From Candidatus Saccharicenans sp. (GTDB taxonomy: Bacteria; Acidobacteriota; Aminicenantia; Aminicenantales; Saccharicenantaceae): 64,000 nt of DNA. Shown piece after piece: positions 1 through 64,000 of the stretch. The notes beneath the pieces are model-generated. The model made no database searches, was not told the origin of the DNA, and saw only the letters and a list, made by a program, of their open reading frames with translations. Location of the stretch: NCBI GenBank assembly GCA_024653215.1, contig JANLFU010000009.1:1-64000 (forward strand), given 5' to 3'. Numbering within the stretch: the stretch's first letter is position 1; every line of letters starts with the position of its first letter. Both the position numbers and the translations under genes were made by a program.

Positions 1-763
1 TGATGTCGCGCTCCACCAGCTCCCGCACCTTGGACGGTGGACTCAGGAATCGAGCCGCGAACGACTGGGCGAACTGCTCGCGGGGTGAATAGAGTGTGAC
101 GTATTCATCCACGATAACATCGAGGTTATCTATGATGGGCGATTCGTGGCGGTCCCTGAGGTAATGGCAGTAAAGGTGGGCCGCGGCCACCACCTGCTTT
201 CCGGGCGACAGGTTGGAATTGATCAGGGCGAAGGCGGCGTCCCTCTCTTCAAGGTAGATGAAAATTCCGGAAATGCGGGCTTCCTCGGGCAGGCTGACCC
301 GGAAATAGCGGCAGCCGTTGGTCTCGCCCAGGCGGAAAATGTCGCGGATGGGCTCGTTGCCCAGGCCCAGGCGTCGGCGCTCCTCTTCGGCCATGTTCTG
401 GGGAGAAAGGCTTCCGGAATAGAGCGGGGCCAGCTGGCAGTGGCGGCCGGTCAGGCGCTCCAGCTCCAGGTATTCATCGCAGATTTTCTGGAACCTGGCC
501 AGGATTTTCTTGGTGGCCGAGTTCAGGCGCTCGTCGGCCTGGAGGACGGTGAATGGGTTCTCGCGGGTCTCGAGGAAATAGGAGACGTTTTTCTGGAAAT
601 ATTTCGAGATGCGGTTAAGGGCGATGATGGAGGGGGTGCGCTTTCCGGCTTCAAGGAGCGAGATATATTCAGACGAGAGGCCGACGGCTTCGCCCAGCTC
701 TTCCTGGGTCAGGCCGGACTCCTCGCGCAGTTTCTTAAGGCGGGCGGCGAAAAGTTCGTTCAT
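1..763 (-). CDS. XRE-family regulator with ImmA/IrrE-like C-terminal domain (3' end outside window)
   Basis: Reading from the ATG at 763 gives 254 codons with no stop before the window edge, so the C-terminus is missing. Residues about 5-65 form a Cro/C1-type helix-turn-helix (LTQEELGEAVGLSSEYIS, then LEAGKRTPSI), which would bind DNA. Residues about 100-250 resemble the ImmA/IrrE metallopeptidase-like domain often fused to such regulators. HLYCHYL followed by QSFAARFLSP sits where the family has HExxH and its conserved FAA block, but the catalytic Glu is Leu, so peptidase activity is doubtful. A Shine-Dalgarno GGGGAG lies 6 bases before the ATG. Such proteins usually sense stress or metabolites. 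The target is unknown; self-regulation is suggested by an inverted repeat inside its own promoter. The HTH is clear, the second domain is an inference. Confidence 0.82.
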   Translation of the reverse strand, partial: MNELFAARLKKLREESGLTQEELGEAVGLSSEYISLLEAGKRTPSIIALNRISKYFQKNVSYFLETRENPFTVLQADERLNSATKKILARFQKICDEYLELERLTGRHCQLAPLYSGSLSPQNMAEEERRRLGLGNEPIRDIFRLGETNGCRYFRVSLPEEARISGIFIYLEERDAAFALINSNLSPGKQVVAAAHLYCHYLRDRHESPIIDNLDVIVDEYVTLYSPREQFAQSFAARFLSPPSKVRELVERDI

Positions 764-792
764 TTTGATCTCCCCGGCGAACCTTCCGCCCT

Positions 793-822
793 ATAATTAA
801 CAATTCGTTAAGATATTGTCAA
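793..822 (-). promoter_or_regulatory. promoter of the XRE regulator with an internal inverted repeat
   Basis: On the minus strand TTGACA (817-822) is followed after 18 bases by AATTAT (793-798), about 30 bases upstream of the ATG at 763. A perfect inverted repeat TTAAC-N5-GTTAA (797-811) fills the spacer and touches the -10. That is a typical position for an autorepressor operator. Hexamers and symmetry are seen in the sequence; autoregulation is inferred. Confidence 0.5.
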
Positions 823-1105
823 GTTTAAATTTAACCTTTGCCTGAGGTTAAGAGAGAGGAATCGGAAGACATAAACAACAATTGAATTTTGTATTTTTAT
901 AACCTTTTGAAGGTATCCTTGAGCAGTTTAAAAGAAATTCCGGTCTGGCCAGGCGCTTATTTTTTACAGCGCAGACAGTCGAAGAGCAAATTTTTATGAA
1001 CCTTGAAGACAAGGAGTGCGAAACGGTTAATTTAATTATCTCGGGGCGCCCGGTGATCCAGATATATTTCGGCGACAAGAAAATCAAAACCCGAACTGAC
1101 TGTTA
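823..1105. other. intergenic stretch without a supported gene
   Basis: No convincing gene is seen. A plus-strand reading frame between about 900 and 1115 has protein-like composition (for example GRPVIQIYFGDKKI), but the only ATG is at 996. That would give a 39-residue product whose end overlaps the oppositely oriented gene at 1106, and no ribosome-binding site precedes it. It may be the decayed end of an older gene. Confidence 0.3.
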
Positions 1106-1609
1106 TCAACGGTAATTCTTCTGCCAGAGGTCATGATAGCCGATGGCGTGCTCGCGGAGGTGCTTGATCTCTTCCGGGGTAAGGGTGCGGGCCACTTTGG
1201 CCGGGTTGCCGAGAATGAGGGTGCCCTCGGGGAAGGTCTTTCCGGGCGGGACCAGGGCCCCGGCTGCCACCAGGCAGTTATCGGGGATTATGACCCGGTC
1301 CAGGACGACTGCCCCCATACCAATGAGCGTGTTGTTGCCGATTTTGCAGGCGTGGAGGATGGCCCCGTGGCCGACCGTGACGTAGTCGCCGACGATGGTC
1401 GGGGTATCGTAGTCCACGTGGACGACACAGTTGTCCTGGATGTTGGAATACTCGCCGATGACGATGTCGGCGATATCGGCCCGGAGCACGGCGTTAAACC
1501 AGACGCTGGCCCCTTTTTTGATGATGACGCGGCCGATTAGAATTGCTTTATCAGCGATAAATGATTCGGGGTGAATTATGGCCTGTTTGCTTTTATCATT
1601 TTGTGGCAT
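1106..1609 (-). CDS. gamma-carbonic anhydrase-like hexapeptide-repeat protein
   Basis: A 167-residue left-handed beta-helix protein of the YrdA/PaaY/CaiE group, the gamma-carbonic-anhydrase-like family. Hexapeptide repeats run through most of the chain. Three histidines stand at the family's metal-ligand positions: His64 (NCVVHVD), His81 and His86 (VGHGAILHA). The N-terminal block with WFNAVLRAD and NIQDN is typical. It probably binds a divalent metal as a trimer in the cytoplasm. Members range from true carbonic anhydrases to proteins of unknown role, so activity cannot be stated. The start has a clear ribosome site (GAGGTAAG) just upstream. It stands alone, with a 490-bp gap on its 5' side. 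Confidence 0.88.
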   Translation of the reverse strand: MPQNDKSKQAIIHPESFIADKAILIGRVIIKKGASVWFNAVLRADIADIVIGEYSNIQDNCVVHVDYDTPTIVGDYVTVGHGAILHACKIGNNTLIGMGAVVLDRVIIPDNCLVAAGALVPPGKTFPEGTLILGNPAKVARTLTPEEIKHLREHAIGYHDLWQKNYR

Positions 1610-1819
1610 ATCTTACCTCGCCAATAAACTTGATTTTTAGTTTACCATACGGGCGATTTGCCTTCCATCAGTAAGAAATGAATCTGATGTAATCACCTCG
1701 GCCAACCTGAGTTGGCTAAGGAGCAGACTTAGTTGAAACAGGATATACTGTCAGGTATCAGCTTAAATAGATTAGGCCCGGGGGAATTGGAAAATAGTAA
1801 GATAGCAAGAAAAATTTGT

Positions 1820-1861
1820 GATATTAAATCTGTGATATTAATACTGAGATATTAATACTGA
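1820..1861. repeat. three tandem 14-bp units in a 490-bp gap
   Basis: The unit GATATTAATACTGA occurs twice exactly (1834-1861), preceded by a diverged copy (1820-1833). The rest of 1610-2099 is AT-rich and shows no gene, tRNA or clear terminator. A CCCC...GGGG pairing near 1874-1900 is too weak to call. Confidence 0.6.
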
Positions 1862-2099
1862 GAAATAAGAAACCCCACTACTTATTACTATTTTTGGGGA
1901 TCCAGTTATAAATTTTGTGGATCCTGACGCCTCTTATCTCTAAAAGATGCGCTTATTGAGGTATACATGTTCCACAGCGGAAAATTTAATTGTTTTTCTA
2001 TTTGAGTTCTATAAATATTGCTATACGCTGATTTCTATATCGCACCGGTTAGAACTTTAGACCTTAGGCCAGGATTTTCGGCATTATACCCCGGCTCCC

Positions 2100-3086
2100 C
2101 TACCTTTCAGGATAAAGCGGTGGGAGGCTGAGGTATTCGTTGGTGATGCGGCGGCGGGCTAATTGCCTGTAAATCAGGCTGACCCGGTCGGCGTCCAGCC
2201 CGATAACCCGGGCCACTGATTCCGCCGGGATACCGTTCTTTTCGCCGTAAAGGCAGGCATCAAGCTGTTCATAGGGCAGGCCGAAGAAGAATTCGTCCTG
2301 CCCCTGGGATAGCGGATGGATATCCGCCGTGGGCTTGCGTTGAGTGATGGCCTCGGGCAGGCCCAGATAGTGCCCGAGCTGGTATATCTGCATCTTATAG
2401 AGATGGGCAATTGGCTTAAAATCGCCGGCCCCATCCCCCAGTTTGACAAAGAAGCCCTGGTCGCTTTCTAAGAGATTAGAGGTACCGGCCACGGCATAAT
2501 TGAACCTGTCGGCATAGTGATACTCCAGCATCTTGCGGGTCCGCTGCTTGAAGTTGCTCAGGGCAATTATGTGAAGCAACCTGTCGGCGGGCAGCCGCTT
2601 CCGGATGATCTCGCCCCGGGGCGATTGTAACACCAGCCAGAAAAAGGAAAAGATGCGTTCCTCGGATACATCTGAGGCAGAGATTTTCCATTTCCAACCG
2701 TCTGCGTATTCGGGAATTAACTCCTGAATGCAGGAAGTGATTTCGTCATAGAAGCCGAGGCCTGCCAGAATCGGGGTTATTTCACGGTGTACCGTTCTGA
2801 TGCCGAGGCTTTCGCCCACCAGCCGGCTGAGCTTCAGGGTATCGGGATGAGAATCTTTTTCAGGCATAAGCAGGCCCACAACTTTATCCGGGCCAAGGGC
2901 CCTGACACAGAGGGCCGCCGTCACCGAGCTGTCAATGCCGCCTGAAATTCCAACCACCGCACCATGTTTACGGAGGCGGCGGGCAACGGCGTCAGAAATA
3001 AAGGCGGTCAGCCGTGCTGTTTCCTTTTCATAATCAAGCTTCAGCACGTCATATGAAAATTCATTCATACATTCTTTATTCCCCAT
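2100..3086 (-). CDS. nadE: NadE-type NAD+ synthetase (ammonia-dependent form)
   Basis: A 328-residue N-type ATP pyrophosphatase. The PP-loop SGGIDSS is at residues 48-54. The C-terminal half carries family motifs: GTSNLLESDQGFFVKLGDGA, then DFKPIAHLYKMQIYQLGHYL. Known family chemistry is ATP-dependent amidation of nicotinic acid adenine dinucleotide to NAD+. There is no N-terminal nitrilase/glutaminase domain, so ammonia would be the nitrogen donor. At 328 residues it is longer than the usual ~250-275, mainly through the middle segment around residues 110-180. The start at 3086 is set by AAGGAGG 7 bases upstream. It lies 290 bp from a minus-strand AMP-ligase/carrier-protein cassette, so a specialised amidating role is possible, but housekeeping NadE is the simpler reading. 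Confidence 0.85.
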   Translation of the reverse strand: MGNKECMNEFSYDVLKLDYEKETARLTAFISDAVARRLRKHGAVVGISGGIDSSVTAALCVRALGPDKVVGLLMPEKDSHPDTLKLSRLVGESLGIRTVHREITPILAGLGFYDEITSCIQELIPEYADGWKWKISASDVSEERIFSFFWLVLQSPRGEIIRKRLPADRLLHIIALSNFKQRTRKMLEYHYADRFNYAVAGTSNLLESDQGFFVKLGDGAGDFKPIAHLYKMQIYQLGHYLGLPEAITQRKPTADIHPLSQGQDEFFFGLPYEQLDACLYGEKNGIPAESVARVIGLDADRVSLIYRQLARRRITNEYLSLPPLYPER

Positions 3087-3377
3087 TGGTCTGCCTCCTT
3101 GCCATGAAGGTCTGTCCCTATAGATTTATAATCTCCCGAAACACACGCCGCATCATATCCGGGGTTTTTATCATCCCATGAATATCTGAGCTTAATGAAA
3201 AGATTATGTTCAACTTAGAAAAGCTCCCTTCCAAAGAAGCTTTATTTCCTGGTTGCGGCTTCTAATAAATAACTTTCTTACCAAGGCACGTGCATGGACT
3301 TCGGGTGGAAACTTCCTCATCTTTCACCTTCACGAGCCTCTATGAAACGCAACTTCATCTTCACTCGACCCTCGCCT

Positions 3378-4973
3378 TTATTCCTGAGGTATTGACTTCT
3401 TTCCCGGCTTATCCTTCTTAAGAGAAGCCATCAATTTTTTATAATTAATTTTGCCGTTGGGGGTTTTTGGCAGGGAATCCATCAACCAGATATGGCGCGG
3501 CATCTTATAGGGCTCGAGGTTCTGCTGGCAATGCTGTCTGATCAGGTTCTCATCCAGCTTTGTCCCCTTCCTGCCAGCAACAAAAATGCCGATGACCACC
3601 CCGCCGATTTCATCGGGGATGGGCACCGCGGCCGCTTCCACTATTCCATCCAGCGCGGCAATGACCTTTTCCACCTCGGCCAGGTTAATCCGATGGCCAT
3701 AGGACTTGATCTGGCGGTCGCGACGTCCCAAAAAATAGAGCAGGCCATTTTCATCCTGGCGGAACAGGTCACCGGTATGGAGCCAGCGATCTTCCGGATA
3801 ACGGCCCCGTCTGAAAACTCTCTTGGTCAGTTTTCTGTCGCGCCAATAACCCTGCATGACTGTGGGGCCCCTGACCAGGAGCTGGCCGGGTTTCCCGGGC
3901 GGAACCGGTTGGCCGCGGCGGTCGACAACCATCACTTCAAGATTTGGCATGGGAATACCCACCGAGTCCGGGTATTTATCGATCAGGTCAGGCGGGAGGT
4001 AGCTGACCCGCTTGCATTCGCTGAGGCCATACATGGAAAAGAGCCTGACGTCGGGCAATAACTGCCTCAACTGGCGGATATGAGAAACCGGCCAGGCCGC
4101 TCCGGTGTTGGTTATGTAGCGCAGGGACCTGAGTTGCTTATCGGGGAACTTTTTCAGCTTGAGGAGCATGGCCGAAATCGACGGAATTATCGGAAAGCCG
4201 GTGACCTTTTCTTTCTCGATGGCGGCCAGTATGTCCTGAATGTAACCGAAGGACGGCTCCAGAACGACCGTCCCGCCGAACATGAAGCACATCAAGACCT
4301 GGTAAAGCCCGTAATCGAAGGAAAGTGGCAGGACATCCAGGATGATATCATCGCTGGTATTTCCCAGGTACTGAATGATGCTCCGGGCGGCAGTAACCAC
4401 GTTGTGATGGGTGCAGATTATGCCCTTGGGCTTTCCTGTTGAACCCGAGGTATAAATCAGGCAGGCCAGGTCGTTTTCAAGGAGCCGCGGGAGATGGGCG
4501 TCGACGGAAAGCTTTTCAGTCAGACCGGCAAAATTCAGGGCCTTTGGGAAGGTCCGCGGCGGAGACTGGCTGCCATCGACAATGATGATCTGCAGGTCTT
4601 CTGAGGGCGGTTCGAAAGCTTCTTTCTGAAAAAGTTTGCGCCTGTAGGTGATAATGATGCGAGCACCCGAGTCTTCAATTATGGAATTTATGACCGGCCA
4701 GGGGCTTTTGGGTTCAAGGATGATAAAAACTCCGCCGGCTTTAAGAACGCCGTAAATTGAGATGACCGCTTCTGGCGAATTATCCAGGCAGATGATCACC
4801 CGCTCTCCCCGCTTTAATCCCATGAGGACCAGGGCCGCGGCCAGGTTGGCTGATTTTTCCTCGACTTCACGGTAGCTCAGACGCTGGTCCCTGGAGATGA
4901 GAGCTATTTTATCAGGCTGGCGGCGGGCGGTCCGGGATAGCCAATCGTGGACCAGAACCGGGTCAAATTGCAT
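3378..4973 (-). CDS. AMP-forming acyl/aminoacyl ligase (adenylation domain)
   Basis: A 531-residue ANL-superfamily adenylate-forming enzyme. It shows the core motifs in order: A3 phosphate loop YTSGSTGKPKG (about residue 180), A5 MYGLSE (about 320), A7 LHTGDL (about 400), and the A10 lysine in KTPNGKINY near the C-terminus. It activates a carboxylic acid as an adenylate and hands it to a thiol. It is a stand-alone domain with no condensation or reductase domain. The carrier protein 12 bp upstream (4986-5234) is the likely acceptor. Similar ligase/carrier pairs are known beside exosortase/PEP-CTERM loci, matching the exosortase gene at 6148. The substrate acid (fatty, amino or hydroxy acid) cannot be read from sequence. 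Confidence 0.88.
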   Translation of the reverse strand: MQFDPVLVHDWLSRTARRQPDKIALISRDQRLSYREVEEKSANLAAALVLMGLKRGERVIICLDNSPEAVISIYGVLKAGGVFIILEPKSPWPVINSIIEDSGARIIITYRRKLFQKEAFEPPSEDLQIIIVDGSQSPPRTFPKALNFAGLTEKLSVDAHLPRLLENDLACLIYTSGSTGKPKGIICTHHNVVTAARSIIQYLGNTSDDIILDVLPLSFDYGLYQVLMCFMFGGTVVLEPSFGYIQDILAAIEKEKVTGFPIIPSISAMLLKLKKFPDKQLRSLRYITNTGAAWPVSHIRQLRQLLPDVRLFSMYGLSECKRVSYLPPDLIDKYPDSVGIPMPNLEVMVVDRRGQPVPPGKPGQLLVRGPTVMQGYWRDRKLTKRVFRRGRYPEDRWLHTGDLFRQDENGLLYFLGRRDRQIKSYGHRINLAEVEKVIAALDGIVEAAAVPIPDEIGGVVIGIFVAGRKGTKLDENLIRQHCQQNLEPYKMPRHIWLMDSLPKTPNGKINYKKLMASLKKDKPGKKSIPQE

Positions 4974-4985
4974 CTATTTAACCCT

Positions 4986-5234
4986 TTAACCCTGTGCCCC
5001 TAGCTTTCTTTCAACAAACCTGGTAATTTTATTAATGCTGTCCAGGTTTTCGGCGGTTAATTCTTCGTCTTCCACTTTAATCCTGAAGCGATTTTCTATA
5101 AATCCGACGATTTCCAGAATGCCAACGGAATCAACCGTGTTAGTGTCAATTAGCGACATTTCATCATCGAGTTGGTCTCCGCAGTTAAACAAAAATTTTT
5201 CCAGTATGAACTTTCTCACTTCATCTTTGATCAT
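4986..5234 (-). CDS. acyl/peptidyl carrier protein
   Basis: An 82-residue carrier protein of the phosphopantetheine-binding fold. The attachment serine is Ser36 in TVDSVGILEIV, where the usual DSL is DSV. Length and acidic helical composition fit a stand-alone ACP/PCP. It overlaps the upstream hexapeptide transferase by 14 bases and precedes the AMP ligase by 12 bases, so the three genes are very likely cotranscribed and translationally coupled. It should carry the acid activated by the ligase at 3378. No phosphopantetheinyl transferase gene is seen in the window, so modification must come from elsewhere in the genome. Confidence 0.87.
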   Translation of the reverse strand: MIKDEVRKFILEKFLFNCGDQLDDEMSLIDTNTVDSVGILEIVGFIENRFRIKVEDEELTAENLDSINKITRFVERKLGAQG

Positions 5235-5724
5235 CGGCCTCGCCTCTTTTTCTGAATGGCCTCAATCCATGCACAAATTCCTGGTAAGAATGATCCGGCG
5301 TCAGGGGAACGGTAACCTTACCCAGAACCGTGGCCGGAGCATACCCAAAAAAGACTCCGGGCGGAACGTTATGAGAAACCACCGTGCCGGCATGAATAAC
5401 AGAACCCCTGCCAATACGAACGCCGGGAAGAATGACACAATGCGGCCCGATAAAGACGTCGGGCTCAATAACCACTGGTTTAACTACCGTTTCTTTTGAT
5501 TTGGTCCAGTAAAGATGTGATATGATGGCCGTTCCTATGCCTACCGTGACGTTATCCCCTATTTCTATGGCTTCCGGGTGCAGCTCATCGATGTACACAT
5601 ACTGGCTGATCCAGACATTCTTGCCAACCTTAACGCCGCGCAGCCTGTTAAGACCCGGGCGAAGAGATGAGCCACCCGGAATAAAATAGGCTATTCTCCT
5701 CAGGATACGTTGAAAAACCTTCAC
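5221..5724 (-). CDS. left-handed beta-helix acyltransferase (WcaF/serine acetyltransferase type)
   Basis: A 167-residue hexapeptide-repeat acyltransferase. The N-terminus RIAYFIPGGSSLRPGLNRLR is typical of sugar O-acetyltransferases of polysaccharide loci. Repeats follow (VGKNVWISQYVYIDE, IEIGDNVTVGIGTAIISH), with a catalytic-type histidine in the GTAIISH block and another at IHAGTVVSHNVPPG. It probably transfers an acetyl group, or an acyl group from the neighbouring carrier protein, to a sugar. It is the first gene of the minus-strand cassette, driven by the promoter at 5774-5801. Confidence 0.82.
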   Translation of the reverse strand: MKVFQRILRRIAYFIPGGSSLRPGLNRLRGVKVGKNVWISQYVYIDELHPEAIEIGDNVTVGIGTAIISHLYWTKSKETVVKPVVIEPDVFIGPHCVILPGVRIGRGSVIHAGTVVSHNVPPGVFFGYAPATVLGKVTVPLTPDHSYQEFVHGLRPFRKRGEADDQR

Positions 5725-5773
5725 TCGCTGCTCCCCGCTGGTTAGTTAGCTCCCGGGCAAAATTCCATATTCT

Positions 5774-5801
5774 TCTATCATAAAATTGTTAAAACTGTCA
5801 A
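5774..5801 (-). promoter_or_regulatory. promoter of the acyltransferase/ACP/ligase cassette
   Basis: Minus-strand TTGACA (5796-5801), 16-base spacer, weaker -10 GATAGA (5774-5779), about 50 bases upstream of the ATG at 5724. It faces away from the exosortase-unit promoter, with only 10 bases between the two -35 boxes. Confidence 0.45.
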
Positions 5802-5811
5802 CAAAAAGTGC

Positions 5812-5839
5812 TTGACAAAATTTAAAAAATGCTGATAAT
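5812..5839 (+). promoter_or_regulatory. promoter of the PEP-CTERM protein and exosortase unit
   Basis: TTGACA (5812-5817), 16-base spacer, GATAAT (5834-5839; 5 of 6 consensus), about 37 bases upstream of the ATG at 5876. A purine-rich site AAGGGG sits at 5861-5866. Both -35 boxes in this gap are perfect and inverted relative to each other (TGTCAA-N10-TTGACA). Confidence 0.6.
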
Positions 5840-5875
5840 CAAAACTGCAAACCTAAAAGAAAGGGGCTAAAGGCT

Positions 5876-6094
5876 ATGAAAAAAGGTTTCGTTATGCTGG
5901 TCGCGCTGCTACTGCTAATTATGATTGTTACTTCGATCTCTTATGCCTGGAGCGAAAGTTACGGTCCAAAGGGAAATAAAGGAAAAGGTCATAGCGGAAA
6001 ACGTGGTGTTGCTGAACCTGTGGCCATTACCATGGTTGGACTTGGACTGGCCGGGCTGGGCATCTATGCCATCAAGAAGCGCAAGAAGAGCTGA
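5876..6094 (+). CDS. tiny PEP-CTERM-like exosortase substrate
   Basis: A 72-residue secreted protein. Residues 1-24 are a signal peptide (Lys-Lys then a hydrophobic core ending ISYA). Residues about 25-45 are a short Gly/Lys-rich passenger (GPKGNKGKGHSGKRG). Residues 46-72 match the three-part PEP-CTERM sorting signal: a Glu-Pro motif (VAEPVAI), a Gly/Leu transmembrane stretch (MVGLGLAGLGIYAI), and a basic tail (KKRKKS). The neighbouring exosortase should cleave at the motif. The passenger of about 20 residues is extremely small. Its basic character suggests binding to an acidic polysaccharide, which is inference. It starts a two-gene unit. Confidence 0.8.
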   Translation: MKKGFVMLVALLLLIMIVTSISYAWSESYGPKGNKGKGHSGKRGVAEPVAITMVGLGLAGLGIYAIKKRKKS

Positions 6095-6147
6095 GATCTC
6101 ATAATCACCTGAGCGGGGCCAGGTCAATTAAAGATTTTTTCCAGTAG

Positions 6148-7029
6148 ATGTTGGAGTCTAAAAGAGGGCGGTTATTTTTTATTCTGCTTTGCTTTTCCTA
6201 TCTTTTGGCAGCTTTTCTGGCTTCTCAGCCCTTGAGATTAATTCTTTCCGATCCAAGAATTGACCTATATTATACCCATATCCCTCTTATTCCCCTTATC
6301 AGTGCTTTTCTGCTGATAAGAAAGAGAAAGATTTTTTTCGCAGATAGTACCCCATCCATCTTTCCGGGTATGACCATAACTATTACAGGCGTTTTCCTAT
6401 ACATATTGGCCAGGTTCTCAATATCTAAAACTGAATATTCAATAGCTGTGGCAGTATTTTCAGCAATCCTATTATTCGCAGGCGTATTGATTACCCTGTA
6501 CGGATTAAAATCTTTCAAGAAGGCTTTCTTTCCCATTGCTTTTTTACTTTTTGCCGTACCAGTGCCCGAATCTATTATGGAAAAGGTCGTGATTGAAATT
6601 GCACGCAACTCGGTCCACGTCACTGATCTTCTCTTTAACCTTATAGGTATTCCTTATATCCGTAAGGGAATCGAGATTTATCTGCCGGGATACATTCTGG
6701 TAGTTGGACCTGAATGCGCTGGTTGGCGCTCCAGCATATCCATCTTGATAATCAGTATATTGGCCGGGCATCTTTTTCTTAAAAAATTCGGGAATAAGCT
6801 CTTGCTGGTCGCCCTGGCCATACCCATGATCATAATCAAGAACGGTATGCGAATTGTAGTGCTCTATCTAATTTCTTACTTCATTGATGAAAGATTCATG
6901 GAGCCCGGGTTTATCCACAGGTCGGTCGGCTATGGGATGTTTACTATTGTTTTGATTATCATGGGTTTGATTTTGTGGTCACTGGAGAAAGAAGAATTAA
7001 GAGAAAGCCAAAATAACCATCAGAGTTAG
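6148..7029 (+). CDS. xrt: exosortase (EpsH-family transpeptidase)
   Basis: A 293-residue multipass membrane protein with about eight hydrophobic segments. The exosortase active-site triad is present in order: Cys190 in PECAGWRSS, Arg235 in IKNGMRIV, His257 in GFIHRSVGYGMF. Exosortases are inner-membrane cysteine enzymes that recognise C-terminal PEP-type signals and sort the protein to the surface. The gene lies 53 bp after the small substrate gene and shares its promoter. No ribosome site is obvious before the ATG, so translation may depend on the upstream gene. Its place beside a polysaccharide cluster agrees with the known link between exosortases and exopolysaccharide loci. Subclass is not assigned. 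Confidence 0.93.
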   Translation: MLESKRGRLFFILLCFSYLLAAFLASQPLRLILSDPRIDLYYTHIPLIPLISAFLLIRKRKIFFADSTPSIFPGMTITITGVFLYILARFSISKTEYSIAVAVFSAILLFAGVLITLYGLKSFKKAFFPIAFLLFAVPVPESIMEKVVIEIARNSVHVTDLLFNLIGIPYIRKGIEIYLPGYILVVGPECAGWRSSISILIISILAGHLFLKKFGNKLLLVALAIPMIIIKNGMRIVVLYLISYFIDERFMEPGFIHRSVGYGMFTIVLIIMGLILWSLEKEELRESQNNHQS

Positions 7030-7290
7030 ATATTAATTATTTAATCGCGGTTCAGCCAACTACTTAGCCTGATGTTATGGGCATCCGATAGATTTAGCCA
7101 AGAGAAAGATACCTGGCAAATAAAACTGATTTAAATCCCATTTTAATTTTTATTAATCTATCAGAAAGAATTCATGAAAAAACATAATATATAATTATTA
7201 GCTTAGGTTTCAGCCGTTTAATCCATGTTTTTTACTCTTTGATTATTTATATCCAAAGATATCGTTTTCCATTTCTTATCAGCCAAAGTT

Positions 7291-7485
7291 TTGGCACAAA
7301 TCCCCTCTTTATACCGATTTGGCGGTCCTGAATGGTTCCTGAAGATAGCAGAGCCATTCTCCGAATACATTCATGGCAGGGCGAACCTGGGTTTGGCGAC
7401 AGCCGGCGCCGCCCTCTGCTGCCCAATCTTAATAATTATGCTAAGCTTATTCTTGTTTGGAAGACAATTATTTTTTAAATTTTAA
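7291..7485 (+). pseudogene. orphan hydrophobic fragment, possibly a gene remnant
   Basis: A 64-codon frame that can start only at TTG 7291; no ribosome site precedes it. The first half is soluble-looking (YRFGGPEWFLKIAEPF), the second half one membrane segment (GLATAGAALCCPILIIMLSL). It is more GC-rich than the surrounding DNA. The Arg-preceded hydrophobic stretch recalls the membrane entry of sugar-phosphate transferases, but the match is too short to assign. The frame stays open upstream to about 7243 without an ATG, so a decayed gene end is the best reading. The rest of 7030-7584 is AT-rich and holds nothing I can support. Confidence 0.3.
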
Positions 7486-7584
7486 TGAGAGGATATCAAT
7501 GCATCATAGGTGGAAAAAACCAATATGCAAAATTAATTATAAAAATGTTATTGTTAATTAAAATTTATACAATTTTCCAAATAT

Positions 7585-8841
7585 TTATATTAATTTTACC
7601 TCTCTTAGGAGACGATGCCAGAGCTTATTAAATAGACTAATAGTGAAATAAGCACCTGGTTTCCAATCCGAACATGAATAAATCGGAAATACTTTCTCAC
7701 CCCTTAAGGATTTCACCCATTGCCAGAAATTTAGCTGGCCCGCATTTCGGTATTCAAGAAAGGCCCTTATGTCACGTTGCCAATCAACCCAGATCACTTC
7801 CTCGCGAAATTTTAGTTGCCTTTTTACCGGTATCTCCTTTGCATCGCAATAAGCAATATACGGAAGATTTACCCCACAGTGTGCTCCCAGTCCATCCCAC
7901 ATACCAAATCTTGGATTAAACTCTATAATCTTGTAAACTCCATCTCTAATGTCCTTCTTAAATTCAATTCCCCCCAACCCTTTATAGCCGATATCTTTCA
8001 GAAACTTTGTTACAACAGGCCTAAGATTTAGGTCATCAAAGCTTTTCACATAACTCGCTGAACCGAATCCTTTTGGTATAACTCTATGCTTTTTGCCTGA
8101 GAAATAACCAAGAATTTCTGAATCACGATTACAATAAAAAGCAACATAAACAAGGTTATTATCTTTGCCTGGAATTACTTCCTGAATCACCACCCTATTA
8201 TCAATCTTAGAAATTCTCTCATAATTGTTTATAAGTTCTTTCCAATTCCTACAATAGACTACTTTAGGCCTTCCAGAAAATAGTCCTTTTACTAGTATCT
8301 GCGATGCCCTTTCTGAATACCAAAAAGAACTTTCTTCAGGCTTAATTATGGCTGGAAAAATAATTTCACTAGATATTAAATCCAAACTAGACTTGTTATT
8401 CACAAAAAACGTCTTGGGAGCAGGAATAGAATATTTACAGGCTAAATAATAGAGACCATCCTTATTAATCAACTTTTCTACAAGTTGATGATCCGGAATA
8501 AGAAAAGCATAGTATTTATTTAATTCATTTCTATAATTAGAAAAAAGAAATACATGATCATCGCTTAATGGATATAGAACAGCTTTTTGGCCGAGCGATT
8601 CCCCGAATCTTAACAAGAATTCGATAAAAGCCTTTTCGTCTTTATCTGAATATGGAGAGTATATATACTTTATATATTTGGAAAATCTACCCGGAATATC
8701 ATAGTTATGATCAATACCAAATACAGAAATACCTCTAGGAGCTAATATCCTGGCGATATCCAACCCCATATGATCATCAACCGGGGAGATCACAGCAGTT
8801 GATTTCTCAGCCATGTGATTATTTTCTTTCCTTGCTCTCAT
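7585..8841 (-). CDS. ATP-grasp carboxylate-amine ligase-like protein
   Basis: A 418-residue ATP-grasp protein of the PylC/D-aspartate-ligase/carbamoyl-phosphate-synthase type. The N-terminal Rossmann-like pre-ATP-grasp region has SPVDDHMGLDIARIL and LYPLSDDHVFLFSNYR. The ATP-grasp core has FPAIIKPEESSF and VVIQEVIPG. The metal-binding end is GLGGIEFKKDI...YKIIEFNPRFGMWDG, with the Glu and Asn expected to hold Mg. It should form an amide or peptide bond between a carboxylate and an amine. Homologues occur in polysaccharide loci; the substrate is unknown. Two starts are possible (8841, 4 bases after the upstream stop, and 8814 preceded by an AAGGAAAG stretch). It is the last gene of a four-gene minus-strand run. 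Confidence 0.83.
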   Translation of the reverse strand: MRARKENNHMAEKSTAVISPVDDHMGLDIARILAPRGISVFGIDHNYDIPGRFSKYIKYIYSPYSDKDEKAFIEFLLRFGESLGQKAVLYPLSDDHVFLFSNYRNELNKYYAFLIPDHQLVEKLINKDGLYYLACKYSIPAPKTFFVNNKSSLDLISSEIIFPAIIKPEESSFWYSERASQILVKGLFSGRPKVVYCRNWKELINNYERISKIDNRVVIQEVIPGKDNNLVYVAFYCNRDSEILGYFSGKKHRVIPKGFGSASYVKSFDDLNLRPVVTKFLKDIGYKGLGGIEFKKDIRDGVYKIIEFNPRFGMWDGLGAHCGVNLPYIAYCDAKEIPVKRQLKFREEVIWVDWQRDIRAFLEYRNAGQLNFWQWVKSLRGEKVFPIYSCSDWKPGAYFTISLFNKLWHRLLREVKLI

Positions 8842-8845
8842 TTAG

Positions 8846-9766
8846 TTAATAGGGCCTAAAATCAAGAATGCCCTCCCGGGTATAAAACTTTCTATCACAT
8901 GAGGGACATAAATAGGTACCCGGGATGTAGTGAACTGAAACTCTACAGGTAGGGCATACCAGGATATCCGTTAATTTTAGTCCGGGTATCAATTGCAATC
9001 TCTTTATAGCACTTGTCTTTCCTATCATCCATGGAGCCAGCCTTAACTTACCCATAAATCTTGCCCAGTGACTTCCCGGGATACTTCTCCCCGAAATATT
9101 TTCACTCAACTTGGCTATTTGTTTTATAAACACTGCTCCCAAGTAATACGGATGTTGAAAACCAGCTTCATATAATTCCTTCTTAATGTAAGTTGGATGA
9201 TGAGATATAAGAGCTGGGCTTACTTCTTTTGATTTTTTGGAAAATGGATTGTCGGTTTCTTTTCCTAAAAACCAATTCAAAATACGGTGTGCATTCTGCT
9301 TATTATGGTAAGAAAAAATAAACTCGCCAGCCCTTGACATTACTCTATGTATTTCGCGAAAGCTAATTTCCACATCAAAAAGGTGCTGCAGCACTCTGAT
9401 CATCAAAACGCAATCAAACGAGGCCTCTTTAAAAGGAAGGAAGTTTACATCTCCTGCAACAAAAAAGACGTTGTCGCGTGATTTTCCATATTCATTTAAT
9501 GCTTTTTTTAAAAGGTTGATAGAACCATCAAAGAGGATAACCGTATGAAATCTATCCTTATAACAGTTAAATAATCGACCGTGTCCGCACCCAACGTCTA
9601 TAACTCTTAAACCTCTTTTGGGCAGCATTCTTGAGATAAGATATTTTTCGAGTTTATCCTGGATCTTTTGATCCCAGTCCTTCCAAAAAGCATCGTATTC
9701 AACATCGTCATAAAGTTCCCATCTCTTTTTCCCATCGTTTAGGGATTCAGGAAGTTTTTTTATCAC
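8846..9766 (-). CDS. class I SAM-dependent methyltransferase with C-terminal zinc-ribbon-like tail
   Basis: 306 residues. Motif I VIDVGCGHGRLF (about residue 54), an acidic residue ending strand two (ILFDGS), FVAGDVNFLPF, and the post-I block DCVLMIRVLQHL mark a class I methyltransferase. The last ~40 residues hold two CxxC pairs (VCPTCRV and LCPSCDRKF), like a Trm112-type zinc ribbon, ending YTREGILDFRPY. This tail is normally seen at the N-terminus of RlmA/UbiE-type enzymes. It probably methylates a glycan or lipid-linked intermediate. The start is GTG at 9766, overlapping the previous stop by one base (TAGTG), so translation is coupled. Confidence 0.85.
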   Translation of the reverse strand: MIKKLPESLNDGKKRWELYDDVEYDAFWKDWDQKIQDKLEKYLISRMLPKRGLRVIDVGCGHGRLFNCYKDRFHTVILFDGSINLLKKALNEYGKSRDNVFFVAGDVNFLPFKEASFDCVLMIRVLQHLFDVEISFREIHRVMSRAGEFIFSYHNKQNAHRILNWFLGKETDNPFSKKSKEVSPALISHHPTYIKKELYEAGFQHPYYLGAVFIKQIAKLSENISGRSIPGSHWARFMGKLRLAPWMIGKTSAIKRLQLIPGLKLTDILVCPTCRVSVHYIPGTYLCPSCDRKFYTREGILDFRPY

Positions 9767-10557
9767 TAAAGCACGACCTTTCTTATTTTTCTTCTTCGAT
9801 CCACCCTTCCCTTTCTGAAACAGAGTATTGGTTCCGAGGCCCGACTGGCGGGAAGAACCTTGTGACGCAACCTCATTATGTTCCTATAGGCTAAAGCTTT
9901 TATTCTTGATCGTTCATAAAGTTTTCGATATCGGCTGCTTCCTCCAGGCATAGCTATATAAACCGTATCGAGACAAAATTCAAACGTTGACACAAAATCC
10001 CTCAATGTTTTGTATGTATAATAACGGACGTGAGCATAGAATTCATACTTTTCTTCTTCAGAGCCAAGGGGCTCATGGAATGATCTTCCCCAAAACAATG
10101 GCTTTATTAAATATTCAGGAGCTGCATAATTAGGTGCACAGATATAAAAGTACCCACCAGGTTCAAGTATTCTATTAGTTTCACGTAAAAAATGATCAGG
10201 ATGAATTAGGTGCTCGATGGTAGCCAGGGAAATCGCCGCATCAAAACTGGCATCTTCAAAAGGAAAAGGATTCTTCGTATCATCTATATCAAATGACACT
10301 GTCTTTAGATCTTGTTGTTTCAAAATATTAAGGCACGTTGGAGTAATATCATTACAAATTATCTCCGCGCCATATAGGTCTTTTATCCTCCGGGCAGCAC
10401 ATCCTACACCTGCCGACAAATCAATAATTTTTTTGTGCCCACGATTCTCAAATACGGCGGGGAAAACTCTGTGTCTTTCCTTAAACCAGGGATAATCCTC
10501 TATTTTTTCTATGCCTTTAAGCCTACCCTCTTCAATTTCGACAGCATCAATTATCAT
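9766..10557 (-). CDS. class I SAM-dependent methyltransferase
   Basis: 263 residues. Motif I is IIDLSAGVGCAARRI, followed by IICNDITP and the Methyltransf_11-type block ISLATIEHLIHPDHFLRETN with the C-terminal LEPGGYFYICAPN. Motif I reads DLSAGVG instead of DxGxGxG, as in several polysaccharide-locus methyltransferases. The C-terminal third is basic and may contact membrane or an acidic glycan. It sits between a FemAB-like gene (18 bp upstream) and a second methyltransferase (one-base overlap). The acceptor is unknown. Confidence 0.83.
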   Translation of the reverse strand: MIIDAVEIEEGRLKGIEKIEDYPWFKERHRVFPAVFENRGHKKIIDLSAGVGCAARRIKDLYGAEIICNDITPTCLNILKQQDLKTVSFDIDDTKNPFPFEDASFDAAISLATIEHLIHPDHFLRETNRILEPGGYFYICAPNYAAPEYLIKPLFWGRSFHEPLGSEEEKYEFYAHVRYYTYKTLRDFVSTFEFCLDTVYIAMPGGSSRYRKLYERSRIKALAYRNIMRLRHKVLPASRASEPILCFRKGRVDRRRKIRKVVL

Positions 10558-10575
10558 TTAACCCCCCTGATTAAT

Positions 10576-11601
10576 CTACAATTTGCGGAATAACATAGGC
10601 CTTATTAAATCATATAAAAAAACACTCGGATAATATAATAATTTAGAATGAATATTTTTGAAACGTCCATAATTTACTTCTTCTCCACCAAATTTGGCTT
10701 TGAAATCGCGGACGCCATATTTTTGACCAGGCCGACCCGCCCCTCCAAAGTCATAAATTTTATAGCCATTAAGGCAACCCCATTCAAGCAATTTCCAAGT
10801 CAGTAATTCGTTGGGCAGAAAGCTCCGATACCTCCGATCCACACCACCATACCAACCGTACATATTATTTTTAAATAAAAGGTCAAAAGAAACTGCAGCG
10901 GGTTGGCCATCTACTCGAGCCAGTGTAATCTTTAGCATTCCTTTGGGAAATAATATTTCATAAGCAGCCTTGAATAATGAAATATCTGCCAAGGGCACTG
11001 CAGCCCTTTTATATGTAGCTAAAAGGAGGCTATAACATTCATCTATCATATCTAGTTCTTTAATTTCTTCTATTTTAACGAGTCCTTTCTTAATAGTCCT
11101 TTTTATGTTCTTTCTAGTACGAGCTCCAATCCGACAAAAAACAGTTTCGGGATTATCATCAAGCCTTACTAAAAAATTCATATGATTCTCATAATAGAAC
11201 TTTAATTCTTTCATCAAACATTTTAGGCGGCCCATATCACATAGATTTCGCATCTCCGTAAAAATTGCTTTTTTCTTAACAAGTTTGGAATAAGCCGATA
11301 TCAAGGCGGATATGGCCTTATTCCCATCGGGTCCATCCTCAACCAGAACGCTGCCAAAACTGACTGCTCGGGTTGTCAGTCTATTTAATATCGGAGATGG
11401 AAATAAACTTATAAATACAGGTATAAATAGAGCCAATATCCGGCCATTTTCTACTGCGGCCCACAATTCGGGCCTAAAATTTTTTGTCCGTAAATAAACA
11501 CAATACATTTCTTTGGTATGGAAAATATTACCTTCTTTTTTTCTGAAAACGAATTCATCCCACCACTTCTCAGGTACTTCATTCATAATCTCAACAGACA
11601 T
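10576..11601 (-). CDS. FemAB-like aminoacyl/acyl transferase (GNAT fold)
   Basis: A 341-residue protein of the FemAB-like/Acetyltransf_6 group. Typical are the TRKNIKRTIKKG basic motif in the middle, the acetyltransferase-like block KITLARVDGQPAAVSFDLLF, YGWYGGVDRRYRSFLPNELL, and the C-terminal YDFGGAGRPGQKYGVRDFKAKFGG. FemAB enzymes move amino acids from tRNA to peptidoglycan precursors. Relatives in exopolysaccharide/PEP-CTERM loci have unproven acyl- or aminoacyl-transfer roles. It is the first gene of the minus-strand run 7585-11601, with its own promoter at 11619-11648. A second FemAB-like gene is at 17229. Confidence 0.82.
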   Translation of the reverse strand: MSVEIMNEVPEKWWDEFVFRKKEGNIFHTKEMYCVYLRTKNFRPELWAAVENGRILALFIPVFISLFPSPILNRLTTRAVSFGSVLVEDGPDGNKAISALISAYSKLVKKKAIFTEMRNLCDMGRLKCLMKELKFYYENHMNFLVRLDDNPETVFCRIGARTRKNIKRTIKKGLVKIEEIKELDMIDECYSLLLATYKRAAVPLADISLFKAAYEILFPKGMLKITLARVDGQPAAVSFDLLFKNNMYGWYGGVDRRYRSFLPNELLTWKLLEWGCLNGYKIYDFGGAGRPGQKYGVRDFKAKFGGEEVNYGRFKNIHSKLLYYPSVFLYDLIRPMLFRKL

Positions 11602-11618
11602 AATGCCTTCTTGATATT

Positions 11619-11648
11619 ATTCTAATATCTGCAGTTTTCATAAGTCAA
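11619..11648 (-). promoter_or_regulatory. promoter of the FemAB/methyltransferase/ATP-grasp run
   Basis: Minus-strand TTGACT (11643-11648), 18-base spacer, TAGAAT (11619-11624; one mismatch to TATAAT), about 18 bases upstream of the ATG at 11601. Confidence 0.5.
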
Positions 11649-11743
11649 CGCTTAGCCTCACAAAACTTCATGTGTCATAATTTCACCTCGGTCAAGAAGA
11701 TATCGAATAATAAGATCCCAAACAGTTCTAAATAGCTCCAACA

Positions 11744-13816
11744 TTGATAATTGACCGAATATATGTCCGCTTGAAAAAATTATTCTTTTTATATAGATTA
11801 GTAGAATATCAAATGGATACTTCTAATTTTTATTATTACTTAAAACCTATTATTCCACGCCGGGCTCAAATAGCTTTAAGGAGAAAGATTTCCCTTTATA
11901 AGAGAAAACTCTATAGTGAAGCCTGGCCCATCCATCCAGAAGCAGGAGAACTGCCTGAAGGCTGGGTTGGCTGGCCTGATGGAAAAAAATTTGCTCTGGT
12001 TCTCATGCACGATGTAGACACAGCACCGGGATACAAAAATATCCTAAACCTGATAAACCTGGAAAAAGAGATTGGATTTAAATCCTCTTTTAACCTCGTC
12101 CCGGAAGGATATAAAATTGAACCTGCGCTGAGAGAATTTATTAAGTCTCAGGGATTTGGCTTAGGGGTTCATGGCCTTACTCATGAAGGTAGAGTTTTTC
12201 AGAACCGGAGAAAATTTGAAAAAGCAATTCCTAAGATAAACAAATATCTGGCCGATTGGTCAACAGAAGTATTTTCATCCCCATCAATGCTTGGAAACCT
12301 GGACTGGATTTCTCAGCTAAACATTGCCTGTGATTGTTCAACCTTTGATACCGATCCATTTGAACCTCAAGCCAACGATATTGAAACTATATTTCCCTTA
12401 ATAATAGTTAATAGCAGTCAGACAAGGTCATATGTGGAATTGCCATATACCCTTCCCCAGGACCATTGCCTCTTTATAATTCTTCAAGAGAAAGACATAA
12501 ATCTCTGGAAGCAAAAACTTGATTGGATCGCTGAAAAAGGCGGTATGGCTCTCTTGAATACTCATCCGGATTATATGCAATTCGCCGGCCAAAAACAGCG
12601 GTCAGAAACCTATCCTTCCGACTTCTATAGAGAATTCCTCAACTACGTAAAAAATAGATATGTCAATCAGTTCTGGAACGCGCTGCCCATTGAAATAGCT
12701 CGGTACTGGAAAGACAAAATGGGCCACCAGCGTTTTGTCCTTTCCAGAAAATATCGAAAATCTGCTTTAAGCCACTTAAAAAAGACCATCTGGATAGACC
12801 TGGATAATACTCCCCATGTTCCTTTTTTCATCCCAATTAAAAGAGAACTTAAAAGAAGGAATTATCGTGTCTTGCTGACCGCCCGAGATGCTTTTCAGGT
12901 AAAAGAATTAGCCCAGCAAAGCGGACTTTTCTTCAGAACAATTGGTCGCCATTATGGAAAACACAAATTAAAAAAGCTGGCCGGGTGGTTTCTCAGGTCT
13001 CTTCAATTAATTCCATTCATAATCAAACATCGTCCGGACGTAGCTGTATCGCATGGCTCCAGGTCTCAGATATTTGCCGCCAATCTATTAGGAATCCCAA
13101 CGATACTCTTAATAGATTATGAACACAGTCGGCCTGCACCTTTTTCTCATCCAAGATGGTTGATTGTTCCCGAGGCCATCAAAGAAGCCAAATTAATATC
13201 AAAAAGAGTTTTATACTACCAGGGACTTAAAGAGGATGTCTATGCGCCAAATTTCCGGCCAGATAGCAGCCTTTTACAAGATCTGGGGATAACTGAGAAA
13301 GACATTATTATTACCCTCAGGCCACCAGCCACCGAAGCTCACTATCACAATCCTGCTGGAGAAGATCTGTTCTATAAATCTGTGGACTGGCTTTTTAAGA
13401 ATACAGAGGCAAAAGTGGTTATACTGCCTCGAAATAAAAAACAAGCAGAAGAAATACGTAAAAAAAGGAAAATCTGGTTTGCGAACGGTAAAATAATCAT
13501 TCCTGATAAAGCCATAGATGGTCTAAACCTTATTTATTTTTCTGACCTGGTAATAAGCGGCGGTGGCACCATGAACCGTGAAGCCGCTGCCCTGGGTGTA
13601 CCGGTATACAGTATCTTTCGCGGTCCTATCGGCCTTATAGACAAACAACTCGAGCGAGAGGGCCGTTTGACTTTTATTTCCAAACCAGAAGAACTCTCGA
13701 AGATAAAAATAGAAAAACGGCAGAGGATCGCCCTTTCGCACCTTAAGAAAAGACCAGCGCTTGGTCAGATCATCTCTAATATTGAGTTTATTATCAAAGA
13801 GGAATTCAGAGAATAA
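11744..13816 (+). CDS. fusion of polysaccharide deacetylase-like and DUF354 (glycosyltransferase-like) domains
   Basis: A 690-residue two-domain protein. Residues about 60-330 are a NodB-type (carbohydrate esterase 4-like) domain: the metal Asp block is ALVLMHDVDTAPG, the His block GLGVHGLTHEGR, and a late LLNTHPDY. Residues about 345-690 match the DUF354 family of GT-B-like proteins: TIWIDLDNTPHVPFFIPI, VAVSHGSRSQIFAANLLG, and the acceptor-end SGGGTMNREAAALGVPVYS. DUF354 proteins usually stand alone, so the fusion joins a predicted N-deacetylase to a predicted sugar transferase. The start is TTG 11744, or ATG 11813, which loses 23 residues; neither has a good ribosome site. wecB follows after 9 bp, so they form one operon. 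Confidence 0.8.
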   Translation: MIIDRIYVRLKKLFFLYRLVEYQMDTSNFYYYLKPIIPRRAQIALRRKISLYKRKLYSEAWPIHPEAGELPEGWVGWPDGKKFALVLMHDVDTAPGYKNILNLINLEKEIGFKSSFNLVPEGYKIEPALREFIKSQGFGLGVHGLTHEGRVFQNRRKFEKAIPKINKYLADWSTEVFSSPSMLGNLDWISQLNIACDCSTFDTDPFEPQANDIETIFPLIIVNSSQTRSYVELPYTLPQDHCLFIILQEKDINLWKQKLDWIAEKGGMALLNTHPDYMQFAGQKQRSETYPSDFYREFLNYVKNRYVNQFWNALPIEIARYWKDKMGHQRFVLSRKYRKSALSHLKKTIWIDLDNTPHVPFFIPIKRELKRRNYRVLLTARDAFQVKELAQQSGLFFRTIGRHYGKHKLKKLAGWFLRSLQLIPFIIKHRPDVAVSHGSRSQIFAANLLGIPTILLIDYEHSRPAPFSHPRWLIVPEAIKEAKLISKRVLYYQGLKEDVYAPNFRPDSSLLQDLGITEKDIIITLRPPATEAHYHNPAGEDLFYKSVDWLFKNTEAKVVILPRNKKQAEEIRKKRKIWFANGKIIIPDKAIDGLNLIYFSDLVISGGGTMNREAAALGVPVYSIFRGPIGLIDKQLEREGRLTFISKPEELSKIKIEKRQRIALSHLKKRPALGQIISNIEFIIKEEFRE

Positions 13817-13825
13817 GGCCAAAGC

Positions 13826-14947
13826 ATGCAGAATATTCTGCCAAAAACTTTAAAATTAATCCTGGTGGCGGGAGCCAGGCCTAATTTTATGAAAATTGCT
13901 CCGCTGATTAAGGCCGTTCGCTCTCACAATACAAAAAAGGATAATAAGCCCAAAATAGATGCTGTCCTGGTTCACACCGGCCAGCATTATGACAGCAATA
14001 TGTCAGACATTTTTTTTAAGGAGCTGGGCATACCAGAACCGGACATCAACCTTGGAGTGGGTTCTGGTTCTCACGCCGAGCAGACGGCCCGAATTATGCT
14101 GGCCTTTGAGCCAGTCTGCCTGAAGGAAAAACCTGATTGGGTGGTGGTGGTGGGAGACGTGAATTCCACCCTGGCCTGCTCGGTCGTCGCTTCCAAGCTT
14201 GGAATAAAAGTGGCCCATGTGGAAGCTGGCCTGAGGAGCTACGACCGGACCATGCCCGAAGAGATAAACAGGCTGGTTACCGATGCTCTGGCAGATTTAT
14301 TGTTTACCCCATCTGTTGATGCGAATATCAATCTGAAAAAGGAAGGTATACTTGCAAAAAAAATCAAGCTGGTGGGAAACATCATGATCGATGCCCTGCT
14401 ATCCAGGCTGCCGGAGGCTGAAAAGAGCCGGCTCCCCCTGCGGCTTCACCTTACCCCTCGAGAATTCATTTATGTAACATTACACCGGCCATCAAATGTG
14501 GATAGGCCTGAAATTTTATCCGTGATAATGAGAAAACTGGGCAAAATATCAAAAAGAATGCCGGTCGTTTTCCCCGTCCATCCGAGGACAAATAAGATGT
14601 TGGAAGAAATTAATTTCCGGGCTAAGTCTTATGGCCAGCTTATGTTGATTGAACCTGTTGGCTATACAGATTCGCTCTGGCTGGCTAAATATGCCAGATT
14701 GGTTCTGACAGATTCAGGAGGATTGCAAGAAGAAACCACTTATTTTAAGACTCCTTGCCTGACCCTTCGCCCGAATACCGAAAGACCAATTACCATAAAA
14801 CTCGGCACCAACAAGTTGACCAGCCTTGATAATCTGGAATCAGACATTGAAGAAATTATTTCAGGAAAAATAAAACGCGGAACTATCCCTAAGTACTGGG
14901 ACGGAAAGACCGCCGAAAGAATAATAAAGCATCTTATAGCAGCATAA
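13826..14947 (+). CDS. wecB: UDP-N-acetylglucosamine 2-epimerase (non-hydrolysing)
   Basis: A 373-residue GT-B-fold epimerase, full family length. Motifs: VAGARPNFMKIAPL at the N-terminus, VHTGQHYDSNMS, VVGDVNSTLACSV, VAHVEAGLRSYDRTMPEE, VTLHRPSNVD, FPVHPRTNKM, and LTDSGGLQEE for UDP binding. It interconverts UDP-GlcNAc and UDP-ManNAc, or the uronic and diacetamido equivalents as WbpI does. With the WbpE/B/D-like genes at 40940-43617, a mannosaminuronic-type sugar is a reasonable prediction. It follows the deacetylase/DUF354 gene by 9 bp and precedes the toroid protein by 42 bp. Confidence 0.93.
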   Translation: MQNILPKTLKLILVAGARPNFMKIAPLIKAVRSHNTKKDNKPKIDAVLVHTGQHYDSNMSDIFFKELGIPEPDINLGVGSGSHAEQTARIMLAFEPVCLKEKPDWVVVVGDVNSTLACSVVASKLGIKVAHVEAGLRSYDRTMPEEINRLVTDALADLLFTPSVDANINLKKEGILAKKIKLVGNIMIDALLSRLPEAEKSRLPLRLHLTPREFIYVTLHRPSNVDRPEILSVIMRKLGKISKRMPVVFPVHPRTNKMLEEINFRAKSYGQLMLIEPVGYTDSLWLAKYARLVLTDSGGLQEETTYFKTPCLTLRPNTERPITIKLGTNKLTSLDNLESDIEEIISGKIKRGTIPKYWDGKTAERIIKHLIAA

Positions 14948-14989
14948 AGAGCAACAGTAAGAAGGGATATCGGGCAGAGTACTTCCTCA

Positions 14990-16174
14990 ATGATCAAGAG
15001 CATGGACAGAAGCGACATAAATCCTGATGCAATCAGGGAAATTACAATCAAACTATGGCGATACTGCGAACAAAATAATTTTGCCGGCTATGACCCCTAC
15101 GATGCCCTTAACAGCAGGTTATTAAAAATAATTCCAGGAGCTAACACCAGATTTTTCAGGCTGGCCCTTACCCAGTCACTGAAAAGGCTTCCGGTTAATC
15201 TGAGGCCATTGTTATTAATCCCAAAGACCCAGAACCCAAAAGCCCTGGCAATCTTTCTGAAGGCAGCCTTAAAGGTGAAAGCTGCCGGCGTAATTGACAC
15301 TACTGACAAAATAACCTATCTGATAAATAGAATTGCTGAGCTCAGGTCCCCTGGTCTGCCCTATTACTGCTGGGGATATAGCTTTCCCTGGCAGACTAGA
15401 ACACTACTTGTTCCCAGAGGTTCACCAAATCTGGTCTGCACGGTGTTCGTTGCCGATGCTCTGCTGGATGCCTATGAAGCCACGAAAAATGAATTTTGCC
15501 TGGAAATGGCAGTGAGCGCCGGGGCCTATATATTTAATCAACTCTACTGGTCTGAAGGCGACCGGGCTGGATTCAGTTATCCCCAACCCGGACTGAGAAT
15601 TCACATCTATAATGCCGACCTGCTGGCCGCTGCCTTATTGACCAGATTATCGCGAATAACTGGTGATAATAATTACAAGGAACCTGCATTGATGGTAGCC
15701 AGATACGCGGCCAAGCACCAGAACGAAGATGGCTCCTGGTTCTATGGAGAAACGCCCGCGTCCAGATGGATTGATAACTTTCATACAGGCTATAATCTTC
15801 TGGCTTTAAGAGATATCTCAAAATATGCGGCTACTGATGAGTTCAAGCCTAGTATAATCAAAGGGCTAAGATTTTATAAGAGTAATTTTTTCCACCCTGG
15901 CGGTGCGCCAAAATATTATCACAACAAACCCTACCCGATTGACACACACTGCATGGCCCAGAGTATAATTACCCTGGAGACTTTAAGGGACCTTGATGAT
16001 ACAAATCACGATCTTGCTTTATCAGTTCTTATCTGGTCAATAAAACATATGTTGAATAAGAAAGGATATTTTTATTATCAAGTTCACAGATTATATAAGA
16101 ATCGTATATCCTACATGCGATGGTCGCAGGCCTGGATGCTCCTGGCATTAAGCTTTTTGGATAATGAGTATTAG
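14990..16174 (+). CDS. alpha/alpha-toroid (six-hairpin glycosidase-like) protein
   Basis: A 394-residue, mostly helical protein with repeated hairpins and aromatic/acidic turns, for example ADALLDAYEATKNEFCLEMA, YNADLLAAALLTRLSRI, NEDGSWFYGE, IDNFHTGYNLLALRDI and YPIDTHCMAQSIITL. These match the six-hairpin glycosidase/polysaccharide-lyase-like group often seen in exopolysaccharide loci. There is no signal peptide, so it would act in the cytoplasm, perhaps on a lipid-linked or nucleotide-linked sugar. Such proteins are sometimes mislabelled delta-aminolevulinic acid dehydratase; nothing here supports that. Its role is unproven. Confidence 0.7.
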   Translation: MIKSMDRSDINPDAIREITIKLWRYCEQNNFAGYDPYDALNSRLLKIIPGANTRFFRLALTQSLKRLPVNLRPLLLIPKTQNPKALAIFLKAALKVKAAGVIDTTDKITYLINRIAELRSPGLPYYCWGYSFPWQTRTLLVPRGSPNLVCTVFVADALLDAYEATKNEFCLEMAVSAGAYIFNQLYWSEGDRAGFSYPQPGLRIHIYNADLLAAALLTRLSRITGDNNYKEPALMVARYAAKHQNEDGSWFYGETPASRWIDNFHTGYNLLALRDISKYAATDEFKPSIIKGLRFYKSNFFHPGGAPKYYHNKPYPIDTHCMAQSIITLETLRDLDDTNHDLALSVLIWSIKHMLNKKGYFYYQVHRLYKNRISYMRWSQAWMLLALSFLDNEY

Positions 16175-16224
16175 ATGCCCTTTTTCTACCCAATTCTGCA
16201 CATTTTAAATCTGAGATTTCTATC

Positions 16225-17226
16225 ATGATCGATTTCATTTTTACTCTTGATTATGAAATTTATGGAAACGGACACGGCTCATTAAAAGAATTAGTTTATG
16301 AGCCGGCTCTGAAATTAATAGATGTTTTTAATAGGCACAAGGCCAGGCTTGTTTTTTTTATCGAAGTTGCCGAACTGGAAATTATTGAATCTGCAAGAGT
16401 AGATCCTTTTATAAATGAGGTAAAAAAGCAGATTAAATTTATCAAAGAAAGTGGCTTCGAAATTGGCCTGCATATTCATCCACAGTGGTATGAGGCCAGA
16501 TTTCAAGGTGGCAAATGGTCACTTAATAATCAAGAATATAACCTGTGTCTTCTCTCGGAAGACAGGATCGAGCAGTTACTGAATCGGGCAATAACCTACC
16601 TCAGATACCTTGTCCAAGATCACCATTTTACCCCTATTGCTTATAGGGCAGGCAATTGGTTGATAAATCCCGCAGTAAGGGTTGTCCCTGCACTTGCCAG
16701 GCAGGGAATCAAGATAGATTCATCCGTTTTTAAGGGTGGTTTTCAGCGTTCTACTGGGATTGATTATCGCAAGGCCCCTGCCGACTTATATTATTGGAAA
16801 TTCACAGATGATGCTAATATACCCGCTGAATCAGGTCTTCTCTTAGAAATTCCGATATTTACCAAAATGATTCCAACCTGGCAATTTTTACGCGGCAAAC
16901 GACTAAATCTGGAAAAGAAGGCACCTTCAGATGAAGGTTTGAAAGATAAAATATCTCGTCGTCTTAGAGATTTCCTTAGGTGGAAAGTCCCCCTTAAATT
17001 TGATTTCTGCCGATTGAATTTACAGGAACTGTTAAGCATAACAGAAGAAATCGTCACTTCTGACAGAAGATACCACCAAGGTTACAAGCCAATTGTTCTG
17101 ATCGGGCACACCAAAGACAACCCTGATATTGGTATGATTTCTGCTTTCCTTGATTACATTCGGTATAAAAATATAAGAACGGCCACATTCGAAGAAACTT
17201 ACAGGAAATTAATAGATAAAGTGTAA
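16225..17226 (+). CDS. polysaccharide deacetylase-like protein
   Basis: 333 residues. The N-terminus IDFIFTLDYEIYGNG holds the metal-binding Asp of NodB-type deacetylases, and GFEIGLHIHPQWYEA supplies the HxxH-like metal ligands. AYRAGNWLINP and KIDSSVFKGG are typical of the WalW-type branch in surface-glycan loci. No signal peptide is seen. Expected chemistry is metal-dependent removal of an N- or O-acetyl group. It lies 50 bp after the toroid protein and 2 bp before a FemAB-like gene in the same operon. It is one of three deacetylase-type domains in this cluster. Confidence 0.8.
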   Translation: MIDFIFTLDYEIYGNGHGSLKELVYEPALKLIDVFNRHKARLVFFIEVAELEIIESARVDPFINEVKKQIKFIKESGFEIGLHIHPQWYEARFQGGKWSLNNQEYNLCLLSEDRIEQLLNRAITYLRYLVQDHHFTPIAYRAGNWLINPAVRVVPALARQGIKIDSSVFKGGFQRSTGIDYRKAPADLYYWKFTDDANIPAESGLLLEIPIFTKMIPTWQFLRGKRLNLEKKAPSDEGLKDKISRRLRDFLRWKVPLKFDFCRLNLQELLSITEEIVTSDRRYHQGYKPIVLIGHTKDNPDIGMISAFLDYIRYKNIRTATFEETYRKLIDKV

Positions 17227-17228
17227 CC

Positions 17229-18218
17229 ATGATAGTTAAATCCATTCCGATCAATTGGCACCAAGATTTACCAATATTCGCCTCGGAAAACTTTCTCCGA
17301 GCGGTAAGCGATGAGTATGGATGGCTGGGCGGATTTGATGAAAGAGGCCAGCTGTTATGTGTTCTCCCATATACCATAATTAGGAAAGCCTTCGTCAAAT
17401 TGGTAAGATTCAGGGTTGAGACGGTACCCTTAAAAGAAGATTTAAATCTAGATGAAGAAAAGGCTTTTCTTAATGGTGTTATAAACTACCTTAAGAAGCT
17501 AGGAGCAGATATCATTATTCCTGCCACTACTAATACAATTTTTAAATGCTTCCCAGATGGAGCTATAGCTGCGCCATACGGCACGTTCAAGATCGACCTG
17601 ACACAAAATGAAGAAACCATCTGGAAAGAAATGAGCGAGAGTCACAGGCGTAAAATCAGGCAGGCAGAAAAGAGCGGGATCGTTATCCGAAACGGAATCG
17701 AATACGCTGAGGCTGCCTATAAAGTCATCAAAGATACCTTCAGACGATCAAAACTCGGTTTCATGAAATTATCAGATTTCCAAAAATACCTATCTGGACT
17801 AGGGAAGAACGTAATGATATCGGTAGCGGAGTATAAGCACAAGATACAAGCCTGCCTGGTGATACCGTTCAGTCAGTATTCTGCTTATTATGTATATGGA
17901 GGGAGCACCCAGGAGCCGTCACCAGGGGCAACAAATCTACTTCACTGGCAAGCCATCAGGCATTTCAAGCAACTTGGAGTCAGGTATTATGATTTTGTTG
18001 GCGTCAGGCTTGAGCCAGAGAAGGGTTCCAAGCAGGAAGGTTTAAGTCAGTACAAAGAAAGATTCGGAGGAAAGTTATATAAAGGATATATCTGGAAATA
18101 TGCTCTTAATCGTCCTGGATACCTCCTCTATTCACTGGGTATTAAGTTATTAAGGGGAGGCGATATCGTTGACGCAGAAAAACATAAATTGGGCAAGGTC
18201 AAGATGGATAGAAATTAA
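17229..18218 (+). CDS. FemAB-like GNAT-fold transferase
   Basis: A 329-residue FemAB-like protein (Acetyltransf_6). The marker blocks are a Ser/Arg-rich SESHRRKIRQAEKSGI, ACLVIPFSQYSAYYVYGGST, PGATNLLHWQAIRHFKQLGV, and YYDFVGVRLEPEKG...LSQYKERFGGKLYKGY. It is distinct in sequence from the FemAB-like protein at 10576. It starts 2 bases after the stop of the deacetylase gene, so coupling is likely. It ends 3 bp from the convergent SDR gene at 18222. Acyl or aminoacyl transfer onto the glycan is likely but not shown. Confidence 0.8.
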   Translation: MIVKSIPINWHQDLPIFASENFLRAVSDEYGWLGGFDERGQLLCVLPYTIIRKAFVKLVRFRVETVPLKEDLNLDEEKAFLNGVINYLKKLGADIIIPATTNTIFKCFPDGAIAAPYGTFKIDLTQNEETIWKEMSESHRRKIRQAEKSGIVIRNGIEYAEAAYKVIKDTFRRSKLGFMKLSDFQKYLSGLGKNVMISVAEYKHKIQACLVIPFSQYSAYYVYGGSTQEPSPGATNLLHWQAIRHFKQLGVRYYDFVGVRLEPEKGSKQEGLSQYKERFGGKLYKGYIWKYALNRPGYLLYSLGIKLLRGGDIVDAEKHKLGKVKMDRN

Positions 18219-18221
18219 TAT

Positions 18222-19295
18222 TCAGTTCTTTTTCAGATTTCTACAGTATTCAAAAAAAGTCTTAAGTCCTTCTTCTGTTGAAACTCTCGGTTTCCATCCA
18301 GTTAGCTGCTTGAGCTTCATATTACTATAATAGGTTTTTTTCCAGTAAGCTGCCCATTCCCGGTAAGTATAAACAGGTGGAATCTGTCCGGAAGACCACC
18401 TTGAAAACTTTTCCCAGAATATGCAAAAGAGCAAGCTCATAAACTTAGGAATATAAATTGATCTTATGTTTTTTACATACTTCTTGTAAAGACGCAAAAA
18501 CTTACGGCTACTGGGCAGGTTATCATCAACTATATTAAATATTTGCCCTTCCAGCTCAGGGACCAGGCCACATAGCATGATAGCCTCGGCACAGTTGGCC
18601 ACATAAGATAATGGCAAGGGATTAGAACCGCCCAAATGAAGAAAAGGTCCAAATGAGTCTATCCCAACCCTGCCTGGTATAAAACACTTTCCCGGCCCAT
18701 AAACCGTGCCGGGCCTGACGATAACATACGGCAGCCCCTTTTCCCGACCATAATTAATTACAAGTTCATCTTGTTTGACCTTCCCGTAACAATAGGCCTC
18801 CGCTCTGGATTCCGGGGACGCTTCCACGGGGCAAGTTTCATCCAATATCTTTTCTGTTTTTTTATTTAAGTTAGTGTAGACAGCGAAACTACTTACATTA
18901 ACCAGCCGCTTAAGGCAGCCGTGCCGCAGGCTGGCTTCTATCAAGTTTTTCGTAGTTACCACCGAATTTAGATATGCTTCAGAAAAAGACTTGGTACCCG
19001 TTCCGGCCGCCAGATGATATATGACTTTCACTCCCTCCGTAATCTCATAGCAGTCATCTGCTCTCAGTAGATTACCGAGTGCTATCGTGCATTTATCCTG
19101 TCCTTTTTCTCTATGAATTATGGATTTTAATCCAGAAAGATCGCTGGTCTCCCTTGCCAAGCACCTGATATTAGAATACCCCTTTTTTATGAGCTCTCCC
19201 ACCAAGTACCGCCCTATAAAGCCAGCGGCACCTGTTACAAGGATAAGGTCATCCGAACCAATTATAAATTCTCTATTTTTGTTACTTATTTCCAT
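18222..19295 (-). CDS. NAD-dependent epimerase/dehydratase (extended SDR)
   Basis: A 357-residue extended short-chain dehydrogenase. The NAD-binding motif is LVTGAAGFIGRYL (residues about 18-30), with YHLAAGTGTK, NVSSFAVYTN and the catalytic YCYGK (YxxxK). YVIVRPGTVYGPG is the usual extended-SDR block before the substrate domain. It would modify a nucleotide-linked sugar. The exact reaction cannot be told; relatives include UDP-glucose 4-epimerase and 4-ketoreductases. It is the last gene of a minus-strand run starting with the PKD proteins at 27.7 kb. Confidence 0.87.
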   Translation of the reverse strand: MEISNKNREFIIGSDDLILVTGAAGFIGRYLVGELIKKGYSNIRCLARETSDLSGLKSIIHREKGQDKCTIALGNLLRADDCYEITEGVKVIYHLAAGTGTKSFSEAYLNSVVTTKNLIEASLRHGCLKRLVNVSSFAVYTNLNKKTEKILDETCPVEASPESRAEAYCYGKVKQDELVINYGREKGLPYVIVRPGTVYGPGKCFIPGRVGIDSFGPFLHLGGSNPLPLSYVANCAEAIMLCGLVPELEGQIFNIVDDNLPSSRKFLRLYKKYVKNIRSIYIPKFMSLLFCIFWEKFSRWSSGQIPPVYTYREWAAYWKKTYYSNMKLKQLTGWKPRVSTEEGLKTFFEYCRNLKKN

Positions 19296-19359
19296 TTGTT
19301 TTTCTCGTTACTTGCTCATCTTATATAACAATTATTGCTCATAACTCATTAAATATTTT

Positions 19360-20427
19360 TCAAGTCTCATTTTCCAAAGACTTCAAACAGGCCAGAAACC
19401 CTGCACATAAATTATCAATATGCCCTCTGGTTAATATTTCTTTCCGGGCATTATGACTTAATTTTTCTCTGAGATCATCATCAGCCAAAAGCAGTGATAA
19501 CTTTTCAGCCAGAGCAACTATGTCCCCTTTTGGAACCATAAATCCGTTTACCCCATCCTTAAAATACATAATTTCCGGACCATGATCTACATCTTCCGTG
19601 ACAAGGGGTAAACCACAGTACATAGAATCAACTATTCCTAGACCCACAGCTCCCGGGATACAACAGACATCACACGCAGAAAGAACTTCCAATACCTCTT
19701 TTCCATATAATGGCCCGAGATAAAATATCCGCGAGTTACCTTTAGACTTTTTTTCTAATATCCCATCTACATCAGGACCAATTATTATCAGGCCGAAGTC
19801 TTTATTGGTAATTAATTCAAAAGCTTCCAGCAAATCGACTATCCTTTTGCGTAAATCAATTTTACCTGAATAAACTATGTTCCTCTTTGTATGGATATTA
19901 TATCGAAGCAAAACCTCCTTCCTAATACCTGACATAGGGGAATAACCGGTAAGATTAAGAGTGTTATTGGCGACAAAAGATTTTGATCGGTGGTTTTTTA
20001 ACAGATATTTTTTCAGATCTTCAGAATATAAAATTATTCTGTCGCACAATGCATGTTCAATATGATGGGCAATTCTACTTATCAAGTCCTCCTTGTGCTG
20101 TAAATTAATACCATGAGTCCAGGTTATGGGCTTATTACCTGTGGCTCTGAGATATAGCAAAAAGGGGAAAAAATACCTTTCTCTATGATTTATGAATAGA
20201 ATGTTTGCCCAGGGCCGATTGGGCTTTATTAATTTTATTAAAGAAGACAAAGAGAATAATGATTTAATTGATGGAAAATCTATTGAATGGGCACATCCCG
20301 GCTCATAATCTTGATAGATAACTGTCAAATAATATCCAAATTTTTTAAGATAGTCATAAAGGTAATTGTAAAGACCAATTCTATAATGCTGAACTTTACC
20401 GCCATGAAACAGAAAGACTGTCTTCAT
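19360..20427 (-). CDS. glycosyltransferase family 4-like protein
   Basis: 355 residues with a GT-B layout. The N-terminus is KTVFLFHGGKVQHYRIGLYN; the C-terminal nucleotide-sugar domain shows VYSGKIDLRKRIVDLLEAF, IIGPDVDGI, IFYLGPLYGKEVLEVL and the EX7E-like block GLGIVDSMYCGLPLVTEDVD. It transfers a sugar to a lipid-linked repeat unit at the cytoplasmic face. It overlaps the upstream Gfo/Idh/MocA gene by 4 bases. Donor and acceptor are unknown. Confidence 0.85.
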   Translation of the reverse strand: MKTVFLFHGGKVQHYRIGLYNYLYDYLKKFGYYLTVIYQDYEPGCAHSIDFPSIKSLFSLSSLIKLIKPNRPWANILFINHRERYFFPFLLYLRATGNKPITWTHGINLQHKEDLISRIAHHIEHALCDRIILYSEDLKKYLLKNHRSKSFVANNTLNLTGYSPMSGIRKEVLLRYNIHTKRNIVYSGKIDLRKRIVDLLEAFELITNKDFGLIIIGPDVDGILEKKSKGNSRIFYLGPLYGKEVLEVLSACDVCCIPGAVGLGIVDSMYCGLPLVTEDVDHGPEIMYFKDGVNGFMVPKGDIVALAEKLSLLLADDDLREKLSHNARKEILTRGHIDNLCAGFLACLKSLENET

Positions 20428-21545
20428 TGAACTGCAGGTGGCTTTTTTGGCTGCGTGTCTGAATAAATTTGATGTATTATTGAATCGATTATTCTTGAGC
20501 TTAATAAAATCTGTTCGTATGAAATCGGCGGTAGGGAATTGCGTTCAATAGATTGATAGAAAAGATTAATTAGATTATACAATCCCCTTTTCATCTGAAA
20601 TTGTCTTCTCATAAAAAGCTTTATGTTGTCAAACATATTTTTTCTATACTGACGGGCCAGATTATTAAGGGGCAAAGTCTTTTCTAAATAGCTCTTATAG
20701 GTTGAACCTTTAATCTTAATAAGAGCATGGTGGTCCTGATCTAAAACCAATCCATTTTTGCTTCCGTAAAGGGAAAATTGCCTGATTGGCGGCCTTATTT
20801 GTGTAGAAAAGGTAAGATAGGCTGTAGTCCCTGTATTATCTTTAATTATTGCTCTCAATTCATCCTTAAGCTCAAATTCTCCCAGGTCTAAAAGGAACTT
20901 ACTTGTAAAACCTATCGCATAAACCTCAACGTCTTTAGGATCTAAGAATTCGCATATTTTCATCACCGCATGAGGTATGATATTTTGAATTAGTTGCCCT
21001 GGTAATTTCCATAACCAGTGAGATCGATTCATCAAAAAAACCTTCGCAAATCTCTTGTCACCCAGGTCATAGCAATAATAACAATCCATATGATAAGGGG
21101 GTTCTCCCAACCAGCCTTCGGATACCAGCTTCCTCATCCAAATAGCTATGTGAGAGAACTGCTCGTCTGTCCCTACTGTGATTTTAAGATTTTTACTTTG
21201 CGCCAAGTCTAATAATTCTTTTGCTTCTTTAGCATTCAACGTAAATGGTTTCTCTATGAAAACGTGACAACCTGCACTGAAGCATATCTTGGCTATCTCA
21301 AAATGGCTCTGAGGCGGTGTAGTGATATGCACCACATCAGGCTTTTCTTTTTTGACCATTTCATTTATATCGTCATAGAAAGCCTGTGCCCCATATCGTT
21401 CTGCCAACTGCTTGGCCATCAGGATTTCCGTATCGCAAGTAGCCACAAGCTTGCCGTCATTTATGGTTCTTATGATTTCGGCATGCGCCTCGGCAATTTT
21501 CCCGCAGCCTATAATCGCAACTTTAATCGACTCCTTCTTACCCAT
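20424..21545 (-). CDS. Gfo/Idh/MocA-family oxidoreductase
   Basis: 373 residues. The Rossmann start is VAIIGCGKIAEAHAEII, with VHITTPPQSHFEIA and the family's EKP motif in GCHVFIEKPFTLNAKEA. The C-terminal part is the alpha/beta substrate domain. Family members oxidise or reduce sugars and sugar nucleotides with NAD(P)(H). This copy is AT-rich and not a close match to the second family member at 42085, so a separate sugar substrate is likely. Its end overlaps the next gene by 4 bases. Confidence 0.87.
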   Translation of the reverse strand: MGKKESIKVAIIGCGKIAEAHAEIIRTINDGKLVATCDTEILMAKQLAERYGAQAFYDDINEMVKKEKPDVVHITTPPQSHFEIAKICFSAGCHVFIEKPFTLNAKEAKELLDLAQSKNLKITVGTDEQFSHIAIWMRKLVSEGWLGEPPYHMDCYYCYDLGDKRFAKVFLMNRSHWLWKLPGQLIQNIIPHAVMKICEFLDPKDVEVYAIGFTSKFLLDLGEFELKDELRAIIKDNTGTTAYLTFSTQIRPPIRQFSLYGSKNGLVLDQDHHALIKIKGSTYKSYLEKTLPLNNLARQYRKNMFDNIKLFMRRQFQMKRGLYNLINLFYQSIERNSLPPISYEQILLSSRIIDSIIHQIYSDTQPKKPPAVQ

Positions 21546-21622
21546 ATCTTTATTTCTTTTGATTAAATTTTATTCTATAACGATTCATTATTAATACCAT
21601 AATCTTAGTTTCTTTGCTTTAA

Positions 21623-22591
21623 TCATTTTCTCTTTATAAATTTCTTTCCTTGCATCCGAAGCAAAGCCTTTCTTATCGACTTCCTTAAATAAATGTCTTC
21701 TGCAGCTCTTAATGACCTTTCAAAATTTATCCTCTGAAGATTCCATTGGATTACATCAGATAATATTCCATACGTCCCAAAAGAAATATCAACAAACTCT
21801 TTAGCCTTTTCAAAATATTCTAATGATATATTCCGGTCATTAAATGGAAATGCAAATAAAGAATAGTCCAGATCAAGAACCTCCTTAATAAAAAATACGC
21901 TGTTTCTTGTTTGTTCAATTTGTTCTTCAATACTTAATTCAACAAAATTAGGATGATCCTTACTGTGGGCTCCAAAATAAAAGCCCATCCTCTTCATTTC
22001 TTGTAATTGCTGAATTGTTAAATATGGTTTCTTATTATTTAAATATTCGTCCCAACTGATTTCGTTAATTGCCGCGATCTTGTCCAGCATATCCCTATTC
22101 TTGTAGCTAATATTTTGGATAAATTTAACTTTAGCCTCCAAAGAAAATTCTTTAGGAATTATGGGCTCCGTTATCAAATCCTTTTTTCTTTTTAATAATA
22201 AGGCGATTAATAAACTCGCCTTATTCTTATAACAAAGGTTCTTATTGTCGATAAAATCTGAACATATAAAAAAAATGCCCGGAATCCCTTTTTTATATAG
22301 AATAGGGGCAATAACATAAAAACATTCAGAATATCCGTCATCAAATGTAATTATGAAACTATTTTTTTTTAAGCTTTTACCTCTATAAACAAAATCAATT
22401 ATTTGATCAAGCCCTATTGAATTAAATCTTCTGCAAAAGAACTCAATATCTTTTATGAAATTAGAAACGTTTTTATATGGATAGAGGTGTAATATATGTG
22501 GCAAATACTCGTCGCTGATAACATGATAGTAAGGTACAAGTGGATTAATCTTTGATAATAATTCAATAAATTTTAAGATAACACCGCTCAT
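21623..22591 (-). CDS. polysaccharide deacetylase (NodB-type)
   Basis: 322 residues. The hallmark FIITFDDGYSECFYVIAPIL contains the Asp-Asp pair of the NodB motif, and MKRMGFYFGAHSKDHPNF gives the HxxxH metal ligands (His-Ser-Lys-Asp-His). No signal peptide is apparent. It lies 21 bp downstream of the second PKD/beta-helix gene and upstream of the Gfo/Idh/MocA gene. It probably N- or O-deacetylates the growing glycan. It is one of three such domains in the cluster and the most canonical. Confidence 0.87.
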   Translation of the reverse strand: MSGVILKFIELLSKINPLVPYYHVISDEYLPHILHLYPYKNVSNFIKDIEFFCRRFNSIGLDQIIDFVYRGKSLKKNSFIITFDDGYSECFYVIAPILYKKGIPGIFFICSDFIDNKNLCYKNKASLLIALLLKRKKDLITEPIIPKEFSLEAKVKFIQNISYKNRDMLDKIAAINEISWDEYLNNKKPYLTIQQLQEMKRMGFYFGAHSKDHPNFVELSIEEQIEQTRNSVFFIKEVLDLDYSLFAFPFNDRNISLEYFEKAKEFVDISFGTYGILSDVIQWNLQRINFERSLRAAEDIYLRKSIRKALLRMQGKKFIKRK

Positions 22592-22612
22592 GGGGTCTTA
22601 ATCTTTGGTAAC

Positions 22613-24484
22613 TCAATCCCCTAAGATAGTTCTAAGGGGATGGGGATAGATATATGGGGTATAATAAAGCTCCCACCTTCCATTCTTCCATCTGTATAAC
22701 TTGTTCTCATCAGTTGACCACCAGGCCACACCTTCTTTAGAACAGGAAGATGGGCGTTGTGACATTAGGCCTACACCTACTCCAGAAGAGCCATTAAATT
22801 TTATGTTGTGTTTCCAATAATGCAAATCCTCGGTAGGAACATAATATCCTTCATCCGAATAATATAATTGCGAACCGGTATATGGGAAATCTGCAATTAA
22901 AACAGAGCCGTTCCTGTAATTATTGAAAACATAACTGTCTGATACATGCTGGGGCTGCCCATCTGGCGCGTGTGCTGGTGGATTGTTGCTATCATAGTAT
23001 TCCTCGCTTGCTGATATTGTGGAAGAGCCACTCGACTGTGTTATTTTGTTATTGTAAAAAAGATTTCGTCCAGCACGCATATCAATAAGACGCATGCCAA
23101 AAGCGGCGTATATCTCATTACCATAGCCCTCAAACCCCATAGCTGCAGACCATGCCGTAGGCTGATTACCATGAACATCAACAACTGGATAATAACCACT
23201 TGACTGGACATCAAAATATAGAGTGTTATATCGAAGAGCCAGTCGACCAGCAGCCTCAAGATAAAAGAAATCATCATTATGTGCCCTGATAAAATTGTCT
23301 TCCATATAGAAATTATTGGCAGAACCAAAAGTAAATATTTCGTTAGACCATGTTATGCTGTCTAAAGCATAGAATCTAAATCGTCCCGGTGTATCAAAAT
23401 GATTGTTATCAGCAACACCCCAAAAATAACCATATATCCACCAAATATTTCCACCAGAAACCACATTATCCCACTTTGTGTGGTCTATCCTGATTTTAGT
23501 TTGGTGGTAACTCGTTGGATTTCTTAAAAGTAATCCCCCCGTCCCTGATTTATTATTAAGGTTGAATGTAAATCCTGTTAATCTAAATGGCTGATCCCCT
23601 TCCGGAGAGCTGGGCTCATATGTGATAAAATAGCCCCCTGGATTCATAATTTCACCTGTCCCGTTATAGTTACAAGTAATCACTGTGCTATCAATTCCCA
23701 TCCCTTTAAGTGTTATCCCTTTTCTTATAATTAAATTTTTATCCCATGTAGCCCTCCCCGCTGGTACTATAACCGTATCCCCAGGATTCGCTTCCGCGAT
23801 CGCAGCTTGAACGTCAGATAATGAACAACTTTTTGCTCTTATTGTATCAATAGGAGACTTACCTACTTCGATATATTTTGTTTTCTTATCTGAATTATAA
23901 TTATCTTCAATCTCAAGCGTTACGGCATACTTCCCTTCTACAAAAAATGTTTTCACCGGATTCGCTAACAGGCTTATTCCAAAATATCCAAATTTCCAAG
24001 TCCTCTTTATTGGCACACCCGAAGATTTATCATAAAACTTTATTGGAACTCCAGCCTTTGGGTTTTGTGGCTCATAAATAAAATCAGCCACAAGTTTTTC
24101 TGATATCGAGTCGCTCTTAGATAAAATTAAAATATATTTACCTTTTGTTTTTGTTTTTTCCCCTTTTGATATTTTTAACGTAATATAATAAATAGATGGC
24201 TTATGATATACATGAACTGGGTTAATACAATCACAAATCAACCCGTCGCCAAAATTCCATAAACAATTTTCCGGATCGCCAATTGACGCATTATAAAACT
24301 TAATTTCTTGACCTATTCTTGGTATTACTGGATAAAAATAAAAATTAGGCTCCAAAATCTCACTCTTTGGATTAAGCCTAACATACTCGTTTTTTTGAGC
24401 TATACTTACAATATTAGCTTCAGAAGATAGTGATAAGGGCAATAATAAGTAAACAAAAAAGATATACTTTGAATTTCTAAGCAT
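22613..24484 (-). CDS. secreted protein with two degenerate PKD domains and a right-handed beta-helix domain
   Basis: 623 residues. The N-terminus is a signal peptide (to about residue 24). Two PKD-like beta-sandwich domains follow (residues about 45-125 and 130-205). The first keeps LWNFGDG, the second has lost it (WKFGYFG). From residue 223 to the end (401 residues) it is a parallel beta-helix domain starting DVQAAIAEANPGDTVIVPAG. That part is almost identical to the C-terminus of the neighbouring gene at 24616; the only difference I can see is Ser versus Arg in the SAxEEYY segment. Expected to be surface or secreted and to bind or process polysaccharide. The N-terminal third is clearly more diverged than the C-terminus. 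Confidence 0.82.
   Translation of the reverse strand: MLRNSKYIFFVYLLLPLSLSSEANIVSIAQKNEYVRLNPKSEILEPNFYFYPVIPRIGQEIKFYNASIGDPENCLWNFGDGLICDCINPVHVYHKPSIYYITLKISKGEKTKTKGKYILILSKSDSISEKLVADFIYEPQNPKAGVPIKFYDKSSGVPIKRTWKFGYFGISLLANPVKTFFVEGKYAVTLEIEDNYNSDKKTKYIEVGKSPIDTIRAKSCSLSDVQAAIAEANPGDTVIVPAGRATWDKNLIIRKGITLKGMGIDSTVITCNYNGTGEIMNPGGYFITYEPSSPEGDQPFRLTGFTFNLNNKSGTGGLLLRNPTSYHQTKIRIDHTKWDNVVSGGNIWWIYGYFWGVADNNHFDTPGRFRFYALDSITWSNEIFTFGSANNFYMEDNFIRAHNDDFFYLEAAGRLALRYNTLYFDVQSSGYYPVVDVHGNQPTAWSAAMGFEGYGNEIYAAFGMRLIDMRAGRNLFYNNKITQSSGSSTISASEEYYDSNNPPAHAPDGQPQHVSDSYVFNNYRNGSVLIADFPYTGSQLYYSDEGYYVPTEDLHYWKHNIKFNGSSGVGVGLMSQRPSSCSKEGVAWWSTDENKLYRWKNGRWELYYTPYIYPHPLRTILGD
22615..23817. repeat. 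1,203-bp near-identical direct repeat, copy A
   Basis: Matches 24618-25820 at a constant offset of 2,003 bp with no indels. The one clear mismatch is G at 23006 versus T at 25009. Identity begins at the last base of the stop codon and ends at the first residues of the beta-helix domain. Confidence 0.93.
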
Positions 24485-24615
24485 TAATGTTTTACATAAA
24501 TAACAATTTTATATGTTATTATAATACAAATAATACAATATTAAATCAAATAATATTTAACTAATGAATATAAAGATATTTTATTTGTTGATTTCTTTTT
24601 CAGACGAGAACTCAA

Positions 24616-27600
24616 TTAATCCCCTAAGATAGTTCTAAGGGGATGGGGATAGATATATGGGGTATAATAAAGCTCCCACCTTCCATTCTTCCATCTGTAT
24701 AACTTGTTCTCATCAGTTGACCACCAGGCCACACCTTCTTTAGAACAGGAAGATGGGCGTTGTGACATTAGGCCTACACCTACTCCAGAAGAGCCATTAA
24801 ATTTTATGTTGTGTTTCCAATAATGCAAATCCTCGGTAGGAACATAATATCCTTCATCCGAATAATATAATTGCGAACCGGTATATGGGAAATCTGCAAT
24901 TAAAACAGAGCCGTTCCTGTAATTATTGAAAACATAACTGTCTGATACATGCTGGGGCTGCCCATCTGGCGCGTGTGCTGGTGGATTGTTGCTATCATAG
25001 TATTCCTCTCTTGCTGATATTGTGGAAGAGCCACTCGACTGTGTTATTTTGTTATTGTAAAAAAGATTTCGTCCAGCACGCATATCAATAAGACGCATGC
25101 CAAAAGCGGCGTATATCTCATTACCATAGCCCTCAAACCCCATAGCTGCAGACCATGCCGTAGGCTGATTACCATGAACATCAACAACTGGATAATAACC
25201 ACTTGACTGGACATCAAAATATAGAGTGTTATATCGAAGAGCCAGTCGACCAGCAGCCTCAAGATAAAAGAAATCATCATTATGTGCCCTGATAAAATTG
25301 TCTTCCATATAGAAATTATTGGCAGAACCAAAAGTAAATATTTCGTTAGACCATGTTATGCTGTCTAAAGCATAGAATCTAAATCGTCCCGGTGTATCAA
25401 AATGATTGTTATCAGCAACACCCCAAAAATAACCATATATCCACCAAATATTTCCACCAGAAACCACATTATCCCACTTTGTGTGGTCTATCCTGATTTT
25501 AGTTTGGTGGTAACTCGTTGGATTTCTTAAAAGTAATCCCCCCGTCCCTGATTTATTATTAAGGTTGAATGTAAATCCTGTTAATCTAAATGGCTGATCC
25601 CCTTCCGGAGAGCTGGGCTCATATGTGATAAAATAGCCCCCTGGATTCATAATTTCACCTGTCCCGTTATAGTTACAAGTAATCACTGTGCTATCAATTC
25701 CCATCCCTTTAAGTGTTATCCCTTTTCTTATAATTAAATTTTTATCCCATGTAGCCCTCCCCGCTGGTACTATAACCGTATCCCCAGGATTCGCTTCCGC
25801 GATCGCAGCTTGAACGTCAGCCAGCGCACAACTGGCAGCAGTAATCGTTCTTTTTGAAGAGCTTGAAACGGTTAAAGATTTGCTCTGAGATGAAGAGGCG
25901 GTGCCGTTGCTCACGGTTAGTTTCACAGTATAAGTCCCGGATTGAGAGTAGGCGTGTGTTGGGTTCTTGGCTGTACTTGTTGCCCCATCGCCAAAATTCC
26001 AGGTCCAGCTGGTTGGAGACCCCTGAGAATTGTCAAGGAACTGTACTTCCTGGCCGACAATTGGAGACGCTGGACTATAGCTAAAATCAGCAATGATTGC
26101 CGCTGCAACTGTAACTGTTTGGGTCATCGAATTAGAAGTTGTGCCGTCGGAAACTGTGAGTTTAACATTATAAGATCCAGCCGCAGAATAGGTTTTGGTC
26201 GGATTCTTCTGGGTACTTGTCCCCCCATCGCCGAACTGCCAGGACCAGGAGGTAATGTTTCCGGTTGATTTATCTGTAAATTGAATGGAGGTCCCGACCA
26301 TTGGATTGGTTGGGCTGTAAGTAAAATCGGCCCTGACAACCGGTTTTACAGTTATAGTTTTGCTGGTTGCTTTTGTTTCTGCGCTATTCGTCACTGTAAG
26401 CGTGACTGTATAGGTTCCCGCACTTAGATAGGTATGTGATGGATTCTGAAGATTTGAGCTACTACTATCACCAAAATTCCACTGCCACGAAGTAGGACTT
26501 CCAGATGAGGTATCCGTGAACTGTACTGACTGACCCGCATATGGAGAGCTGGGGGTATAGGTAAAGGAGGGATTTAAAGATTGATTAATCGTTATGGTTT
26601 TACTCTTGCTTTTTGAGCCCCTGGAATTAGAGGCAGTCAAGGTAACAGTATATGCGCCTGCGTTATTATATTTATGTACTGGATCTTTAAGTGTGCTGGT
26701 CGCGCCGTCACCGAAATTCCAAGCATAGCTGGTAATCGATCCAGTGGAACTATTAACAAACTGGACATCCTGCCCGGCAACCGGAGCCGTTGGGTTATAA
26801 GTAAAATCGACGACAATGGGAGCCAACACTGTAACGCTTTTCGAAATGCTCTTTGTATAATAGCCATTGGAAACCTGAAGCGTGACATTATATGAGCCGG
26901 CATTATTATAAGAATGAGTGGGATTCTGCAGATTGCTGGTTGAGCCATCACCAAAATTCCAGCTCCAGGAGGTTGGATTTCCTGAAGTTGTATCCTGGAA
27001 TTGAATTACCTCGCCTGATTCAGGGTTGGATGGAGAGTAGTTAAAGCCGGGGGTTAAGGCGGCTATTACAGTTATAGTTTTAGTCAGACTCTTGGTCGAA
27101 GTGCCATTGGAAACAGTCAGGGTTACATTAAATGTTCCTGAACTGTTGTACTGGTGTTGGGGGTTCTGAACCGTGCTCTTGCCACCATCTCCGAAATCCC
27201 AGCTCCATGAGGTCGGGCTGCCTGTGGATTGATCTGTGAACTGAACATTAAGACCCACCTCTGGAGTGGCTGGGGAGAATTCAAAGGCAGGAACAAGTTC
27301 CTGAGTTTTAGTCTCAGTAGCAGTGGCCTTGGCCGCATAGACACGAACCTTCTTCGTTGTCCTGGCCGAAGAGCCGTTCAAAGAAACTGTCAGACTTACA
27401 TTGTAAATGCCGGGGTTATCATAGTCATGTGCCGGGCTGGGTTCGTAGCTTATAGTTCCATCCCCAAACTCCCAGAGCCAGGTATCAGGGGTATAATTAG
27501 TCTTGCAAATAAACCTTATAGAAACCCCGGTAACTGGAACCACGGGTGAATAGCTAAAAGTTGCCCTAATTTTGGCACCGGATCCTGTTTGATTTTTTAT

Positions 27601-27702
27601 TACCTTAGAAAGGTTTGATTGCCCATATATGACAGAATTTACCGGTAATATTACAATAATAAAAGATATAAGGATAGCATATAAGGCTGACCTTTTAGCC
27701 AT
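24616..27702 (-). CDS. secreted seven-PKD-domain protein with C-terminal beta-helix domain
   Basis: About 1,028 residues. The ATG at 27702 is preferred over 27717 because AGAGGTGA lies just before it. A signal peptide (AILISFIIVILPVNSVIYG) is followed by seven tandem PKD domains of about 80-85 residues, each with a WxFGDG-type core (WLWEFGDG, WSWDFGDG, WSWNFGDG; one reads FGDS). The last ~400 residues are a right-handed beta-helix domain shared almost exactly with the next gene. PKD arrays act as extracellular spacers; beta-helices of this kind bind or cut polysaccharides. There is no PEP-CTERM or other sorting signal at the C-terminus (ends HPLRTILGD). It is probably an extracellular matrix or polymer-processing protein heading the minus-strand run to 18222. 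Confidence 0.85.
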   Translation of the reverse strand: MAKRSALYAILISFIIVILPVNSVIYGQSNLSKVIKNQTGSGAKIRATFSYSPVVPVTGVSIRFICKTNYTPDTWLWEFGDGTISYEPSPAHDYDNPGIYNVSLTVSLNGSSARTTKKVRVYAAKATATETKTQELVPAFEFSPATPEVGLNVQFTDQSTGSPTSWSWDFGDGGKSTVQNPQHQYNSSGTFNVTLTVSNGTSTKSLTKTITVIAALTPGFNYSPSNPESGEVIQFQDTTSGNPTSWSWNFGDGSTSNLQNPTHSYNNAGSYNVTLQVSNGYYTKSISKSVTVLAPIVVDFTYNPTAPVAGQDVQFVNSSTGSITSYAWNFGDGATSTLKDPVHKYNNAGAYTVTLTASNSRGSKSKSKTITINQSLNPSFTYTPSSPYAGQSVQFTDTSSGSPTSWQWNFGDSSSSNLQNPSHTYLSAGTYTVTLTVTNSAETKATSKTITVKPVVRADFTYSPTNPMVGTSIQFTDKSTGNITSWSWQFGDGGTSTQKNPTKTYSAAGSYNVKLTVSDGTTSNSMTQTVTVAAAIIADFSYSPASPIVGQEVQFLDNSQGSPTSWTWNFGDGATSTAKNPTHAYSQSGTYTVKLTVSNGTASSSQSKSLTVSSSSKRTITAASCALADVQAAIAEANPGDTVIVPAGRATWDKNLIIRKGITLKGMGIDSTVITCNYNGTGEIMNPGGYFITYEPSSPEGDQPFRLTGFTFNLNNKSGTGGLLLRNPTSYHQTKIRIDHTKWDNVVSGGNIWWIYGYFWGVADNNHFDTPGRFRFYALDSITWSNEIFTFGSANNFYMEDNFIRAHNDDFFYLEAAGRLALRYNTLYFDVQSSGYYPVVDVHGNQPTAWSAAMGFEGYGNEIYAAFGMRLIDMRAGRNLFYNNKITQSSGSSTISAREEYYDSNNPPAHAPDGQPQHVSDSYVFNNYRNGSVLIADFPYTGSQLYYSDEGYYVPTEDLHYWKHNIKFNGSSGVGVGLMSQRPSSCSKEGVAWWSTDENKLYRWKNGRWELYYTPYIYPHPLRTILGD
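24618..25820. repeat. 1,203-bp near-identical direct repeat, copy B
   Basis: Second copy of 22615-23817. It encodes the C-terminal beta-helix of the seven-PKD protein. Outside its borders the two genes differ completely, including the stop codons (TAA here, TGA in copy A). Confidence 0.93.
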
Positions 27703-27766
27703 AGATTCACCTCTCATAGCCTTAGTTAAAATCCATATAACTTTGTCGGGGAGAGATCCTTTGCGG

Positions 27767-27786
27767 TATCACCCCTAGGGGTGATA
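27767..27786. promoter_or_regulatory. 20-bp perfect palindrome upstream of the PKD operon
   Basis: TATCACCCCTAGGGGTGATA reads identically on both strands. It lies about 65 bp upstream of the ATG at 27702, in the 350-bp gap between divergent transcription units. The symmetry suggests a dimeric regulator site, or a hairpin in the leader RNA. No strong -35/-10 pair was found for the minus-strand PKD gene. The rest of the gap holds the plus-strand promoter at 27982. Confidence 0.5.
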
Positions 27787-27981
27787 TTGAGGGGCATTTT
27801 TTGGTAGAGCTGGTTACAATATTTGTTATTATTGCGCTTTAATCATTACGTACTCTTATCCATGTAAACGATTAAAGTAGTGGCTACCTCTTATAATTAT
27901 AATTTAGGGGGATGAACAAGGATAAACGATTTAATAATGAGATTAAAGAGAAAACAAGTCAAGTAATATAAACTGAGTAAA

Positions 27982-28010
27982 TTGACATATCAATTTAAAA
28001 AAAATATCAT
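27982..28010 (+). promoter_or_regulatory. promoter of the polymerase/GT2/flippase operon
   Basis: TTGACA (27982-27987), 17-base spacer, TATCAT (28005-28010). The Shine-Dalgarno AGGAGA at 28041-28046 lies 9 bases before the TTG start at 28056. Confidence 0.6.
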
Positions 28011-28055
28011 CAATCAAGAGAGATGATTGTACATGTTTAAAGGAGATTAATAAGT

Positions 28056-29375
28056 TTGCCGCCACAATTAGCCCTCATCATTGTATTAATATTCATAGGC
28101 TGCGTAATCTACATCGAACACAAAAAGGCAGAAAATTTAAGTGGCACTGTTTGGATAATTGCTATCTGGATCTTATATTCAGGAAGCAAAGGCTTGGGAT
28201 TTTTTCTGAATATTCATACAACCATAGAAGCTGGGAGCTTGCCTGACAGATATTTTCTATTAGTCTTAGGAATGATATCACTTATCATATTATTAAGAAG
28301 ACATTTTCCACTGACAGCACCAATTAAGAACAATTTTCTAGCTGCTATGATATTAATTTATTCTCTTATTAGTATTCTATGGTCAAGAGATGCCGGGATA
28401 TCATTCAGGAGGTGGGGAAGAGAAGTTGTCGCCTTCTCTATTGCTTTACTCTTATTTTCTGGAAAATACCCAATTAATACTCTTATCAGTGCATTCAAAA
28501 AAGCGATATATGCAGCTCTTCTTTTATCAATATTGCTCATAAAATATTACCCCGCTTATGGACGTTCTTATGGTAGATGGTCAGGAGAAGTTATGTGGGA
28601 GGGCATTGCGAGTCAAAAAAACGGGCTGGCATTGATCTGCGCACTTTCAATTCTTTTTCTAATCTGGTCACTGATTCAAGCATCAAAGAATTTGACAAAA
28701 CCATCATTAAGATTACCTATATTGATTGATATTTTTATGGTTTTACTGGCACTATATTTAATGATGGGACCTAGAAAAACCTTTACCTATTCTGCTACAT
28801 CTTTTTTGTCTTTGCATGTAGGGTTAATTTTTCTTCTTGGCCTTAAATTGACTGAAAATTACCAAATTAACGTCGGTAAAAATATTATTATAATTGCTTT
28901 TATAATAATGGCGGTAGGAATTTTGATGCCGTTTTTAGGAAAGATTCCAAGTCAATCTCTGCCGAGAATGCTTAATAGAAGCGAAACTCTTACTGACCGA
29001 ACTTTAATCTGGAATGCACTGCTTCCATATGCTAAACAACATATATTATTTGGTCATGGTTTCGGGGGCTTCTGGACAACACCTCTGCGAAATGAAATCG
29101 CAAGTCATGCCCATAATGGATATTTAGAAACTATTCTTGAATTAGGCCTATGTGGTTTATTTTTATTCATAACATTTATATTTTTTATAATAAAAAGAAG
29201 TTTAAGCTTCCTAAATAATGAGAGCCCGATTGCATTTTTTTTTATATCATTCATAATAATGATTCTTATCCGCAATATATCTGAAGTATCATTAGGAGAA
29301 TTCGCCAGCTATTCAACATGGCCGTTACTTGCCTGGTCTTTTTTAGTAAGCAAAAAAAATGAGATACAATACTAA
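28056..29375 (+). CDS. O-antigen ligase/polymerase-like membrane protein (Wzy/WaaL family)
   Basis: A 439-residue polytopic membrane protein with about ten to twelve hydrophobic segments. The family's periplasmic loop near the C-terminus is present: GHGFGGFWTTPLRNE then ASHAHNGYLETILELGLCGL, with the conserved His-Asn-x-Tyr-Leu. It would polymerise the repeat unit (Wzy role) or ligate it to an acceptor. In a cluster with Wzx, Wza and Wzc, polymerase is the likelier role. The TTG start is supported by AGGAGA 9 bases upstream and by the N-terminal membrane segment it includes. Confidence 0.85.
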   Translation: MPPQLALIIVLIFIGCVIYIEHKKAENLSGTVWIIAIWILYSGSKGLGFFLNIHTTIEAGSLPDRYFLLVLGMISLIILLRRHFPLTAPIKNNFLAAMILIYSLISILWSRDAGISFRRWGREVVAFSIALLLFSGKYPINTLISAFKKAIYAALLLSILLIKYYPAYGRSYGRWSGEVMWEGIASQKNGLALICALSILFLIWSLIQASKNLTKPSLRLPILIDIFMVLLALYLMMGPRKTFTYSATSFLSLHVGLIFLLGLKLTENYQINVGKNIIIIAFIIMAVGILMPFLGKIPSQSLPRMLNRSETLTDRTLIWNALLPYAKQHILFGHGFGGFWTTPLRNEIASHAHNGYLETILELGLCGLFLFITFIFFIIKRSLSFLNNESPIAFFFISFIIMILIRNISEVSLGEFASYSTWPLLAWSFLVSKKNEIQY

Positions 29376-29409
29376 AGAAAAATGAATAATCCCGAACTGA
29401 ATAAAAACT

Positions 29410-30327
29410 ATGACTGATGTTAATCAAATATCAATCTGTATTTGCACATATAAGCGTCTCTCCATGTTGGAACGCCTTATTAAGAAACTCAGTGTCCAGG
29501 AAACAGGTTCCTTATTCGATTATTCCGTAATCGTAATAGACAACGATCCCTCCGGCTCAGCAAAAAACCTGATCGAAAGTATATCAAAGGACTTGAATTT
29601 CAAAATTAAATATGACATTGAGCCAGAAAGGTCAATCCCTGCCGCCAGGAACCGTGCTATTATGCTTGCTACTGGAAATTATATAGCCATTATTGATGAC
29701 GATGAATTTCCACCGCCTAACTGGCTTGTAACTTTATATAGAGCAATCCAGACATTCGATGTAGATGGAGCTCTGGGTCCCATAATTCCATATTTTGAAC
29801 AAAAGCCGCCATCCTGGTTGATAAAAGGGAAGTTTTGTGAGCGGCCAATTTATAGAACTGGCACACTCCTGGATTGGTATCATACACGTACAGGTAATGT
29901 TCTACTAAAGAGAAAAGTTTTTGAGGAACATAATCTTAGATTCGATCTTAATTGGAAAACAAGTGGTTCTGATAGAGCTTTTTTTAAGCAGGCTATTGAA
30001 CGCGGTTTTAAATTCGTAGCAGTTGCGGAGGCTCCTGTTTACGAAATCGTACCTCCTGAGAGATGGAAAAAAAATTACTACATCAGGCGGTCAATCGTTC
30101 ACGGCTATAATACCTATAAAAATAGCATAAAGGGTACATCATTACTAAGACAAATGAATACAGCTTTAAAATCAATAATCGCATTGGGGGTATATCTAAT
30201 TACTTTTCCCGTATGTTTAATCCTAGGCCCGGCCTGGTATGTCAAGTGCCTTGAAAAGGGGGCCCATCATTTTAGTCAGCTTTTAGCTCGATTTGGTATA
30301 GAGTTAATAAAGAAAAGAGACTTTTAA
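29410..30327 (+). CDS. family 2 glycosyltransferase
   Basis: 305 residues. GT-A fold: SICICTYKRLSMLERLI at the N-terminus, VIVIDNDPSG, SIPAARNRAIMLATGNYIA and the metal/donor-binding IIDDDEFPPPNWL (a D-D-D variant of DxD). GSDRAFFKQAIERGFKF corresponds to the catalytic-base block of GT2 enzymes. The C-terminus has one hydrophobic segment (LGVYLITFPVCLILG) that may tether it to the membrane. It sits 34 bp after the polymerase gene and 24 bp before the flippase. Confidence 0.9.
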   Translation: MTDVNQISICICTYKRLSMLERLIKKLSVQETGSLFDYSVIVIDNDPSGSAKNLIESISKDLNFKIKYDIEPERSIPAARNRAIMLATGNYIAIIDDDEFPPPNWLVTLYRAIQTFDVDGALGPIIPYFEQKPPSWLIKGKFCERPIYRTGTLLDWYHTRTGNVLLKRKVFEEHNLRFDLNWKTSGSDRAFFKQAIERGFKFVAVAEAPVYEIVPPERWKKNYYIRRSIVHGYNTYKNSIKGTSLLRQMNTALKSIIALGVYLITFPVCLILGPAWYVKCLEKGAHHFSQLLARFGIELIKKRDF

Positions 30328-30351
30328 TTTACTTCATCTCTAAATATTAAT

Positions 30352-31692
30352 ATGGCATCAAATAAATTTATTATCAGATCAAATATTAAGAACCTAATAA
30401 TAAAATTAAAGCAATCTTCCTTTCTTAAAAACATTTTTATTGTGATGAGTGGAACTGCTATTGCTCAATTCATAACCTATGCATTATCTCCAATTATAAG
30501 CCGCCTTTTTACTCCCGAAGACTTCGGTATATTTGGATCTTTTAGTGCAGTTACGGGAATCATAGGGGCACTTTTAACTTTAGACTATAGTCAGGCATCA
30601 ATGCTTCCAAAAGAAAATCATGACGCCATCAATCTCTTTTGTCTTTCAATAATAACCACCGTTATAATTACATTCATAGCATCGGCCATCAGCATTATAA
30701 AACCATCAATCTTCTATAATCTTACAAGAACCAGGGGCTTGGGGTATCTGCTTCTATTTTTTATTACCTTACTCATTGCTGGCATCAATCAAGCTTCTCA
30801 GGCATGGGCTGTGCGCTCAAAAGCTTTTAATCGGACATCCACCTCTCAGATAATTCGCAGTATTGGATCAAGCGGCTCTAGAATACTGCTTGGATTCATG
30901 AAGACAGGTTCTTTCGGTTTAATAATTAGCAATGCATTTGCTAATCTGCTAGCAAGCATTAATTTATTTCAGATATTGATACCAGATCTAAAATCCATGA
31001 GAAGCAATATCAATCTAAGAATGATGAAATCTCTTGCGAAAGAATACTTAGATTTTCCATTATTTTCAGCATCTCAGAACTTCTTAAACGCAATTTCATC
31101 TGGACTGCCTGTTCTTCTAATAACAAAATATTATGGTCTACATGCAGCAGGCGCCTACGCCTTTGGCCTGACCATACTACAAGCCCCAATGAGCTTAGTT
31201 TTGACCGCTTTGCGTCAAGTTCTTTTCCAAAAAGCCTGCGAGTTTCAACATAAAGGCCAAAAAATATTGTTATTGTATATAAGAACAGTCATTGTACTCT
31301 TTGTAATTGCTTTCATTCCATCTATAATTCTATTCATCTGGGCACCACAGGTATTTACTATAATTTTTGGAGCACAATGGCAACTCGCAGGTATTCTGGC
31401 AAGAAGTTTGATTATCTGGATGCTTTTTGTTTTTTGCAATCTTCCAGCAATAATATTTTCTCGGATTATAAGAATCCAGCGTTTCGTTTTTTTCTATGAT
31501 CTCGTACTTCTAGCAGCAAGAACATTTACTTTAATTATTGGAGGAATACATTTTAAATTAACACAAACTGTAATGGTTTTTGCTATCGTGGGAGCATTAA
31601 TGAATATATATCTTATATATTTTGTCGGCAAACAAGTAGCCAAAAAAGAAAATATGAAATATTCATTAATCCTTATAGATCTTCTCAATTAA
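30352..31692 (+). CDS. Wzx-like oligosaccharide flippase
   Basis: 446 residues with about 12 transmembrane segments, in the MOP/polysaccharide-biosynthesis exporter family. The N-terminus (VMSGTAIAQFITYALSPIIS, then RLFTPEDFGIFGSFSAVTGI) is the characteristic start of Wzx proteins. It would flip undecaprenyl-linked repeat units to the periplasmic face. It is the third gene of the operon starting at 28056 and uses AT-rich codons like its neighbours. Confidence 0.88.
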   Translation: MASNKFIIRSNIKNLIIKLKQSSFLKNIFIVMSGTAIAQFITYALSPIISRLFTPEDFGIFGSFSAVTGIIGALLTLDYSQASMLPKENHDAINLFCLSIITTVIITFIASAISIIKPSIFYNLTRTRGLGYLLLFFITLLIAGINQASQAWAVRSKAFNRTSTSQIIRSIGSSGSRILLGFMKTGSFGLIISNAFANLLASINLFQILIPDLKSMRSNINLRMMKSLAKEYLDFPLFSASQNFLNAISSGLPVLLITKYYGLHAAGAYAFGLTILQAPMSLVLTALRQVLFQKACEFQHKGQKILLLYIRTVIVLFVIAFIPSIILFIWAPQVFTIIFGAQWQLAGILARSLIIWMLFVFCNLPAIIFSRIIRIQRFVFFYDLVLLAARTFTLIIGGIHFKLTQTVMVFAIVGALMNIYLIYFVGKQVAKKENMKYSLILIDLLN

Positions 31693-32090
31693 GATTATAA
31701 ATATAATCATGCCTTTTGCCCTGCCATATATAACATAAGAAGAAATCTCTTTAAAAGCCATGGCCGGTTAGCATCTTCTTTCTTATTTGCTTTTCAGTTC
31801 TATACTAATTTTTGTTAATCTTACCAAGATAACTAAAACTTTCTGCTTAGAGTTACATTTAAACCAGCTTCTTTAACAAAGATTGCTGCAATATGGTAAA
31901 GTAAAACCATCACCCCCTTGATTATATGACTTCCTGTTTTCAAAATTAGGGTCGAGTGTCCATATTCTTAAATATAATAACTTAAATAACATATCTCCAG
32001 TCAATATTCCTTCACTCTTGACCCACACCTTGCCAATAATTAGCCACTTTAACGGTAAAACCGCATCATAATGTTTGGAATTTGATTTTC
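31693..32090. other. AT-rich intergenic region
   Basis: No gene is supported. A 90-codon minus-strand frame (31873-32145) has no ribosome site, no recognisable motif, and overlaps the plus-strand promoter at 32091-32117. Confidence 0.4.
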
Positions 32091-32117
32091 TTGACATTTT
32101 TTTCAGATATTTATAAT
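32091..32117 (+). promoter_or_regulatory. candidate promoter of the first PP-loop gene
   Basis: Perfect TTGACA (32091-32096) and TATAAT (32112-32117), but with a short 15-base spacer. It lies 138 bases upstream of the ATG at 32255. The spacing lowers confidence. Confidence 0.4.
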
Positions 32118-32254
32118 TTTTTAAACGGTCACCATAAACATACAAAATATCCAGCCATGATTATGCGTGTTAAAATGTTACTATTTTGATTTCAAAAGAC
32201 AAGAAGGGGAACAATATAGTTATCAATACCTTTCAATAAAAAATAAGTAAGCGA

Positions 32255-33412
32255 ATGCAAATAAAGAACAGAAAACTTGAAATTAAGGGAGATTGCCAAG
32301 AAATCTCTGTTCTTATAGGTGACTTCCGGCTTTGGTACCGAGTGCCCAAGTATTTAACTATCTCTAATATGGGCGATCCATTCCTGGCTGCAGCTCTACT
32401 CCCTGCTATGGCAAGGGGAGAAGAACTCGAATTTGATGAAAATTTGCCTGTTTCATCTAAACTCCTTCAAAACGCTTATATTCTTCAGGAAATTTTTCAT
32501 AGCTGGAATCCATCTCTTAAAATTATACCAATCAAAGCAATTCCAGAGACAACAAATCAATCCAACGATGGCATAGTCTGTTTTTTTTCCGGAGGCGTTG
32601 ATAGTATTTTTACATTTATAAAGCGTAAGGACGAGCTTACTCATGTGGTCTACATCCGAGGTTTTGACTTTCCCATCGATAATGAAAGCTACAAGACTGT
32701 TTTAGATCGCAATGCAGAATTTGTCAGCCGATATCGCAAGGTTATTATTCCAATTGAAACCAACTTACGAGAGCTCAGCTATTACCATAATTTGAGTATT
32801 CTGCTCACTCAGGGCAGCATTCTGGCTAGTATCGCTCTTCTTCTAGGCTTTCCACGTGTCTATATATCATCATCATATTCATATAGCCAGCTTATACCGT
32901 TGGGTTCCCATCCTCTAACTGATCCTCTCTGGTCTAATGAGGCTACAGAAATTATTCATGATGGCGCTGAAGCTCGAAGAGTGGATAAGATCGTTAGGAT
33001 TGCTGAAGATCCTGCTGCCTTGTCAATCATATTGGTTTGTGCGCGAGATGTAGTCCGAAATTGCGGGTGCTGTGAAAAATGCATAAGAACGATGATTCCA
33101 TTAAGAGTGTTGGGTGTCAAAAGCCCTGCCTTTCCAGATTTTCCTAAACTTTCTGTAATAAAGAAATTGCAAATAAAAAATGAAATAGAAATGATATTTT
33201 TTAAAGAAAATTTAGACCTCGCTATTAATTATGGAGATAAAGACCTGGTAAATGCCATGAGGGCCTACCTGCGACGTTACGAAATGATACAACTATTAAA
33301 AGAAGTAGATAGAGTTGTTCTAGGAGGATTTATAAAGCGGACCCACAGAAGAATAATCAAAAAGCCTTCTTTTTATCGTATTACTATGACACCACGAGAG
33401 TATTTGTTCTGA
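32255..33412 (+). CDS. PP-loop ATPase (QueC-like) of unknown function, paralogue 1
   Basis: 385 residues. The PP-loop FFSGGVDSIFTF is at about 110-121. A zinc-type cluster NCGCCEKC at about 268-275 recalls the CxxC arrangement of QueC and related PP-loop enzymes. Conserved blocks between are SYYHNLSILLTQGSILASIA and YSQLIPLGSHPLTDPLWS. The N-terminal ~100 residues (FRLWYRVPKYLTISNMGDPF) form an extra domain that I do not recognise. PP-loop enzymes adenylate a carboxylate, amide or thiouridine-type substrate to make a new C-N or C-S bond. Length and location in a glycan locus argue against queuosine synthesis. A paralogue follows at 33565. Confidence 0.8.
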   Translation: MQIKNRKLEIKGDCQEISVLIGDFRLWYRVPKYLTISNMGDPFLAAALLPAMARGEELEFDENLPVSSKLLQNAYILQEIFHSWNPSLKIIPIKAIPETTNQSNDGIVCFFSGGVDSIFTFIKRKDELTHVVYIRGFDFPIDNESYKTVLDRNAEFVSRYRKVIIPIETNLRELSYYHNLSILLTQGSILASIALLLGFPRVYISSSYSYSQLIPLGSHPLTDPLWSNEATEIIHDGAEARRVDKIVRIAEDPAALSIILVCARDVVRNCGCCEKCIRTMIPLRVLGVKSPAFPDFPKLSVIKKLQIKNEIEMIFFKENLDLAINYGDKDLVNAMRAYLRRYEMIQLLKEVDRVVLGGFIKRTHRRIIKKPSFYRITMTPREYLF

Positions 33413-33564
33413 TGAGCGTTCATTCGCATTACAGCAATAAAAATTATATATTAATTAATTCAGATCGGGCTTTTAATTTATTATTTCTCATCTGCCCAAA
33501 TTTAATTAATACTAACTCCTATTAAATAAATAAAAATAAGATTTGATAAAAGCAGGGTGTAAAC

Positions 33565-35088
33565 ATGAATATCATCAATCACCAAATAAAATATTCTTAC
33601 GACAAAATAGATATTTCTGCGGATATAGATGGCTTCAGGTTATGGTATAAGATTCCTCCTTCTTATGCTGTCTCCTCTTCAGGAGATCCATTCCTCGCAG
33701 CTTCGCTTCTTCCCGCAATGATAAAAGGAAGTGACATAAGAATCGAGCCCAATTTAAAGATATCCCCTTTTTTAATGCGCAATATCAATACTATTCAAGA
33801 AATTCACCATACTTGGAATCCCAAGCTTAAAATTATATCAGTCAACGCTGATATTCACCCGGCAAAGATATTAAATGATGGCTGCGGATCGTTTTTTTCT
33901 GGCGGAGTAGATAGCACGTATACTTTTTTAAAAAATATTAACGAAATAACCCATATAATCAACATTCATGGTTTTGATTTCCAATTGGATAAAGAAACTC
34001 GAGAAAATCTTCTCTTCACAACTCAAGATATAAAAGATTTAGCACAATTAGCATTTAAATTAGTAAATAGAGTAGACCCTGTTTCGAAATATTTAATGGA
34101 TCAGTTCTCCGAAGGAACCAGGAAACTCCTGACTGCGTATGTAAACTCCGGCTTCATAATTCCAGAAAGAGTCGATAAAAATTTATCGGAATCTTTCAAC
34201 AACATCATTACCGGAGATCTAATTTACGATAAAAATATTTTTGCAGGGAAAAAATTAAGATCCCAAACCAAAGAAATGTTAATGAATAATATGGCTGAAA
34301 ACAGAACTCTCTTAAATAGACTCTTAATTGAGGATTCTTATCCTAAAGAGATATTGGGGAAATATTCTGGTGAGTATGATGAAGTCATCAACCGTCATAA
34401 GCGATTTGCTGAATTTTTCGGCAAAAAACTTATCGCCGTAGAGACCAATTTTTATTCATTCGGTTACAGATATAATCTAAGTCGCAATCTTACTCAAGGA
34501 ACCGCCTTAGCCAGTATTGCATTGCTTCTTGGGTTTCGTACTGTTTATATCCCAGCATCGTATTCTTATTCTCAGCTCTTTCCACTTGGCTCCCATCCCC
34601 TGGTGGATCCTCTCTGGTCGAATGAAGCTGTCAAAATTATCCATGATGGATGCGAGTCAACCCGCACTCAAAAAATTAAAAAGATTTCGGAGAATAAATA
34701 TGCAGTAGAACATCTGCAGGTATGCTTTGATCAAGCATTAGGTAATTGTGGTAAATGTGAGAAATGTATTAGGACATACGTTACCTTAAAACTTCTAAAT
34801 GTTCCTACCATAGCATTTCCAATATCCCCTTCATCCCGCGAGATTCGAAACGCGAAAATTTCAGGAGATATTGAAGAGGCGTTTTTCAAAGAAAATGTCG
34901 ATTTGGCATTGAAAAACAGTAATATCAAATTACGCAAAGAATTATTGAGTTGCTTAAAACGGTATGAGCGCAAAAAAATTTATAAAGATTTGGATAAAAT
35001 ATTGTTTCGAGGAATAATCAGCAAATTATATAGAAACTTAAAAAAAGAAAAACCATCAATATATCGAGTAGATACTAAATATCCATAA
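33565..35088 (+). CDS. PP-loop ATPase (QueC-like) of unknown function, paralogue 2 with ~122-residue insertion
   Basis: 507 residues, colinear with the gene at 32255: the same N-terminal domain (FRLWYKIPPSYAVSSSGDPF), PP-loop FFSGGVDSTYTF at about 110-121, LGSHPLVDPLWSNEA, and cysteine cluster NCGKCEKC at 394-401. The size difference is almost wholly one in-frame, mostly helical insertion at about residues 147-268, placed between the PP-loop half and the rest of the enzyme. It contains TAYVNSGFIIPERVDKNLSE and NRLLIEDSYPKEI. I cannot name this inserted domain. The paralogues probably arose by duplication and may work as a pair or on successive substrates. ATP-dependent adenylation chemistry is expected. 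Confidence 0.8.
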   Translation: MNIINHQIKYSYDKIDISADIDGFRLWYKIPPSYAVSSSGDPFLAASLLPAMIKGSDIRIEPNLKISPFLMRNINTIQEIHHTWNPKLKIISVNADIHPAKILNDGCGSFFSGGVDSTYTFLKNINEITHIINIHGFDFQLDKETRENLLFTTQDIKDLAQLAFKLVNRVDPVSKYLMDQFSEGTRKLLTAYVNSGFIIPERVDKNLSESFNNIITGDLIYDKNIFAGKKLRSQTKEMLMNNMAENRTLLNRLLIEDSYPKEILGKYSGEYDEVINRHKRFAEFFGKKLIAVETNFYSFGYRYNLSRNLTQGTALASIALLLGFRTVYIPASYSYSQLFPLGSHPLVDPLWSNEAVKIIHDGCESTRTQKIKKISENKYAVEHLQVCFDQALGNCGKCEKCIRTYVTLKLLNVPTIAFPISPSSREIRNAKISGDIEEAFFKENVDLALKNSNIKLRKELLSCLKRYERKKIYKDLDKILFRGIISKLYRNLKKEKPSIYRVDTKYP

Positions 35089-35626
35089 TTTTACCACGAT
35101 ATCTTTTTTAATTAGAAAGTATCTGCCTCATAATAACTTTATTTGTCTGGACTTTGTTATCTACCTCGTTTTCATGAGGTCCTTCATGCCCAAATAATCA
35201 TTTATACCTTTCAATCCGAACAAAATATTTTTATTGCCTTTATTATTTTTATATAATTATATTCCACCCAAATTTCTTCTTTATATAAAATGAAAACGAA
35301 TTCAAACCTAGTCATCTTTTCTTATCTTTTAAAAAGTTTTGTTTTTCCAGCTATTTGGAGTCCCACTCCTTTAATATTCTAGCCAAACTCACTTTTAAAT
35401 TCTTATGATCACATTAGCTTAAGTTTTTATTCTGACATCTTAAATTACTTCCTTCCCAAATTCACAACTGTCTTTTAGATACATTAAAACATTAATTACA
35501 ATCCATACATGATTAGGATATTAAAAGTTTTCTCTTGACTCATTTTCCCATATCTTTTAGAGTATATATAAAAAATTAAAACATGGGGCTGAATCTATAA
35601 TGCACCATAGGGTTGATTTAGTATTC
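35089..35626. other. AT-rich intergenic region
   Basis: No gene or RNA is recognised in this 538-bp stretch, which is rich in T and A runs. A TTGACT at 35535 lacks a -10 at proper distance. Confidence 0.4.
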
Positions 35627-35656
35627 TTAAAAATATCATATTGAGGATATTTTTAA
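35627..35656 (+). promoter_or_regulatory. 11-bp inverted repeat before the AlaDH-like gene
   Basis: TTAAAAATATC (35627-35637) and its exact reverse complement (35646-35656) are separated by 8 bases, ending 19 bases before the ATG at 35676. It could be a regulator site or a leader hairpin close to the ribosome site. There is no U-tract, so it is not a normal terminator. Confidence 0.45.
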
Positions 35657-35675
35657 TTTGAAAGGAAAATATCAG

Positions 35676-36818
35676 ATGAAGATTGGTGTAATCGGAAAAT
35701 CTCTAAAAGAAAATGAGCGAAGAGTCCCTATATTACCTGAACATCTTTCAAGAATTCCTGAGAATCTTTTATACAGCATAACATTTGAAAAAGGCTATGG
35801 CTTTAATTTTGGTTATGACGATGAGTATTTTATAAAATTTGGTTCAAGGATCGCTTCAAGGGAAGAGATATTTAATTCTTCAGATTTAATAATCTTACCT
35901 AAGCCTTTGCCTCAGGACCTCAGGCAAATGAAACCTCATCAAATATTGTTTGGATGGGCTCATTGTGTACAACAGAGAGACATAACTCAAGCCGCTATAG
36001 AACAGCACCTCACAATTATCGCCTGGGAATCAATGCATGCCTGGAGCCGAACGGGTGAAAAAAAAATGCATATTTTCTATAAAAACAATGAACTAGCAGG
36101 ATATGCTGCTATAATTCATTGTCTGCAAATTCTTGGGATAGATGGATTCTACGGGCCAAGAAGAAAAGTGGTAATTTTAAGTTATGGATCCGTTAGCCGG
36201 GGAGCAATATACGCACTTCATGGAAGAGGTTTTAACAATATCTATGTCTATTCTCGACGGCCTCCTCATCTTATAGGAGATCAAAACCCAGACGTATATT
36301 ACGGTCAATACTACTTTAACTCTAACGGTGATATTATCATACGGACATCTGAGGGGGTTGAAAAACCATTAATCGCAGAACTTTCAGATGCTGATATTAT
36401 CTGCAACGGAATATTACAAGATGTAAAAAACCCTATTATTTTTATAAACAACGAACAAGTTTATAACCTAAAACCCGGATCCATAATAGTTGACATAAGT
36501 TGCGATCTGGGCATGGGATTCTCATTCGCAAGGCCTACAACTTTCGAAAATCCAGTATTTAAGATAGGTAACAATATAACCTATTATTCCGTCGACCATA
36601 CGCCAAGTTATCTGTGGAACGCGGCTTCGCGTGAAATATCCAAAGCCTTGTTACCATTTTTAGAAATTGTCGCAGCTGGCCCAGAAACTTGGGCCAAGGA
36701 ACCTACTATCTATAATGCCATCGAAATACAGGATGGTTATATCAAAAATCCTGATATATTAACATTTCAGAACAGAGAAAAAGAATATCCCCATAAAATA
36801 ATAATGAATAATTCATAA
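35676..36818 (+). CDS. alanine dehydrogenase/N5-(carboxyethyl)ornithine synthase-like oxidoreductase
   Basis: 380 residues from ATG 35676, which has AAAGGA 9 bases upstream; a TTG 18 bases earlier lacks a site. Layout follows the AlaDH/PNT family: N-terminal KIGVIGKSLKENERRVPILP, FEKGYGFNFGYDDEYF, then a Rossmann domain KVVILSYGSVSRGAIYALHG and IVDISCDLGMGF. It resembles N5-(carboxyethyl)ornithine synthase, which reductively couples an amino group to pyruvate. NAD(P)H-dependent imine reduction or reductive amination is the expected chemistry. In this cluster of amide-forming enzymes it may supply an unusual amino acid. The exact substrate is not readable. Confidence 0.78.
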   Translation: MKIGVIGKSLKENERRVPILPEHLSRIPENLLYSITFEKGYGFNFGYDDEYFIKFGSRIASREEIFNSSDLIILPKPLPQDLRQMKPHQILFGWAHCVQQRDITQAAIEQHLTIIAWESMHAWSRTGEKKMHIFYKNNELAGYAAIIHCLQILGIDGFYGPRRKVVILSYGSVSRGAIYALHGRGFNNIYVYSRRPPHLIGDQNPDVYYGQYYFNSNGDIIIRTSEGVEKPLIAELSDADIICNGILQDVKNPIIFINNEQVYNLKPGSIIVDISCDLGMGFSFARPTTFENPVFKIGNNITYYSVDHTPSYLWNAASREISKALLPFLEIVAAGPETWAKEPTIYNAIEIQDGYIKNPDILTFQNREKEYPHKIIMNNS

Positions 36819-36862
36819 ATGTTATTTAATCTATATAAATATGATTCATTTGGAGATCAATA

Positions 36863-37768
36863 GTGAAATTTATGAATAAACTTTTGATTGACATTTTTTT
36901 AAACAAGCGTATAAGAAAGTTACTATATTTAATATCTCCCAAGATATTAATTTCATATCGATATTTATTGTTGCGTGGCCGCCTACCAATTTTAAACAAC
37001 CCTAAGCTTTTGGACGAAAAATTAATTTGGCTTAATTTATATTGGAAACATCCACTAAAGACTATTTGTGCTGATAAATATTTAGTCAGGAACTATATCA
37101 AAAAACAACATTTGGAAAATATTCTAGTTCCATTGCTCGGAAATTATAGTTCTCCTGACGAAATTGATTTTGATAAGTTACCGAGTAAATTTGTTCTTAA
37201 GTGCAATCATGGTTGCGGTTTTAATATATTCTGTACAGACAAGAGATTTTTTAATTTTCAAAAAGCCAAAACTACCCTATCTAAATGGCAAAGAATTAAT
37301 TTCAGCCACTTATACGGAGAACTTCACTACTCAAGTATAAAACCAATGATCTTATGCGAAGAATTTCTAGATGATAAAACCGGTGCTTTACCAATTGATT
37401 ATAAACTTTATTGCTTTGATGGTTTAGTGCATTGTACTATGGTATGTATCGGAAGAGATATCAATTCAAGAGCAAAACAATATATTTTTTTTGATCGTGA
37501 TTGGAAGAAACGATATCCATATAATACCCAAAGTATTCAAAATAATGCTGATTTTCTCATGCCCGAGGCTTATTTAAAATTAGTTGAATATGCAGAAATA
37601 TTATCCAAGCCATTTCCTTTTGTCCGAATTGATTTTTATATTGTTGACAATAAACCTTTCTTCGGAGAAATGACTTTTACACCTGATGGGTGTATAGATC
37701 CCAACCTGACTCAAGAAGCACAAATGATAATGGGCGATTTGATAAATTTACCTAAAAAATATCTTTAG
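36863..37768 (+). CDS. TupA-like ATP-grasp protein, paralogue 1
   Basis: 301 residues of the TupA-like ATP-grasp family, named after the teichuronopeptide biosynthesis protein. Typical are LLDEKLIWLNLYWKHPLKTI, CADKYLVRNYIKK, the ATP-binding FVLKCNHGCGFNIF, LCEEFL, PIDYKLYCFDGLVH and PFVRIDFYIVDNKPFFGEMT near the Mg-binding end. TupA-type proteins are thought to attach amino acids to polysaccharides through amide bonds. A GTG start (36863) with GGAG upstream is used; an ATG 9 bases later is the alternative. A second family member follows after 3 bp. Confidence 0.83.
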   Translation: MKFMNKLLIDIFLNKRIRKLLYLISPKILISYRYLLLRGRLPILNNPKLLDEKLIWLNLYWKHPLKTICADKYLVRNYIKKQHLENILVPLLGNYSSPDEIDFDKLPSKFVLKCNHGCGFNIFCTDKRFFNFQKAKTTLSKWQRINFSHLYGELHYSSIKPMILCEEFLDDKTGALPIDYKLYCFDGLVHCTMVCIGRDINSRAKQYIFFDRDWKKRYPYNTQSIQNNADFLMPEAYLKLVEYAEILSKPFPFVRIDFYIVDNKPFFGEMTFTPDGCIDPNLTQEAQMIMGDLINLPKKYL

Positions 37769-37771
37769 TCT

Positions 37772-38716
37772 ATGATATATCTAAATTACTTAAAATATAT
37801 AACAATCAAACTTTTGTATGAATTTATTTGTTATTTGTCAAGAGCCTATGGACGCGCAAGATATCGATATGATGTACAGGCAGACATAATAGCATCTTTT
37901 TTAGCAAGGAGCCTATTTCTAATCACTCATGGGTATGTTCCTCGATTTAAAAAGCCCAGAACCTTCTCCGAAAAAATTTTCAATCGAATGCTATATTCGA
38001 GAGATAGAATATGGACATATATTTCAGATAAACTTCTAGCCAGAAAATATGTAAGTCAGTTAGTTGGCGAGCAAATCTTAGTTCCGCTTTTATGGACTGG
38101 AACCAGGCCAGAAGATATTCCTTTTGATTCTTTACCAGATAAATTCGTTATTAAGATGAATCACGGTTGTGGATATAATATCTTCATTAATAAAGAAAAA
38201 GGTATTAATTCTAAAGAAGTTATCAAGAAGCTCACTCTTTGGTCCAAAGAGAACTATTGTCTAGATCGCAATGCAGGATTAGAGTGGGGCTATAAGAATA
38301 TTGACCCTAAAATATTTATTGAATTATTTATTGAAGAAAACGGAAAATCCCCAAAGGATTTCAAATTTTTTTGTTTCTCAGGTAGAGTTGAATATATTCA
38401 AGTAAGCTTTGACAGATTTGGAATTCCATCAGAGAGGATACTTGATCGAGATTTTAACGCACTGGATATCTATAACGGCGTAAAATTATTTGATGGCAGA
38501 ATTGAACAACCAGTTGGTTTTTCTAAAATGATAGAAATCGCGGAAACTCTATCTCGTGAGTTTGACTTCATTCGCGTTGACCTCTATAACATAAAAGGAA
38601 AAATATATTTCGGTGAATTAACCTGTTATCCAGCAGGTGGGTTAGCTCCTTTTATTCCACGCAAGTGGGATTATATTTTTGGTGAGAAATGGAAGATGTC
38701 AAGGATTGAGAAATAA
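37772..38716 (+). CDS. TupA-like ATP-grasp protein, paralogue 2
   Basis: 314 residues, same family as the preceding gene: KPRTFSEKIFNRMLYSRD, ISDKLLARKYVSQLVGE, the nucleotide-binding FVIKMNHGCGYNIFINK, IFIELFIEENGKSPKDFKFF and FDFIRVDLYNIKGKIYFGE. The N-terminus is longer and partly hydrophobic (LKYITIKLLYEFICYLSRAY), which may contact the membrane. It begins 3 bases after the previous stop, and its own stop abuts the ATG of the asparagine-synthase-like gene, so the block is tightly coupled. The paralogues are diverged enough to act on different acceptors or amino acids. Confidence 0.83.
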   Translation: MIYLNYLKYITIKLLYEFICYLSRAYGRARYRYDVQADIIASFLARSLFLITHGYVPRFKKPRTFSEKIFNRMLYSRDRIWTYISDKLLARKYVSQLVGEQILVPLLWTGTRPEDIPFDSLPDKFVIKMNHGCGYNIFINKEKGINSKEVIKKLTLWSKENYCLDRNAGLEWGYKNIDPKIFIELFIEENGKSPKDFKFFCFSGRVEYIQVSFDRFGIPSERILDRDFNALDIYNGVKLFDGRIEQPVGFSKMIEIAETLSREFDFIRVDLYNIKGKIYFGELTCYPAGGLAPFIPRKWDYIFGEKWKMSRIEK

Positions 38717-40564
38717 ATGCCAGGAATTTCGGGATTTATCACTACAAAAGTAACAGGTAATGAAGAAAACTTATTACAAGCGATGAAGTATGCACTCCTG
38801 CATGAATCATCATATACACAAGGTAAATATGAAGATTTCAAAATTGGCTTTTTTGGAGTGTTCTCAGCCATAAAATGCTCTTTTTCCGATTGCATGCCTG
38901 TATATAACGAAAAAAAAGATATTGTAATGTTTTTAACAGGTGAATGTTATGATGATCAAGAAGTTTTATTATCACTAAGAGAAAAGAGTCATAAGTTCGA
39001 GCCTGGCAATGCATCCTATCTGGTGCATAGATATGAGGAACTTGGAGAAAGCTTATTTAAGGAATTAAATGGTTGGTTTCATGGAGTAATTTTAGACCTT
39101 CGCCAAAATATAGTTTTTATTTTTAATGACAGATACGGCATAAGGCGTCTATATATTTATGAAAATCCAGAATTCATAGCTTTTGCTTCTGAAGCCAAAG
39201 CCCTGTTAAGAGCCTTCCCTGAACTCAGAGAAGTGTCGTACCAAAGTATTGGAGAATTCTTAATTTATGACTGCGTACTTCAGAACCGGACGTATTTCCC
39301 ACAAATTCATCTCTTACCACCGGGTTCGCTTTGGATTTATCAGAATGGGAAATTAGAAAAAAAATCTTATATAAATATGAACGAACTCGAGAATCAACAT
39401 AAACTTAGCGTAGAACAATTTAGCTCAGAACTGACAGAAACATTCAAGAATATATTACCGAGATATTTTCAGGGAGGGAGTATTGGACTTGGTCTGACAG
39501 GTGGCCTTGATACCAGAGCCATTATCGCCTGCCGTAACCCTGAGCCCGGAGAACTCCCCTGTTATACGTTTACAGGGAGTTACAAAGATATTTTGGATGC
39601 ACGAATAGCACCAAAGGTAGCCAGAGCATGTGGTCAAAATCATATCAAAATAGTCCTGGAAGATGAAAAACTAATAAAAGAATATCCTTATTGGATTGAG
39701 AAAGCTACTTGGATTTCTGACGGACTTGAGGGGACAGACAAAGCAGACGTTATCTATTTCAATTCAATAGCTCGCGAAATTGCACCTGTAAGGATGACAG
39801 GAAAATATGGAAGTCAAGTTTTGAAAGGGATATTTGGGTTTAAACCAAGGCCGCCGGTATCCGAAATAATTAATCCTGATTTTAAGCCTTACCTTAAAAT
39901 GGCCGAAGAAACGGCTCAAGCTTTTTCCAATACTCATCCTATGACTTTTTTGTTGCAGGGAGCGATCCCATGGTGGTGGAATTCGTTCGTCACCCTCGAG
40001 ACATCGCAGATCGAAATTCGTAGTCCTTTCTTAGATAATGATTTTATTAAAGTCTTATACAGAGCGCCAGAATTGCCAGGCGATTTCGGCATCAAATTTG
40101 AGTTGAACATAATCGCTAGATATAAACCGGAATTGATGAATATCCCGACTACCGGTACTTATGGCGGGAAAGGCATTAGGCCCATTTCAGAGCTGAGAAG
40201 ATTGTGGATTCTAAGCTTAATGATGCTTGATAAAATTTATAATCATGAAGATTTGCCCTATAATTTAACGCACACTTTTGCCGGGATAGATAAGCGGATA
40301 ATCACCCCACTTCATCTGGATCAAATAATTTCAGGTCATGCCGAATTCAGGCGATACAGGCGGTGGTATAGAGATGAATTATCAGGATATATCAAGGACA
40401 TGCTTCTCAATGAAAAGACATTGAGCCGACCTTACTGGAATCGAAAAGGATTAATGAAAGTAGTAAGTGACCATATAAACGGACGCGGGAACTATCTGCG
40501 TGAGATCAGGAAAGCTCTGCAAATAGAATTATTACATAGAGTACTTATCGAAAGAACATATTAA
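38717..40564 (+). CDS. asparagine synthase-like protein lacking the glutaminase cysteine
   Basis: 615 residues with the two-domain AsnB layout. The N-terminal Ntn-type domain begins MPGISGF where active enzymes have MCGI(A/S)GF, so the nucleophile Cys is Pro and glutamine cannot be used. FNDRYGIRRLYIYE and FASEAKALLRAF are otherwise typical. The synthetase domain has a PP-loop-type LGLTGGLDTRAI (usual SGGLDSS). It likely adenylates a carboxylate and uses another amine or free ammonia, as in related beta-lactam- or peptide-forming enzymes. The ATG directly follows the stop of the ATP-grasp gene. It is the last gene of the AT-rich island. Confidence 0.85.
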   Translation: MPGISGFITTKVTGNEENLLQAMKYALLHESSYTQGKYEDFKIGFFGVFSAIKCSFSDCMPVYNEKKDIVMFLTGECYDDQEVLLSLREKSHKFEPGNASYLVHRYEELGESLFKELNGWFHGVILDLRQNIVFIFNDRYGIRRLYIYENPEFIAFASEAKALLRAFPELREVSYQSIGEFLIYDCVLQNRTYFPQIHLLPPGSLWIYQNGKLEKKSYINMNELENQHKLSVEQFSSELTETFKNILPRYFQGGSIGLGLTGGLDTRAIIACRNPEPGELPCYTFTGSYKDILDARIAPKVARACGQNHIKIVLEDEKLIKEYPYWIEKATWISDGLEGTDKADVIYFNSIAREIAPVRMTGKYGSQVLKGIFGFKPRPPVSEIINPDFKPYLKMAEETAQAFSNTHPMTFLLQGAIPWWWNSFVTLETSQIEIRSPFLDNDFIKVLYRAPELPGDFGIKFELNIIARYKPELMNIPTTGTYGGKGIRPISELRRLWILSLMMLDKIYNHEDLPYNLTHTFAGIDKRIITPLHLDQIISGHAEFRRYRRWYRDELSGYIKDMLLNEKTLSRPYWNRKGLMKVVSDHINGRGNYLREIRKALQIELLHRVLIERTY

Positions 40565-40735
40565 TACTGCCTCCTCCGAACCGAACAAAGGGGTCATTTA
40601 TCAGGTAAAATCAATAAGCCAAGAAGGCCAAAAACTATTGACATGCACCTAATACTTATCAGTTTTTTTCATCTCCATGATATGGAGTATCGCTTTGCTT
40701 AAGATAACACCTTCAAGCATGAAAGAAAATTCTTC

Positions 40736-40764
40736 TTGACAAATATTTCTGGATTATATATAAG
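40736..40764 (+). promoter_or_regulatory. promoter of the polysaccharide export operon
   Basis: TTGACA (40736-40741), 17-base spacer, TATAAG (40759-40764). Transcription should start near 40771, giving an untranslated leader of about 170 bases before the ATG at 40940. The same hexamers and spacing occur before the PAS-GGDEF gene (49942-49970). Confidence 0.7.
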
Positions 40765-40770
40765 TCAAAT

Positions 40771-40939
40771 CGCGGGAGGAATTTAGCCAAGGCAAATGGG
40801 TGCCTCAGCTAAGGTAAAGGACTATTGTCTTTTTTTGCACGTTGACGTATATTCGTATACGGCAACATCCAGGGCAATAAGATTTACCCGGAGCAAAAGG
40901 CCTCAAAATAAACTCATTTGAAGGAAAGGGAATTATAAC
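40771..40939 (+). ncRNA. structured 5' leader with two strong hairpins
   Basis: Hairpin 1 (40783-40812): TTAGC and AGGCA pair with TGCCT and GCTAA around a symmetrical CA/CA internal loop and the loop AATGGG. Hairpin 2 (40841-40866): GTTG-A-CGTATA pairs with TATACG-G-CAAC, closed by a TTCG tetraloop, giving 10 pairs with one A-G mismatch. Between them a weak pairing (AAAGGAC with GTCTTT) runs into seven T (about 40816-40836), as in a poor intrinsic terminator. The layout suggests an attenuator, antiterminator site or riboswitch-like leader; I could not match it to a known class. A ribosome site (GAAGGAAAGG) precedes the ATG at 40940. Confidence 0.5.
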
Positions 40940-42052
40940 ATGCCAAACATCCCCTTTGTTGACCTGAAAAGCCAGTATCATTCCATCAAGTCCGAGGTTG
41001 ACTCGGCCATCCAGTCAGTCCTCAATGACACGGCTTTTGTCGGCGGAAAATACGTCGATTCCTTTGAAAAGGACTTCGCCGCTCGATACGGAGTCAAGCA
41101 CTGTATTACCTGCGCCAACGGCACCGATGCCATCTACATCAGCCTTAAAGCCGCCGGCATTGGCCCAGGAGATGAAGTCATCACCGCTGCCAACACTTTT
41201 ATTGCCACCTCCGAAGCCATTACCCAGGCCGGCGCGCGCCCGGTATTCGTCGACAACGATGATTATTACCACTTGGACCCGGATAAACTGGAGGAAAAAA
41301 TCACACCCAGGACCAGGGCCGTTATCCCCGTCCACCTTTACGGCCAGCCGGCAGCCATTGATACAATTAAAGCCATCTGCGATCGCCACCGGCTCATAAT
41401 GATCGAAGACTGCGCCCAGTCTCACTTCGCCACCTTCAACGGCCACAGAACCGGCACTTTCGGTCTAGCCGGGACTTTTAGCTTTTACCCTGGAAAGAAT
41501 CTCGGGGCCTATGGTGACGGCGGCGCCATCATCACCAACGATGACGAATTCGCCCGCCGCGCCCGCCTGTTCGCCAACCATGGCTCCCAGAAAAAATACA
41601 TCCACGAGATTGAAGGAATAAACAGCCGTCTCGACGGACTGCAGGCTGCTATTCTCAGCGTCAAGCTCAAATACATAGAAGGTTGGAACCGGGCCCGCTA
41701 CCAGCACGCCCTGAAACTAAACCAGCTCCTCTCCGACATTCCCCAGATCACCACCCCGAAAATCCGGCCCGGCTGTTCCCACATCTTCCACATTTACTGC
41801 ATCAGGGTTCCGGAGCGCGAGAAATTAATTGATTACTTAAAAGCTCAGGGCATTGCTACCAACATCCATTACCCCTATGCCCTACCATTCGCACAGGCCT
41901 ACGCTTATCTCAATCACAGGCCAGAAGACTTCCCCGTGGCTTACGCCTACCAGGGTCAGATTCTTTCCCTGCCGATGTTCCCTGAGCTAACGGAGGAGCA
42001 AATAGAGTATATTTCGGAATGTTTGCATAAATTTTATTCCAACCGGGTTTAG
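40940..42052 (+). CDS. DegT/DnrJ/EryC1-family sugar aminotransferase (WbpE-like)
   Basis: A 370-residue PLP-dependent sugar aminotransferase. Motifs: FVDLKSQYHSIKSE start, ANGTDAIYISLKAAGIGPGD, VIPVHLYGQP, MIEDCAQSHFATFNG and the PLP lysine in TFSFYPGKNLGAYGDGG. It adds an amino group, normally from glutamate, to a keto-sugar nucleotide. Together with the following oxidoreductase and hexapeptide acetyltransferase it matches the WbpB-WbpE-WbpD set that makes UDP-2,3-diacetamido-2,3-dideoxy-glucuronic acid. It is the first gene of the GC-rich operon after the structured leader. Confidence 0.9.
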   Translation: MPNIPFVDLKSQYHSIKSEVDSAIQSVLNDTAFVGGKYVDSFEKDFAARYGVKHCITCANGTDAIYISLKAAGIGPGDEVITAANTFIATSEAITQAGARPVFVDNDDYYHLDPDKLEEKITPRTRAVIPVHLYGQPAAIDTIKAICDRHRLIMIEDCAQSHFATFNGHRTGTFGLAGTFSFYPGKNLGAYGDGGAIITNDDEFARRARLFANHGSQKKYIHEIEGINSRLDGLQAAILSVKLKYIEGWNRARYQHALKLNQLLSDIPQITTPKIRPGCSHIFHIYCIRVPEREKLIDYLKAQGIATNIHYPYALPFAQAYAYLNHRPEDFPVAYAYQGQILSLPMFPELTEEQIEYISECLHKFYSNRV

Positions 42053-42084
42053 CCAAGGACCCGGCGGGAAAAGGGAGCGGAGAC

Positions 42085-43107
42085 ATGATAAATGTCGGCG
42101 TTATCGGTTTCGGTTACTGGGGGCCGAACGTAGCCCGGAACTTTAATGCCAGCCCGGAGGCCCGGCTCACAGCTATCTGTGACCTGAGGCCCCAACGGAT
42201 GCTGGTGGCTACTTCGACCTACCCCTTCATCAAGTCTTACACCAACCCGGATGAGCTCATCAAGGACCCGGAAATAGACGTGGTGGCCGTGGTCACGCCT
42301 GTTTCCAGCCACTATGACCTGGCCCGCAAGGCCCTGCTCAACGGAAAGCATGTGTTCGTGGAAAAGCCATTTACGATTAACAGCCAGGAAGCGGAAGACC
42401 TGATTGAGCTGGCCGCCAAGAAGAACCTAAAGATAATGGTGGACCACACCTTCCTCTTTACCGGTGCTGTAATCAAGATGAAAGAGCTCATTGACTCGGG
42501 CGAGCTCGGAAACATCCTCTTCTACGACTCTGTCCGGGTCAACCTGGGTCTTTTCCAGCACGACGTCAACGTGGTCTGGGACTTAGCCCCGCACGATTTC
42601 TCCATCATGTGTCACCTGATAAAGGAAAAACCGGTGGCCGTCTCGGCCCAGGGTGTTTCACATTACAACGGCGATTTTGAGGACGTGGCCTACATCACGG
42701 TTTACTTCAACAACCCGCATCTCATCGCCCATTTCCACGTCAACTGGCTGAGCCCGGTTAAGGTGCGCCGCACTATCATCAGCGGCAACCGCAAGATGCT
42801 GCTCTGGGACGACATTTCGGCCGACGAAAAGGTCAAAATCTATGACCGCGGCGTTGAGCTCAAAATCCAGACCTCGGAAGAACATGTCCACAACATGCTC
42901 ATCAATTATCGCATCGGTGATGTCTACGTGCCCAAGCTGGAACCAACCGAGGCCCTGAAAAAAGAAGTTGACTATTTTATAGAATGCCTGAAGCAGAATA
43001 AGGAACCTTTCAACAACGGAGAGGCTGGCCTGATGGTGGTCAAGCTGCTGGAGGCTTCCAACAGGTCTATCGCCCAGAAGGGCCATCTGGTAAAATTGAC
43101 AGAGTAG
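42085..43107 (+). CDS. Gfo/Idh/MocA-family dehydrogenase (WbpB-like)
   Basis: 340 residues. NAD-binding start INVGVIGFGYWGPNVARNF, then VVAVVTPVSSHYDLA and the family EKP motif in GKHVFVEKPFTINSQEA. The middle VVWDLAPHDFSIMCHLI supplies the family's catalytic His region. In the WbpB/WlbA role it oxidises the C3 hydroxyl of UDP-GlcNAcA to a ketone for the aminotransferase. Position between the aminotransferase (32 bp) and acetyltransferase (27 bp) genes supports that. Substrate specificity is inferred from context. Confidence 0.88.
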   Translation: MINVGVIGFGYWGPNVARNFNASPEARLTAICDLRPQRMLVATSTYPFIKSYTNPDELIKDPEIDVVAVVTPVSSHYDLARKALLNGKHVFVEKPFTINSQEAEDLIELAAKKNLKIMVDHTFLFTGAVIKMKELIDSGELGNILFYDSVRVNLGLFQHDVNVVWDLAPHDFSIMCHLIKEKPVAVSAQGVSHYNGDFEDVAYITVYFNNPHLIAHFHVNWLSPVKVRRTIISGNRKMLLWDDISADEKVKIYDRGVELKIQTSEEHVHNMLINYRIGDVYVPKLEPTEALKKEVDYFIECLKQNKEPFNNGEAGLMVVKLLEASNRSIAQKGHLVKLTE

Positions 43108-43134
43108 ACAAATTCAGGCTGAAGGGAGGACCTG

Positions 43135-43617
43135 ATGGAATACTGTCGCATTGCCCCCGACGTCAGGCTCGGGGAAAACGTTAAAATTTTCGCCTTTGTC
43201 AACCTCTATGGCTGCACCATCGGCGACAACACCAAGATCGGAACCTTCGTGGAAATCCAGAAAGGCGCGGTTATCGGCAAGAACTGCAAGATTTCCTCTC
43301 ACACCTTCATCTGCGAGGGCGTGACCATTGAAGATGGAGTCTTTATCGGCCACGGCGTGACCTTCATCAATGACCTATATCCTAGGGCCACAACCGAGGA
43401 AGGCTCTCTCCAGACCGAGCAGGACTGGAAAGTGATCCCTACCCTGGTTAAAAAGCGGGCTTCCATTGGCTCTGGCGCCACCATCCTGGCCGGGGTGACC
43501 ATTGGCGAAGAGGCCATCGTCGGGGCCGGCTCGGTGGTTACGAAAGATGTCCCGCCCCGCACCGTGGTGGCCGGCAACCCGGCCCGGGTGCTGCGGACTC
43601 TTGACGACAAAACTTGA
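43135..43617 (+). CDS. hexapeptide-repeat sugar N-acetyltransferase (WbpD-like)
   Basis: 160 residues of left-handed beta-helix with hexapeptide repeats throughout (IGDNTKIGTFVEIQKGAVIG, IEDGVFIGHGVTFINDLYPR, IGSGATILAGVTIG) and the closing VVAGNPARVLRTL. The FINDLYPR block is typical of WbpD/WlbB-type N-acetyltransferases acting on 3-amino sugar nucleotides. Acetyl-CoA would acetylate the amine added by the gene at 40940. A strong ribosome site (AGGGAGG) precedes the ATG. Confidence 0.88.
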   Translation: MEYCRIAPDVRLGENVKIFAFVNLYGCTIGDNTKIGTFVEIQKGAVIGKNCKISSHTFICEGVTIEDGVFIGHGVTFINDLYPRATTEEGSLQTEQDWKVIPTLVKKRASIGSGATILAGVTIGEEAIVGAGSVVTKDVPPRTVVAGNPARVLRTLDDKT

Positions 43618-43673
43618 TTTTTTGATATAGAATTTTGTAATTTTATATCATAGATACAGCCGGGAACGGGGCC

Positions 43674-45128
43674 ATGCTCAAAGAACGGGACCGATTCTTA
43701 AAGGAAGTTGCTTTCCTCCTTGACATTCTATTCCTGACCGCGGCTTATATTCTGTCTTATGGCCTCCGGGAATTATTCGATATCAACCTGAAACTCTCCC
43801 GGCTCATTCCAGAAGCTGAAGTCACCGGCACTCCCCTTTCCACCTTTCATCAGTATGCCTTGGCCTATTTCCTTGGAATCTTCGTCTGGATCCTGGCCCT
43901 GTTCTTCAGCCGCAGCTATAAATTCCTGCGGATTGAGCCCTATTACCGGGCCGCGGCCAGGGTGATCAACTCCTCGGTCCTGATGTTTTTTGGTTATGGC
44001 ACGGCCCTGTTTGTACTGAAGGCAGCCTATCTCAGCCGGCTGTTCTTTTTCATTTTCATCGTGATCGGCACCCTGGCCCTACTGATCGACCGGGCCATTG
44101 TCGTTGCCGCCCTCAGAAAAATCCACGAGCAGGGCTACAACTGGCGCCATATCCTGGTGGTCGGAACCGGCAACCGGGCATCCCAGTTCATCACCAAGGT
44201 CCGCCAGAACCCTGACTGGGGCCTTAAGGTCATCGGCATAATTAACGATGACGAACAGCGTGATATCAAGGAAGTTAACGGAGTCAAGGTGATAGGCTTC
44301 CTTAAAGACCTGCTGGACATATTCCACCGGGTGCCGGTTGACCAGGTGGTCTTCGTGCTGCCGCGCAGCAGGCTCAACCAGATCCAGGAAGCTCTCCACG
44401 TCTGCGAGGTCGAAGGCAAGGAAACTTCCATAGCCATTGACCTCTATGATATGAAGATTGCTCGTTCGGTGATTACTGAAATTGACGGCATACCACTGCT
44501 GAGTTACAACACCGTTCGCATCAGCGAGTGGCAGTTGTTTGTCAAGCGGGCCATGGACATATTTATTTCTTCAGTGGCCATTTTCCTCCTGAGCCCGATA
44601 TATGTTGTCGCAGCCGCAGCCATCAAGCTCACCTCCCCCGGGCCGGTATTCTTCAGGCAGGAAAGGCTGGGGCTTCACGGCCGGAAATTCAAGCTGATGA
44701 AGTTCCGGACGATGCGAATTGACGCCGACAAGCACCTGTCGCAGGTTAACAACCTGGCCGAAATGACCACACCCCAGTTCAAGAATAAAAAGCTGCGCTA
44801 CATAACGCCGGTCGGCCGCATCCTCAGAAAGTTCAGCATAGATGAGTTCCCGCAGTTCTTTAACGTCCTGGCCGGCGACATGAGCATTGTCGGGCCCAGG
44901 CCGACCGTGCCCTGCGAGGTGGAAAAATACGAGGTCTGGCAGCGCCGTCGTTTCTCAATGAAGCCTGGCATCACCTGCCTGTGGCAGATATCCGGCAGGA
45001 ATGAAATCGACCACAACGGCTGGATGAAGCTCGACCTGGAATATATAGATAATTTCTCCCTGTGGCTGGACGTCAGCATCATTTTCAAGACCATCCCGGC
45101 CGTGGTGTTCGGCAAGGGCGCCTATTGA
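43674..45128 (+). CDS. polyprenyl-phosphate sugar phosphotransferase (WbaP/EpsL type)
   Basis: 484 residues. An N-terminal four-to-five-helix membrane domain (LDILFLTAAYILSYGLRELF onward), a central Rossmann-like CoA-binding domain (ILVVGTGNRASQFITKV, VIGIINDDE), and a C-terminal sugar transferase: KRAMDIFISSVAIFLLSPIY, PGPVFFRQERLGLHGRKF, KLMKFRTMRIDAD, RKFSIDEFPQFFNVLAGDMS, IVGPRPTVPCEV and KPGITCLWQISGRN. It moves the first sugar phosphate to undecaprenyl phosphate and so starts each repeat unit. No other initiating transferase is seen in the window. Confidence 0.94.
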   Translation: MLKERDRFLKEVAFLLDILFLTAAYILSYGLRELFDINLKLSRLIPEAEVTGTPLSTFHQYALAYFLGIFVWILALFFSRSYKFLRIEPYYRAAARVINSSVLMFFGYGTALFVLKAAYLSRLFFFIFIVIGTLALLIDRAIVVAALRKIHEQGYNWRHILVVGTGNRASQFITKVRQNPDWGLKVIGIINDDEQRDIKEVNGVKVIGFLKDLLDIFHRVPVDQVVFVLPRSRLNQIQEALHVCEVEGKETSIAIDLYDMKIARSVITEIDGIPLLSYNTVRISEWQLFVKRAMDIFISSVAIFLLSPIYVVAAAAIKLTSPGPVFFRQERLGLHGRKFKLMKFRTMRIDADKHLSQVNNLAEMTTPQFKNKKLRYITPVGRILRKFSIDEFPQFFNVLAGDMSIVGPRPTVPCEVEKYEVWQRRRFSMKPGITCLWQISGRNEIDHNGWMKLDLEYIDNFSLWLDVSIIFKTIPAVVFGKGAY

Positions 45129-45168
45129 AGACCGAAGCTTTTAATGATATAAAGAAGCGGGGCAAAAA

Positions 45169-46473
45169 TTGAAACCTCAAAGAGTTGCAGTCGGTCTTAT
45201 TTTTTTATTATTACTGTCCCTTTTTGTAATCTCACCCGCCCCGGCCAGGGCCCAGGGCGCCAACTGGATGGCCAGCTCTGTCCTGGGGCTCCTGCGAGCC
45301 GCCCCCTGGAAACTGGGTTTGCTGCGAGGTTACCGGGCCTTTACACTGGGCAATGTGGGTTATGATTCTGATATCTATTATGGTTTCCAGGATAAAGAAT
45401 ATCCAGATTTCACTTTCACCGCCGGTCCTTCCTTTCAGTGGTTTGTGCCCCTTAAGAAACTGATAATATTTGACACCTATCAGCAGATCCAGGGTGCATT
45501 TTACGCCCAAAACGAGAAGGAAAGATCATTTAATTACAGGACCCATGCCCAGGTCCACTTTCTTCACAAGAAATTCTACGGAAAAACTGCCCTCAACTAT
45601 GACAACACCCGGCACCGCTTCAGTCCAGAACTCATCCTGAACATAAGGCAGGAGCAAATCGCCTGGAATGGCCTCATGCTCTGGCAGTTCTCAAGAACCG
45701 GGGCCATAGCCTGGCAGCTCAGCACGGCACTATTTAACTACCGCAATGCTGAATACGAGGGTATTTCACTCGACCGGGAGCTCAACCGACGGGAAACCTA
45801 TGCCGACACCTTTCTATATTTTCAACCCAACCCGAAGTTCAGGTTCTTCTTAAACGGCCAGATGGGTTTTTACAATTTCAAGTACGTGGAATCAAGAATC
45901 AGGGATAGCCGGAGCTACGCCATCCTCGGAGGCCTGGAATTCACCCCGGAACTGTCACCCACCGGGGCCACCTTCCAGGGTGGTTTCAGCATAGGCTATA
46001 TCTATATTGACCCGAAGAACTCTGCCTACCAGCCGGCCTCGGACATCGTGGGCAACGGCTCGGTCAGCATAACCTTGAGCCGCTGGCTCAGTGTCAGAGG
46101 CTATTATGCCAGGAATTTCAGCGTTTCCATTTACTCGAGCCTGCTTCATTACCTGAGCACGACCTACGGTGGCGGGCTGACCTTCCGCCTGAGCGAAAAG
46201 GTAACAATGGGAAATAACATCACTTTCGGTCAGACCGATTATCCCTTTGAAACCGAAGGCCAGGCCACCGCTCCGACCTATAAATTTACCACCCTGTCGG
46301 CTAACCTCGGAATAAGACTGGGCAAGGAATGGAATTTTAACTTTTTCGGAAACATGAGCCAGAGGAAAATCTTCCCCGCCGAGCGCAAGTTGAACCGCTA
46401 TTTTGTTGGTTTCAGCCTGTCTTTCGGCTCGGTCCCCGGAGAAAATGTTTTGCCAATTCCGTCGCTGATATGA
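45169..46473 (+). CDS. outer-membrane beta-barrel protein of the polysaccharide operon
   Basis: 434 residues. The TTG start at 45169 is preferred because it gives a full signal peptide (VGLIFLLLLSLFVI, cleavage near ARAQG); the next Met lies after it. The mature part shows alternating beta strands with aromatic ends (YDSDIYYGFQ, YRTHAQVHFLHKKFYG, YADTFLYFQPNPKFRFFLNG) and a C-terminal YFVGFSLSFG strand. It fits outer-membrane barrels of exosortase-associated exopolysaccharide operons. It may form the export pore or a matrix anchor. No family name can be given with confidence. Confidence 0.72.
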   Translation: MKPQRVAVGLIFLLLLSLFVISPAPARAQGANWMASSVLGLLRAAPWKLGLLRGYRAFTLGNVGYDSDIYYGFQDKEYPDFTFTAGPSFQWFVPLKKLIIFDTYQQIQGAFYAQNEKERSFNYRTHAQVHFLHKKFYGKTALNYDNTRHRFSPELILNIRQEQIAWNGLMLWQFSRTGAIAWQLSTALFNYRNAEYEGISLDRELNRRETYADTFLYFQPNPKFRFFLNGQMGFYNFKYVESRIRDSRSYAILGGLEFTPELSPTGATFQGGFSIGYIYIDPKNSAYQPASDIVGNGSVSITLSRWLSVRGYYARNFSVSIYSSLLHYLSTTYGGGLTFRLSEKVTMGNNITFGQTDYPFETEGQATAPTYKFTTLSANLGIRLGKEWNFNFFGNMSQRKIFPAERKLNRYFVGFSLSFGSVPGENVLPIPSLI

Positions 46474-46522
46474 TATTAAGATATAAAAGGCTTAAATCGA
46501 CAAAATATAAGAGAGCCGTTGG

Positions 46523-47419
46523 ATGGAGAAAAGCGGAATGAAGAAGCGCAGAATATTAAAGAGATGTGCAGGGATAATTTCTTTTTTTATAATTCTTTTC
46601 CCTGTTTTTTCATTAAATCCGGCCCTGGCTCAGCAACAGGCCGACCAGGCTCAAACTCAGGCCACCCAGGTCATCGATTATCGCATCGGTGCTAAAGATT
46701 TACTGGAGATTAAGGTCTACGAACTGCCCGAACTCAACCAGACGGTTCGGGTGGCGGAAGACGGGACCATTACCCTGGCCGTTATCGGACCGGTGCCGGC
46801 CTCCGGCCTGACCGCCCAGGAGCTTGAGAAACGAATTGCCGCCATCCTGGACGAAAAGTATACCAAGGGTGCCCACGTAACGGTCATCATCAGGGAACAC
46901 CAGAAAATTGCCGTCCTGGGCGCGGTGGCCAGGCCCGGGCTCTATGAGATGGCCGGGCCCACCACCCTGCTCCAGGTACTATCCGAAGCCGGTGGCCTGA
47001 CCCAGCAGGCCGGAAAGGAAATCCACATCCTCAGGCAGCAGGATGATGGCAACGGCAAGGAAAGAATTGTGCTGAACGTTGACGACCTGATGAGGCGGAG
47101 CCAGGATACCAACATCATTCTCAAGCCCAAGGACGAGATAATTGTGCCCTTTGATCAGACCCTGACTGTTTTTGTCTATGGCGAAGTCAGGAATCCTGGG
47201 GCCATCCAGTTCCTGGAGTCAAAGGGACTGACCCTGCTCAAGGCCGTGGCCCAGGCCGGCGGCCTGACCGAGTGGGCCAACGCCGTCCAGGTCCTGGTTA
47301 AAAGAAAGGACCCCCAGACTGGCAAGGAAAAGAACCTGTGGTTCAACCTGAAGAAGATAATTGATGGAAAACGGTCAGACTTTCCCCTGCAGGATGGAGA
47401 CATAATTGTTGTTAAGTAA
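46523..47419 (+). CDS. polysaccharide export protein (Wza-like, Poly_export plus SLBB)
   Basis: 298 residues. A signal peptide (GIISFFIILFPVFSLNPALAQ) with no lipobox cysteine is followed by a Poly_export domain (YRIGAKDLLEIKVYELPELN, VRVAEDGTITLAVIG) and two SLBB domains (VLGAVARPGLYEMAGPTTLL; VYGEVRNPGAIQFLESKGLT, ending FPLQDGDIIVVK). It forms the periplasmic/outer-membrane conduit for the polymer. The missing lipid anchor suggests it pairs with the barrel protein encoded just upstream. An ATG at 46538 is an alternative start with GGAG upstream. Confidence 0.92.
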   Translation: MEKSGMKKRRILKRCAGIISFFIILFPVFSLNPALAQQQADQAQTQATQVIDYRIGAKDLLEIKVYELPELNQTVRVAEDGTITLAVIGPVPASGLTAQELEKRIAAILDEKYTKGAHVTVIIREHQKIAVLGAVARPGLYEMAGPTTLLQVLSEAGGLTQQAGKEIHILRQQDDGNGKERIVLNVDDLMRRSQDTNIILKPKDEIIVPFDQTLTVFVYGEVRNPGAIQFLESKGLTLLKAVAQAGGLTEWANAVQVLVKRKDPQTGKEKNLWFNLKKIIDGKRSDFPLQDGDIIVVK

Positions 47420-47536
47420 GGTGGGATGAGAAGAGTTGGTAAGCTATGATGTTATGAACCTGCAAAAGGGAAACTTGAATTCGGGTATGGATGGCATAAA
47501 TAACTGAGAAAATAAAATTTATTTTCAGGATAAAAC

Positions 47537-49834
47537 ATGGATAGAACAACACCCGCAACCGCCACTACCCGGCCGACCCAGCAAAACCTGCTGGAACAGA
47601 TACTTTATTACTGGAACGCCATGCTCAGGTGGAAATGGACCGGCCTGACCGTGGCCATTGTGATTGTGGCCCTGACCCTCGTTTATGTTTTCATCTCGCC
47701 TCACATTTATTCAGCCAAGGGTACTATCTGGATTGATGAGACCCAGAGTGTCCTGCCATTTGAAGAGCTGTCGCGCCTGAGCGGCGGAATAAACTCCCAG
47801 AGCCATGCCCTTCTTCTCAAGAGTCGCTCCCTGGCCTCCGATGTAATTGAAAAAATGAAGCTTCACGAGCATCCGGAATTCATGGGACCAAAGCTTCCGG
47901 TCAGGCTGGCCAAAGAAAGGATTCAACCCGACAACCCCGTTTTCAAAGAAAAACTTATAGACGAATTCATCGCCAGCCTGAATGTCTCCCCAATTTCTGG
48001 CACCAAGTTAATTGAGGTCAGCTTTGACCATAAAAATCCCCGCCTGGCAGCCGAAGTCCTGAATACCCTTCTGGATTCCTATATCGAAATGCTCATTAAG
48101 AGAAAATACACCGCTTCCGAGCAGGCCACCGAATTCTTGAGTACCCAGATTACAGCCCTGAGGAAAGACATTGAAGAAGCCGAGAAAAAGCTGGCCGAGC
48201 TGGGAACGGCCCAGGGCATCCTGCCCCTGAGCTCGGCCGAGGCTCCGCTGATTTCAAAAATCACCGAAGTCAACACCGCCCTGACCGCGGCCACCCTGGA
48301 CCGGGTCAATAAGTACACCACCTACAACCAGCTCAAGGCCCTGCGCCCGGAAGAGCTTCCAGAATCGCCGGCTAACCCGGCTATTGCCAGGTTACGCGAA
48401 CAGTATGCCCTGCTCAGCCGGGAGTATGCCCGGCGCCTGGCTACCCTTAAGCCGGAATACCCCGAAATGCAGAAGCTCAAATCTGAAATAGAAGCCACTT
48501 ATGAGTCGCTGGCCAACGAGAAAGAAAACCTGATAAAAACTGCCTACGCCGATTACCAGGGGGCCCTGGCCAAGGAACAGAACCTGCAGCGCTTGCTGGA
48601 TGACCTCAAGGCCCAGGCCTACAAGGCCAACAGCACGGCCATCCTTTATAACAGCCTGAAGATTGAAACGGATAATAAGAAAGCGCTGCTGGAAGCCCTG
48701 TCCAAGAGGCAGAGCGAAACCGATCTGGCCTCGCGCCTTAAAGACCTTCAGGCCCTTAACGTGTGGATCGTGGACAAGGCTTCGGTTCCGGTCAATCCTT
48801 CATTTCCCAACCGCCGCAAGACTTTTATGATCGGGGTGCTCCTGGCCCTAATTGGCGGCGCAGGAACCTCGCTCTTCATCAATTACCTGGTGGCCACGGT
48901 TAAATCCTCCCGGGATATTTCCCAGGCTACGGGCTGGGCAACTATAGGTACCATCCCGGCCTTCGAAAAAGAATACAAGCCGAAAGGACCCCGGGCCGAG
49001 TTCCGGACGCTGTCCAGCCTGCTCAAAGGTAAACCCGGAATCCTGGATAAAAAGAATAAAAAGAAGCACAGCCAGCCGAAACCAAAGACCGTTTCCCTGA
49101 AAGCCGACCAGGCCTCCCAGGCTCCAGCTGAAACACCCGACAGGAACAACCACCAGATTGAGCTCATCATCCAGCGCGAGCCCCGCTCCATCCAGTCTGA
49201 AGCCTTCCGCTCCATCAGGACTTCCCTGCTCCTGTCCTTTGATAGCCCGGCCCGCAAGGCCCTGATTTTCTCCAGCCCTCTCAGCAAGGACGGCAAATCT
49301 TCGGTCGTTTCCAACCTGGGACTGGCACTGGCCCAGGCCCACAAGCGCGTGGTCATAGTCGACTCCGACCTCCGGAAGCCCCGCCAGCAGGAAATCTTTA
49401 ACGTGGACTACACCTGGGGCCTGACCCATTTTTTAAGCGCCATCGTCGATGCCTCCGAAATAATCCGGCCGACCGCCTACACCAACCTGTTCGTGGTGCC
49501 CTCGGGCGTCACACCATCCGACCCCCTGGAAATCATGTTCTCAGACAAAATGAAGGCCTTTATCAGCTTCCTCAAGCAACAGTTTGACTTTGTGCTTTTC
49601 GACTCGCCACCCATCCTGGCCGTTTCCGACGCCCTGGTCCTCGGCAAGCAGGTTGATGGCTTAATCATGGTGGTCCGGGCCGGCCAGACCCCGCTCAACG
49701 CCCTGAAACAGGCCAGGAACAAGGTGGAAGACCATAAAATCAACTGCCTTGGCGTTATCATCAACGGGGTCAGCCTGCTGGAACAGGAAGGCTATTATGC
49801 CAGGCAATATTATCACTATTCCAAGCCGCTTTAA
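47537..49834 (+). CDS. Wzc-like chain-length determinant and tyrosine autokinase
   Basis: 765 residues. The N-terminal Wzz domain has a first membrane helix (GLTVAIVIVALTLVYVFISP) and a long coiled coil (about residues 180-400). A second helix near 440 ends the periplasmic part. The C-terminal BY-kinase has Walker A SSPLSKDGKSSVVSNLG (about 575-590), Walker A' VVIVDSDLRKP, Walker B FDFVLFDSPPILAVSDAL, and a tyrosine-rich tail (YYARQYYHY). It controls polymer length and export through tyrosine phosphorylation. No cognate low-molecular-weight phosphatase (Wzb) is seen in the window. Confidence 0.93.
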   Translation: MDRTTPATATTRPTQQNLLEQILYYWNAMLRWKWTGLTVAIVIVALTLVYVFISPHIYSAKGTIWIDETQSVLPFEELSRLSGGINSQSHALLLKSRSLASDVIEKMKLHEHPEFMGPKLPVRLAKERIQPDNPVFKEKLIDEFIASLNVSPISGTKLIEVSFDHKNPRLAAEVLNTLLDSYIEMLIKRKYTASEQATEFLSTQITALRKDIEEAEKKLAELGTAQGILPLSSAEAPLISKITEVNTALTAATLDRVNKYTTYNQLKALRPEELPESPANPAIARLREQYALLSREYARRLATLKPEYPEMQKLKSEIEATYESLANEKENLIKTAYADYQGALAKEQNLQRLLDDLKAQAYKANSTAILYNSLKIETDNKKALLEALSKRQSETDLASRLKDLQALNVWIVDKASVPVNPSFPNRRKTFMIGVLLALIGGAGTSLFINYLVATVKSSRDISQATGWATIGTIPAFEKEYKPKGPRAEFRTLSSLLKGKPGILDKKNKKKHSQPKPKTVSLKADQASQAPAETPDRNNHQIELIIQREPRSIQSEAFRSIRTSLLLSFDSPARKALIFSSPLSKDGKSSVVSNLGLALAQAHKRVVIVDSDLRKPRQQEIFNVDYTWGLTHFLSAIVDASEIIRPTAYTNLFVVPSGVTPSDPLEIMFSDKMKAFISFLKQQFDFVLFDSPPILAVSDALVLGKQVDGLIMVVRAGQTPLNALKQARNKVEDHKINCLGVIINGVSLLEQEGYYARQYYHYSKPL

Positions 49835-49886
49835 GTCCCTTAAAAAATATGTTGAAAACTGGCCCGGCTTTATAGAAAATAATGGA

Positions 49887-49912
49887 GAGCCAGGACAAGT
49901 TGTAGCTGGCTC
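49887..49912 (+). terminator. weak hairpin after the Wzc-like gene
   Basis: GAGCCAG (49887-49893) pairs perfectly with CTGGCTC (49906-49912) around a 12-base loop, about 50 bp after the stop. It lacks a clear T-tract, so termination is uncertain. Confidence 0.3.
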
Positions 49913-49941
49913 ATGCCTGTTGATTTCTAAGTGATGCTTCT

Positions 49942-49970
49942 TTGACAGGCTAAGGGAACTGCTATATAAG
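49942..49970 (+). promoter_or_regulatory. promoter of the PAS-GGDEF gene
   Basis: TTGACA (49942-49947), 17-base spacer, TATAAG (49965-49970), 73 bases before the ATG at 50043. It has the same hexamers and spacing as the export-operon promoter at 40736-40764. Confidence 0.65.
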
Positions 49971-50042
49971 ATTAAAAATAAGGAAAAAATGCTCCGGCCC
50001 GGAAAAATGAGAAGAGCCGAGCCCAAGACAAGGAAGCGATAG

Positions 50043-50993
50043 ATGGTTGAAAAAACATCTCTCGAGATTTTAGAAAAGGTCAAGGGTGATTTTGTCAACC
50101 AGCTCCTGGACTACACGGCCGACGGCTGTGCCCTGCTCGACCAGGATAAAAAAATAGTCTTCTGGAACAAGGCGGCCGAGGAGCTGACCGGCTTCACCAG
50201 GGAAGAGATGATGGGAAAGTCCTGCCAGGCCGAACCTGCACTCTATACAGACTACACCGGTCAGAGCCTGTGCGGGGAAAACTGTCTGTGCGACAAGGTT
50301 CTCAAAGAGAAGGTGCCCCAGGTGGTTGAGGTATTTATACAGAACAAGGCCGGTTACAGGCTTCCGGTCAGGTTAAAGGTCCTCCCGGCTCTGAATTCCG
50401 AGGGCAAGGCCATGGGCGTGGCCCAGGTCTTTACCAGCGCTTCGCCGGCCATCACCATCCCCCTGCGCGTTCCTGAACTGGAAAAAATGCAGCTTCTCGA
50501 CGTTGACACGGGAATACCAAACCGTATGTACATGGAGATGTATCTTAAGAACAAGATAAACGAATACCAGAAATTTAACATCCCCTTCGGCCTGATTTTC
50601 GCCGACATCGACAACTTCAACAAGGTCCAGGAACGGTTTGGCCGGTTCAACGGGGCCAAGCTCATCCGGATGATTGCCCGCACGCTGCAGAAGAACATTC
50701 GCTACCTGGACATGGTGGCACGCTGGGACAATGAAGAATTCATAATCTGCCTGCTAAACATAGACGAAAACCGCCTGGACATCGTGGCCAACAAGCTGCG
50801 GCTGCTGGTGGCCGAATCCTACATAACCGTGGAAACAGGCCTGCTGAACGCCACCATTTCCATGGGGGCCAGCCTGGTCCAGAGGTTCGACACGGTAGAG
50901 TCGCTGGTCAAGCGGGCTGAACAGCTCATGCTCCACAGCAAGTGGCTGGGCCGCAACCGCGTCTCCCTCACCTTCACCCAAAAAGAGACCTGA
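50043..50993 (+). CDS. PAS-GGDEF protein with degenerate GGDEF signature
   Basis: 316 residues. Residues about 15-125 are a PAS domain (DYTADGCALLDQDKKIVFWN, AAEELTGFTREEMMGKSC) with a cysteine-rich stretch (CGENCLCDK) that might bind a metal or sense redox state. Residues about 160-310 are a GGDEF domain (DVDTGIPNRMYMEMYL, LIFADIDNFNKVQERFG), but the signature reads RWDNEEF instead of R-x-GGDEF. Diguanylate cyclase activity is therefore doubtful, though E-E-F retains two acidic positions. It may be a c-di-GMP or GTP sensor, or a weak cyclase, tuning the neighbouring export operon. It has its own promoter. Confidence 0.85.
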   Translation: MVEKTSLEILEKVKGDFVNQLLDYTADGCALLDQDKKIVFWNKAAEELTGFTREEMMGKSCQAEPALYTDYTGQSLCGENCLCDKVLKEKVPQVVEVFIQNKAGYRLPVRLKVLPALNSEGKAMGVAQVFTSASPAITIPLRVPELEKMQLLDVDTGIPNRMYMEMYLKNKINEYQKFNIPFGLIFADIDNFNKVQERFGRFNGAKLIRMIARTLQKNIRYLDMVARWDNEEFIICLLNIDENRLDIVANKLRLLVAESYITVETGLLNATISMGASLVQRFDTVESLVKRAEQLMLHSKWLGRNRVSLTFTQKET

Positions 50994-51335
50994 AATTCCT
51001 TCTTTCTATCGGGTCATGCCCGGAATGAACTGTTTTGATGAGACCGGAAGGGCTTGCTTGTCTTAATTATCCCTATAAATTATTTTTTTGCTTTTTTAAG
51101 CTCCCACACACCGAATTAATCTCAAATAGAACTCATGTCTTGAACTAAACATTTAGCTGCCCAGCGCATATACCAAAATAGGCTGTGCCCATATTATTGA
51201 AACCCCGGTGACCGATTTCCTGGCTGCACAAAGCTTTTTTATATTTTTTTAAGGTTTCATCAAAACTGAAACAACATATTTTTCTAAATCCATAGCAGAG
51301 CTAACTCCGAAATTTAGATTTTCAGTGCTGGGTAA
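50994..51335. other. AT-rich spacer before the tandem repeat
   Basis: No gene found. There are T-rich runs near 51085-51100 and 51235-51255 and only a short CGGG/CCCG pairing after the GGDEF stop. Confidence 0.4.
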
Positions 51336-51672
51336 CCAACGGGACTCCTTTCCGTCACTCACTCCCCCAACCCGCCACAGGGGGAGGGAGGCTCCCGAGA
51401 CACATAGCGGAGGGGGACCCGTAGCTCTGGCTACGGGGGAACCGACGGGACTTCTTCCCGTACCTCCACCTCCCTCAACCACCGGGGGGCATGGGGATTC
51501 TCAAGGCACATAGCGGAGGGGGTCCCATAACTCTGGTTATGGGGGAACCGACGGGACTCCTTTCCGTCACTCACTCCCCCAACCCCGCCACAGGGGCAGG
51601 GAGGCTCCCGAGACACATAGCGGAGGGGGACCCGTAGCTTTGGCTACGGGGGAACCGACGGGACTGGTTCCC
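51336..51672. repeat. 106-bp tandem repeat with conserved, covarying hairpins
   Basis: Three full units (51336-51441, 106 bp; 51442-51547, 106 bp; 51548-51654, 107 bp) and the start of a fourth (51655-51672). Each begins CCRACGGGACT. Hairpin 1: ACGGGA pairs with TTCCGT or TCCCGT. A middle C-rich/G-rich pairing follows. Hairpin 3 has an 8-bp stem closed by a T-rich tetraloop: CCCGTAGC/GCTACGGG in units 1 and 3, CCCATAAC/GTTATGGG in unit 2, so two base pairs changed on both sides. ACATAGCGGAGGGGG is shared by all. No supported gene overlaps. Confidence 0.9.
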
Positions 51673-51696
51673 GTGTCTCGGGAGCCTCCCTGCCCC
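51593..51696. repeat. 24-bp perfect inverted repeat closing the array
   Basis: 51593-51616 (GGGGCAGGGAGGCTCCCGAG and four more bases), inside unit 3, is matched exactly in reverse complement by 51673-51696. The 56 bases between hold hairpin 3 of unit 3 and hairpin 1 of the partial fourth unit, so the array ends in one long branched fold. Confidence 0.85.
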
Positions 51697-51706
51697 CATA
51701 AATAGA

Positions 51707-51734
51707 CGCCCCTCTTCCTTCCGGAAAAGGGGCG
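51707..51734 (-). terminator. hairpin between the repeat array and the secreted SH3-like gene
   Basis: CGCCCCT (51707-51713) pairs with AGGGGCG (51728-51734), with an inner TTCC/GGAA pairing. Read on the minus strand it lies about 34 bp after the stop of the gene at 51768 and is followed by a moderately T-rich TCTATTTAT, so it may end that transcript. Confidence 0.45.
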
Positions 51735-51767
51735 AGAAAGGAGGGGTTTATAGGGGGTAAAAGGGGG

Positions 51768-52622
51768 TCAATGGGAGAAAAAGCTTTTATACCTCTGACC
51801 GACGCACTCGGCCATAAAAGCCACGCGGTTATCCGAGCCGGTGAGAACCAGTTCAACCTCGGTCTCACCGATCACCCAGCTCGAGCGGAACTCCACCAGG
51901 CCCGAGCCCAGGGCCCGGCCCCAGAATTCCTGCCGTTCCTGGAAGGTGGAATCATACCAGACGGTCTGGTCATCAACCGGCAGTCCGAACCTCTGCACCA
52001 GGTAATTCTTGGCCTTGACGAAATCGTTGATGTAATAGTTGTTGTCGGTGAAGGTGTCCATCATGAAAAACCGGGCCGCGGTCAGCTCGCCCTGGATGAA
52101 AACATACTCCACCAGGCAACGGCGGTTCATGATTTCCCGCTGGTACTGGTAGACCTCCTGGCCGTCTGACCTGTCAACGCCCAGTGGTTCGCCTTCAACC
52201 TCCAGCAGCTTCTGGGGCGGCATTCCCCAGAAATAGGCAAATTTCAGTTCCTGACTAAAATCCAGTTCACCCGGTTCGGCCACGCTCTCTCCGTTGTAGA
52301 TCAGCCTGGCATTGACAGTGGGAAATAGCTTTCTCAGCGGCGGTTCCCAGACATATCCGGCCAGGGTTTTCTGCTTTTCCGGGTGATAATAGTAAACAAA
52401 AATCCAGTTGTGGCGGAACCTCACGGCACTGGCCTGGGCCAGGATGGCTCCCCGGGGGGCGCTGACCACCACCGGACTCCTGTCGCTGGGCTCCAGGTGC
52501 AGCCTGACCTCGGAAGTTATGACCTGGTACTTCCTGGGCTGGGCTAAAAGGGAACCGGACAGGAACAGGACCATCAGGAAAATCCCTGCGCCTAGCTTTC
52601 CGATTCCGGGTTTTTTCGACAT
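51768..52622 (-). CDS. secreted protein with SH3-like N-terminal domain, function unknown
   Basis: 284 residues. Signal peptide to about residue 27 (GIFLMVLFLSGSLLAQ). Residues about 30-100 look like a bacterial SH3-type domain (SEVRLHLEPSDRSPVVVSAP, NWIFVYYYHPEKQKTLAGYV). The C-terminal half (RCLVEYVFIQGELTAARFFM, LVQRFGLPVDDQTVWYD) has the alternating pattern of small lipoprotein-like beta domains but is not one I can name. There is no lipobox. Likely periplasmic. It stands alone next to the repeat array and the tRNA gene. Confidence 0.6.
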   Translation of the reverse strand: MSKKPGIGKLGAGIFLMVLFLSGSLLAQPRKYQVITSEVRLHLEPSDRSPVVVSAPRGAILAQASAVRFRHNWIFVYYYHPEKQKTLAGYVWEPPLRKLFPTVNARLIYNGESVAEPGELDFSQELKFAYFWGMPPQKLLEVEGEPLGVDRSDGQEVYQYQREIMNRRCLVEYVFIQGELTAARFFMMDTFTDNNYYINDFVKAKNYLVQRFGLPVDDQTVWYDSTFQERQEFWGRALGSGLVEFRSSWVIGETEVELVLTGSDNRVAFMAECVGQRYKSFFSH

Positions 52623-52774
52623 GGCCTCTTTTACCCTTTCTTACGCCTCTGGAGCGCTGCGTTCGCCTCCAGCTTAAACCATCCCGGAACCAGGACAATA
52701 CCCCCTCCTGATGATTCGGGGGGTGAGATTTTTTAACCCTTAAAGGGTTGAAAAAAACTGATATAGGGAAGGAG

Positions 52775-52847
52775 AGCCAGCGAGAGGATTCGAACCTCCG
52801 ACCCGCTGATTACGAATCAGCTGCTCTGCCGGCTGAGCTACGCTGGC
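52775..52847 (-). tRNA. tRNA-Thr (anticodon CGU)
   Basis: The minus strand folds into a full 73-base cloverleaf: acceptor GCCAGCG/CGCTGGC, D-stem GCTC/GAGC, anticodon stem GCTGA/TCAGC with loop TTCGTAA (anticodon CGT in DNA, reading ACG), five-base variable loop, T-arm with TTCGAAT, discriminator T. No CCA is encoded, so the end must be added enzymatically. Confidence 0.95.
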
Positions 52848-53084
52848 TTCGACAAGGGCTCAGGCAGAAGATTATAGCACAGCCTTACGAACGGCGACAA
52901 CGCTTCGGCCCTGGCCGCCGGCCCGGCCACAAAAAATCGGCTCCGCCCTTCAAAAACTCCCCATATTTGATTACAATACTCATCTTAAAGCCAGGCCCGG
53001 CTGGTGGTAGGAACTGAAGCTTCCGCGGCCAGGGACCAACCTCCAGGTAAGCAGCCGGCTCATTTCAGGAAGGAATAGCGCCAG

Positions 53085-56000
53085 ATGTTCATAAAGAAAC
53101 TGGAAGTTCAGGGCTTCAAATCTTTCCCCGAACGCACCAAGATCCTCTTCCATCCCGGTATCACGGCCATCGTCGGTCCCAACGGCACCGGCAAAAGCAA
53201 CATCGTCGACGGCATCCTCTGGGTCCTGGGCGGGTTACGCCTTAAATCCGTCCGTGGCGACCGGACCGAGGACTTCATCTTCAACGGCAACGCCAAGCGT
53301 CCCCCGTTGAGCATGGCCGACGGCGTCATCACCCTGGGGAATGAAGAGGAGCTGGTTATCTCCCACCGGGTCTTCCGCTCGGGTGAAAGCGAGTACCGAC
53401 TGAACGGCAAGGCTGTTCGTCTGAAAGACATACAGGACGAGCTCTGGAAGCACTCCATCGGCGAGAAGGAATACTTCGTCATAGAACAGGGAGCCATTGG
53501 CTCCTTCGTCACTTCCAAGCCCCAGGAAAAGCGGGTGCTGATCGAGGAAGCGGCTGGCACCGCTTATTACAAGGACAAGAAGAGGCAGGCCCAGAACAAG
53601 CTGGAATCGAGCGAGCAGAACCTCATCCGCCTGGAAGACATCATCATCGAGGTTGAAAAATCCAAGAATTCCCTCTACCGCCAGGCCCTGGCCGCGGCCC
53701 GGGTCCGCCGGCTCCGGGAAAGACAGCGCGAGCTCACCACCCACCATTTTTACCGGCGGCTGAGGCAGCTGGAAAAGGCCCTGGAAGAAATCCAGGGAAG
53801 CCTCCAGGAAGCAGAAGCCAGGGAACAACAGACCCTGGAGGCCGTCCGGGAAAAAGAAAAGGAGCTGGCCAGGAAAAGAAAGGAGCTCTGGGACCTGGAA
53901 AAGCTGCTCAAGGACCGCCAGGAACGGACCTTCAGCCTTAAATCGCAGCTGTCGCGGCTCGAGGGTGAGATCGAGCGGGAAAGCAAGCGCCTGGAATACC
54001 TGGAAACATCCCGGCAGAAGGCTGAGGCCGACCGGGTGGAGCTCCAGAACGAAATAAAAATCCTGGAAGAGGAAAAGGCCGGAATAGTGGCCAGGCTGGC
54101 TGAACTTCAGAAATCTCTGGAAGCCACCACCATCCAGGTTGAAGAAAAAAGGGCCATCCTGGACGAAGCGGCCAGGCTGACCGCGGCCGAGGAAGAGCTG
54201 CTGGCCGGGTTACGCCGCGAGCAGATGCAGAAAATCCAGGAAGCCACCGAAATCCGAAATAACTATTACCGCCTGGAAAAAGAACTGGAGCTGTTCCTCA
54301 AGCAGGCCGAAAAACTTGCCAGGGAGAAAGAAGATTACCTGGCCCAGAAGCAGCAGGTTGAAAATCGTCTGGCCGGCCTGAAAACCGAGCTTGAACAGGC
54401 TCACCAGGAAAAAGACCGGCTGCAGTCGGACCTGGCCGGGCTGAACGAGAACCTGAACAGGCTTAATGAAAAGCTGTCCACCCTGGAAGAGAATTTATCC
54501 CGGCTCGGCCGTAAAATTGAAGAAGCAGGCCACCAGCTTCAGGCCCTGGAAAAGATAGCCGAGGTGGAGCGCGACTCGGCCGACCGCAACCCGGTGCCGG
54601 GAGCCCTGGGCTGGTTTTCCGAGCTGGTGGAAATCCCCGAAGAGGCCGCGGTCCTGTTCGACCTGTTCTGGAAAGAAGAAGCCCGGGCCCAGGCCTTTCT
54701 CCTGGAAAAATTCAAGGAGAATATACCGGCCGGAGACCGCCGCACCCTGCTCCTTCTGTCAGAAAAACCGGCCCACCAGGTTCCAGATAGCCTGCTTCAC
54801 GAGGACGGGGTCCTGGGCCTTCTGAAACAAAAGATCAAGGCCAGGGCTGGTCTGGAAAAATACACCTCTTCCCTGCCGGAGGCGGTCATAGTCAGGGATG
54901 TACTGACCGCGGTCAGGCTCTGGGAGAAATATCCTGACTTTAACTTCATCACGGTCGGCGGCGATCTGCTCCAGTCATCGGGCCTGCTCAAGACCGGCCA
55001 GAAAAAAGAAGGTCTGTTCACTTTGGGACAGGAAAAAAGGCGCCTCCTGCAGGAGCTGCAGAACCTGGAAGCCGAGAAAGACCCACTTCTCAGAGAAATT
55101 GAAGCCATAACCGGTGAGCGGTCCTCACTGGAGAGGAACCTGGAAGAGACCAGGAGCCGGCTGCTGGAAATCGAAAAGAAAATTTCCGACCTGGAACGGG
55201 AAAATAAGTTCGTTAACCTCGAGCTCCAGAAAGTCTCGACCGCTCTCGAAATCCTGGGCCAGGAAGAGAAAATCCAGCAGGAAGAAAAAGAGGCCCTGCG
55301 TCTTAAAAAAGAAGAAGCTCTCCAGGGGCTTCAGGCCATCGAGACCGGGCTCGAAGAAATAAAGCAGAAAATAAAAGAGAGAGAAGAGTCCCTGGGCCGG
55401 GCCAAGGAAAACCAGAAGGTCGAAGAAGAAAAGGCCTACCAGCTTCGCTCCGAATTCAACCTTCTCCAGGAAAAAATTAACGGCAGCCGGAGCAGCCTGC
55501 AGGCCCTGGAAAAGAGGCACCAGGCCATTACCTCCAAGCTGGGAGTCCTGGAGATGGAAGTTTATACCGGCCAGGAGGAAAAAGAACGGCTGGCCCGCCT
55601 GATCGAGGAGCTGAAGCAGAAGGCCGCCCAGCTCGAAATTGAGGCCCGGAAGGAAGAAGAGGAGCTCAGGGAACAGGACCGGAAGGTCCCCGACCTTCAG
55701 AAAGAGCTCGAGGAAATGGAAGCCGGCCTGCGGGAAATGCGGGACCGGGAAGAAAAAGCCCGCGAGGAAAAGACCAGGCTGGAAATCCGCCGGGCCGAGG
55801 TGGAAAGGGACCGGGTCAACCTGGAAGAGACCTGCTGGCAGGAGCTCAAGAAAAACCTGCTGGAACTGAGGCAGGAAATAGAAAGCGAGGGCCGGGAAGT
55901 CCAGCCGGGGGCGGCCGGCGAGGAGCCTGAACGTGGCCTGGCCGAAGAGGCCGAGGAAGTCGAGGAAGAACCGGCCGAAGGCGCCGAAGAAAAAGTTGAA

Positions 56001-56873
56001 GAAAAGGCCGCAGAAAAGGCGGAAGAAAAGCCCCGGGAAAGAAGACGGGGCAAGCCGCCGGTGCCGGCCCGGGAGCTGAGCGACGAAGACCTGGAAAAAG
56101 AGCTGGAGGCCATCCGCGACGCCCTGCAGCGCCTGCGCCAGGTCAACATGATGGCCGAGGAAGAATACCTGGAGCAGAAAAAGAGGTACGATTTTCTAAT
56201 CCAGCAACGGCAGGACCTGCGCGATTCCATCAATTCCACCCAGGAAGCCATCAAAAAAATAGACGAGGAAAGCAAGAACCAGTTCCTCAAGGCCCTGGAA
56301 GAGGTCAACAAGAACTTCCAGGAAATCTTTGCCCTGCTCTTCCGCGGGGGCACGGCCGAGGTCAAGCTGCTGGAACCGGACAACCCGCTGGAAAGCGGGG
56401 TGGAAATAGTGGCCCAGCCGCCCGGAAAGAGGGTGCAGAACCTGACCCTGCTCTCGGGCGGCGAAAAATCGCTGACCAGCCTGGCCTTCCTGTTCGCCCT
56501 TTTCCGCTACAAGCCTTCGCCGTTCTGCATCCTGGACGAGGTCGATGCCGCCCTGGACGAGGTCAACCTGGGCCGGTTCCTGAACCTGATGAAGGCCATC
56601 AAGCACCAGACCCAGTTCATCATCATTACCCACAACTACAAGACCATGGAAGTGGCCGATTACATCTATGGCACGACCATGGAAGAGCCCAACGTCACCC
56701 GGGTCTATTCGGTCAAGATGGAGAGAAAAGAGGCCGCCAGCCCGGAAGAAGGCCCGGAAACCGGCAACGGCCCGGACGCTGAACCAGAACCAGGACAACC
56801 AGCCCAGAAGCTTCTGCCCAGAACTTCCGAAGACGAGATTGAGCCGCTGGAAGAAACCAAGGAAGAGTCCTGA
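53085..56873 (+). CDS. smc: chromosome segregation protein SMC
   Basis: 1,262 residues. The N-terminal ATPase half has Walker A GPNGTGKSNIVDGILWVLGG (about 31-50). Long heptad coiled coils lead to a hinge at about 500-660 (NPVPGALGWFSELVEIPEEA onward). The C-terminal half has signature LLSGGEKSLTSLAFLFALF (about 1120) and Walker B FCILDEVDAAL (about 1146). It compacts and separates the chromosome with ScpA/ScpB, whose genes are not in the window. Unusual is a Glu/Ala-rich acidic stretch at about 936-992 (EEPERGLAEEAEEVEEEPAE) in the return coiled coil, plus an acidic tail. The gene starts a plus-strand run divergent from tRNA-Thr. Confidence 0.94.
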   Translation: MFIKKLEVQGFKSFPERTKILFHPGITAIVGPNGTGKSNIVDGILWVLGGLRLKSVRGDRTEDFIFNGNAKRPPLSMADGVITLGNEEELVISHRVFRSGESEYRLNGKAVRLKDIQDELWKHSIGEKEYFVIEQGAIGSFVTSKPQEKRVLIEEAAGTAYYKDKKRQAQNKLESSEQNLIRLEDIIIEVEKSKNSLYRQALAAARVRRLRERQRELTTHHFYRRLRQLEKALEEIQGSLQEAEAREQQTLEAVREKEKELARKRKELWDLEKLLKDRQERTFSLKSQLSRLEGEIERESKRLEYLETSRQKAEADRVELQNEIKILEEEKAGIVARLAELQKSLEATTIQVEEKRAILDEAARLTAAEEELLAGLRREQMQKIQEATEIRNNYYRLEKELELFLKQAEKLAREKEDYLAQKQQVENRLAGLKTELEQAHQEKDRLQSDLAGLNENLNRLNEKLSTLEENLSRLGRKIEEAGHQLQALEKIAEVERDSADRNPVPGALGWFSELVEIPEEAAVLFDLFWKEEARAQAFLLEKFKENIPAGDRRTLLLLSEKPAHQVPDSLLHEDGVLGLLKQKIKARAGLEKYTSSLPEAVIVRDVLTAVRLWEKYPDFNFITVGGDLLQSSGLLKTGQKKEGLFTLGQEKRRLLQELQNLEAEKDPLLREIEAITGERSSLERNLEETRSRLLEIEKKISDLERENKFVNLELQKVSTALEILGQEEKIQQEEKEALRLKKEEALQGLQAIETGLEEIKQKIKEREESLGRAKENQKVEEEKAYQLRSEFNLLQEKINGSRSSLQALEKRHQAITSKLGVLEMEVYTGQEEKERLARLIEELKQKAAQLEIEARKEEEELREQDRKVPDLQKELEEMEAGLREMRDREEKAREEKTRLEIRRAEVERDRVNLEETCWQELKKNLLELRQEIESEGREVQPGAAGEEPERGLAEEAEEVEEEPAEGAEEKVEEKAAEKAEEKPRERRRGKPPVPARELSDEDLEKELEAIRDALQRLRQVNMMAEEEYLEQKKRYDFLIQQRQDLRDSINSTQEAIKKIDEESKNQFLKALEEVNKNFQEIFALLFRGGTAEVKLLEPDNPLESGVEIVAQPPGKRVQNLTLLSGGEKSLTSLAFLFALFRYKPSPFCILDEVDAALDEVNLGRFLNLMKAIKHQTQFIIITHNYKTMEVADYIYGTTMEEPNVTRVYSVKMERKEAASPEEGPETGNGPDAEPEPGQPAQKLLPRTSEDEIEPLEETKEES

Positions 56874-57318
56874 GGTTTTTTAGGAGCTCACCGGCCTTCC
56901 CGCCCTGAGAAATATCTTCTTGCCTGTCCCAGGGTTGCCGGAAAAGATGTTTTATTCATACCTCTCTGGTTATCGGCTCTTTTTTGCATTTCAATCGTTA
57001 TAATAAACCAGCCAAGGATTGATGAGGGCGCCGTTTATTTTTCGCATAAATACTTCTGTTTTTATTTGCCTCAAAAATTGAATCAACTTATTTTTGATCA
57101 CACTAATAAAAATGCTTTTGCCCCACCGGAAAATCTACTGATTATCTTGTATCTTTCTCCAACCCCATGATCGACACCGGACCTGAACGCCTTCGCTCGC
57201 GATACTGATGATCTTCCCATTCTCGCTTCCTCAAAAATACCCCCCGACCTGCCCCCGTACCTACTCTAAACACTCTCCCATCCCCGGGATCTGGCCTCAA
57301 CCGGAAATAACAAATACT
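56874..57318. other. intergenic region
   Basis: No gene is recognised between smc and the symporter. The 3' end of this gap carries the promoter at 57319. Confidence 0.4.
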
Positions 57319-57346
57319 TTGACTGAACCCGTGGCTTTAAGATAAT
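57319..57346 (+). promoter_or_regulatory. promoter of the symporter/deacetylase operon
   Basis: TTGACT (57319-57324), 16-base spacer, GATAAT (57341-57346), about 105 bases before the ATG at 57452, which has GAGGAGG just upstream. Confidence 0.5.
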
Positions 57347-57451
57347 ATCAGCTACGATGTTTTCGTTAACAGGTTTCGGGTTCCTATTGCCTCTTCCCGA
57401 CCCGAACCTCTCCGCATCCTGCCTTAACCTTAAAATCCACGAGGAGGCCGC

Positions 57452-58921
57452 ATGACCTTTTATCTCTACATCATCCTGGGTTATCTCCTGGTTCTAACCG
57501 TCATTAACTTCCTCCGGGCTAAAAAGGTAAAAAGCCAGGAGGATTTCATGGTGGCCGGCCGCAAGCTCAAGTGGTCGGTCATGGTCTTTACCCTGATCTG
57601 CACCTGGATCGGCTCGGGCACCTTCATCTCCGGGGCGGAATTCGCCTCCAAGGCCGGGTTTTCGGCCCTGTGGCTGGCCGCCGGGGCCTGGGTGGGCATC
57701 ATCATCATCTACTTCCTGGCCGCCAAGATCCAGACCTTCGGCCAGTACACCATCGGCGATATACTGGAAGTCAGGTACGGCCCCCTGGCCCGGCTGTTCG
57801 GGGCTATCGCCCTGGTGATTTCCTTCACGGCTATCGTTTCCTACCAGTTCGTGGCCGGTGGCTTCATCCTGAACGTGGCCACCGACGGGGCCATCTCCGA
57901 TAAGATGGGGATTTACCTGGCGGCCACCTTCGTCATCCTGTTCACCGCCCTGGGCGGGATGGTGGCCGTGGCCTACACCGACCTGCCCAACGGGATAATC
58001 ATCGTCCTGGCCTGCCTGCTGTCGGTGCCCTTTGTCTACGCCGCGGCCGGCGGCCTGAGCGGGGCCCAGGCCAGCCTATCGCCTGGTTATTTTGCCGTGG
58101 TCAACGAGCAATTTGGGGCTAACCCCACCCTCAAGGCCTTAGGCTACTTTTTATCGACCATGTTCCTGCTGCTGGGTGTCCAGAGCATGTACCAGAAGTT
58201 CTACAGCGCCCGCAGCCCGAAGGATGCCAAGAAGGCGGTGGTCTTCTGGACCATCGGTACGGTCTTCGTGGAAACGGTGGTGGTTATCATCGCCGTTTTT
58301 TCCTACAGCATGTTCAAGGACCAGATTAACCTCAGCATTCCCAAGGAAGGCGGCAAGGTGGTGCTGCTGGCAGCCCGCAACCTGGTGCCGCCGCCCATCG
58401 GCGTGCTGCTGCTGGGCGCGGCCTGCGCCGTGGTCATTTCCACCGGGATGAATTACCTCCTCTCCCCTTCCAGTAACCTCATCCGCGACATCTATCAGAG
58501 GTTCATCAACCGCTCGGCCGACGACCGCAAGCTGGTAGCCCTGCAGAAGCTGTTCATCGTCATCATCGGGGTTATCGCCTTCTTCTTCGCCCTGCGCCTG
58601 AAATCGGTCCTGGAAATGAGTTACTTCGCCTATACGATTTATGGCGTGGCCATCACCCCGGCCCTGATCGCCGCTCTGGCCTGGAAGAGGGCCACCAAGG
58701 CCGGCGGGCTGGCTTCCATCATCTCCGGCACGGTGGTCAGCGTCGGGATGAAAGTCCTGGCCGAGGTTCTGCCGCCGGAGAAAGTCCCGGAAGGTGACCC
58801 CTGGGGCATTCCGCTGATTTTTCCGGCCCTGGCTGTTTCTTTGCTGAGCCTGGTCGTGGTCAGTCTTCTGACCAAAAAGCCAAAGGAAGAGGAACTGGCC
58901 ACTTTCTTTCCGAAAAAATGA
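57452..58921 (+). CDS. sodium:solute symporter (SSS family)
   Basis: 489 residues with about 13 membrane helices. Family features: EDFMVAGRKLKWSVMVFTLI after the first helix, CTWIGSGTFISGAEFASKAG, FGQYTIGDILEVRYGPLARL, VAVAYTDLPNGIIIVLACLL (the SSS signature region) and STGMNYLLSPSSNLIRDIYQ. It imports a solute with sodium; substrates in the family include sugars, amino acids, proline, pantothenate and acetate. The specific one cannot be read. It shares an operon with the following hydrolase (10 bp gap), which might act on the imported compound. Confidence 0.9.
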   Translation: MTFYLYIILGYLLVLTVINFLRAKKVKSQEDFMVAGRKLKWSVMVFTLICTWIGSGTFISGAEFASKAGFSALWLAAGAWVGIIIIYFLAAKIQTFGQYTIGDILEVRYGPLARLFGAIALVISFTAIVSYQFVAGGFILNVATDGAISDKMGIYLAATFVILFTALGGMVAVAYTDLPNGIIIVLACLLSVPFVYAAAGGLSGAQASLSPGYFAVVNEQFGANPTLKALGYFLSTMFLLLGVQSMYQKFYSARSPKDAKKAVVFWTIGTVFVETVVVIIAVFSYSMFKDQINLSIPKEGGKVVLLAARNLVPPPIGVLLLGAACAVVISTGMNYLLSPSSNLIRDIYQRFINRSADDRKLVALQKLFIVIIGVIAFFFALRLKSVLEMSYFAYTIYGVAITPALIAALAWKRATKAGGLASIISGTVVSVGMKVLAEVLPPEKVPEGDPWGIPLIFPALAVSLLSLVVVSLLTKKPKEEELATFFPKK

Positions 58922-58931
58922 ACCGGAGCGG

Positions 58932-59975
58932 ATGAAAACAGGAATTGTTTTCAGCAAACGCTTCGCCCTGCACCAGATGGGCGAAGAGCACATAGAAAGC
59001 CCGCTGCGGATTATCGCCCTGCACGAACTCCTGGAGAAGAAGCTCAAGCCTGGATTTCCCATCATCGAACCCCGGCCGGCCAGCCGCGAAGAAATCGAAC
59101 TGGTCCACCTCAGGGAATACGTGGACTTTCTGGCAGAAACGGCCGGCCAGGATTCCTACTTCCCGTTTGACCCCGACACCATTGCCGGCCCTCATACCTT
59201 TGAGGCGGCCTGCCTGGCCGCCGGGGCCGGGCTGGCCGCCGCCGACCTCATCCTGGAAGGCAAGCTGGACAACGCCTTCGCCCTGGTCCGGCCGCCCGGG
59301 CACCATGCCGAAGCTCACCGGCCGATGGGTTTCTGCTTTTTCAACAACATCGCCATCACCGCCGAGTACCTCCGGCGCCGGAAAGGAATCAAGAAAATCC
59401 TGGTGGTCGACTGGGACCTCCACCACGGCAACGGCACCCAGAAGACCTTTTACGACACCCCGGAGGTCCTTTATATCTCCCTCCACCAGAGCCCGCTTTT
59501 CCCGGGCACCGGATCGGCCGCCGAGGTCGGGGAAAAAGAAGGTCTGGGTTATAACCTGAACCTGCCGCTCAGGGCTGGCAAGTCCGATGAAGATTATCTT
59601 TTCATTTTCCAGAAAGTCATCTGGCCGGTGGCCGAGAGCTATCAGCCGGAGTTTGTCCTGGTCTCAGCCGGTTTTGACATCATGAAGTGGGACCCCCTGG
59701 GGCGGATGGAACTTTCAGCCGAGGGCTGCGGTGATATCAGCCAGGTTTTGAGCGAGATTGCCGGGCGCTGGGCCTCGGGCCGCCAGGTAGTCTTCCTGGA
59801 AGGTGGCTATAACCTGAAGGAGCTAAAGGAGGGCGTGGAAGAGGTCTGCCTGAGGCTCAGCGGGGCTAAACGCCGCCAGCTGCCCGATATCCCCTGTCCC
59901 CCGGGCCTGGCCGAGGAAATAAGGCCCTATCTAAAGATTTTTCGAAATTACTGGAAGGAAATACCTGAGGTTTAG
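58932..59975 (+). CDS. histone deacetylase-family hydrolase (AcuC/HdaH/APAH-type)
   Basis: 347 residues of the arginase/deacetylase fold. The active site looks complete: LVRPPGHHAEAHRPMGFCFF (His-His pair), VVDWDLHHGNGTQKTFYD (zinc-binding Asp and His), and FVLVSAGFDIMKWDPLGRM (zinc Asp). Bacterial members remove acetyl groups from acetoin-pathway proteins, polyamines or other acetyl amides. Being 10 bp after a symporter gene suggests the substrate may be an imported acetylated small molecule; this is inference. Confidence 0.9.
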   Translation: MKTGIVFSKRFALHQMGEEHIESPLRIIALHELLEKKLKPGFPIIEPRPASREEIELVHLREYVDFLAETAGQDSYFPFDPDTIAGPHTFEAACLAAGAGLAAADLILEGKLDNAFALVRPPGHHAEAHRPMGFCFFNNIAITAEYLRRRKGIKKILVVDWDLHHGNGTQKTFYDTPEVLYISLHQSPLFPGTGSAAEVGEKEGLGYNLNLPLRAGKSDEDYLFIFQKVIWPVAESYQPEFVLVSAGFDIMKWDPLGRMELSAEGCGDISQVLSEIAGRWASGRQVVFLEGGYNLKELKEGVEEVCLRLSGAKRRQLPDIPCPPGLAEEIRPYLKIFRNYWKEIPEV

Positions 59976-60062
59976 GGCAATTTAGATGACAGGCGTCATC
60001 CAGAATAGACACCCCGCCGGGTCCTGATTGCCCATTTTCCCCTGTTAATTTGGACCCAAAAC

Positions 60063-60078
60063 TGGCACAAATTATGCA
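60063..60078 (+). promoter_or_regulatory. sigma-54-type (-24/-12) promoter candidate
   Basis: TGGCACAAATTATGCA keeps the invariant GG (-24) and GC (-12) with the exact required spacing; the only deviation in the core is A for T before TGC. Transcription would start near 60089, giving a leader of about 17 bases containing AAGGAG (60094-60099), which decides the start at 60106. Confidence 0.6.
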
Positions 60079-60105
60079 GTAATCATGGGTGTAAAGGAGT
60101 TTAAG

Positions 60106-62097
60106 ATGAGAAACAAGAGATTTTTCCTGATCGCGGGATTAATCCTTCTGGTGGCTTCCTACGCCCCACTCCGGGCCCAGGAAGAGCCGCCCCAGATGGA
60201 ACAGCCCCAGGAAGAAACTAAATATACCAACGACTCGGTCGGCCGGGTGAGCTTCCTTGAAGGCAAGGCCTTTATCCAGAGAGCGGCTGATATTGGCTAC
60301 GAAGAGGCCGTGGTCAACGACCCGGTGGCCGAGGGCGACCGCCTGGGGACGTCCGACGGCCGGATGGAAATCCAGTTCGGCCGCCGCAACTACCTGCGGC
60401 TCGATAGCGACACCAAGCTTGATATCATGAACCTGCCCCGCAAGGATAACGACCTGATCAGGTTCCGGGTCTGGTCGGGCCATGTCTATTTCGCCATCAA
60501 CAACCTCAACCGGGAAAAGGGAATCGAAATTCATACCCCTGATTCTTCCTTCTACGTCCTGGAAAAAGGCATTTTCAGAATTGACGTTGAAGAGGGCCGG
60601 GGCACCGAGATCCTGGTCTTCAAGGGACTGGTGGAAGCAGCCGGCGAGCAGAATTCCTACCTGGTCAAGGGCGAACAGCGCCTGGAAATGGCCGAGGGCC
60701 GCTTTGCCTCCAGGCCGGTCGGTTTTCGCCCGGTGGCTGACGACGGGTTTGACCGCTGGAACCAGGCCCGCGACCAGCAGACCAACCGCCTCTATGCCAG
60801 GCGTTACCTGCCCGAAGACCTGGCCGAGTACGAGGGCGAGCTCAACGATTACGGTGACTGGGTTTATATTGCCCCTTACGGTTACGTCTGGGTGCCGCGG
60901 GGTGTGGCCGATGACTGGCGCCCCTACTATTACGGGCGCTGGGTCTGGGTGCCGCTGACCGGCTGGACCTGGGTTCCCTACGAACCCTGGGGCTGGGTGG
61001 CCTTTCACTATGGACGGTGGCACTGGGCCGTGGGCATCGGCTGGTACTGGATTCCGCACTATGCCTGGGGGCCGGCCTGGGTCAGCTGGTGGTGGGACAT
61101 GGACTACTTCTGCTGGGCGCCGCTCGGCTGGTACGGCTACCCGGTGGTGGTGATCAACAACGTCTTTTACGATAGATATACCGGGGCCTACCCGATCCAT
61201 TCCCGGGCCCTGGTGGCCGTCAGGAAAGACCAGCTCCGGGCCCGAGACATTTCCCGGGCTGCCCTGAGGCCGGAAAACCTGAGAGCGGCCAACCTGGACA
61301 AGAAAATTACGATGACCAGCAGGACTCTTCCCTTCCGTCCGGAAGGCTCCAGGCTGACGGTGGAGAAACTTGACGGAAAACGCGTCCTGGTCAGGCAGGA
61401 TAGCCAGGGCGCCGGCCTGAAACAGGGTCTTCGCGAGACACCCGGAAGAATTTCCGGGAACAGGGACAAGGCCAGTCCGGAAAGTCTCCGCCCGGTTGGC
61501 CAGTCCGGTGAAAGACCGGCCCAGGTTTCTGGCGAAAAGGGAAAATCAATTCAACCAAAAAGCCAGGGCGGAGAGAAAGGCTCCTCTTCGGCCAGGCCAT
61601 CAAAAAGCACTCCTGCCTCGGGCAAGGTGACACCCAGGAAAATTCAGAAAAAGGATGATTCACCCTCGGCCGTGGCTTCAAGGTCTTATAGCGGACCTGA
61701 GACCGGGCGCAGCATCAAGACCTATCCTTCATCTTCAAGTATCAGCAGCAGAAGTGTCAGCCGGCCTTCAAGCGGCTATCGGTCTGACTATTCGGCACCA
61801 AGCCGAAGCTACAGCCGACCAGGAACCAGCTCGAGAAGCTATGGCAGCACTTCCTACAGGCCATCCACCGCTCCCCGGAGCGAACGTTATGCTCCTTCCC
61901 GTCTTAACTCGCCGGGCCTGAGTTCAGGCTCCTCGCGCTCCGGTTACGGCTCTTACCGGAGCGGTTCCGGTTCCAGGATCGGCTCTTCAAGCTCTGGCTC
62001 CTCCAGGATAGGCTCTTCCGGCTCCGGTTCCCGTTCAATCGGCTCCTCGCGTGGCTCGTCCTCATCGAGGTCTGGTTCGGTCAGCCGCAAGAAATAA
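60106..62097 (+). CDS. secreted FecR-domain protein with Trp/Tyr-rich region and Ser-rich tail
   Basis: 663 residues from ATG 60106, chosen because AAGGAG lies 6 bases before it; an ATG at 60085 has none. Signal peptide FFLIAGLILLVASYAPLRAQ. Residues about 45-200 are a FecR-type beta domain (VGRVSFLEGKAFIQRA, GDRLGTSDGRMEIQFG, FRVWSGHVYFAINN). Residues about 245-365 are an aromatic-rich stretch typical of DUF6600 proteins (YGDWVYIAPYGYVWVPRG, WVPYEPWGWVAFHYGRW, APLGWYGYPVVVINNVFYD). From about 450 to the end it is low-complexity, rich in Ser, Gly and Arg. Probably periplasmic or outer-membrane; function unknown. Confidence 0.78.
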   Translation: MRNKRFFLIAGLILLVASYAPLRAQEEPPQMEQPQEETKYTNDSVGRVSFLEGKAFIQRAADIGYEEAVVNDPVAEGDRLGTSDGRMEIQFGRRNYLRLDSDTKLDIMNLPRKDNDLIRFRVWSGHVYFAINNLNREKGIEIHTPDSSFYVLEKGIFRIDVEEGRGTEILVFKGLVEAAGEQNSYLVKGEQRLEMAEGRFASRPVGFRPVADDGFDRWNQARDQQTNRLYARRYLPEDLAEYEGELNDYGDWVYIAPYGYVWVPRGVADDWRPYYYGRWVWVPLTGWTWVPYEPWGWVAFHYGRWHWAVGIGWYWIPHYAWGPAWVSWWWDMDYFCWAPLGWYGYPVVVINNVFYDRYTGAYPIHSRALVAVRKDQLRARDISRAALRPENLRAANLDKKITMTSRTLPFRPEGSRLTVEKLDGKRVLVRQDSQGAGLKQGLRETPGRISGNRDKASPESLRPVGQSGERPAQVSGEKGKSIQPKSQGGEKGSSSARPSKSTPASGKVTPRKIQKKDDSPSAVASRSYSGPETGRSIKTYPSSSSISSRSVSRPSSGYRSDYSAPSRSYSRPGTSSRSYGSTSYRPSTAPRSERYAPSRLNSPGLSSGSSRSGYGSYRSGSGSRIGSSSSGSSRIGSSGSGSRSIGSSRGSSSSRSGSVSRKK

Positions 62098-62467
62098 TTC
62101 CCTGGAGAGCTAAGGCCAGAGGCAGGCCCCGGTCTTAGGGCTGCGGGCAAAGAAAAGCCGGACATTCACTCGAATCGGGGCGGGCAATTCTCTGGACCAG
62201 ACCGGGCGATTTCAATGGACAGCCGCCTGGCCCACTATAAATATGAATTTTCGGGTTCTTGGTTCCTGAGTATTTCTGGCCTATCAAGGGAGTATCCAGC
62301 TTATCCATAAAAAGCCTGGATCATACTGGGCTGGAGACCGGGACAATCAACTTTGTCCCACCTCTCAGGCTTAGAAATCCAGAACATTCCGTTGATCTGC
62401 CGGGTTTTAATGAATTTTTAAGTCGGGTCTTAAAGATTTTTAGATTCTTGCCGGTGCCCCAGCTAAC

Positions 62468-62487
62468 ATATGAATAACCATTCATAT
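62468..62487. terminator. short hairpin downstream of the PBP gene
   Basis: ATATGAAT (62468-62475) pairs exactly with ATTCATAT (62480-62487), loop AACC, 37 bp beyond the PBP stop. No U-tract, so its role is uncertain. Nothing else is recognised in 62098-62523. Confidence 0.3.
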
Positions 62488-62523
62488 ATTGTTCGGTTTT
62501 ATCCCATCCGGCCAGCAGCGGGG

Positions 62524-64000
62524 TTAATCCCTTTCTTCCTTGGCCTTCCGTTCCGCATAATAATCCAGGACCCGCAGGTGGTCCTGCAGGGAGCAATAGC
62601 GGTTGGGCTCGGTGCCGGGCAGGAAGACTTCCTGGAATGGATACTTACAGACCGGAGAGGCCAGCAGCCCCGTCTTTCTGTCGATGGTCACAAAGACCAG
62701 GTTGGGCGGGACCTCAAAATCCTCAATCAGGATGGCTCCCGGGTTGGTTACGGTTTGACCTTCCTCCCCTGAAGATGACGCCGGCTGGGTGGCCAGGAAT
62801 TCTTTTTTCTTATCTTCAATCACCCGGGCAAAGAAATCCCGCCAGATAGGCAGGGCCACCACGGCCCCGGACTGCCGGTTGCCCAGGGTTATCTTGGTGT
62901 CATAACCGACCCAGGCCCCGGCACAGAGCGAGGGCGAAAAGCCGATGAACCAGGCATCGGTGAACTTGTTGGTGGTACCGGTCTTTCCCCCCAGCGGCCA
63001 GTTCAGGGAAGCGGCCGAGGCCGCGGTTCCCCTCTGGACCACGCCCTGAAGAAGATAGGTCATCATGTAGGCAATCTGGGGTGAAATGACCTCTTCGGTC
63101 TGGGGCAGGTTTTCTTCCAGGATGTTGCCGTCCTTGTCCTCAATCTTGATTATAAAATAAGGCCTGGCCCGAAGCCCCTTGTTGGGGAAAACGCTGAAGG
63201 CCGAAACCAGTTCCTGCAGGGTAACCTCAAAGGCCCCCAGGGCCAGCGACAGGTAGGGGTAAATGGTGGAAGTAATGCCGAACTTGCGGCAATATTCCAC
63301 TCCCACCTGAGGTGAAATATAGTCCAGCAGCTTGGCCGTGATCACGTTCCGGGATTCTTCCAGGCCGGTCCTCAGGGTAACTGCCCCGTGGTACTCGCCG
63401 TCGTAATTCTTGGGCGTCCAGGGATTGCCGGTCCACTTGTCCACGAAGTTGGTCGGCTCATCGACTATGACGCTGGCCGGGGTGAACCCTTTTTCCAGGG
63501 CGGCCGTGTAGAAAATCGGCTTGATGGCCGAACCGGTCTGGCGCAGGGCCTGGGTGGCCCGGTTGAACTGGCTGCGCTTGAAGGAGTAACCGCCGACCAT
63601 GGCCTTGATCTGGCCGGTAGCCACGTCCACGGCAATGAAGGCTCCTTCCACTGCCGGTTCCTGGTCCAGGTTGACCCGGGCCGTCCTGGTAACTTCATCC
63701 ACCGATTGTACTTCAACCAGAATCACATCACCGGGTTTAATCAAATCATTCAGGTAACGGGCCTTGGTCCACTCAATACCCTTGCTGGTCATCAGGCCCG
63801 TATAATTCTTGAGCCTGACCTTGGCCTCGGTCCGGCCCGCTTCCAGGACGATGGCCTGTTCCGTCTTTCCGGGAACCGGGGCCAGGCTGTCCCAGTCATC
63901 CAGCCAGATTTTTTCCAGGTCGTTCTTGCCCTCGGCCAGGAGGTTGCGCTTGTCCTTTCGCCAGCCGTTCTTTTTATCCTGGGCCCTGAGGCCGCGGTCC
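62524..64000 (-). CDS. mrcA: class A penicillin-binding protein, PBP1A-type (5' end outside window)
   Basis: The frame stays open to the right edge; about 491 C-terminal residues are visible. The first visible part (DRGLRAQDKKNGWRKDKRNL) precedes the OB-like domain of PBP1A (LKNYTGLMTSKGIEW, then LIKPGDVILVEVQSV). The transpeptidase follows, with motif 1 TGSAIKP (Ser/Lys), motif 2 ESRN and motif 3 KTGT within LGGKTGTTNKFTDAWFIGF. It cross-links peptidoglycan in the periplasm; the glycosyltransferase half and membrane anchor lie outside the window. Downstream stands only a short hairpin. Confidence 0.93.
   Translation of the reverse strand, partial: DRGLRAQDKKNGWRKDKRNLLAEGKNDLEKIWLDDWDSLAPVPGKTEQAIVLEAGRTEAKVRLKNYTGLMTSKGIEWTKARYLNDLIKPGDVILVEVQSVDEVTRTARVNLDQEPAVEGAFIAVDVATGQIKAMVGGYSFKRSQFNRATQALRQTGSAIKPIFYTAALEKGFTPASVIVDEPTNFVDKWTGNPWTPKNYDGEYHGAVTLRTGLEESRNVITAKLLDYISPQVGVEYCRKFGITSTIYPYLSLALGAFEVTLQELVSAFSVFPNKGLRARPYFIIKIEDKDGNILEENLPQTEEVISPQIAYMMTYLLQGVVQRGTAASAASLNWPLGGKTGTTNKFTDAWFIGFSPSLCAGAWVGYDTKITLGNRQSGAVVALPIWRDFFARVIEDKKKEFLATQPASSSGEEGQTVTNPGAILIEDFEVPPNLVFVTIDRKTGLLASPVCKYPFQEVFLPGTEPNRYCSLQDHLRVLDYYAERKAKEERD

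Follow-up and report, generated by a model that had tools for sequence, protein, structure and literature searches.

Known systems

The decoration of glycans with amino acids is known chemically, and to our knowledge few of its enzymes are known. Amide-linked opine-type amino acids of bacterial glycans include carboxyethyl-lysine on GalA and alanopine on Qui4N (PMC10609480), and in the capsule of Campylobacter jejuni the TupA-like protein Cj1438C amidates the GlcA carboxylate (PMC11800379). For QueC, YxQxHxxE, YPDC and VPxRN are described as canonical motifs (PMC13329287).

Locus organization and the six genes

The stretch of DNA analysed here (the window, 64,000 nucleotides) comprises positions 1 to 64,000 of the forward strand of contig JANLFU010000009.1 from Candidatus Saccharicenans sp. 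(GCA_024653215.1). Six frames, A to F, lie on the plus strand from 32255 to 40564, every one a single open frame.

wzx-like flippase, 30352..31692, plus strand: Polysacc_synt_3 over cut-off; left border of the variable slot
A, 32255..33412, plus strand: 385 aa; PP-loop protein, family unnamed; FSGGVDS motif (residues 111-117); C262-x7-C270-x2-C273-x2-C276
B, 33565..35088, plus strand: 507 aa; PP-loop sister of A with the same motifs and an insertion of ~120 aa (about residues 150-270)
Gap between B and C, 35089..35675: 587 bp, AT-rich; separates A-B from C-F
C, 35676..36818, plus strand: 380-386 aa by start chosen; dehydrogenase resembling alanine dehydrogenase / N(5)-(carboxyethyl)ornithine synthase
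D, 36863..37768, plus strand: 301 aa; TupA-like ATP-grasp protein (amidoligase family); PF14305 150.5 bits
E, 37772..38716, plus strand: 314 aa; TupA-like ATP-grasp protein; PF14305 151.9 bits; 34% identity to D
F, 38717..40564, plus strand: 615 aa; asparagine-synthase-like protein without Cys2
DegT aminotransferase, Gfo/Idh dehydrogenase and hexapeptide acyltransferase-like gene, 40940..43617, plus strand: conserved right border

An initial annotation of this DNA had reported six consecutive plus-strand genes in an AT-rich island, coding for a PP-loop pair, an AlaDH-like enzyme, two TupA-like proteins and a Cys-less AsnB relative. All six genes were recovered, motifs and Pfam agree with the family calls, and the GC content is 0.32-0.39 across the A-F stretch against 0.51-0.59 past 41 kb (2-kb windows). 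The distances between the genes do not fit a single operon: 152 bp from A to B, 587 bp from B to C, and 44, 3 and 0 bp at the C-D, D-E and E-F junctions. The 587-bp gap holds no stop-to-stop frame above 41 aa; scans for promoters (46 against 38.3 +/- 5.5) and terminators (6 against 5.9 +/- 2.6) were both uninformative. The genes of the right border would serve the synthesis of a 3-amino sugar.

The gene set probably makes amino acids and attaches them to a sugar chain. The chances are about even that A-F form an exchangeable cassette for glycan decoration within an exopolysaccharide locus of Wzx/Wzy type, with C-F acting as a unit and A-B adding a further group.

Distribution in related genomes

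Among 34 genomes of the family, PP-loop genes were found in one (the own genome), TupA genes in three and close F orthologs in three. Among 297 genomes of the phylum, the own included, 13 carry A-like, 19 C-like (E <= 1e-20) and nine TupA genes. All three occur together in the own genome only, and two of the three only in one further genome (G034), with A-like and TupA genes on separate short contigs. The six-gene block was thus found nowhere else, the phylum genomes being searched by A, C and PF14305 only.

In the siblings, A-F are replaced or only partly represented. G248 has the order wzy-GT2-503 aa ORF-DegT and G178 has wzy, GT4, wzx, GT2 and DegT, both without A-F. G224 carries F and E, G311 carries F adjoining DegT, and in G310 TupA follows wzx on two contigs, with the wzy-GT2-wzx order also present. 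The siblings with E/F, F or TupA have no A, B or C there, on contigs that end nearby. A-F therefore fill a slot between wzx and the conserved sugar genes and are no conserved block.

The initial annotation had proposed a six-gene amide-forming module and had named independent occurrence of its genes as evidence against it, which is largely what the family and phylum genomes show. A dedicated, co-evolved module making one peptide-like product would explain why six consecutive same-strand genes all belong to carboxylate-activating or amino-acid families, and it would suit the general linkage of PP-loop with AsnB-like genes. The separate occurrence of the genes, the siblings carrying E/F, F or TupA alone and the 587-bp gap parting B from C make it very improbable, and the block was rejected as a conserved system. 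The mosaic distribution would also suit genes that are unrelated passengers in a capsule-type locus with frequent recombination, acting separately or decaying. The G224 copy of F has two stop codons, a C fragment in G303 has one, and a transposase gene adjoins TupA in G310. All six frames are open in the own genome, however, and C-F are tightly packed, so that this explanation appears unlikely.

The AlaDH-like dehydrogenase C

Protein C exceeds the Pfam cut-offs of AlaDh_PNT_N (65.2 vs 30.4) and AlaDh_PNT_C (51.5 vs 23), and is far below that of the alanine dehydrogenase equivalog TIGR00518 (87.5 of 391.85 bits). The K, H and D positions kept in C are those which we take to be the AlaDH active site. 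Two proteins annotated as N(5)-(carboxyethyl)ornithine synthase are 40-41% identical to C, one of them (41%) on an E. coli plasmid. C would reduce the imine that pyruvate forms with an amino acid or with ammonia; the product would be an N-(1-carboxyethyl) derivative of the amino acid, or alanine.

Relatives of C adjoin ATP-grasp genes in polysaccharide loci of E. coli. Such neighbouring pairs were matched in 5 of 5,426 genomes and fall into two divergent types. In one record the partner is annotated as an ATP-grasp protein; the chromosomal-type partner matches an ATP-grasp Pfam family just over the cut-off (20.0 vs 19.8). One chromosomal record with a C relative also has a PF14305 fragment and a flippase. 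For the TupA-like proteins, relatives on plasmids bear the annotation 'ATP-grasp fold amidoligase family protein'. This recurrence supports the view that an opine-like amino acid is made and amide-linked to a glycan, and argues against unrelated passengers. The closest relatives of C in the phylum (47-51%) had none of the polysaccharide genes of the window nearby in the seven stretches read; in G228 a C relative adjoins an NRPS.

The TupA-like pair D and E

Both D and E lie far above the PF14305 (ATPgrasp_TupA) cut-off of 25 bits. A TupA of sibling G310 has D as its best match, and E is the best match of the TupA genes in G224 and G310. D and E are proposed to convert a carboxylate to an acyl phosphate and then to form the amide bond to a glycan building block. 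In the own genome (91.8% complete) nothing exceeds the cut-off of the UDP-sugar 6-dehydrogenase family PF03721, so the usual uronic acceptor is not evident; such an enzyme is present in 25 of the 34 family genomes, including G224 and G310.

The asparagine-synthase-like protein F

F exceeds the Pfam cut-offs of Asn_synthase and GATase_7 and falls below the equivalog cut-offs of TIGR01536 (118.6 of 267.1) and TIGR03108 (103.1 of 816.9). Cys2 is absent, since the protein starts MPGISG. Its 72% orthologs in G224 and G311 also begin MPGI, and two 33% relatives start MPGL (G264) and LCGI (G306). As there is no glutaminase cysteine, F is proposed to adenylate a carboxylate and couple it to some amine that is not ammonia from glutamine; in logic its nearest counterparts are presumably Cys-less relatives, beta-lactam synthetase among them. 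The Cys-less AsnB proteins that neighbour other PP-loop genes form a subfamily to which F was judged not to belong (52.6 bits against 805-874 for the eight sequences behind the profile).

The PP-loop proteins A and B

Judged by sequence, A and B are sister paralogs rather than two kinds of PP-loop enzyme, with 46-48% identity over two aligned parts and a sister position in the tree (98/90). Both contain FSGGVDS and the motif pair of PP-loop and CxxCxxC (the QueC zinc motif). A matched no Pfam family and B gave sub-threshold matches only, including QueC (PF06508, 14.4 bits against a cut-off of 22; no match for A). The ~120-aa insertion of B had no Pfam match and models poorly, with pLDDT <60 in nearly all blocks. 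Neither protein matched anything in NCBIfam, where a WbpG-type amidotransferase model should presumably lie, and that candidate was dropped. QueC and anti-phage defence proteins were dropped as well, no model having passed for A or B; of the four proteins compared with PADLOC models (A, B, one member of the array described below and one further PP-loop relative), none matched at E <= 0.01.

The model of A is confident (pLDDT 94.6). In Foldseek its top ranks are TtuA, NcsA and ThiI, the first matches being mostly PP-loop enzymes with E >0.001, and no PDB fold matched at E <= 0.001. This ranking, together with a LarE model matching one of 90 family members, would suit sulfur transferases or other HUP enzymes in the style of TtuA, ThiI or LarE, thiolating a glycan or small molecule with an Fe-S cluster bound by the four cysteines. 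Against it, no fold match is significant, and the C-x7-C-x2-C-x2-C spacing is like the QueC zinc motif rather than a site of three cysteines. The weak profile matches in the family lean to asparagine synthase (9/90), QatC (4/90) and also QueC, and AsnB-like genes are frequent neighbours; the sulfur reading appears unlikely. Under the cassette reading, A and B would carry out ATP-dependent carboxylate activation and place another amide-type (less likely thio-) group on the same polymer as C-F.

The PP-loop family and its neighbours

A scan with one peptide pattern found at least 553 stretches encoding PP-loop proteins of the A/B family; among the matches listed, the best 80 make up the named loci. 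The family tree spans 18 phyla. In an alignment of 90 sequences four cysteines are invariant, and 89 members fit Cx(5-14)CxxCxxC. [ST]GGxD[SGA] is present in 87 and the strict SGGxDS in 52, and each of the three QueC substrate motifs in none of the 90. The best E-value to any curated model was 1.2e-5 (14 members against Pfam, 90 against NCBIfam). The QatC match had E 0.008 using 14 sequences and 0.19 using 90. DUF6395 (PF19932) weakly matched 6 of 14 members (best E 0.0035).

An AsnB-like neighbour was found at 15 of 99 PP-loop loci, against 5.9 +/- 1.8 after shuffling (0 of 2000 shuffles reached 15), and a pyruvyl-transferase neighbour at 14 of 99, also an excess; both counts cover 99 of 100 loci (L045 had no profile match), and related loci are not independent. 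The AsnB relatives near PP-loop genes are mostly Cys-less. Loci in which a PP-loop gene is paired with an AsnB-like or a pyruvyl-transferase gene include L067 of Alteromonas facilis and L079 of Aliagarivorans marinus. ATP-grasp_ST (2) and FemAB-like (4) neighbours were too few to test. In the window, A and B do not adjoin F, and no pyruvyl transferase is among the 10 window proteins profiled against Pfam. Searches of the 100 loci with C, D and E gave no TupA or AlaDH-like partner at E <= 1e-3, and distant members could be missed as these were single-sequence searches. There were 163 unique adjacent ORFs, 144 of them 150-750 aa in length, and the Pfam census of neighbours covered 103 of the 163. 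Gene starts and neighbours are approximate, above all in high-GC loci, because simple scripts were used to call genes in the fetched loci; the calling favoured frames matching a reference set, equally at every distance.

Ten PP-loop paralogs stand in one collinear row next to export genes (two species, one related genus), with a 4-nt overlap at eight of nine junctions and a 38-nt gap at the other, by called start. The family occurs elsewhere in pairs as well, and 20 loci have at least two PP-loop ORFs; this number takes in frames that overlap and one or more genes seen in two pieces (L116). A tentative proposal, of low probability, is that the widespread A/B family comprises PP-loop amide ligases working in template-free, enzyme-per-step lines. 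Every paralog would activate a single carboxylate and attach a single specific amine, singly or as pairs on surface glycans with a Cys-less AsnB partner and, in the ten-enzyme row, towards an exported oligo-amide.

Comparison with known systems

As far as searched, the A/B PP-loop family is undescribed. The literature searched yielded no paper joining PP-loop and QueC with exopolysaccharide, none on a polysaccharide gene cluster with PP-loop and amide bond, and none naming DUF6395; the terms 'polysaccharide', 'asparagine' and 'DUF6395' are all absent from the main text of PMC13329287. Finding a first activity for this family would give hundreds of hypothetical proteins an annotation and might uncover a further route to amides without the ribosome, and the cassette offers candidate enzymes for each step of amino-acid glycan decoration.

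A and B resemble QueC, QatC and Cap9 (PF06508) in the PP-loop motif and the CxxCxxC cluster, but are longer, with extra N- and C-terminal parts, and lie in a glycan locus. F has the two-domain layout of asparagine synthase B and of the XrtA/PEP-CTERM amidotransferase (TIGR03108), but lacks Cys2 and scores far under the equivalog cut-offs of both. Like the Cj1438C-type TupA amidoligases, D and E are PF14305 members in a polysaccharide locus; they differ from the C. jejuni system in being two copies side by side and in a genome without a UDP-glucuronate-type dehydrogenase over cut-off. C shares both AlaDH/PNT domains with the N(5)-(carboxyethyl)ornithine synthase / alanine dehydrogenase family, and the Lactococcus garvieae protein annotated as that synthase is only 28% identical to it.

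The amide and amino-acid theme of the initial annotation is plausible for A-F, as it fits the families, the TupA precedent, the E. coli pairs of C relative and ATP-grasp gene and the AsnB-like neighbours, even though the six-gene module did not hold. Its statement that no described system has this combination stands for the set of six, whereas C with the ATP-grasp/TupA proteins resembles known glycan decoration; the new element is the A/B PP-loop family, amino-acid decoration of glycans itself being already known.

Genome organization of the polysaccharide locus

The reading frames of the window confirmed six consecutive plus-strand genes, here A to F, as given in the initial annotation. They are situated in the AT-rich portion of an exopolysaccharide locus, in a variable stretch (the slot) between wzx and the DegT, Gfo/Idh and acyltransferase genes. 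Two gene groups could be distinguished: A and B, followed after a gap of 587 bp by C, D, E and F, spaced by 44, 3 and 0 bp.

Genes of the locus
2100-7029, left edge: exosortase gene, over the TIGR02602 cut-off
2100-7029, left edge: acyl-CoA ligase, resembling the exosortase A-associated ligase but below that model's cut-off
2100-7029, left edge: NAD synthase gene
28056-29375, upstream of A to F: wzy
Upstream of A to F: family-2 glycosyltransferase (GT2), then wzx
32255-40564, plus strand: A and B, sister PP-loop proteins; C, similar to alanine dehydrogenase and N(5)-(carboxyethyl)ornithine synthase; D and E, TupA-like ATP-grasp proteins (PF14305); F, asparagine synthase (AsnB)-like, without Cys2
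Downstream: DegT aminotransferase, right border of the slot
Downstream: Gfo/Idh dehydrogenase, nearest model UDP-GlcNAc 3-dehydrogenase (171.6 of 450 bits)
Downstream: hexapeptide acyltransferase-like gene
Downstream: polyprenyl glycosylphosphotransferase, over the TIGR03025 cut-off
Beyond the glycosylphosphotransferase: Wza- and Wzc-like genes, as judged from reading of the translations

On the minus strand (22613-27717), two neighbouring PKD-type proteins are nearly identical over their C-terminal ~400 residues, a sequence pattern that suggests recent duplication or gene conversion.

Distribution of the six genes

The six genes had been proposed as a candidate undescribed amide-forming module. 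This was not borne out, as their distributions among 34 genomes of the same family and 297 of the phylum (own genome included) differ gene by gene. In the phylum, A-like genes were found in 13 genomes, C-like genes in 19 (E <= 1e-20) and TupA in nine, and all three together in the own genome only; one other genome carries A-like and TupA genes, on separate short contigs (L039 and L167 of G034). Within the family, A and B are confined to the own genome, and the sole other trace of C is a 65% fragment of G303 (L213) that contains a stop. F-like proteins (E <= 1e-15) are encoded by seven family genomes, with at least 72% identity in three (own, G224 and G311).

The DegT border gene was found in 14 of the 34 family genomes (E <= 1e-100). 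Among the slots that could be read further, two lack A to F: that of G248 reads wzy, GT2, a 503-aa ORF and DegT, and that of G178 wzy, a GT4 gene, wzx and GT2 on the opposite strand, then DegT. In G224, DegT adjoins an F with 72% identity and two stop codons (L168:9228-11075), accompanied by E; the remaining 913 bp up to the contig end gave no match to the window reference proteins. In G311, DegT and an intact, open F are followed by the contig end. In G310, wzy, GT2 and wzx are followed on one contig by an E-like TupA; on another contig a transposase gene comes next, then a D-like TupA. Since TupA and F recur at the slot in these three genomes, they are part of its recurrent repertoire. Relatives of cassette genes in G224 (F) and G303 (C) are decaying. 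As a set, the six genes are a mosaic of local occurrence.

The PP-loop family of A and B

No sequence match to A was obtained in Pfam, NCBIfam or PDB. A genome scan revealed at least 553 stretches encoding members of the A/B family; the 80 best were retained. A tree built from 90 sequences of the family plus the ten members of an array described below covers 18 bacterial phyla, and members also occur on haloarchaeal plasmids. Among the 90 aligned sequences, 87 have [ST]GGxD[SGA], 52 of them in the strict form SGGxDS; 89 have the cysteine pattern Cx(5-14)CxxCxxC and none the canonical QueC motifs. The family profile matched PDB QatC weakly (E 0.008 with 14 sequences, 0.19 with 90). Members also matched weakly to QueC (8/14) and DUF6395 (6/14) in Pfam and, among 90 members, to asparagine synthase (9, best E 1.2e-5), QatC (4), QueC (1) and LarE (1) in NCBIfam. 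The AlphaFold model of A, built from 90 sequences, was confident (pLDDT 94.6, pTM 0.91). Foldseek found no PDB chain at E <= 0.001; its top rows, all above this threshold, were mostly PP-loop enzymes (TtuA, NcsA, ThiI), and the best target TM-score among the 50 matches listed was 0.55, for Cap9. PADLOC models gave no match at E <= 0.01 for A, B, an array member or another PP-loop relative.

Gene neighbours were counted by distance in 99 loci picked by their PP-loop gene alone. Among 103 scanned of 163 unique adjacent ORFs, polysaccharide pyruvyl transferases (15) and asparagine synthases (11) were the two commonest families. At distance 1, 15 of the 199 neighbours were AsnB-like, compared with 3 of the 686 at distances 4-10 (Fisher p = 5e-8); for pyruvyl transferases the counts were 14 and 0 (p = 6e-10). 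The gradient was slight for GT2 (12/199, 29/686) and absent for GT4 (5/199, 47/686). After shuffling of gene order within loci, adjacency was expected in 5.9 +/- 1.8 loci for AsnB-like proteins (15 observed) and 4.5 +/- 1.7 for pyruvyl transferases (14 observed); none of 2000 shuffles reached either observed value.

By called starts, two of the 15 adjacent AsnB-like proteins begin with MCG, namely those of L071 and of L038 (the latter encoded on the opposite strand); the other 13 lack this start. Among the 15 a distinct AsnB-like subfamily was recognized, with eight complete genes (594-664 aa) and one in two pieces; all nine share the orientation of the PP-loop gene, and eight overlap it or lie no more than 50 bp away. 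This Cys2-less subfamily (L040, L060, L065, L077, L080, L083, L084, L085, L098) spans at least five phyla. Of eight AsnB-like ORFs further away, six keep the cysteine, one lacks it and one is the split gene's second piece. F was rejected as a subfamily member by profile comparison, and in the window C, D and E separate it from B. A single-sequence search found no TupA or AlaDH-like gene in 100 PP-loop loci.

Two or more PP-loop ORFs are listed in 20 of the 99 loci. In G192 (L038:2405-14884), ten paralogs of 402-421 aa stand in one row, with 35-52% mutual identity, both motifs in all ten and 4-nt overlaps at eight of nine junctions. G320, a second species of the same genus and the sole other genome of that family among those compared, carries all ten in unchanged order, with a contig break (L240, L241) inside the fourth gene. 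Identity is 66-87% between orthologs versus 39-53% for the next paralog, and the array members form one clade (support 100/100). The row is flanked by export genes (MacB/FtsX and HlyD, plus an ABC-2 gene in G320) and by an oppositely oriented AsnB that has the cysteine; no glycosyltransferase was found among the scanned flanking proteins (ten of G192, two of G320). Because ten distinct paralogs are retained in order beside export genes, the array suggests ten different steps, and the row with its AsnB and export genes looks like a biosynthetic cluster of unrecognised kind. No description of the PP-loop family was found in the literature as far as searched; to that extent undescribed, it is broad, linked to AsnB-like proteins, and the part of the cassette worth following.

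Predicted functions of C to F

C showed 40-41% identity to proteins annotated as N(5)-(carboxyethyl)ornithine synthase on one E. coli and one Streptomyces plasmid, versus about 24-27% to plasmid proteins annotated as alanine dehydrogenase. The lysine, histidine and aspartate of the alanine dehydrogenase active site are conserved in C. A C relative and its preceding gene match side by side in five of 5,426 E. coli genomes, two at 100% (plasmids) and three at 70.8% (chromosomes). The partner gene is labelled ATP-grasp in one record; its plasmid form had no Pfam match and four weak PDB matches, all ATP-grasp enzymes (E 0.47-0.68), and its chromosomal form is narrowly over an ATP-grasp Pfam cut-off. 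In the two plasmid records read, flippase and glycosyltransferase genes accompany the pair, the longer adding a nucleotide-sugar dehydrogenase; the one of three chromosomal records read has a PF14305 fragment and a flippase too, amid insertion sequences. Such a polysaccharide island, broken up by many insertion sequences, lies at L248:8953-16505 of E. coli L6-21, where a flippase and a TupA-like fragment accompany the ATP-grasp gene and the C relative.

C with D/E repeats the pairing of these E. coli genes. Amide-linked N-(1-carboxyethyl) lysine and alanopine are known from bacterial glycans (PMC10609480), and a Campylobacter TupA-like domain forms amides on glucuronic acid (PMC11800379). Based on this pairing and these precedents, the best reading of C to E is synthesis and attachment of an opine-like amino acid, which C would make and D/E would attach to the glycan. 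Counting against it, nothing in the own genome passed the cut-off for a UDP-sugar 6-dehydrogenase (PF03721), although such a gene was found in 25 of the 34 genomes of the family, including both other TupA-bearing ones. Either the gene would lie in the missing part of the genome, or the amide would be made on an amino sugar, which the right-border genes (DegT, Gfo/Idh, acyltransferase-like) would serve.

Close C relatives of the phylum (47-51%) were read in seven stretches, with no match to the window polysaccharide genes; G228 and G276 each gave a single AMP-ligase-type match. A Pfam scan of seven neighbouring proteins from three stretches gave one sub-threshold Wzi match (G198). In G228 (L154:3805-10756) and G276 (L158), the C relative lies downstream of a one-module NRPS, separated from it by a 439-aa gene. 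The NRPS of G228, the one scanned for domains, has condensation, adenylation, carrier and thioesterase domains; the genes in G228 and G276 may represent a small opine-peptide cluster.

Cys2 is missing in F, in its orthologs of G224 and G311 and in a 33% relative of G264; a 33% relative in G306 starts LCGI.

Of the initial proposal, the gene set itself is confirmed and the amide and amino-acid theme is plausible; a single six-gene module is not supported. A to F most likely serve to decorate a glycan by amino-acid chemistry, as a variant of a decoration type already known.
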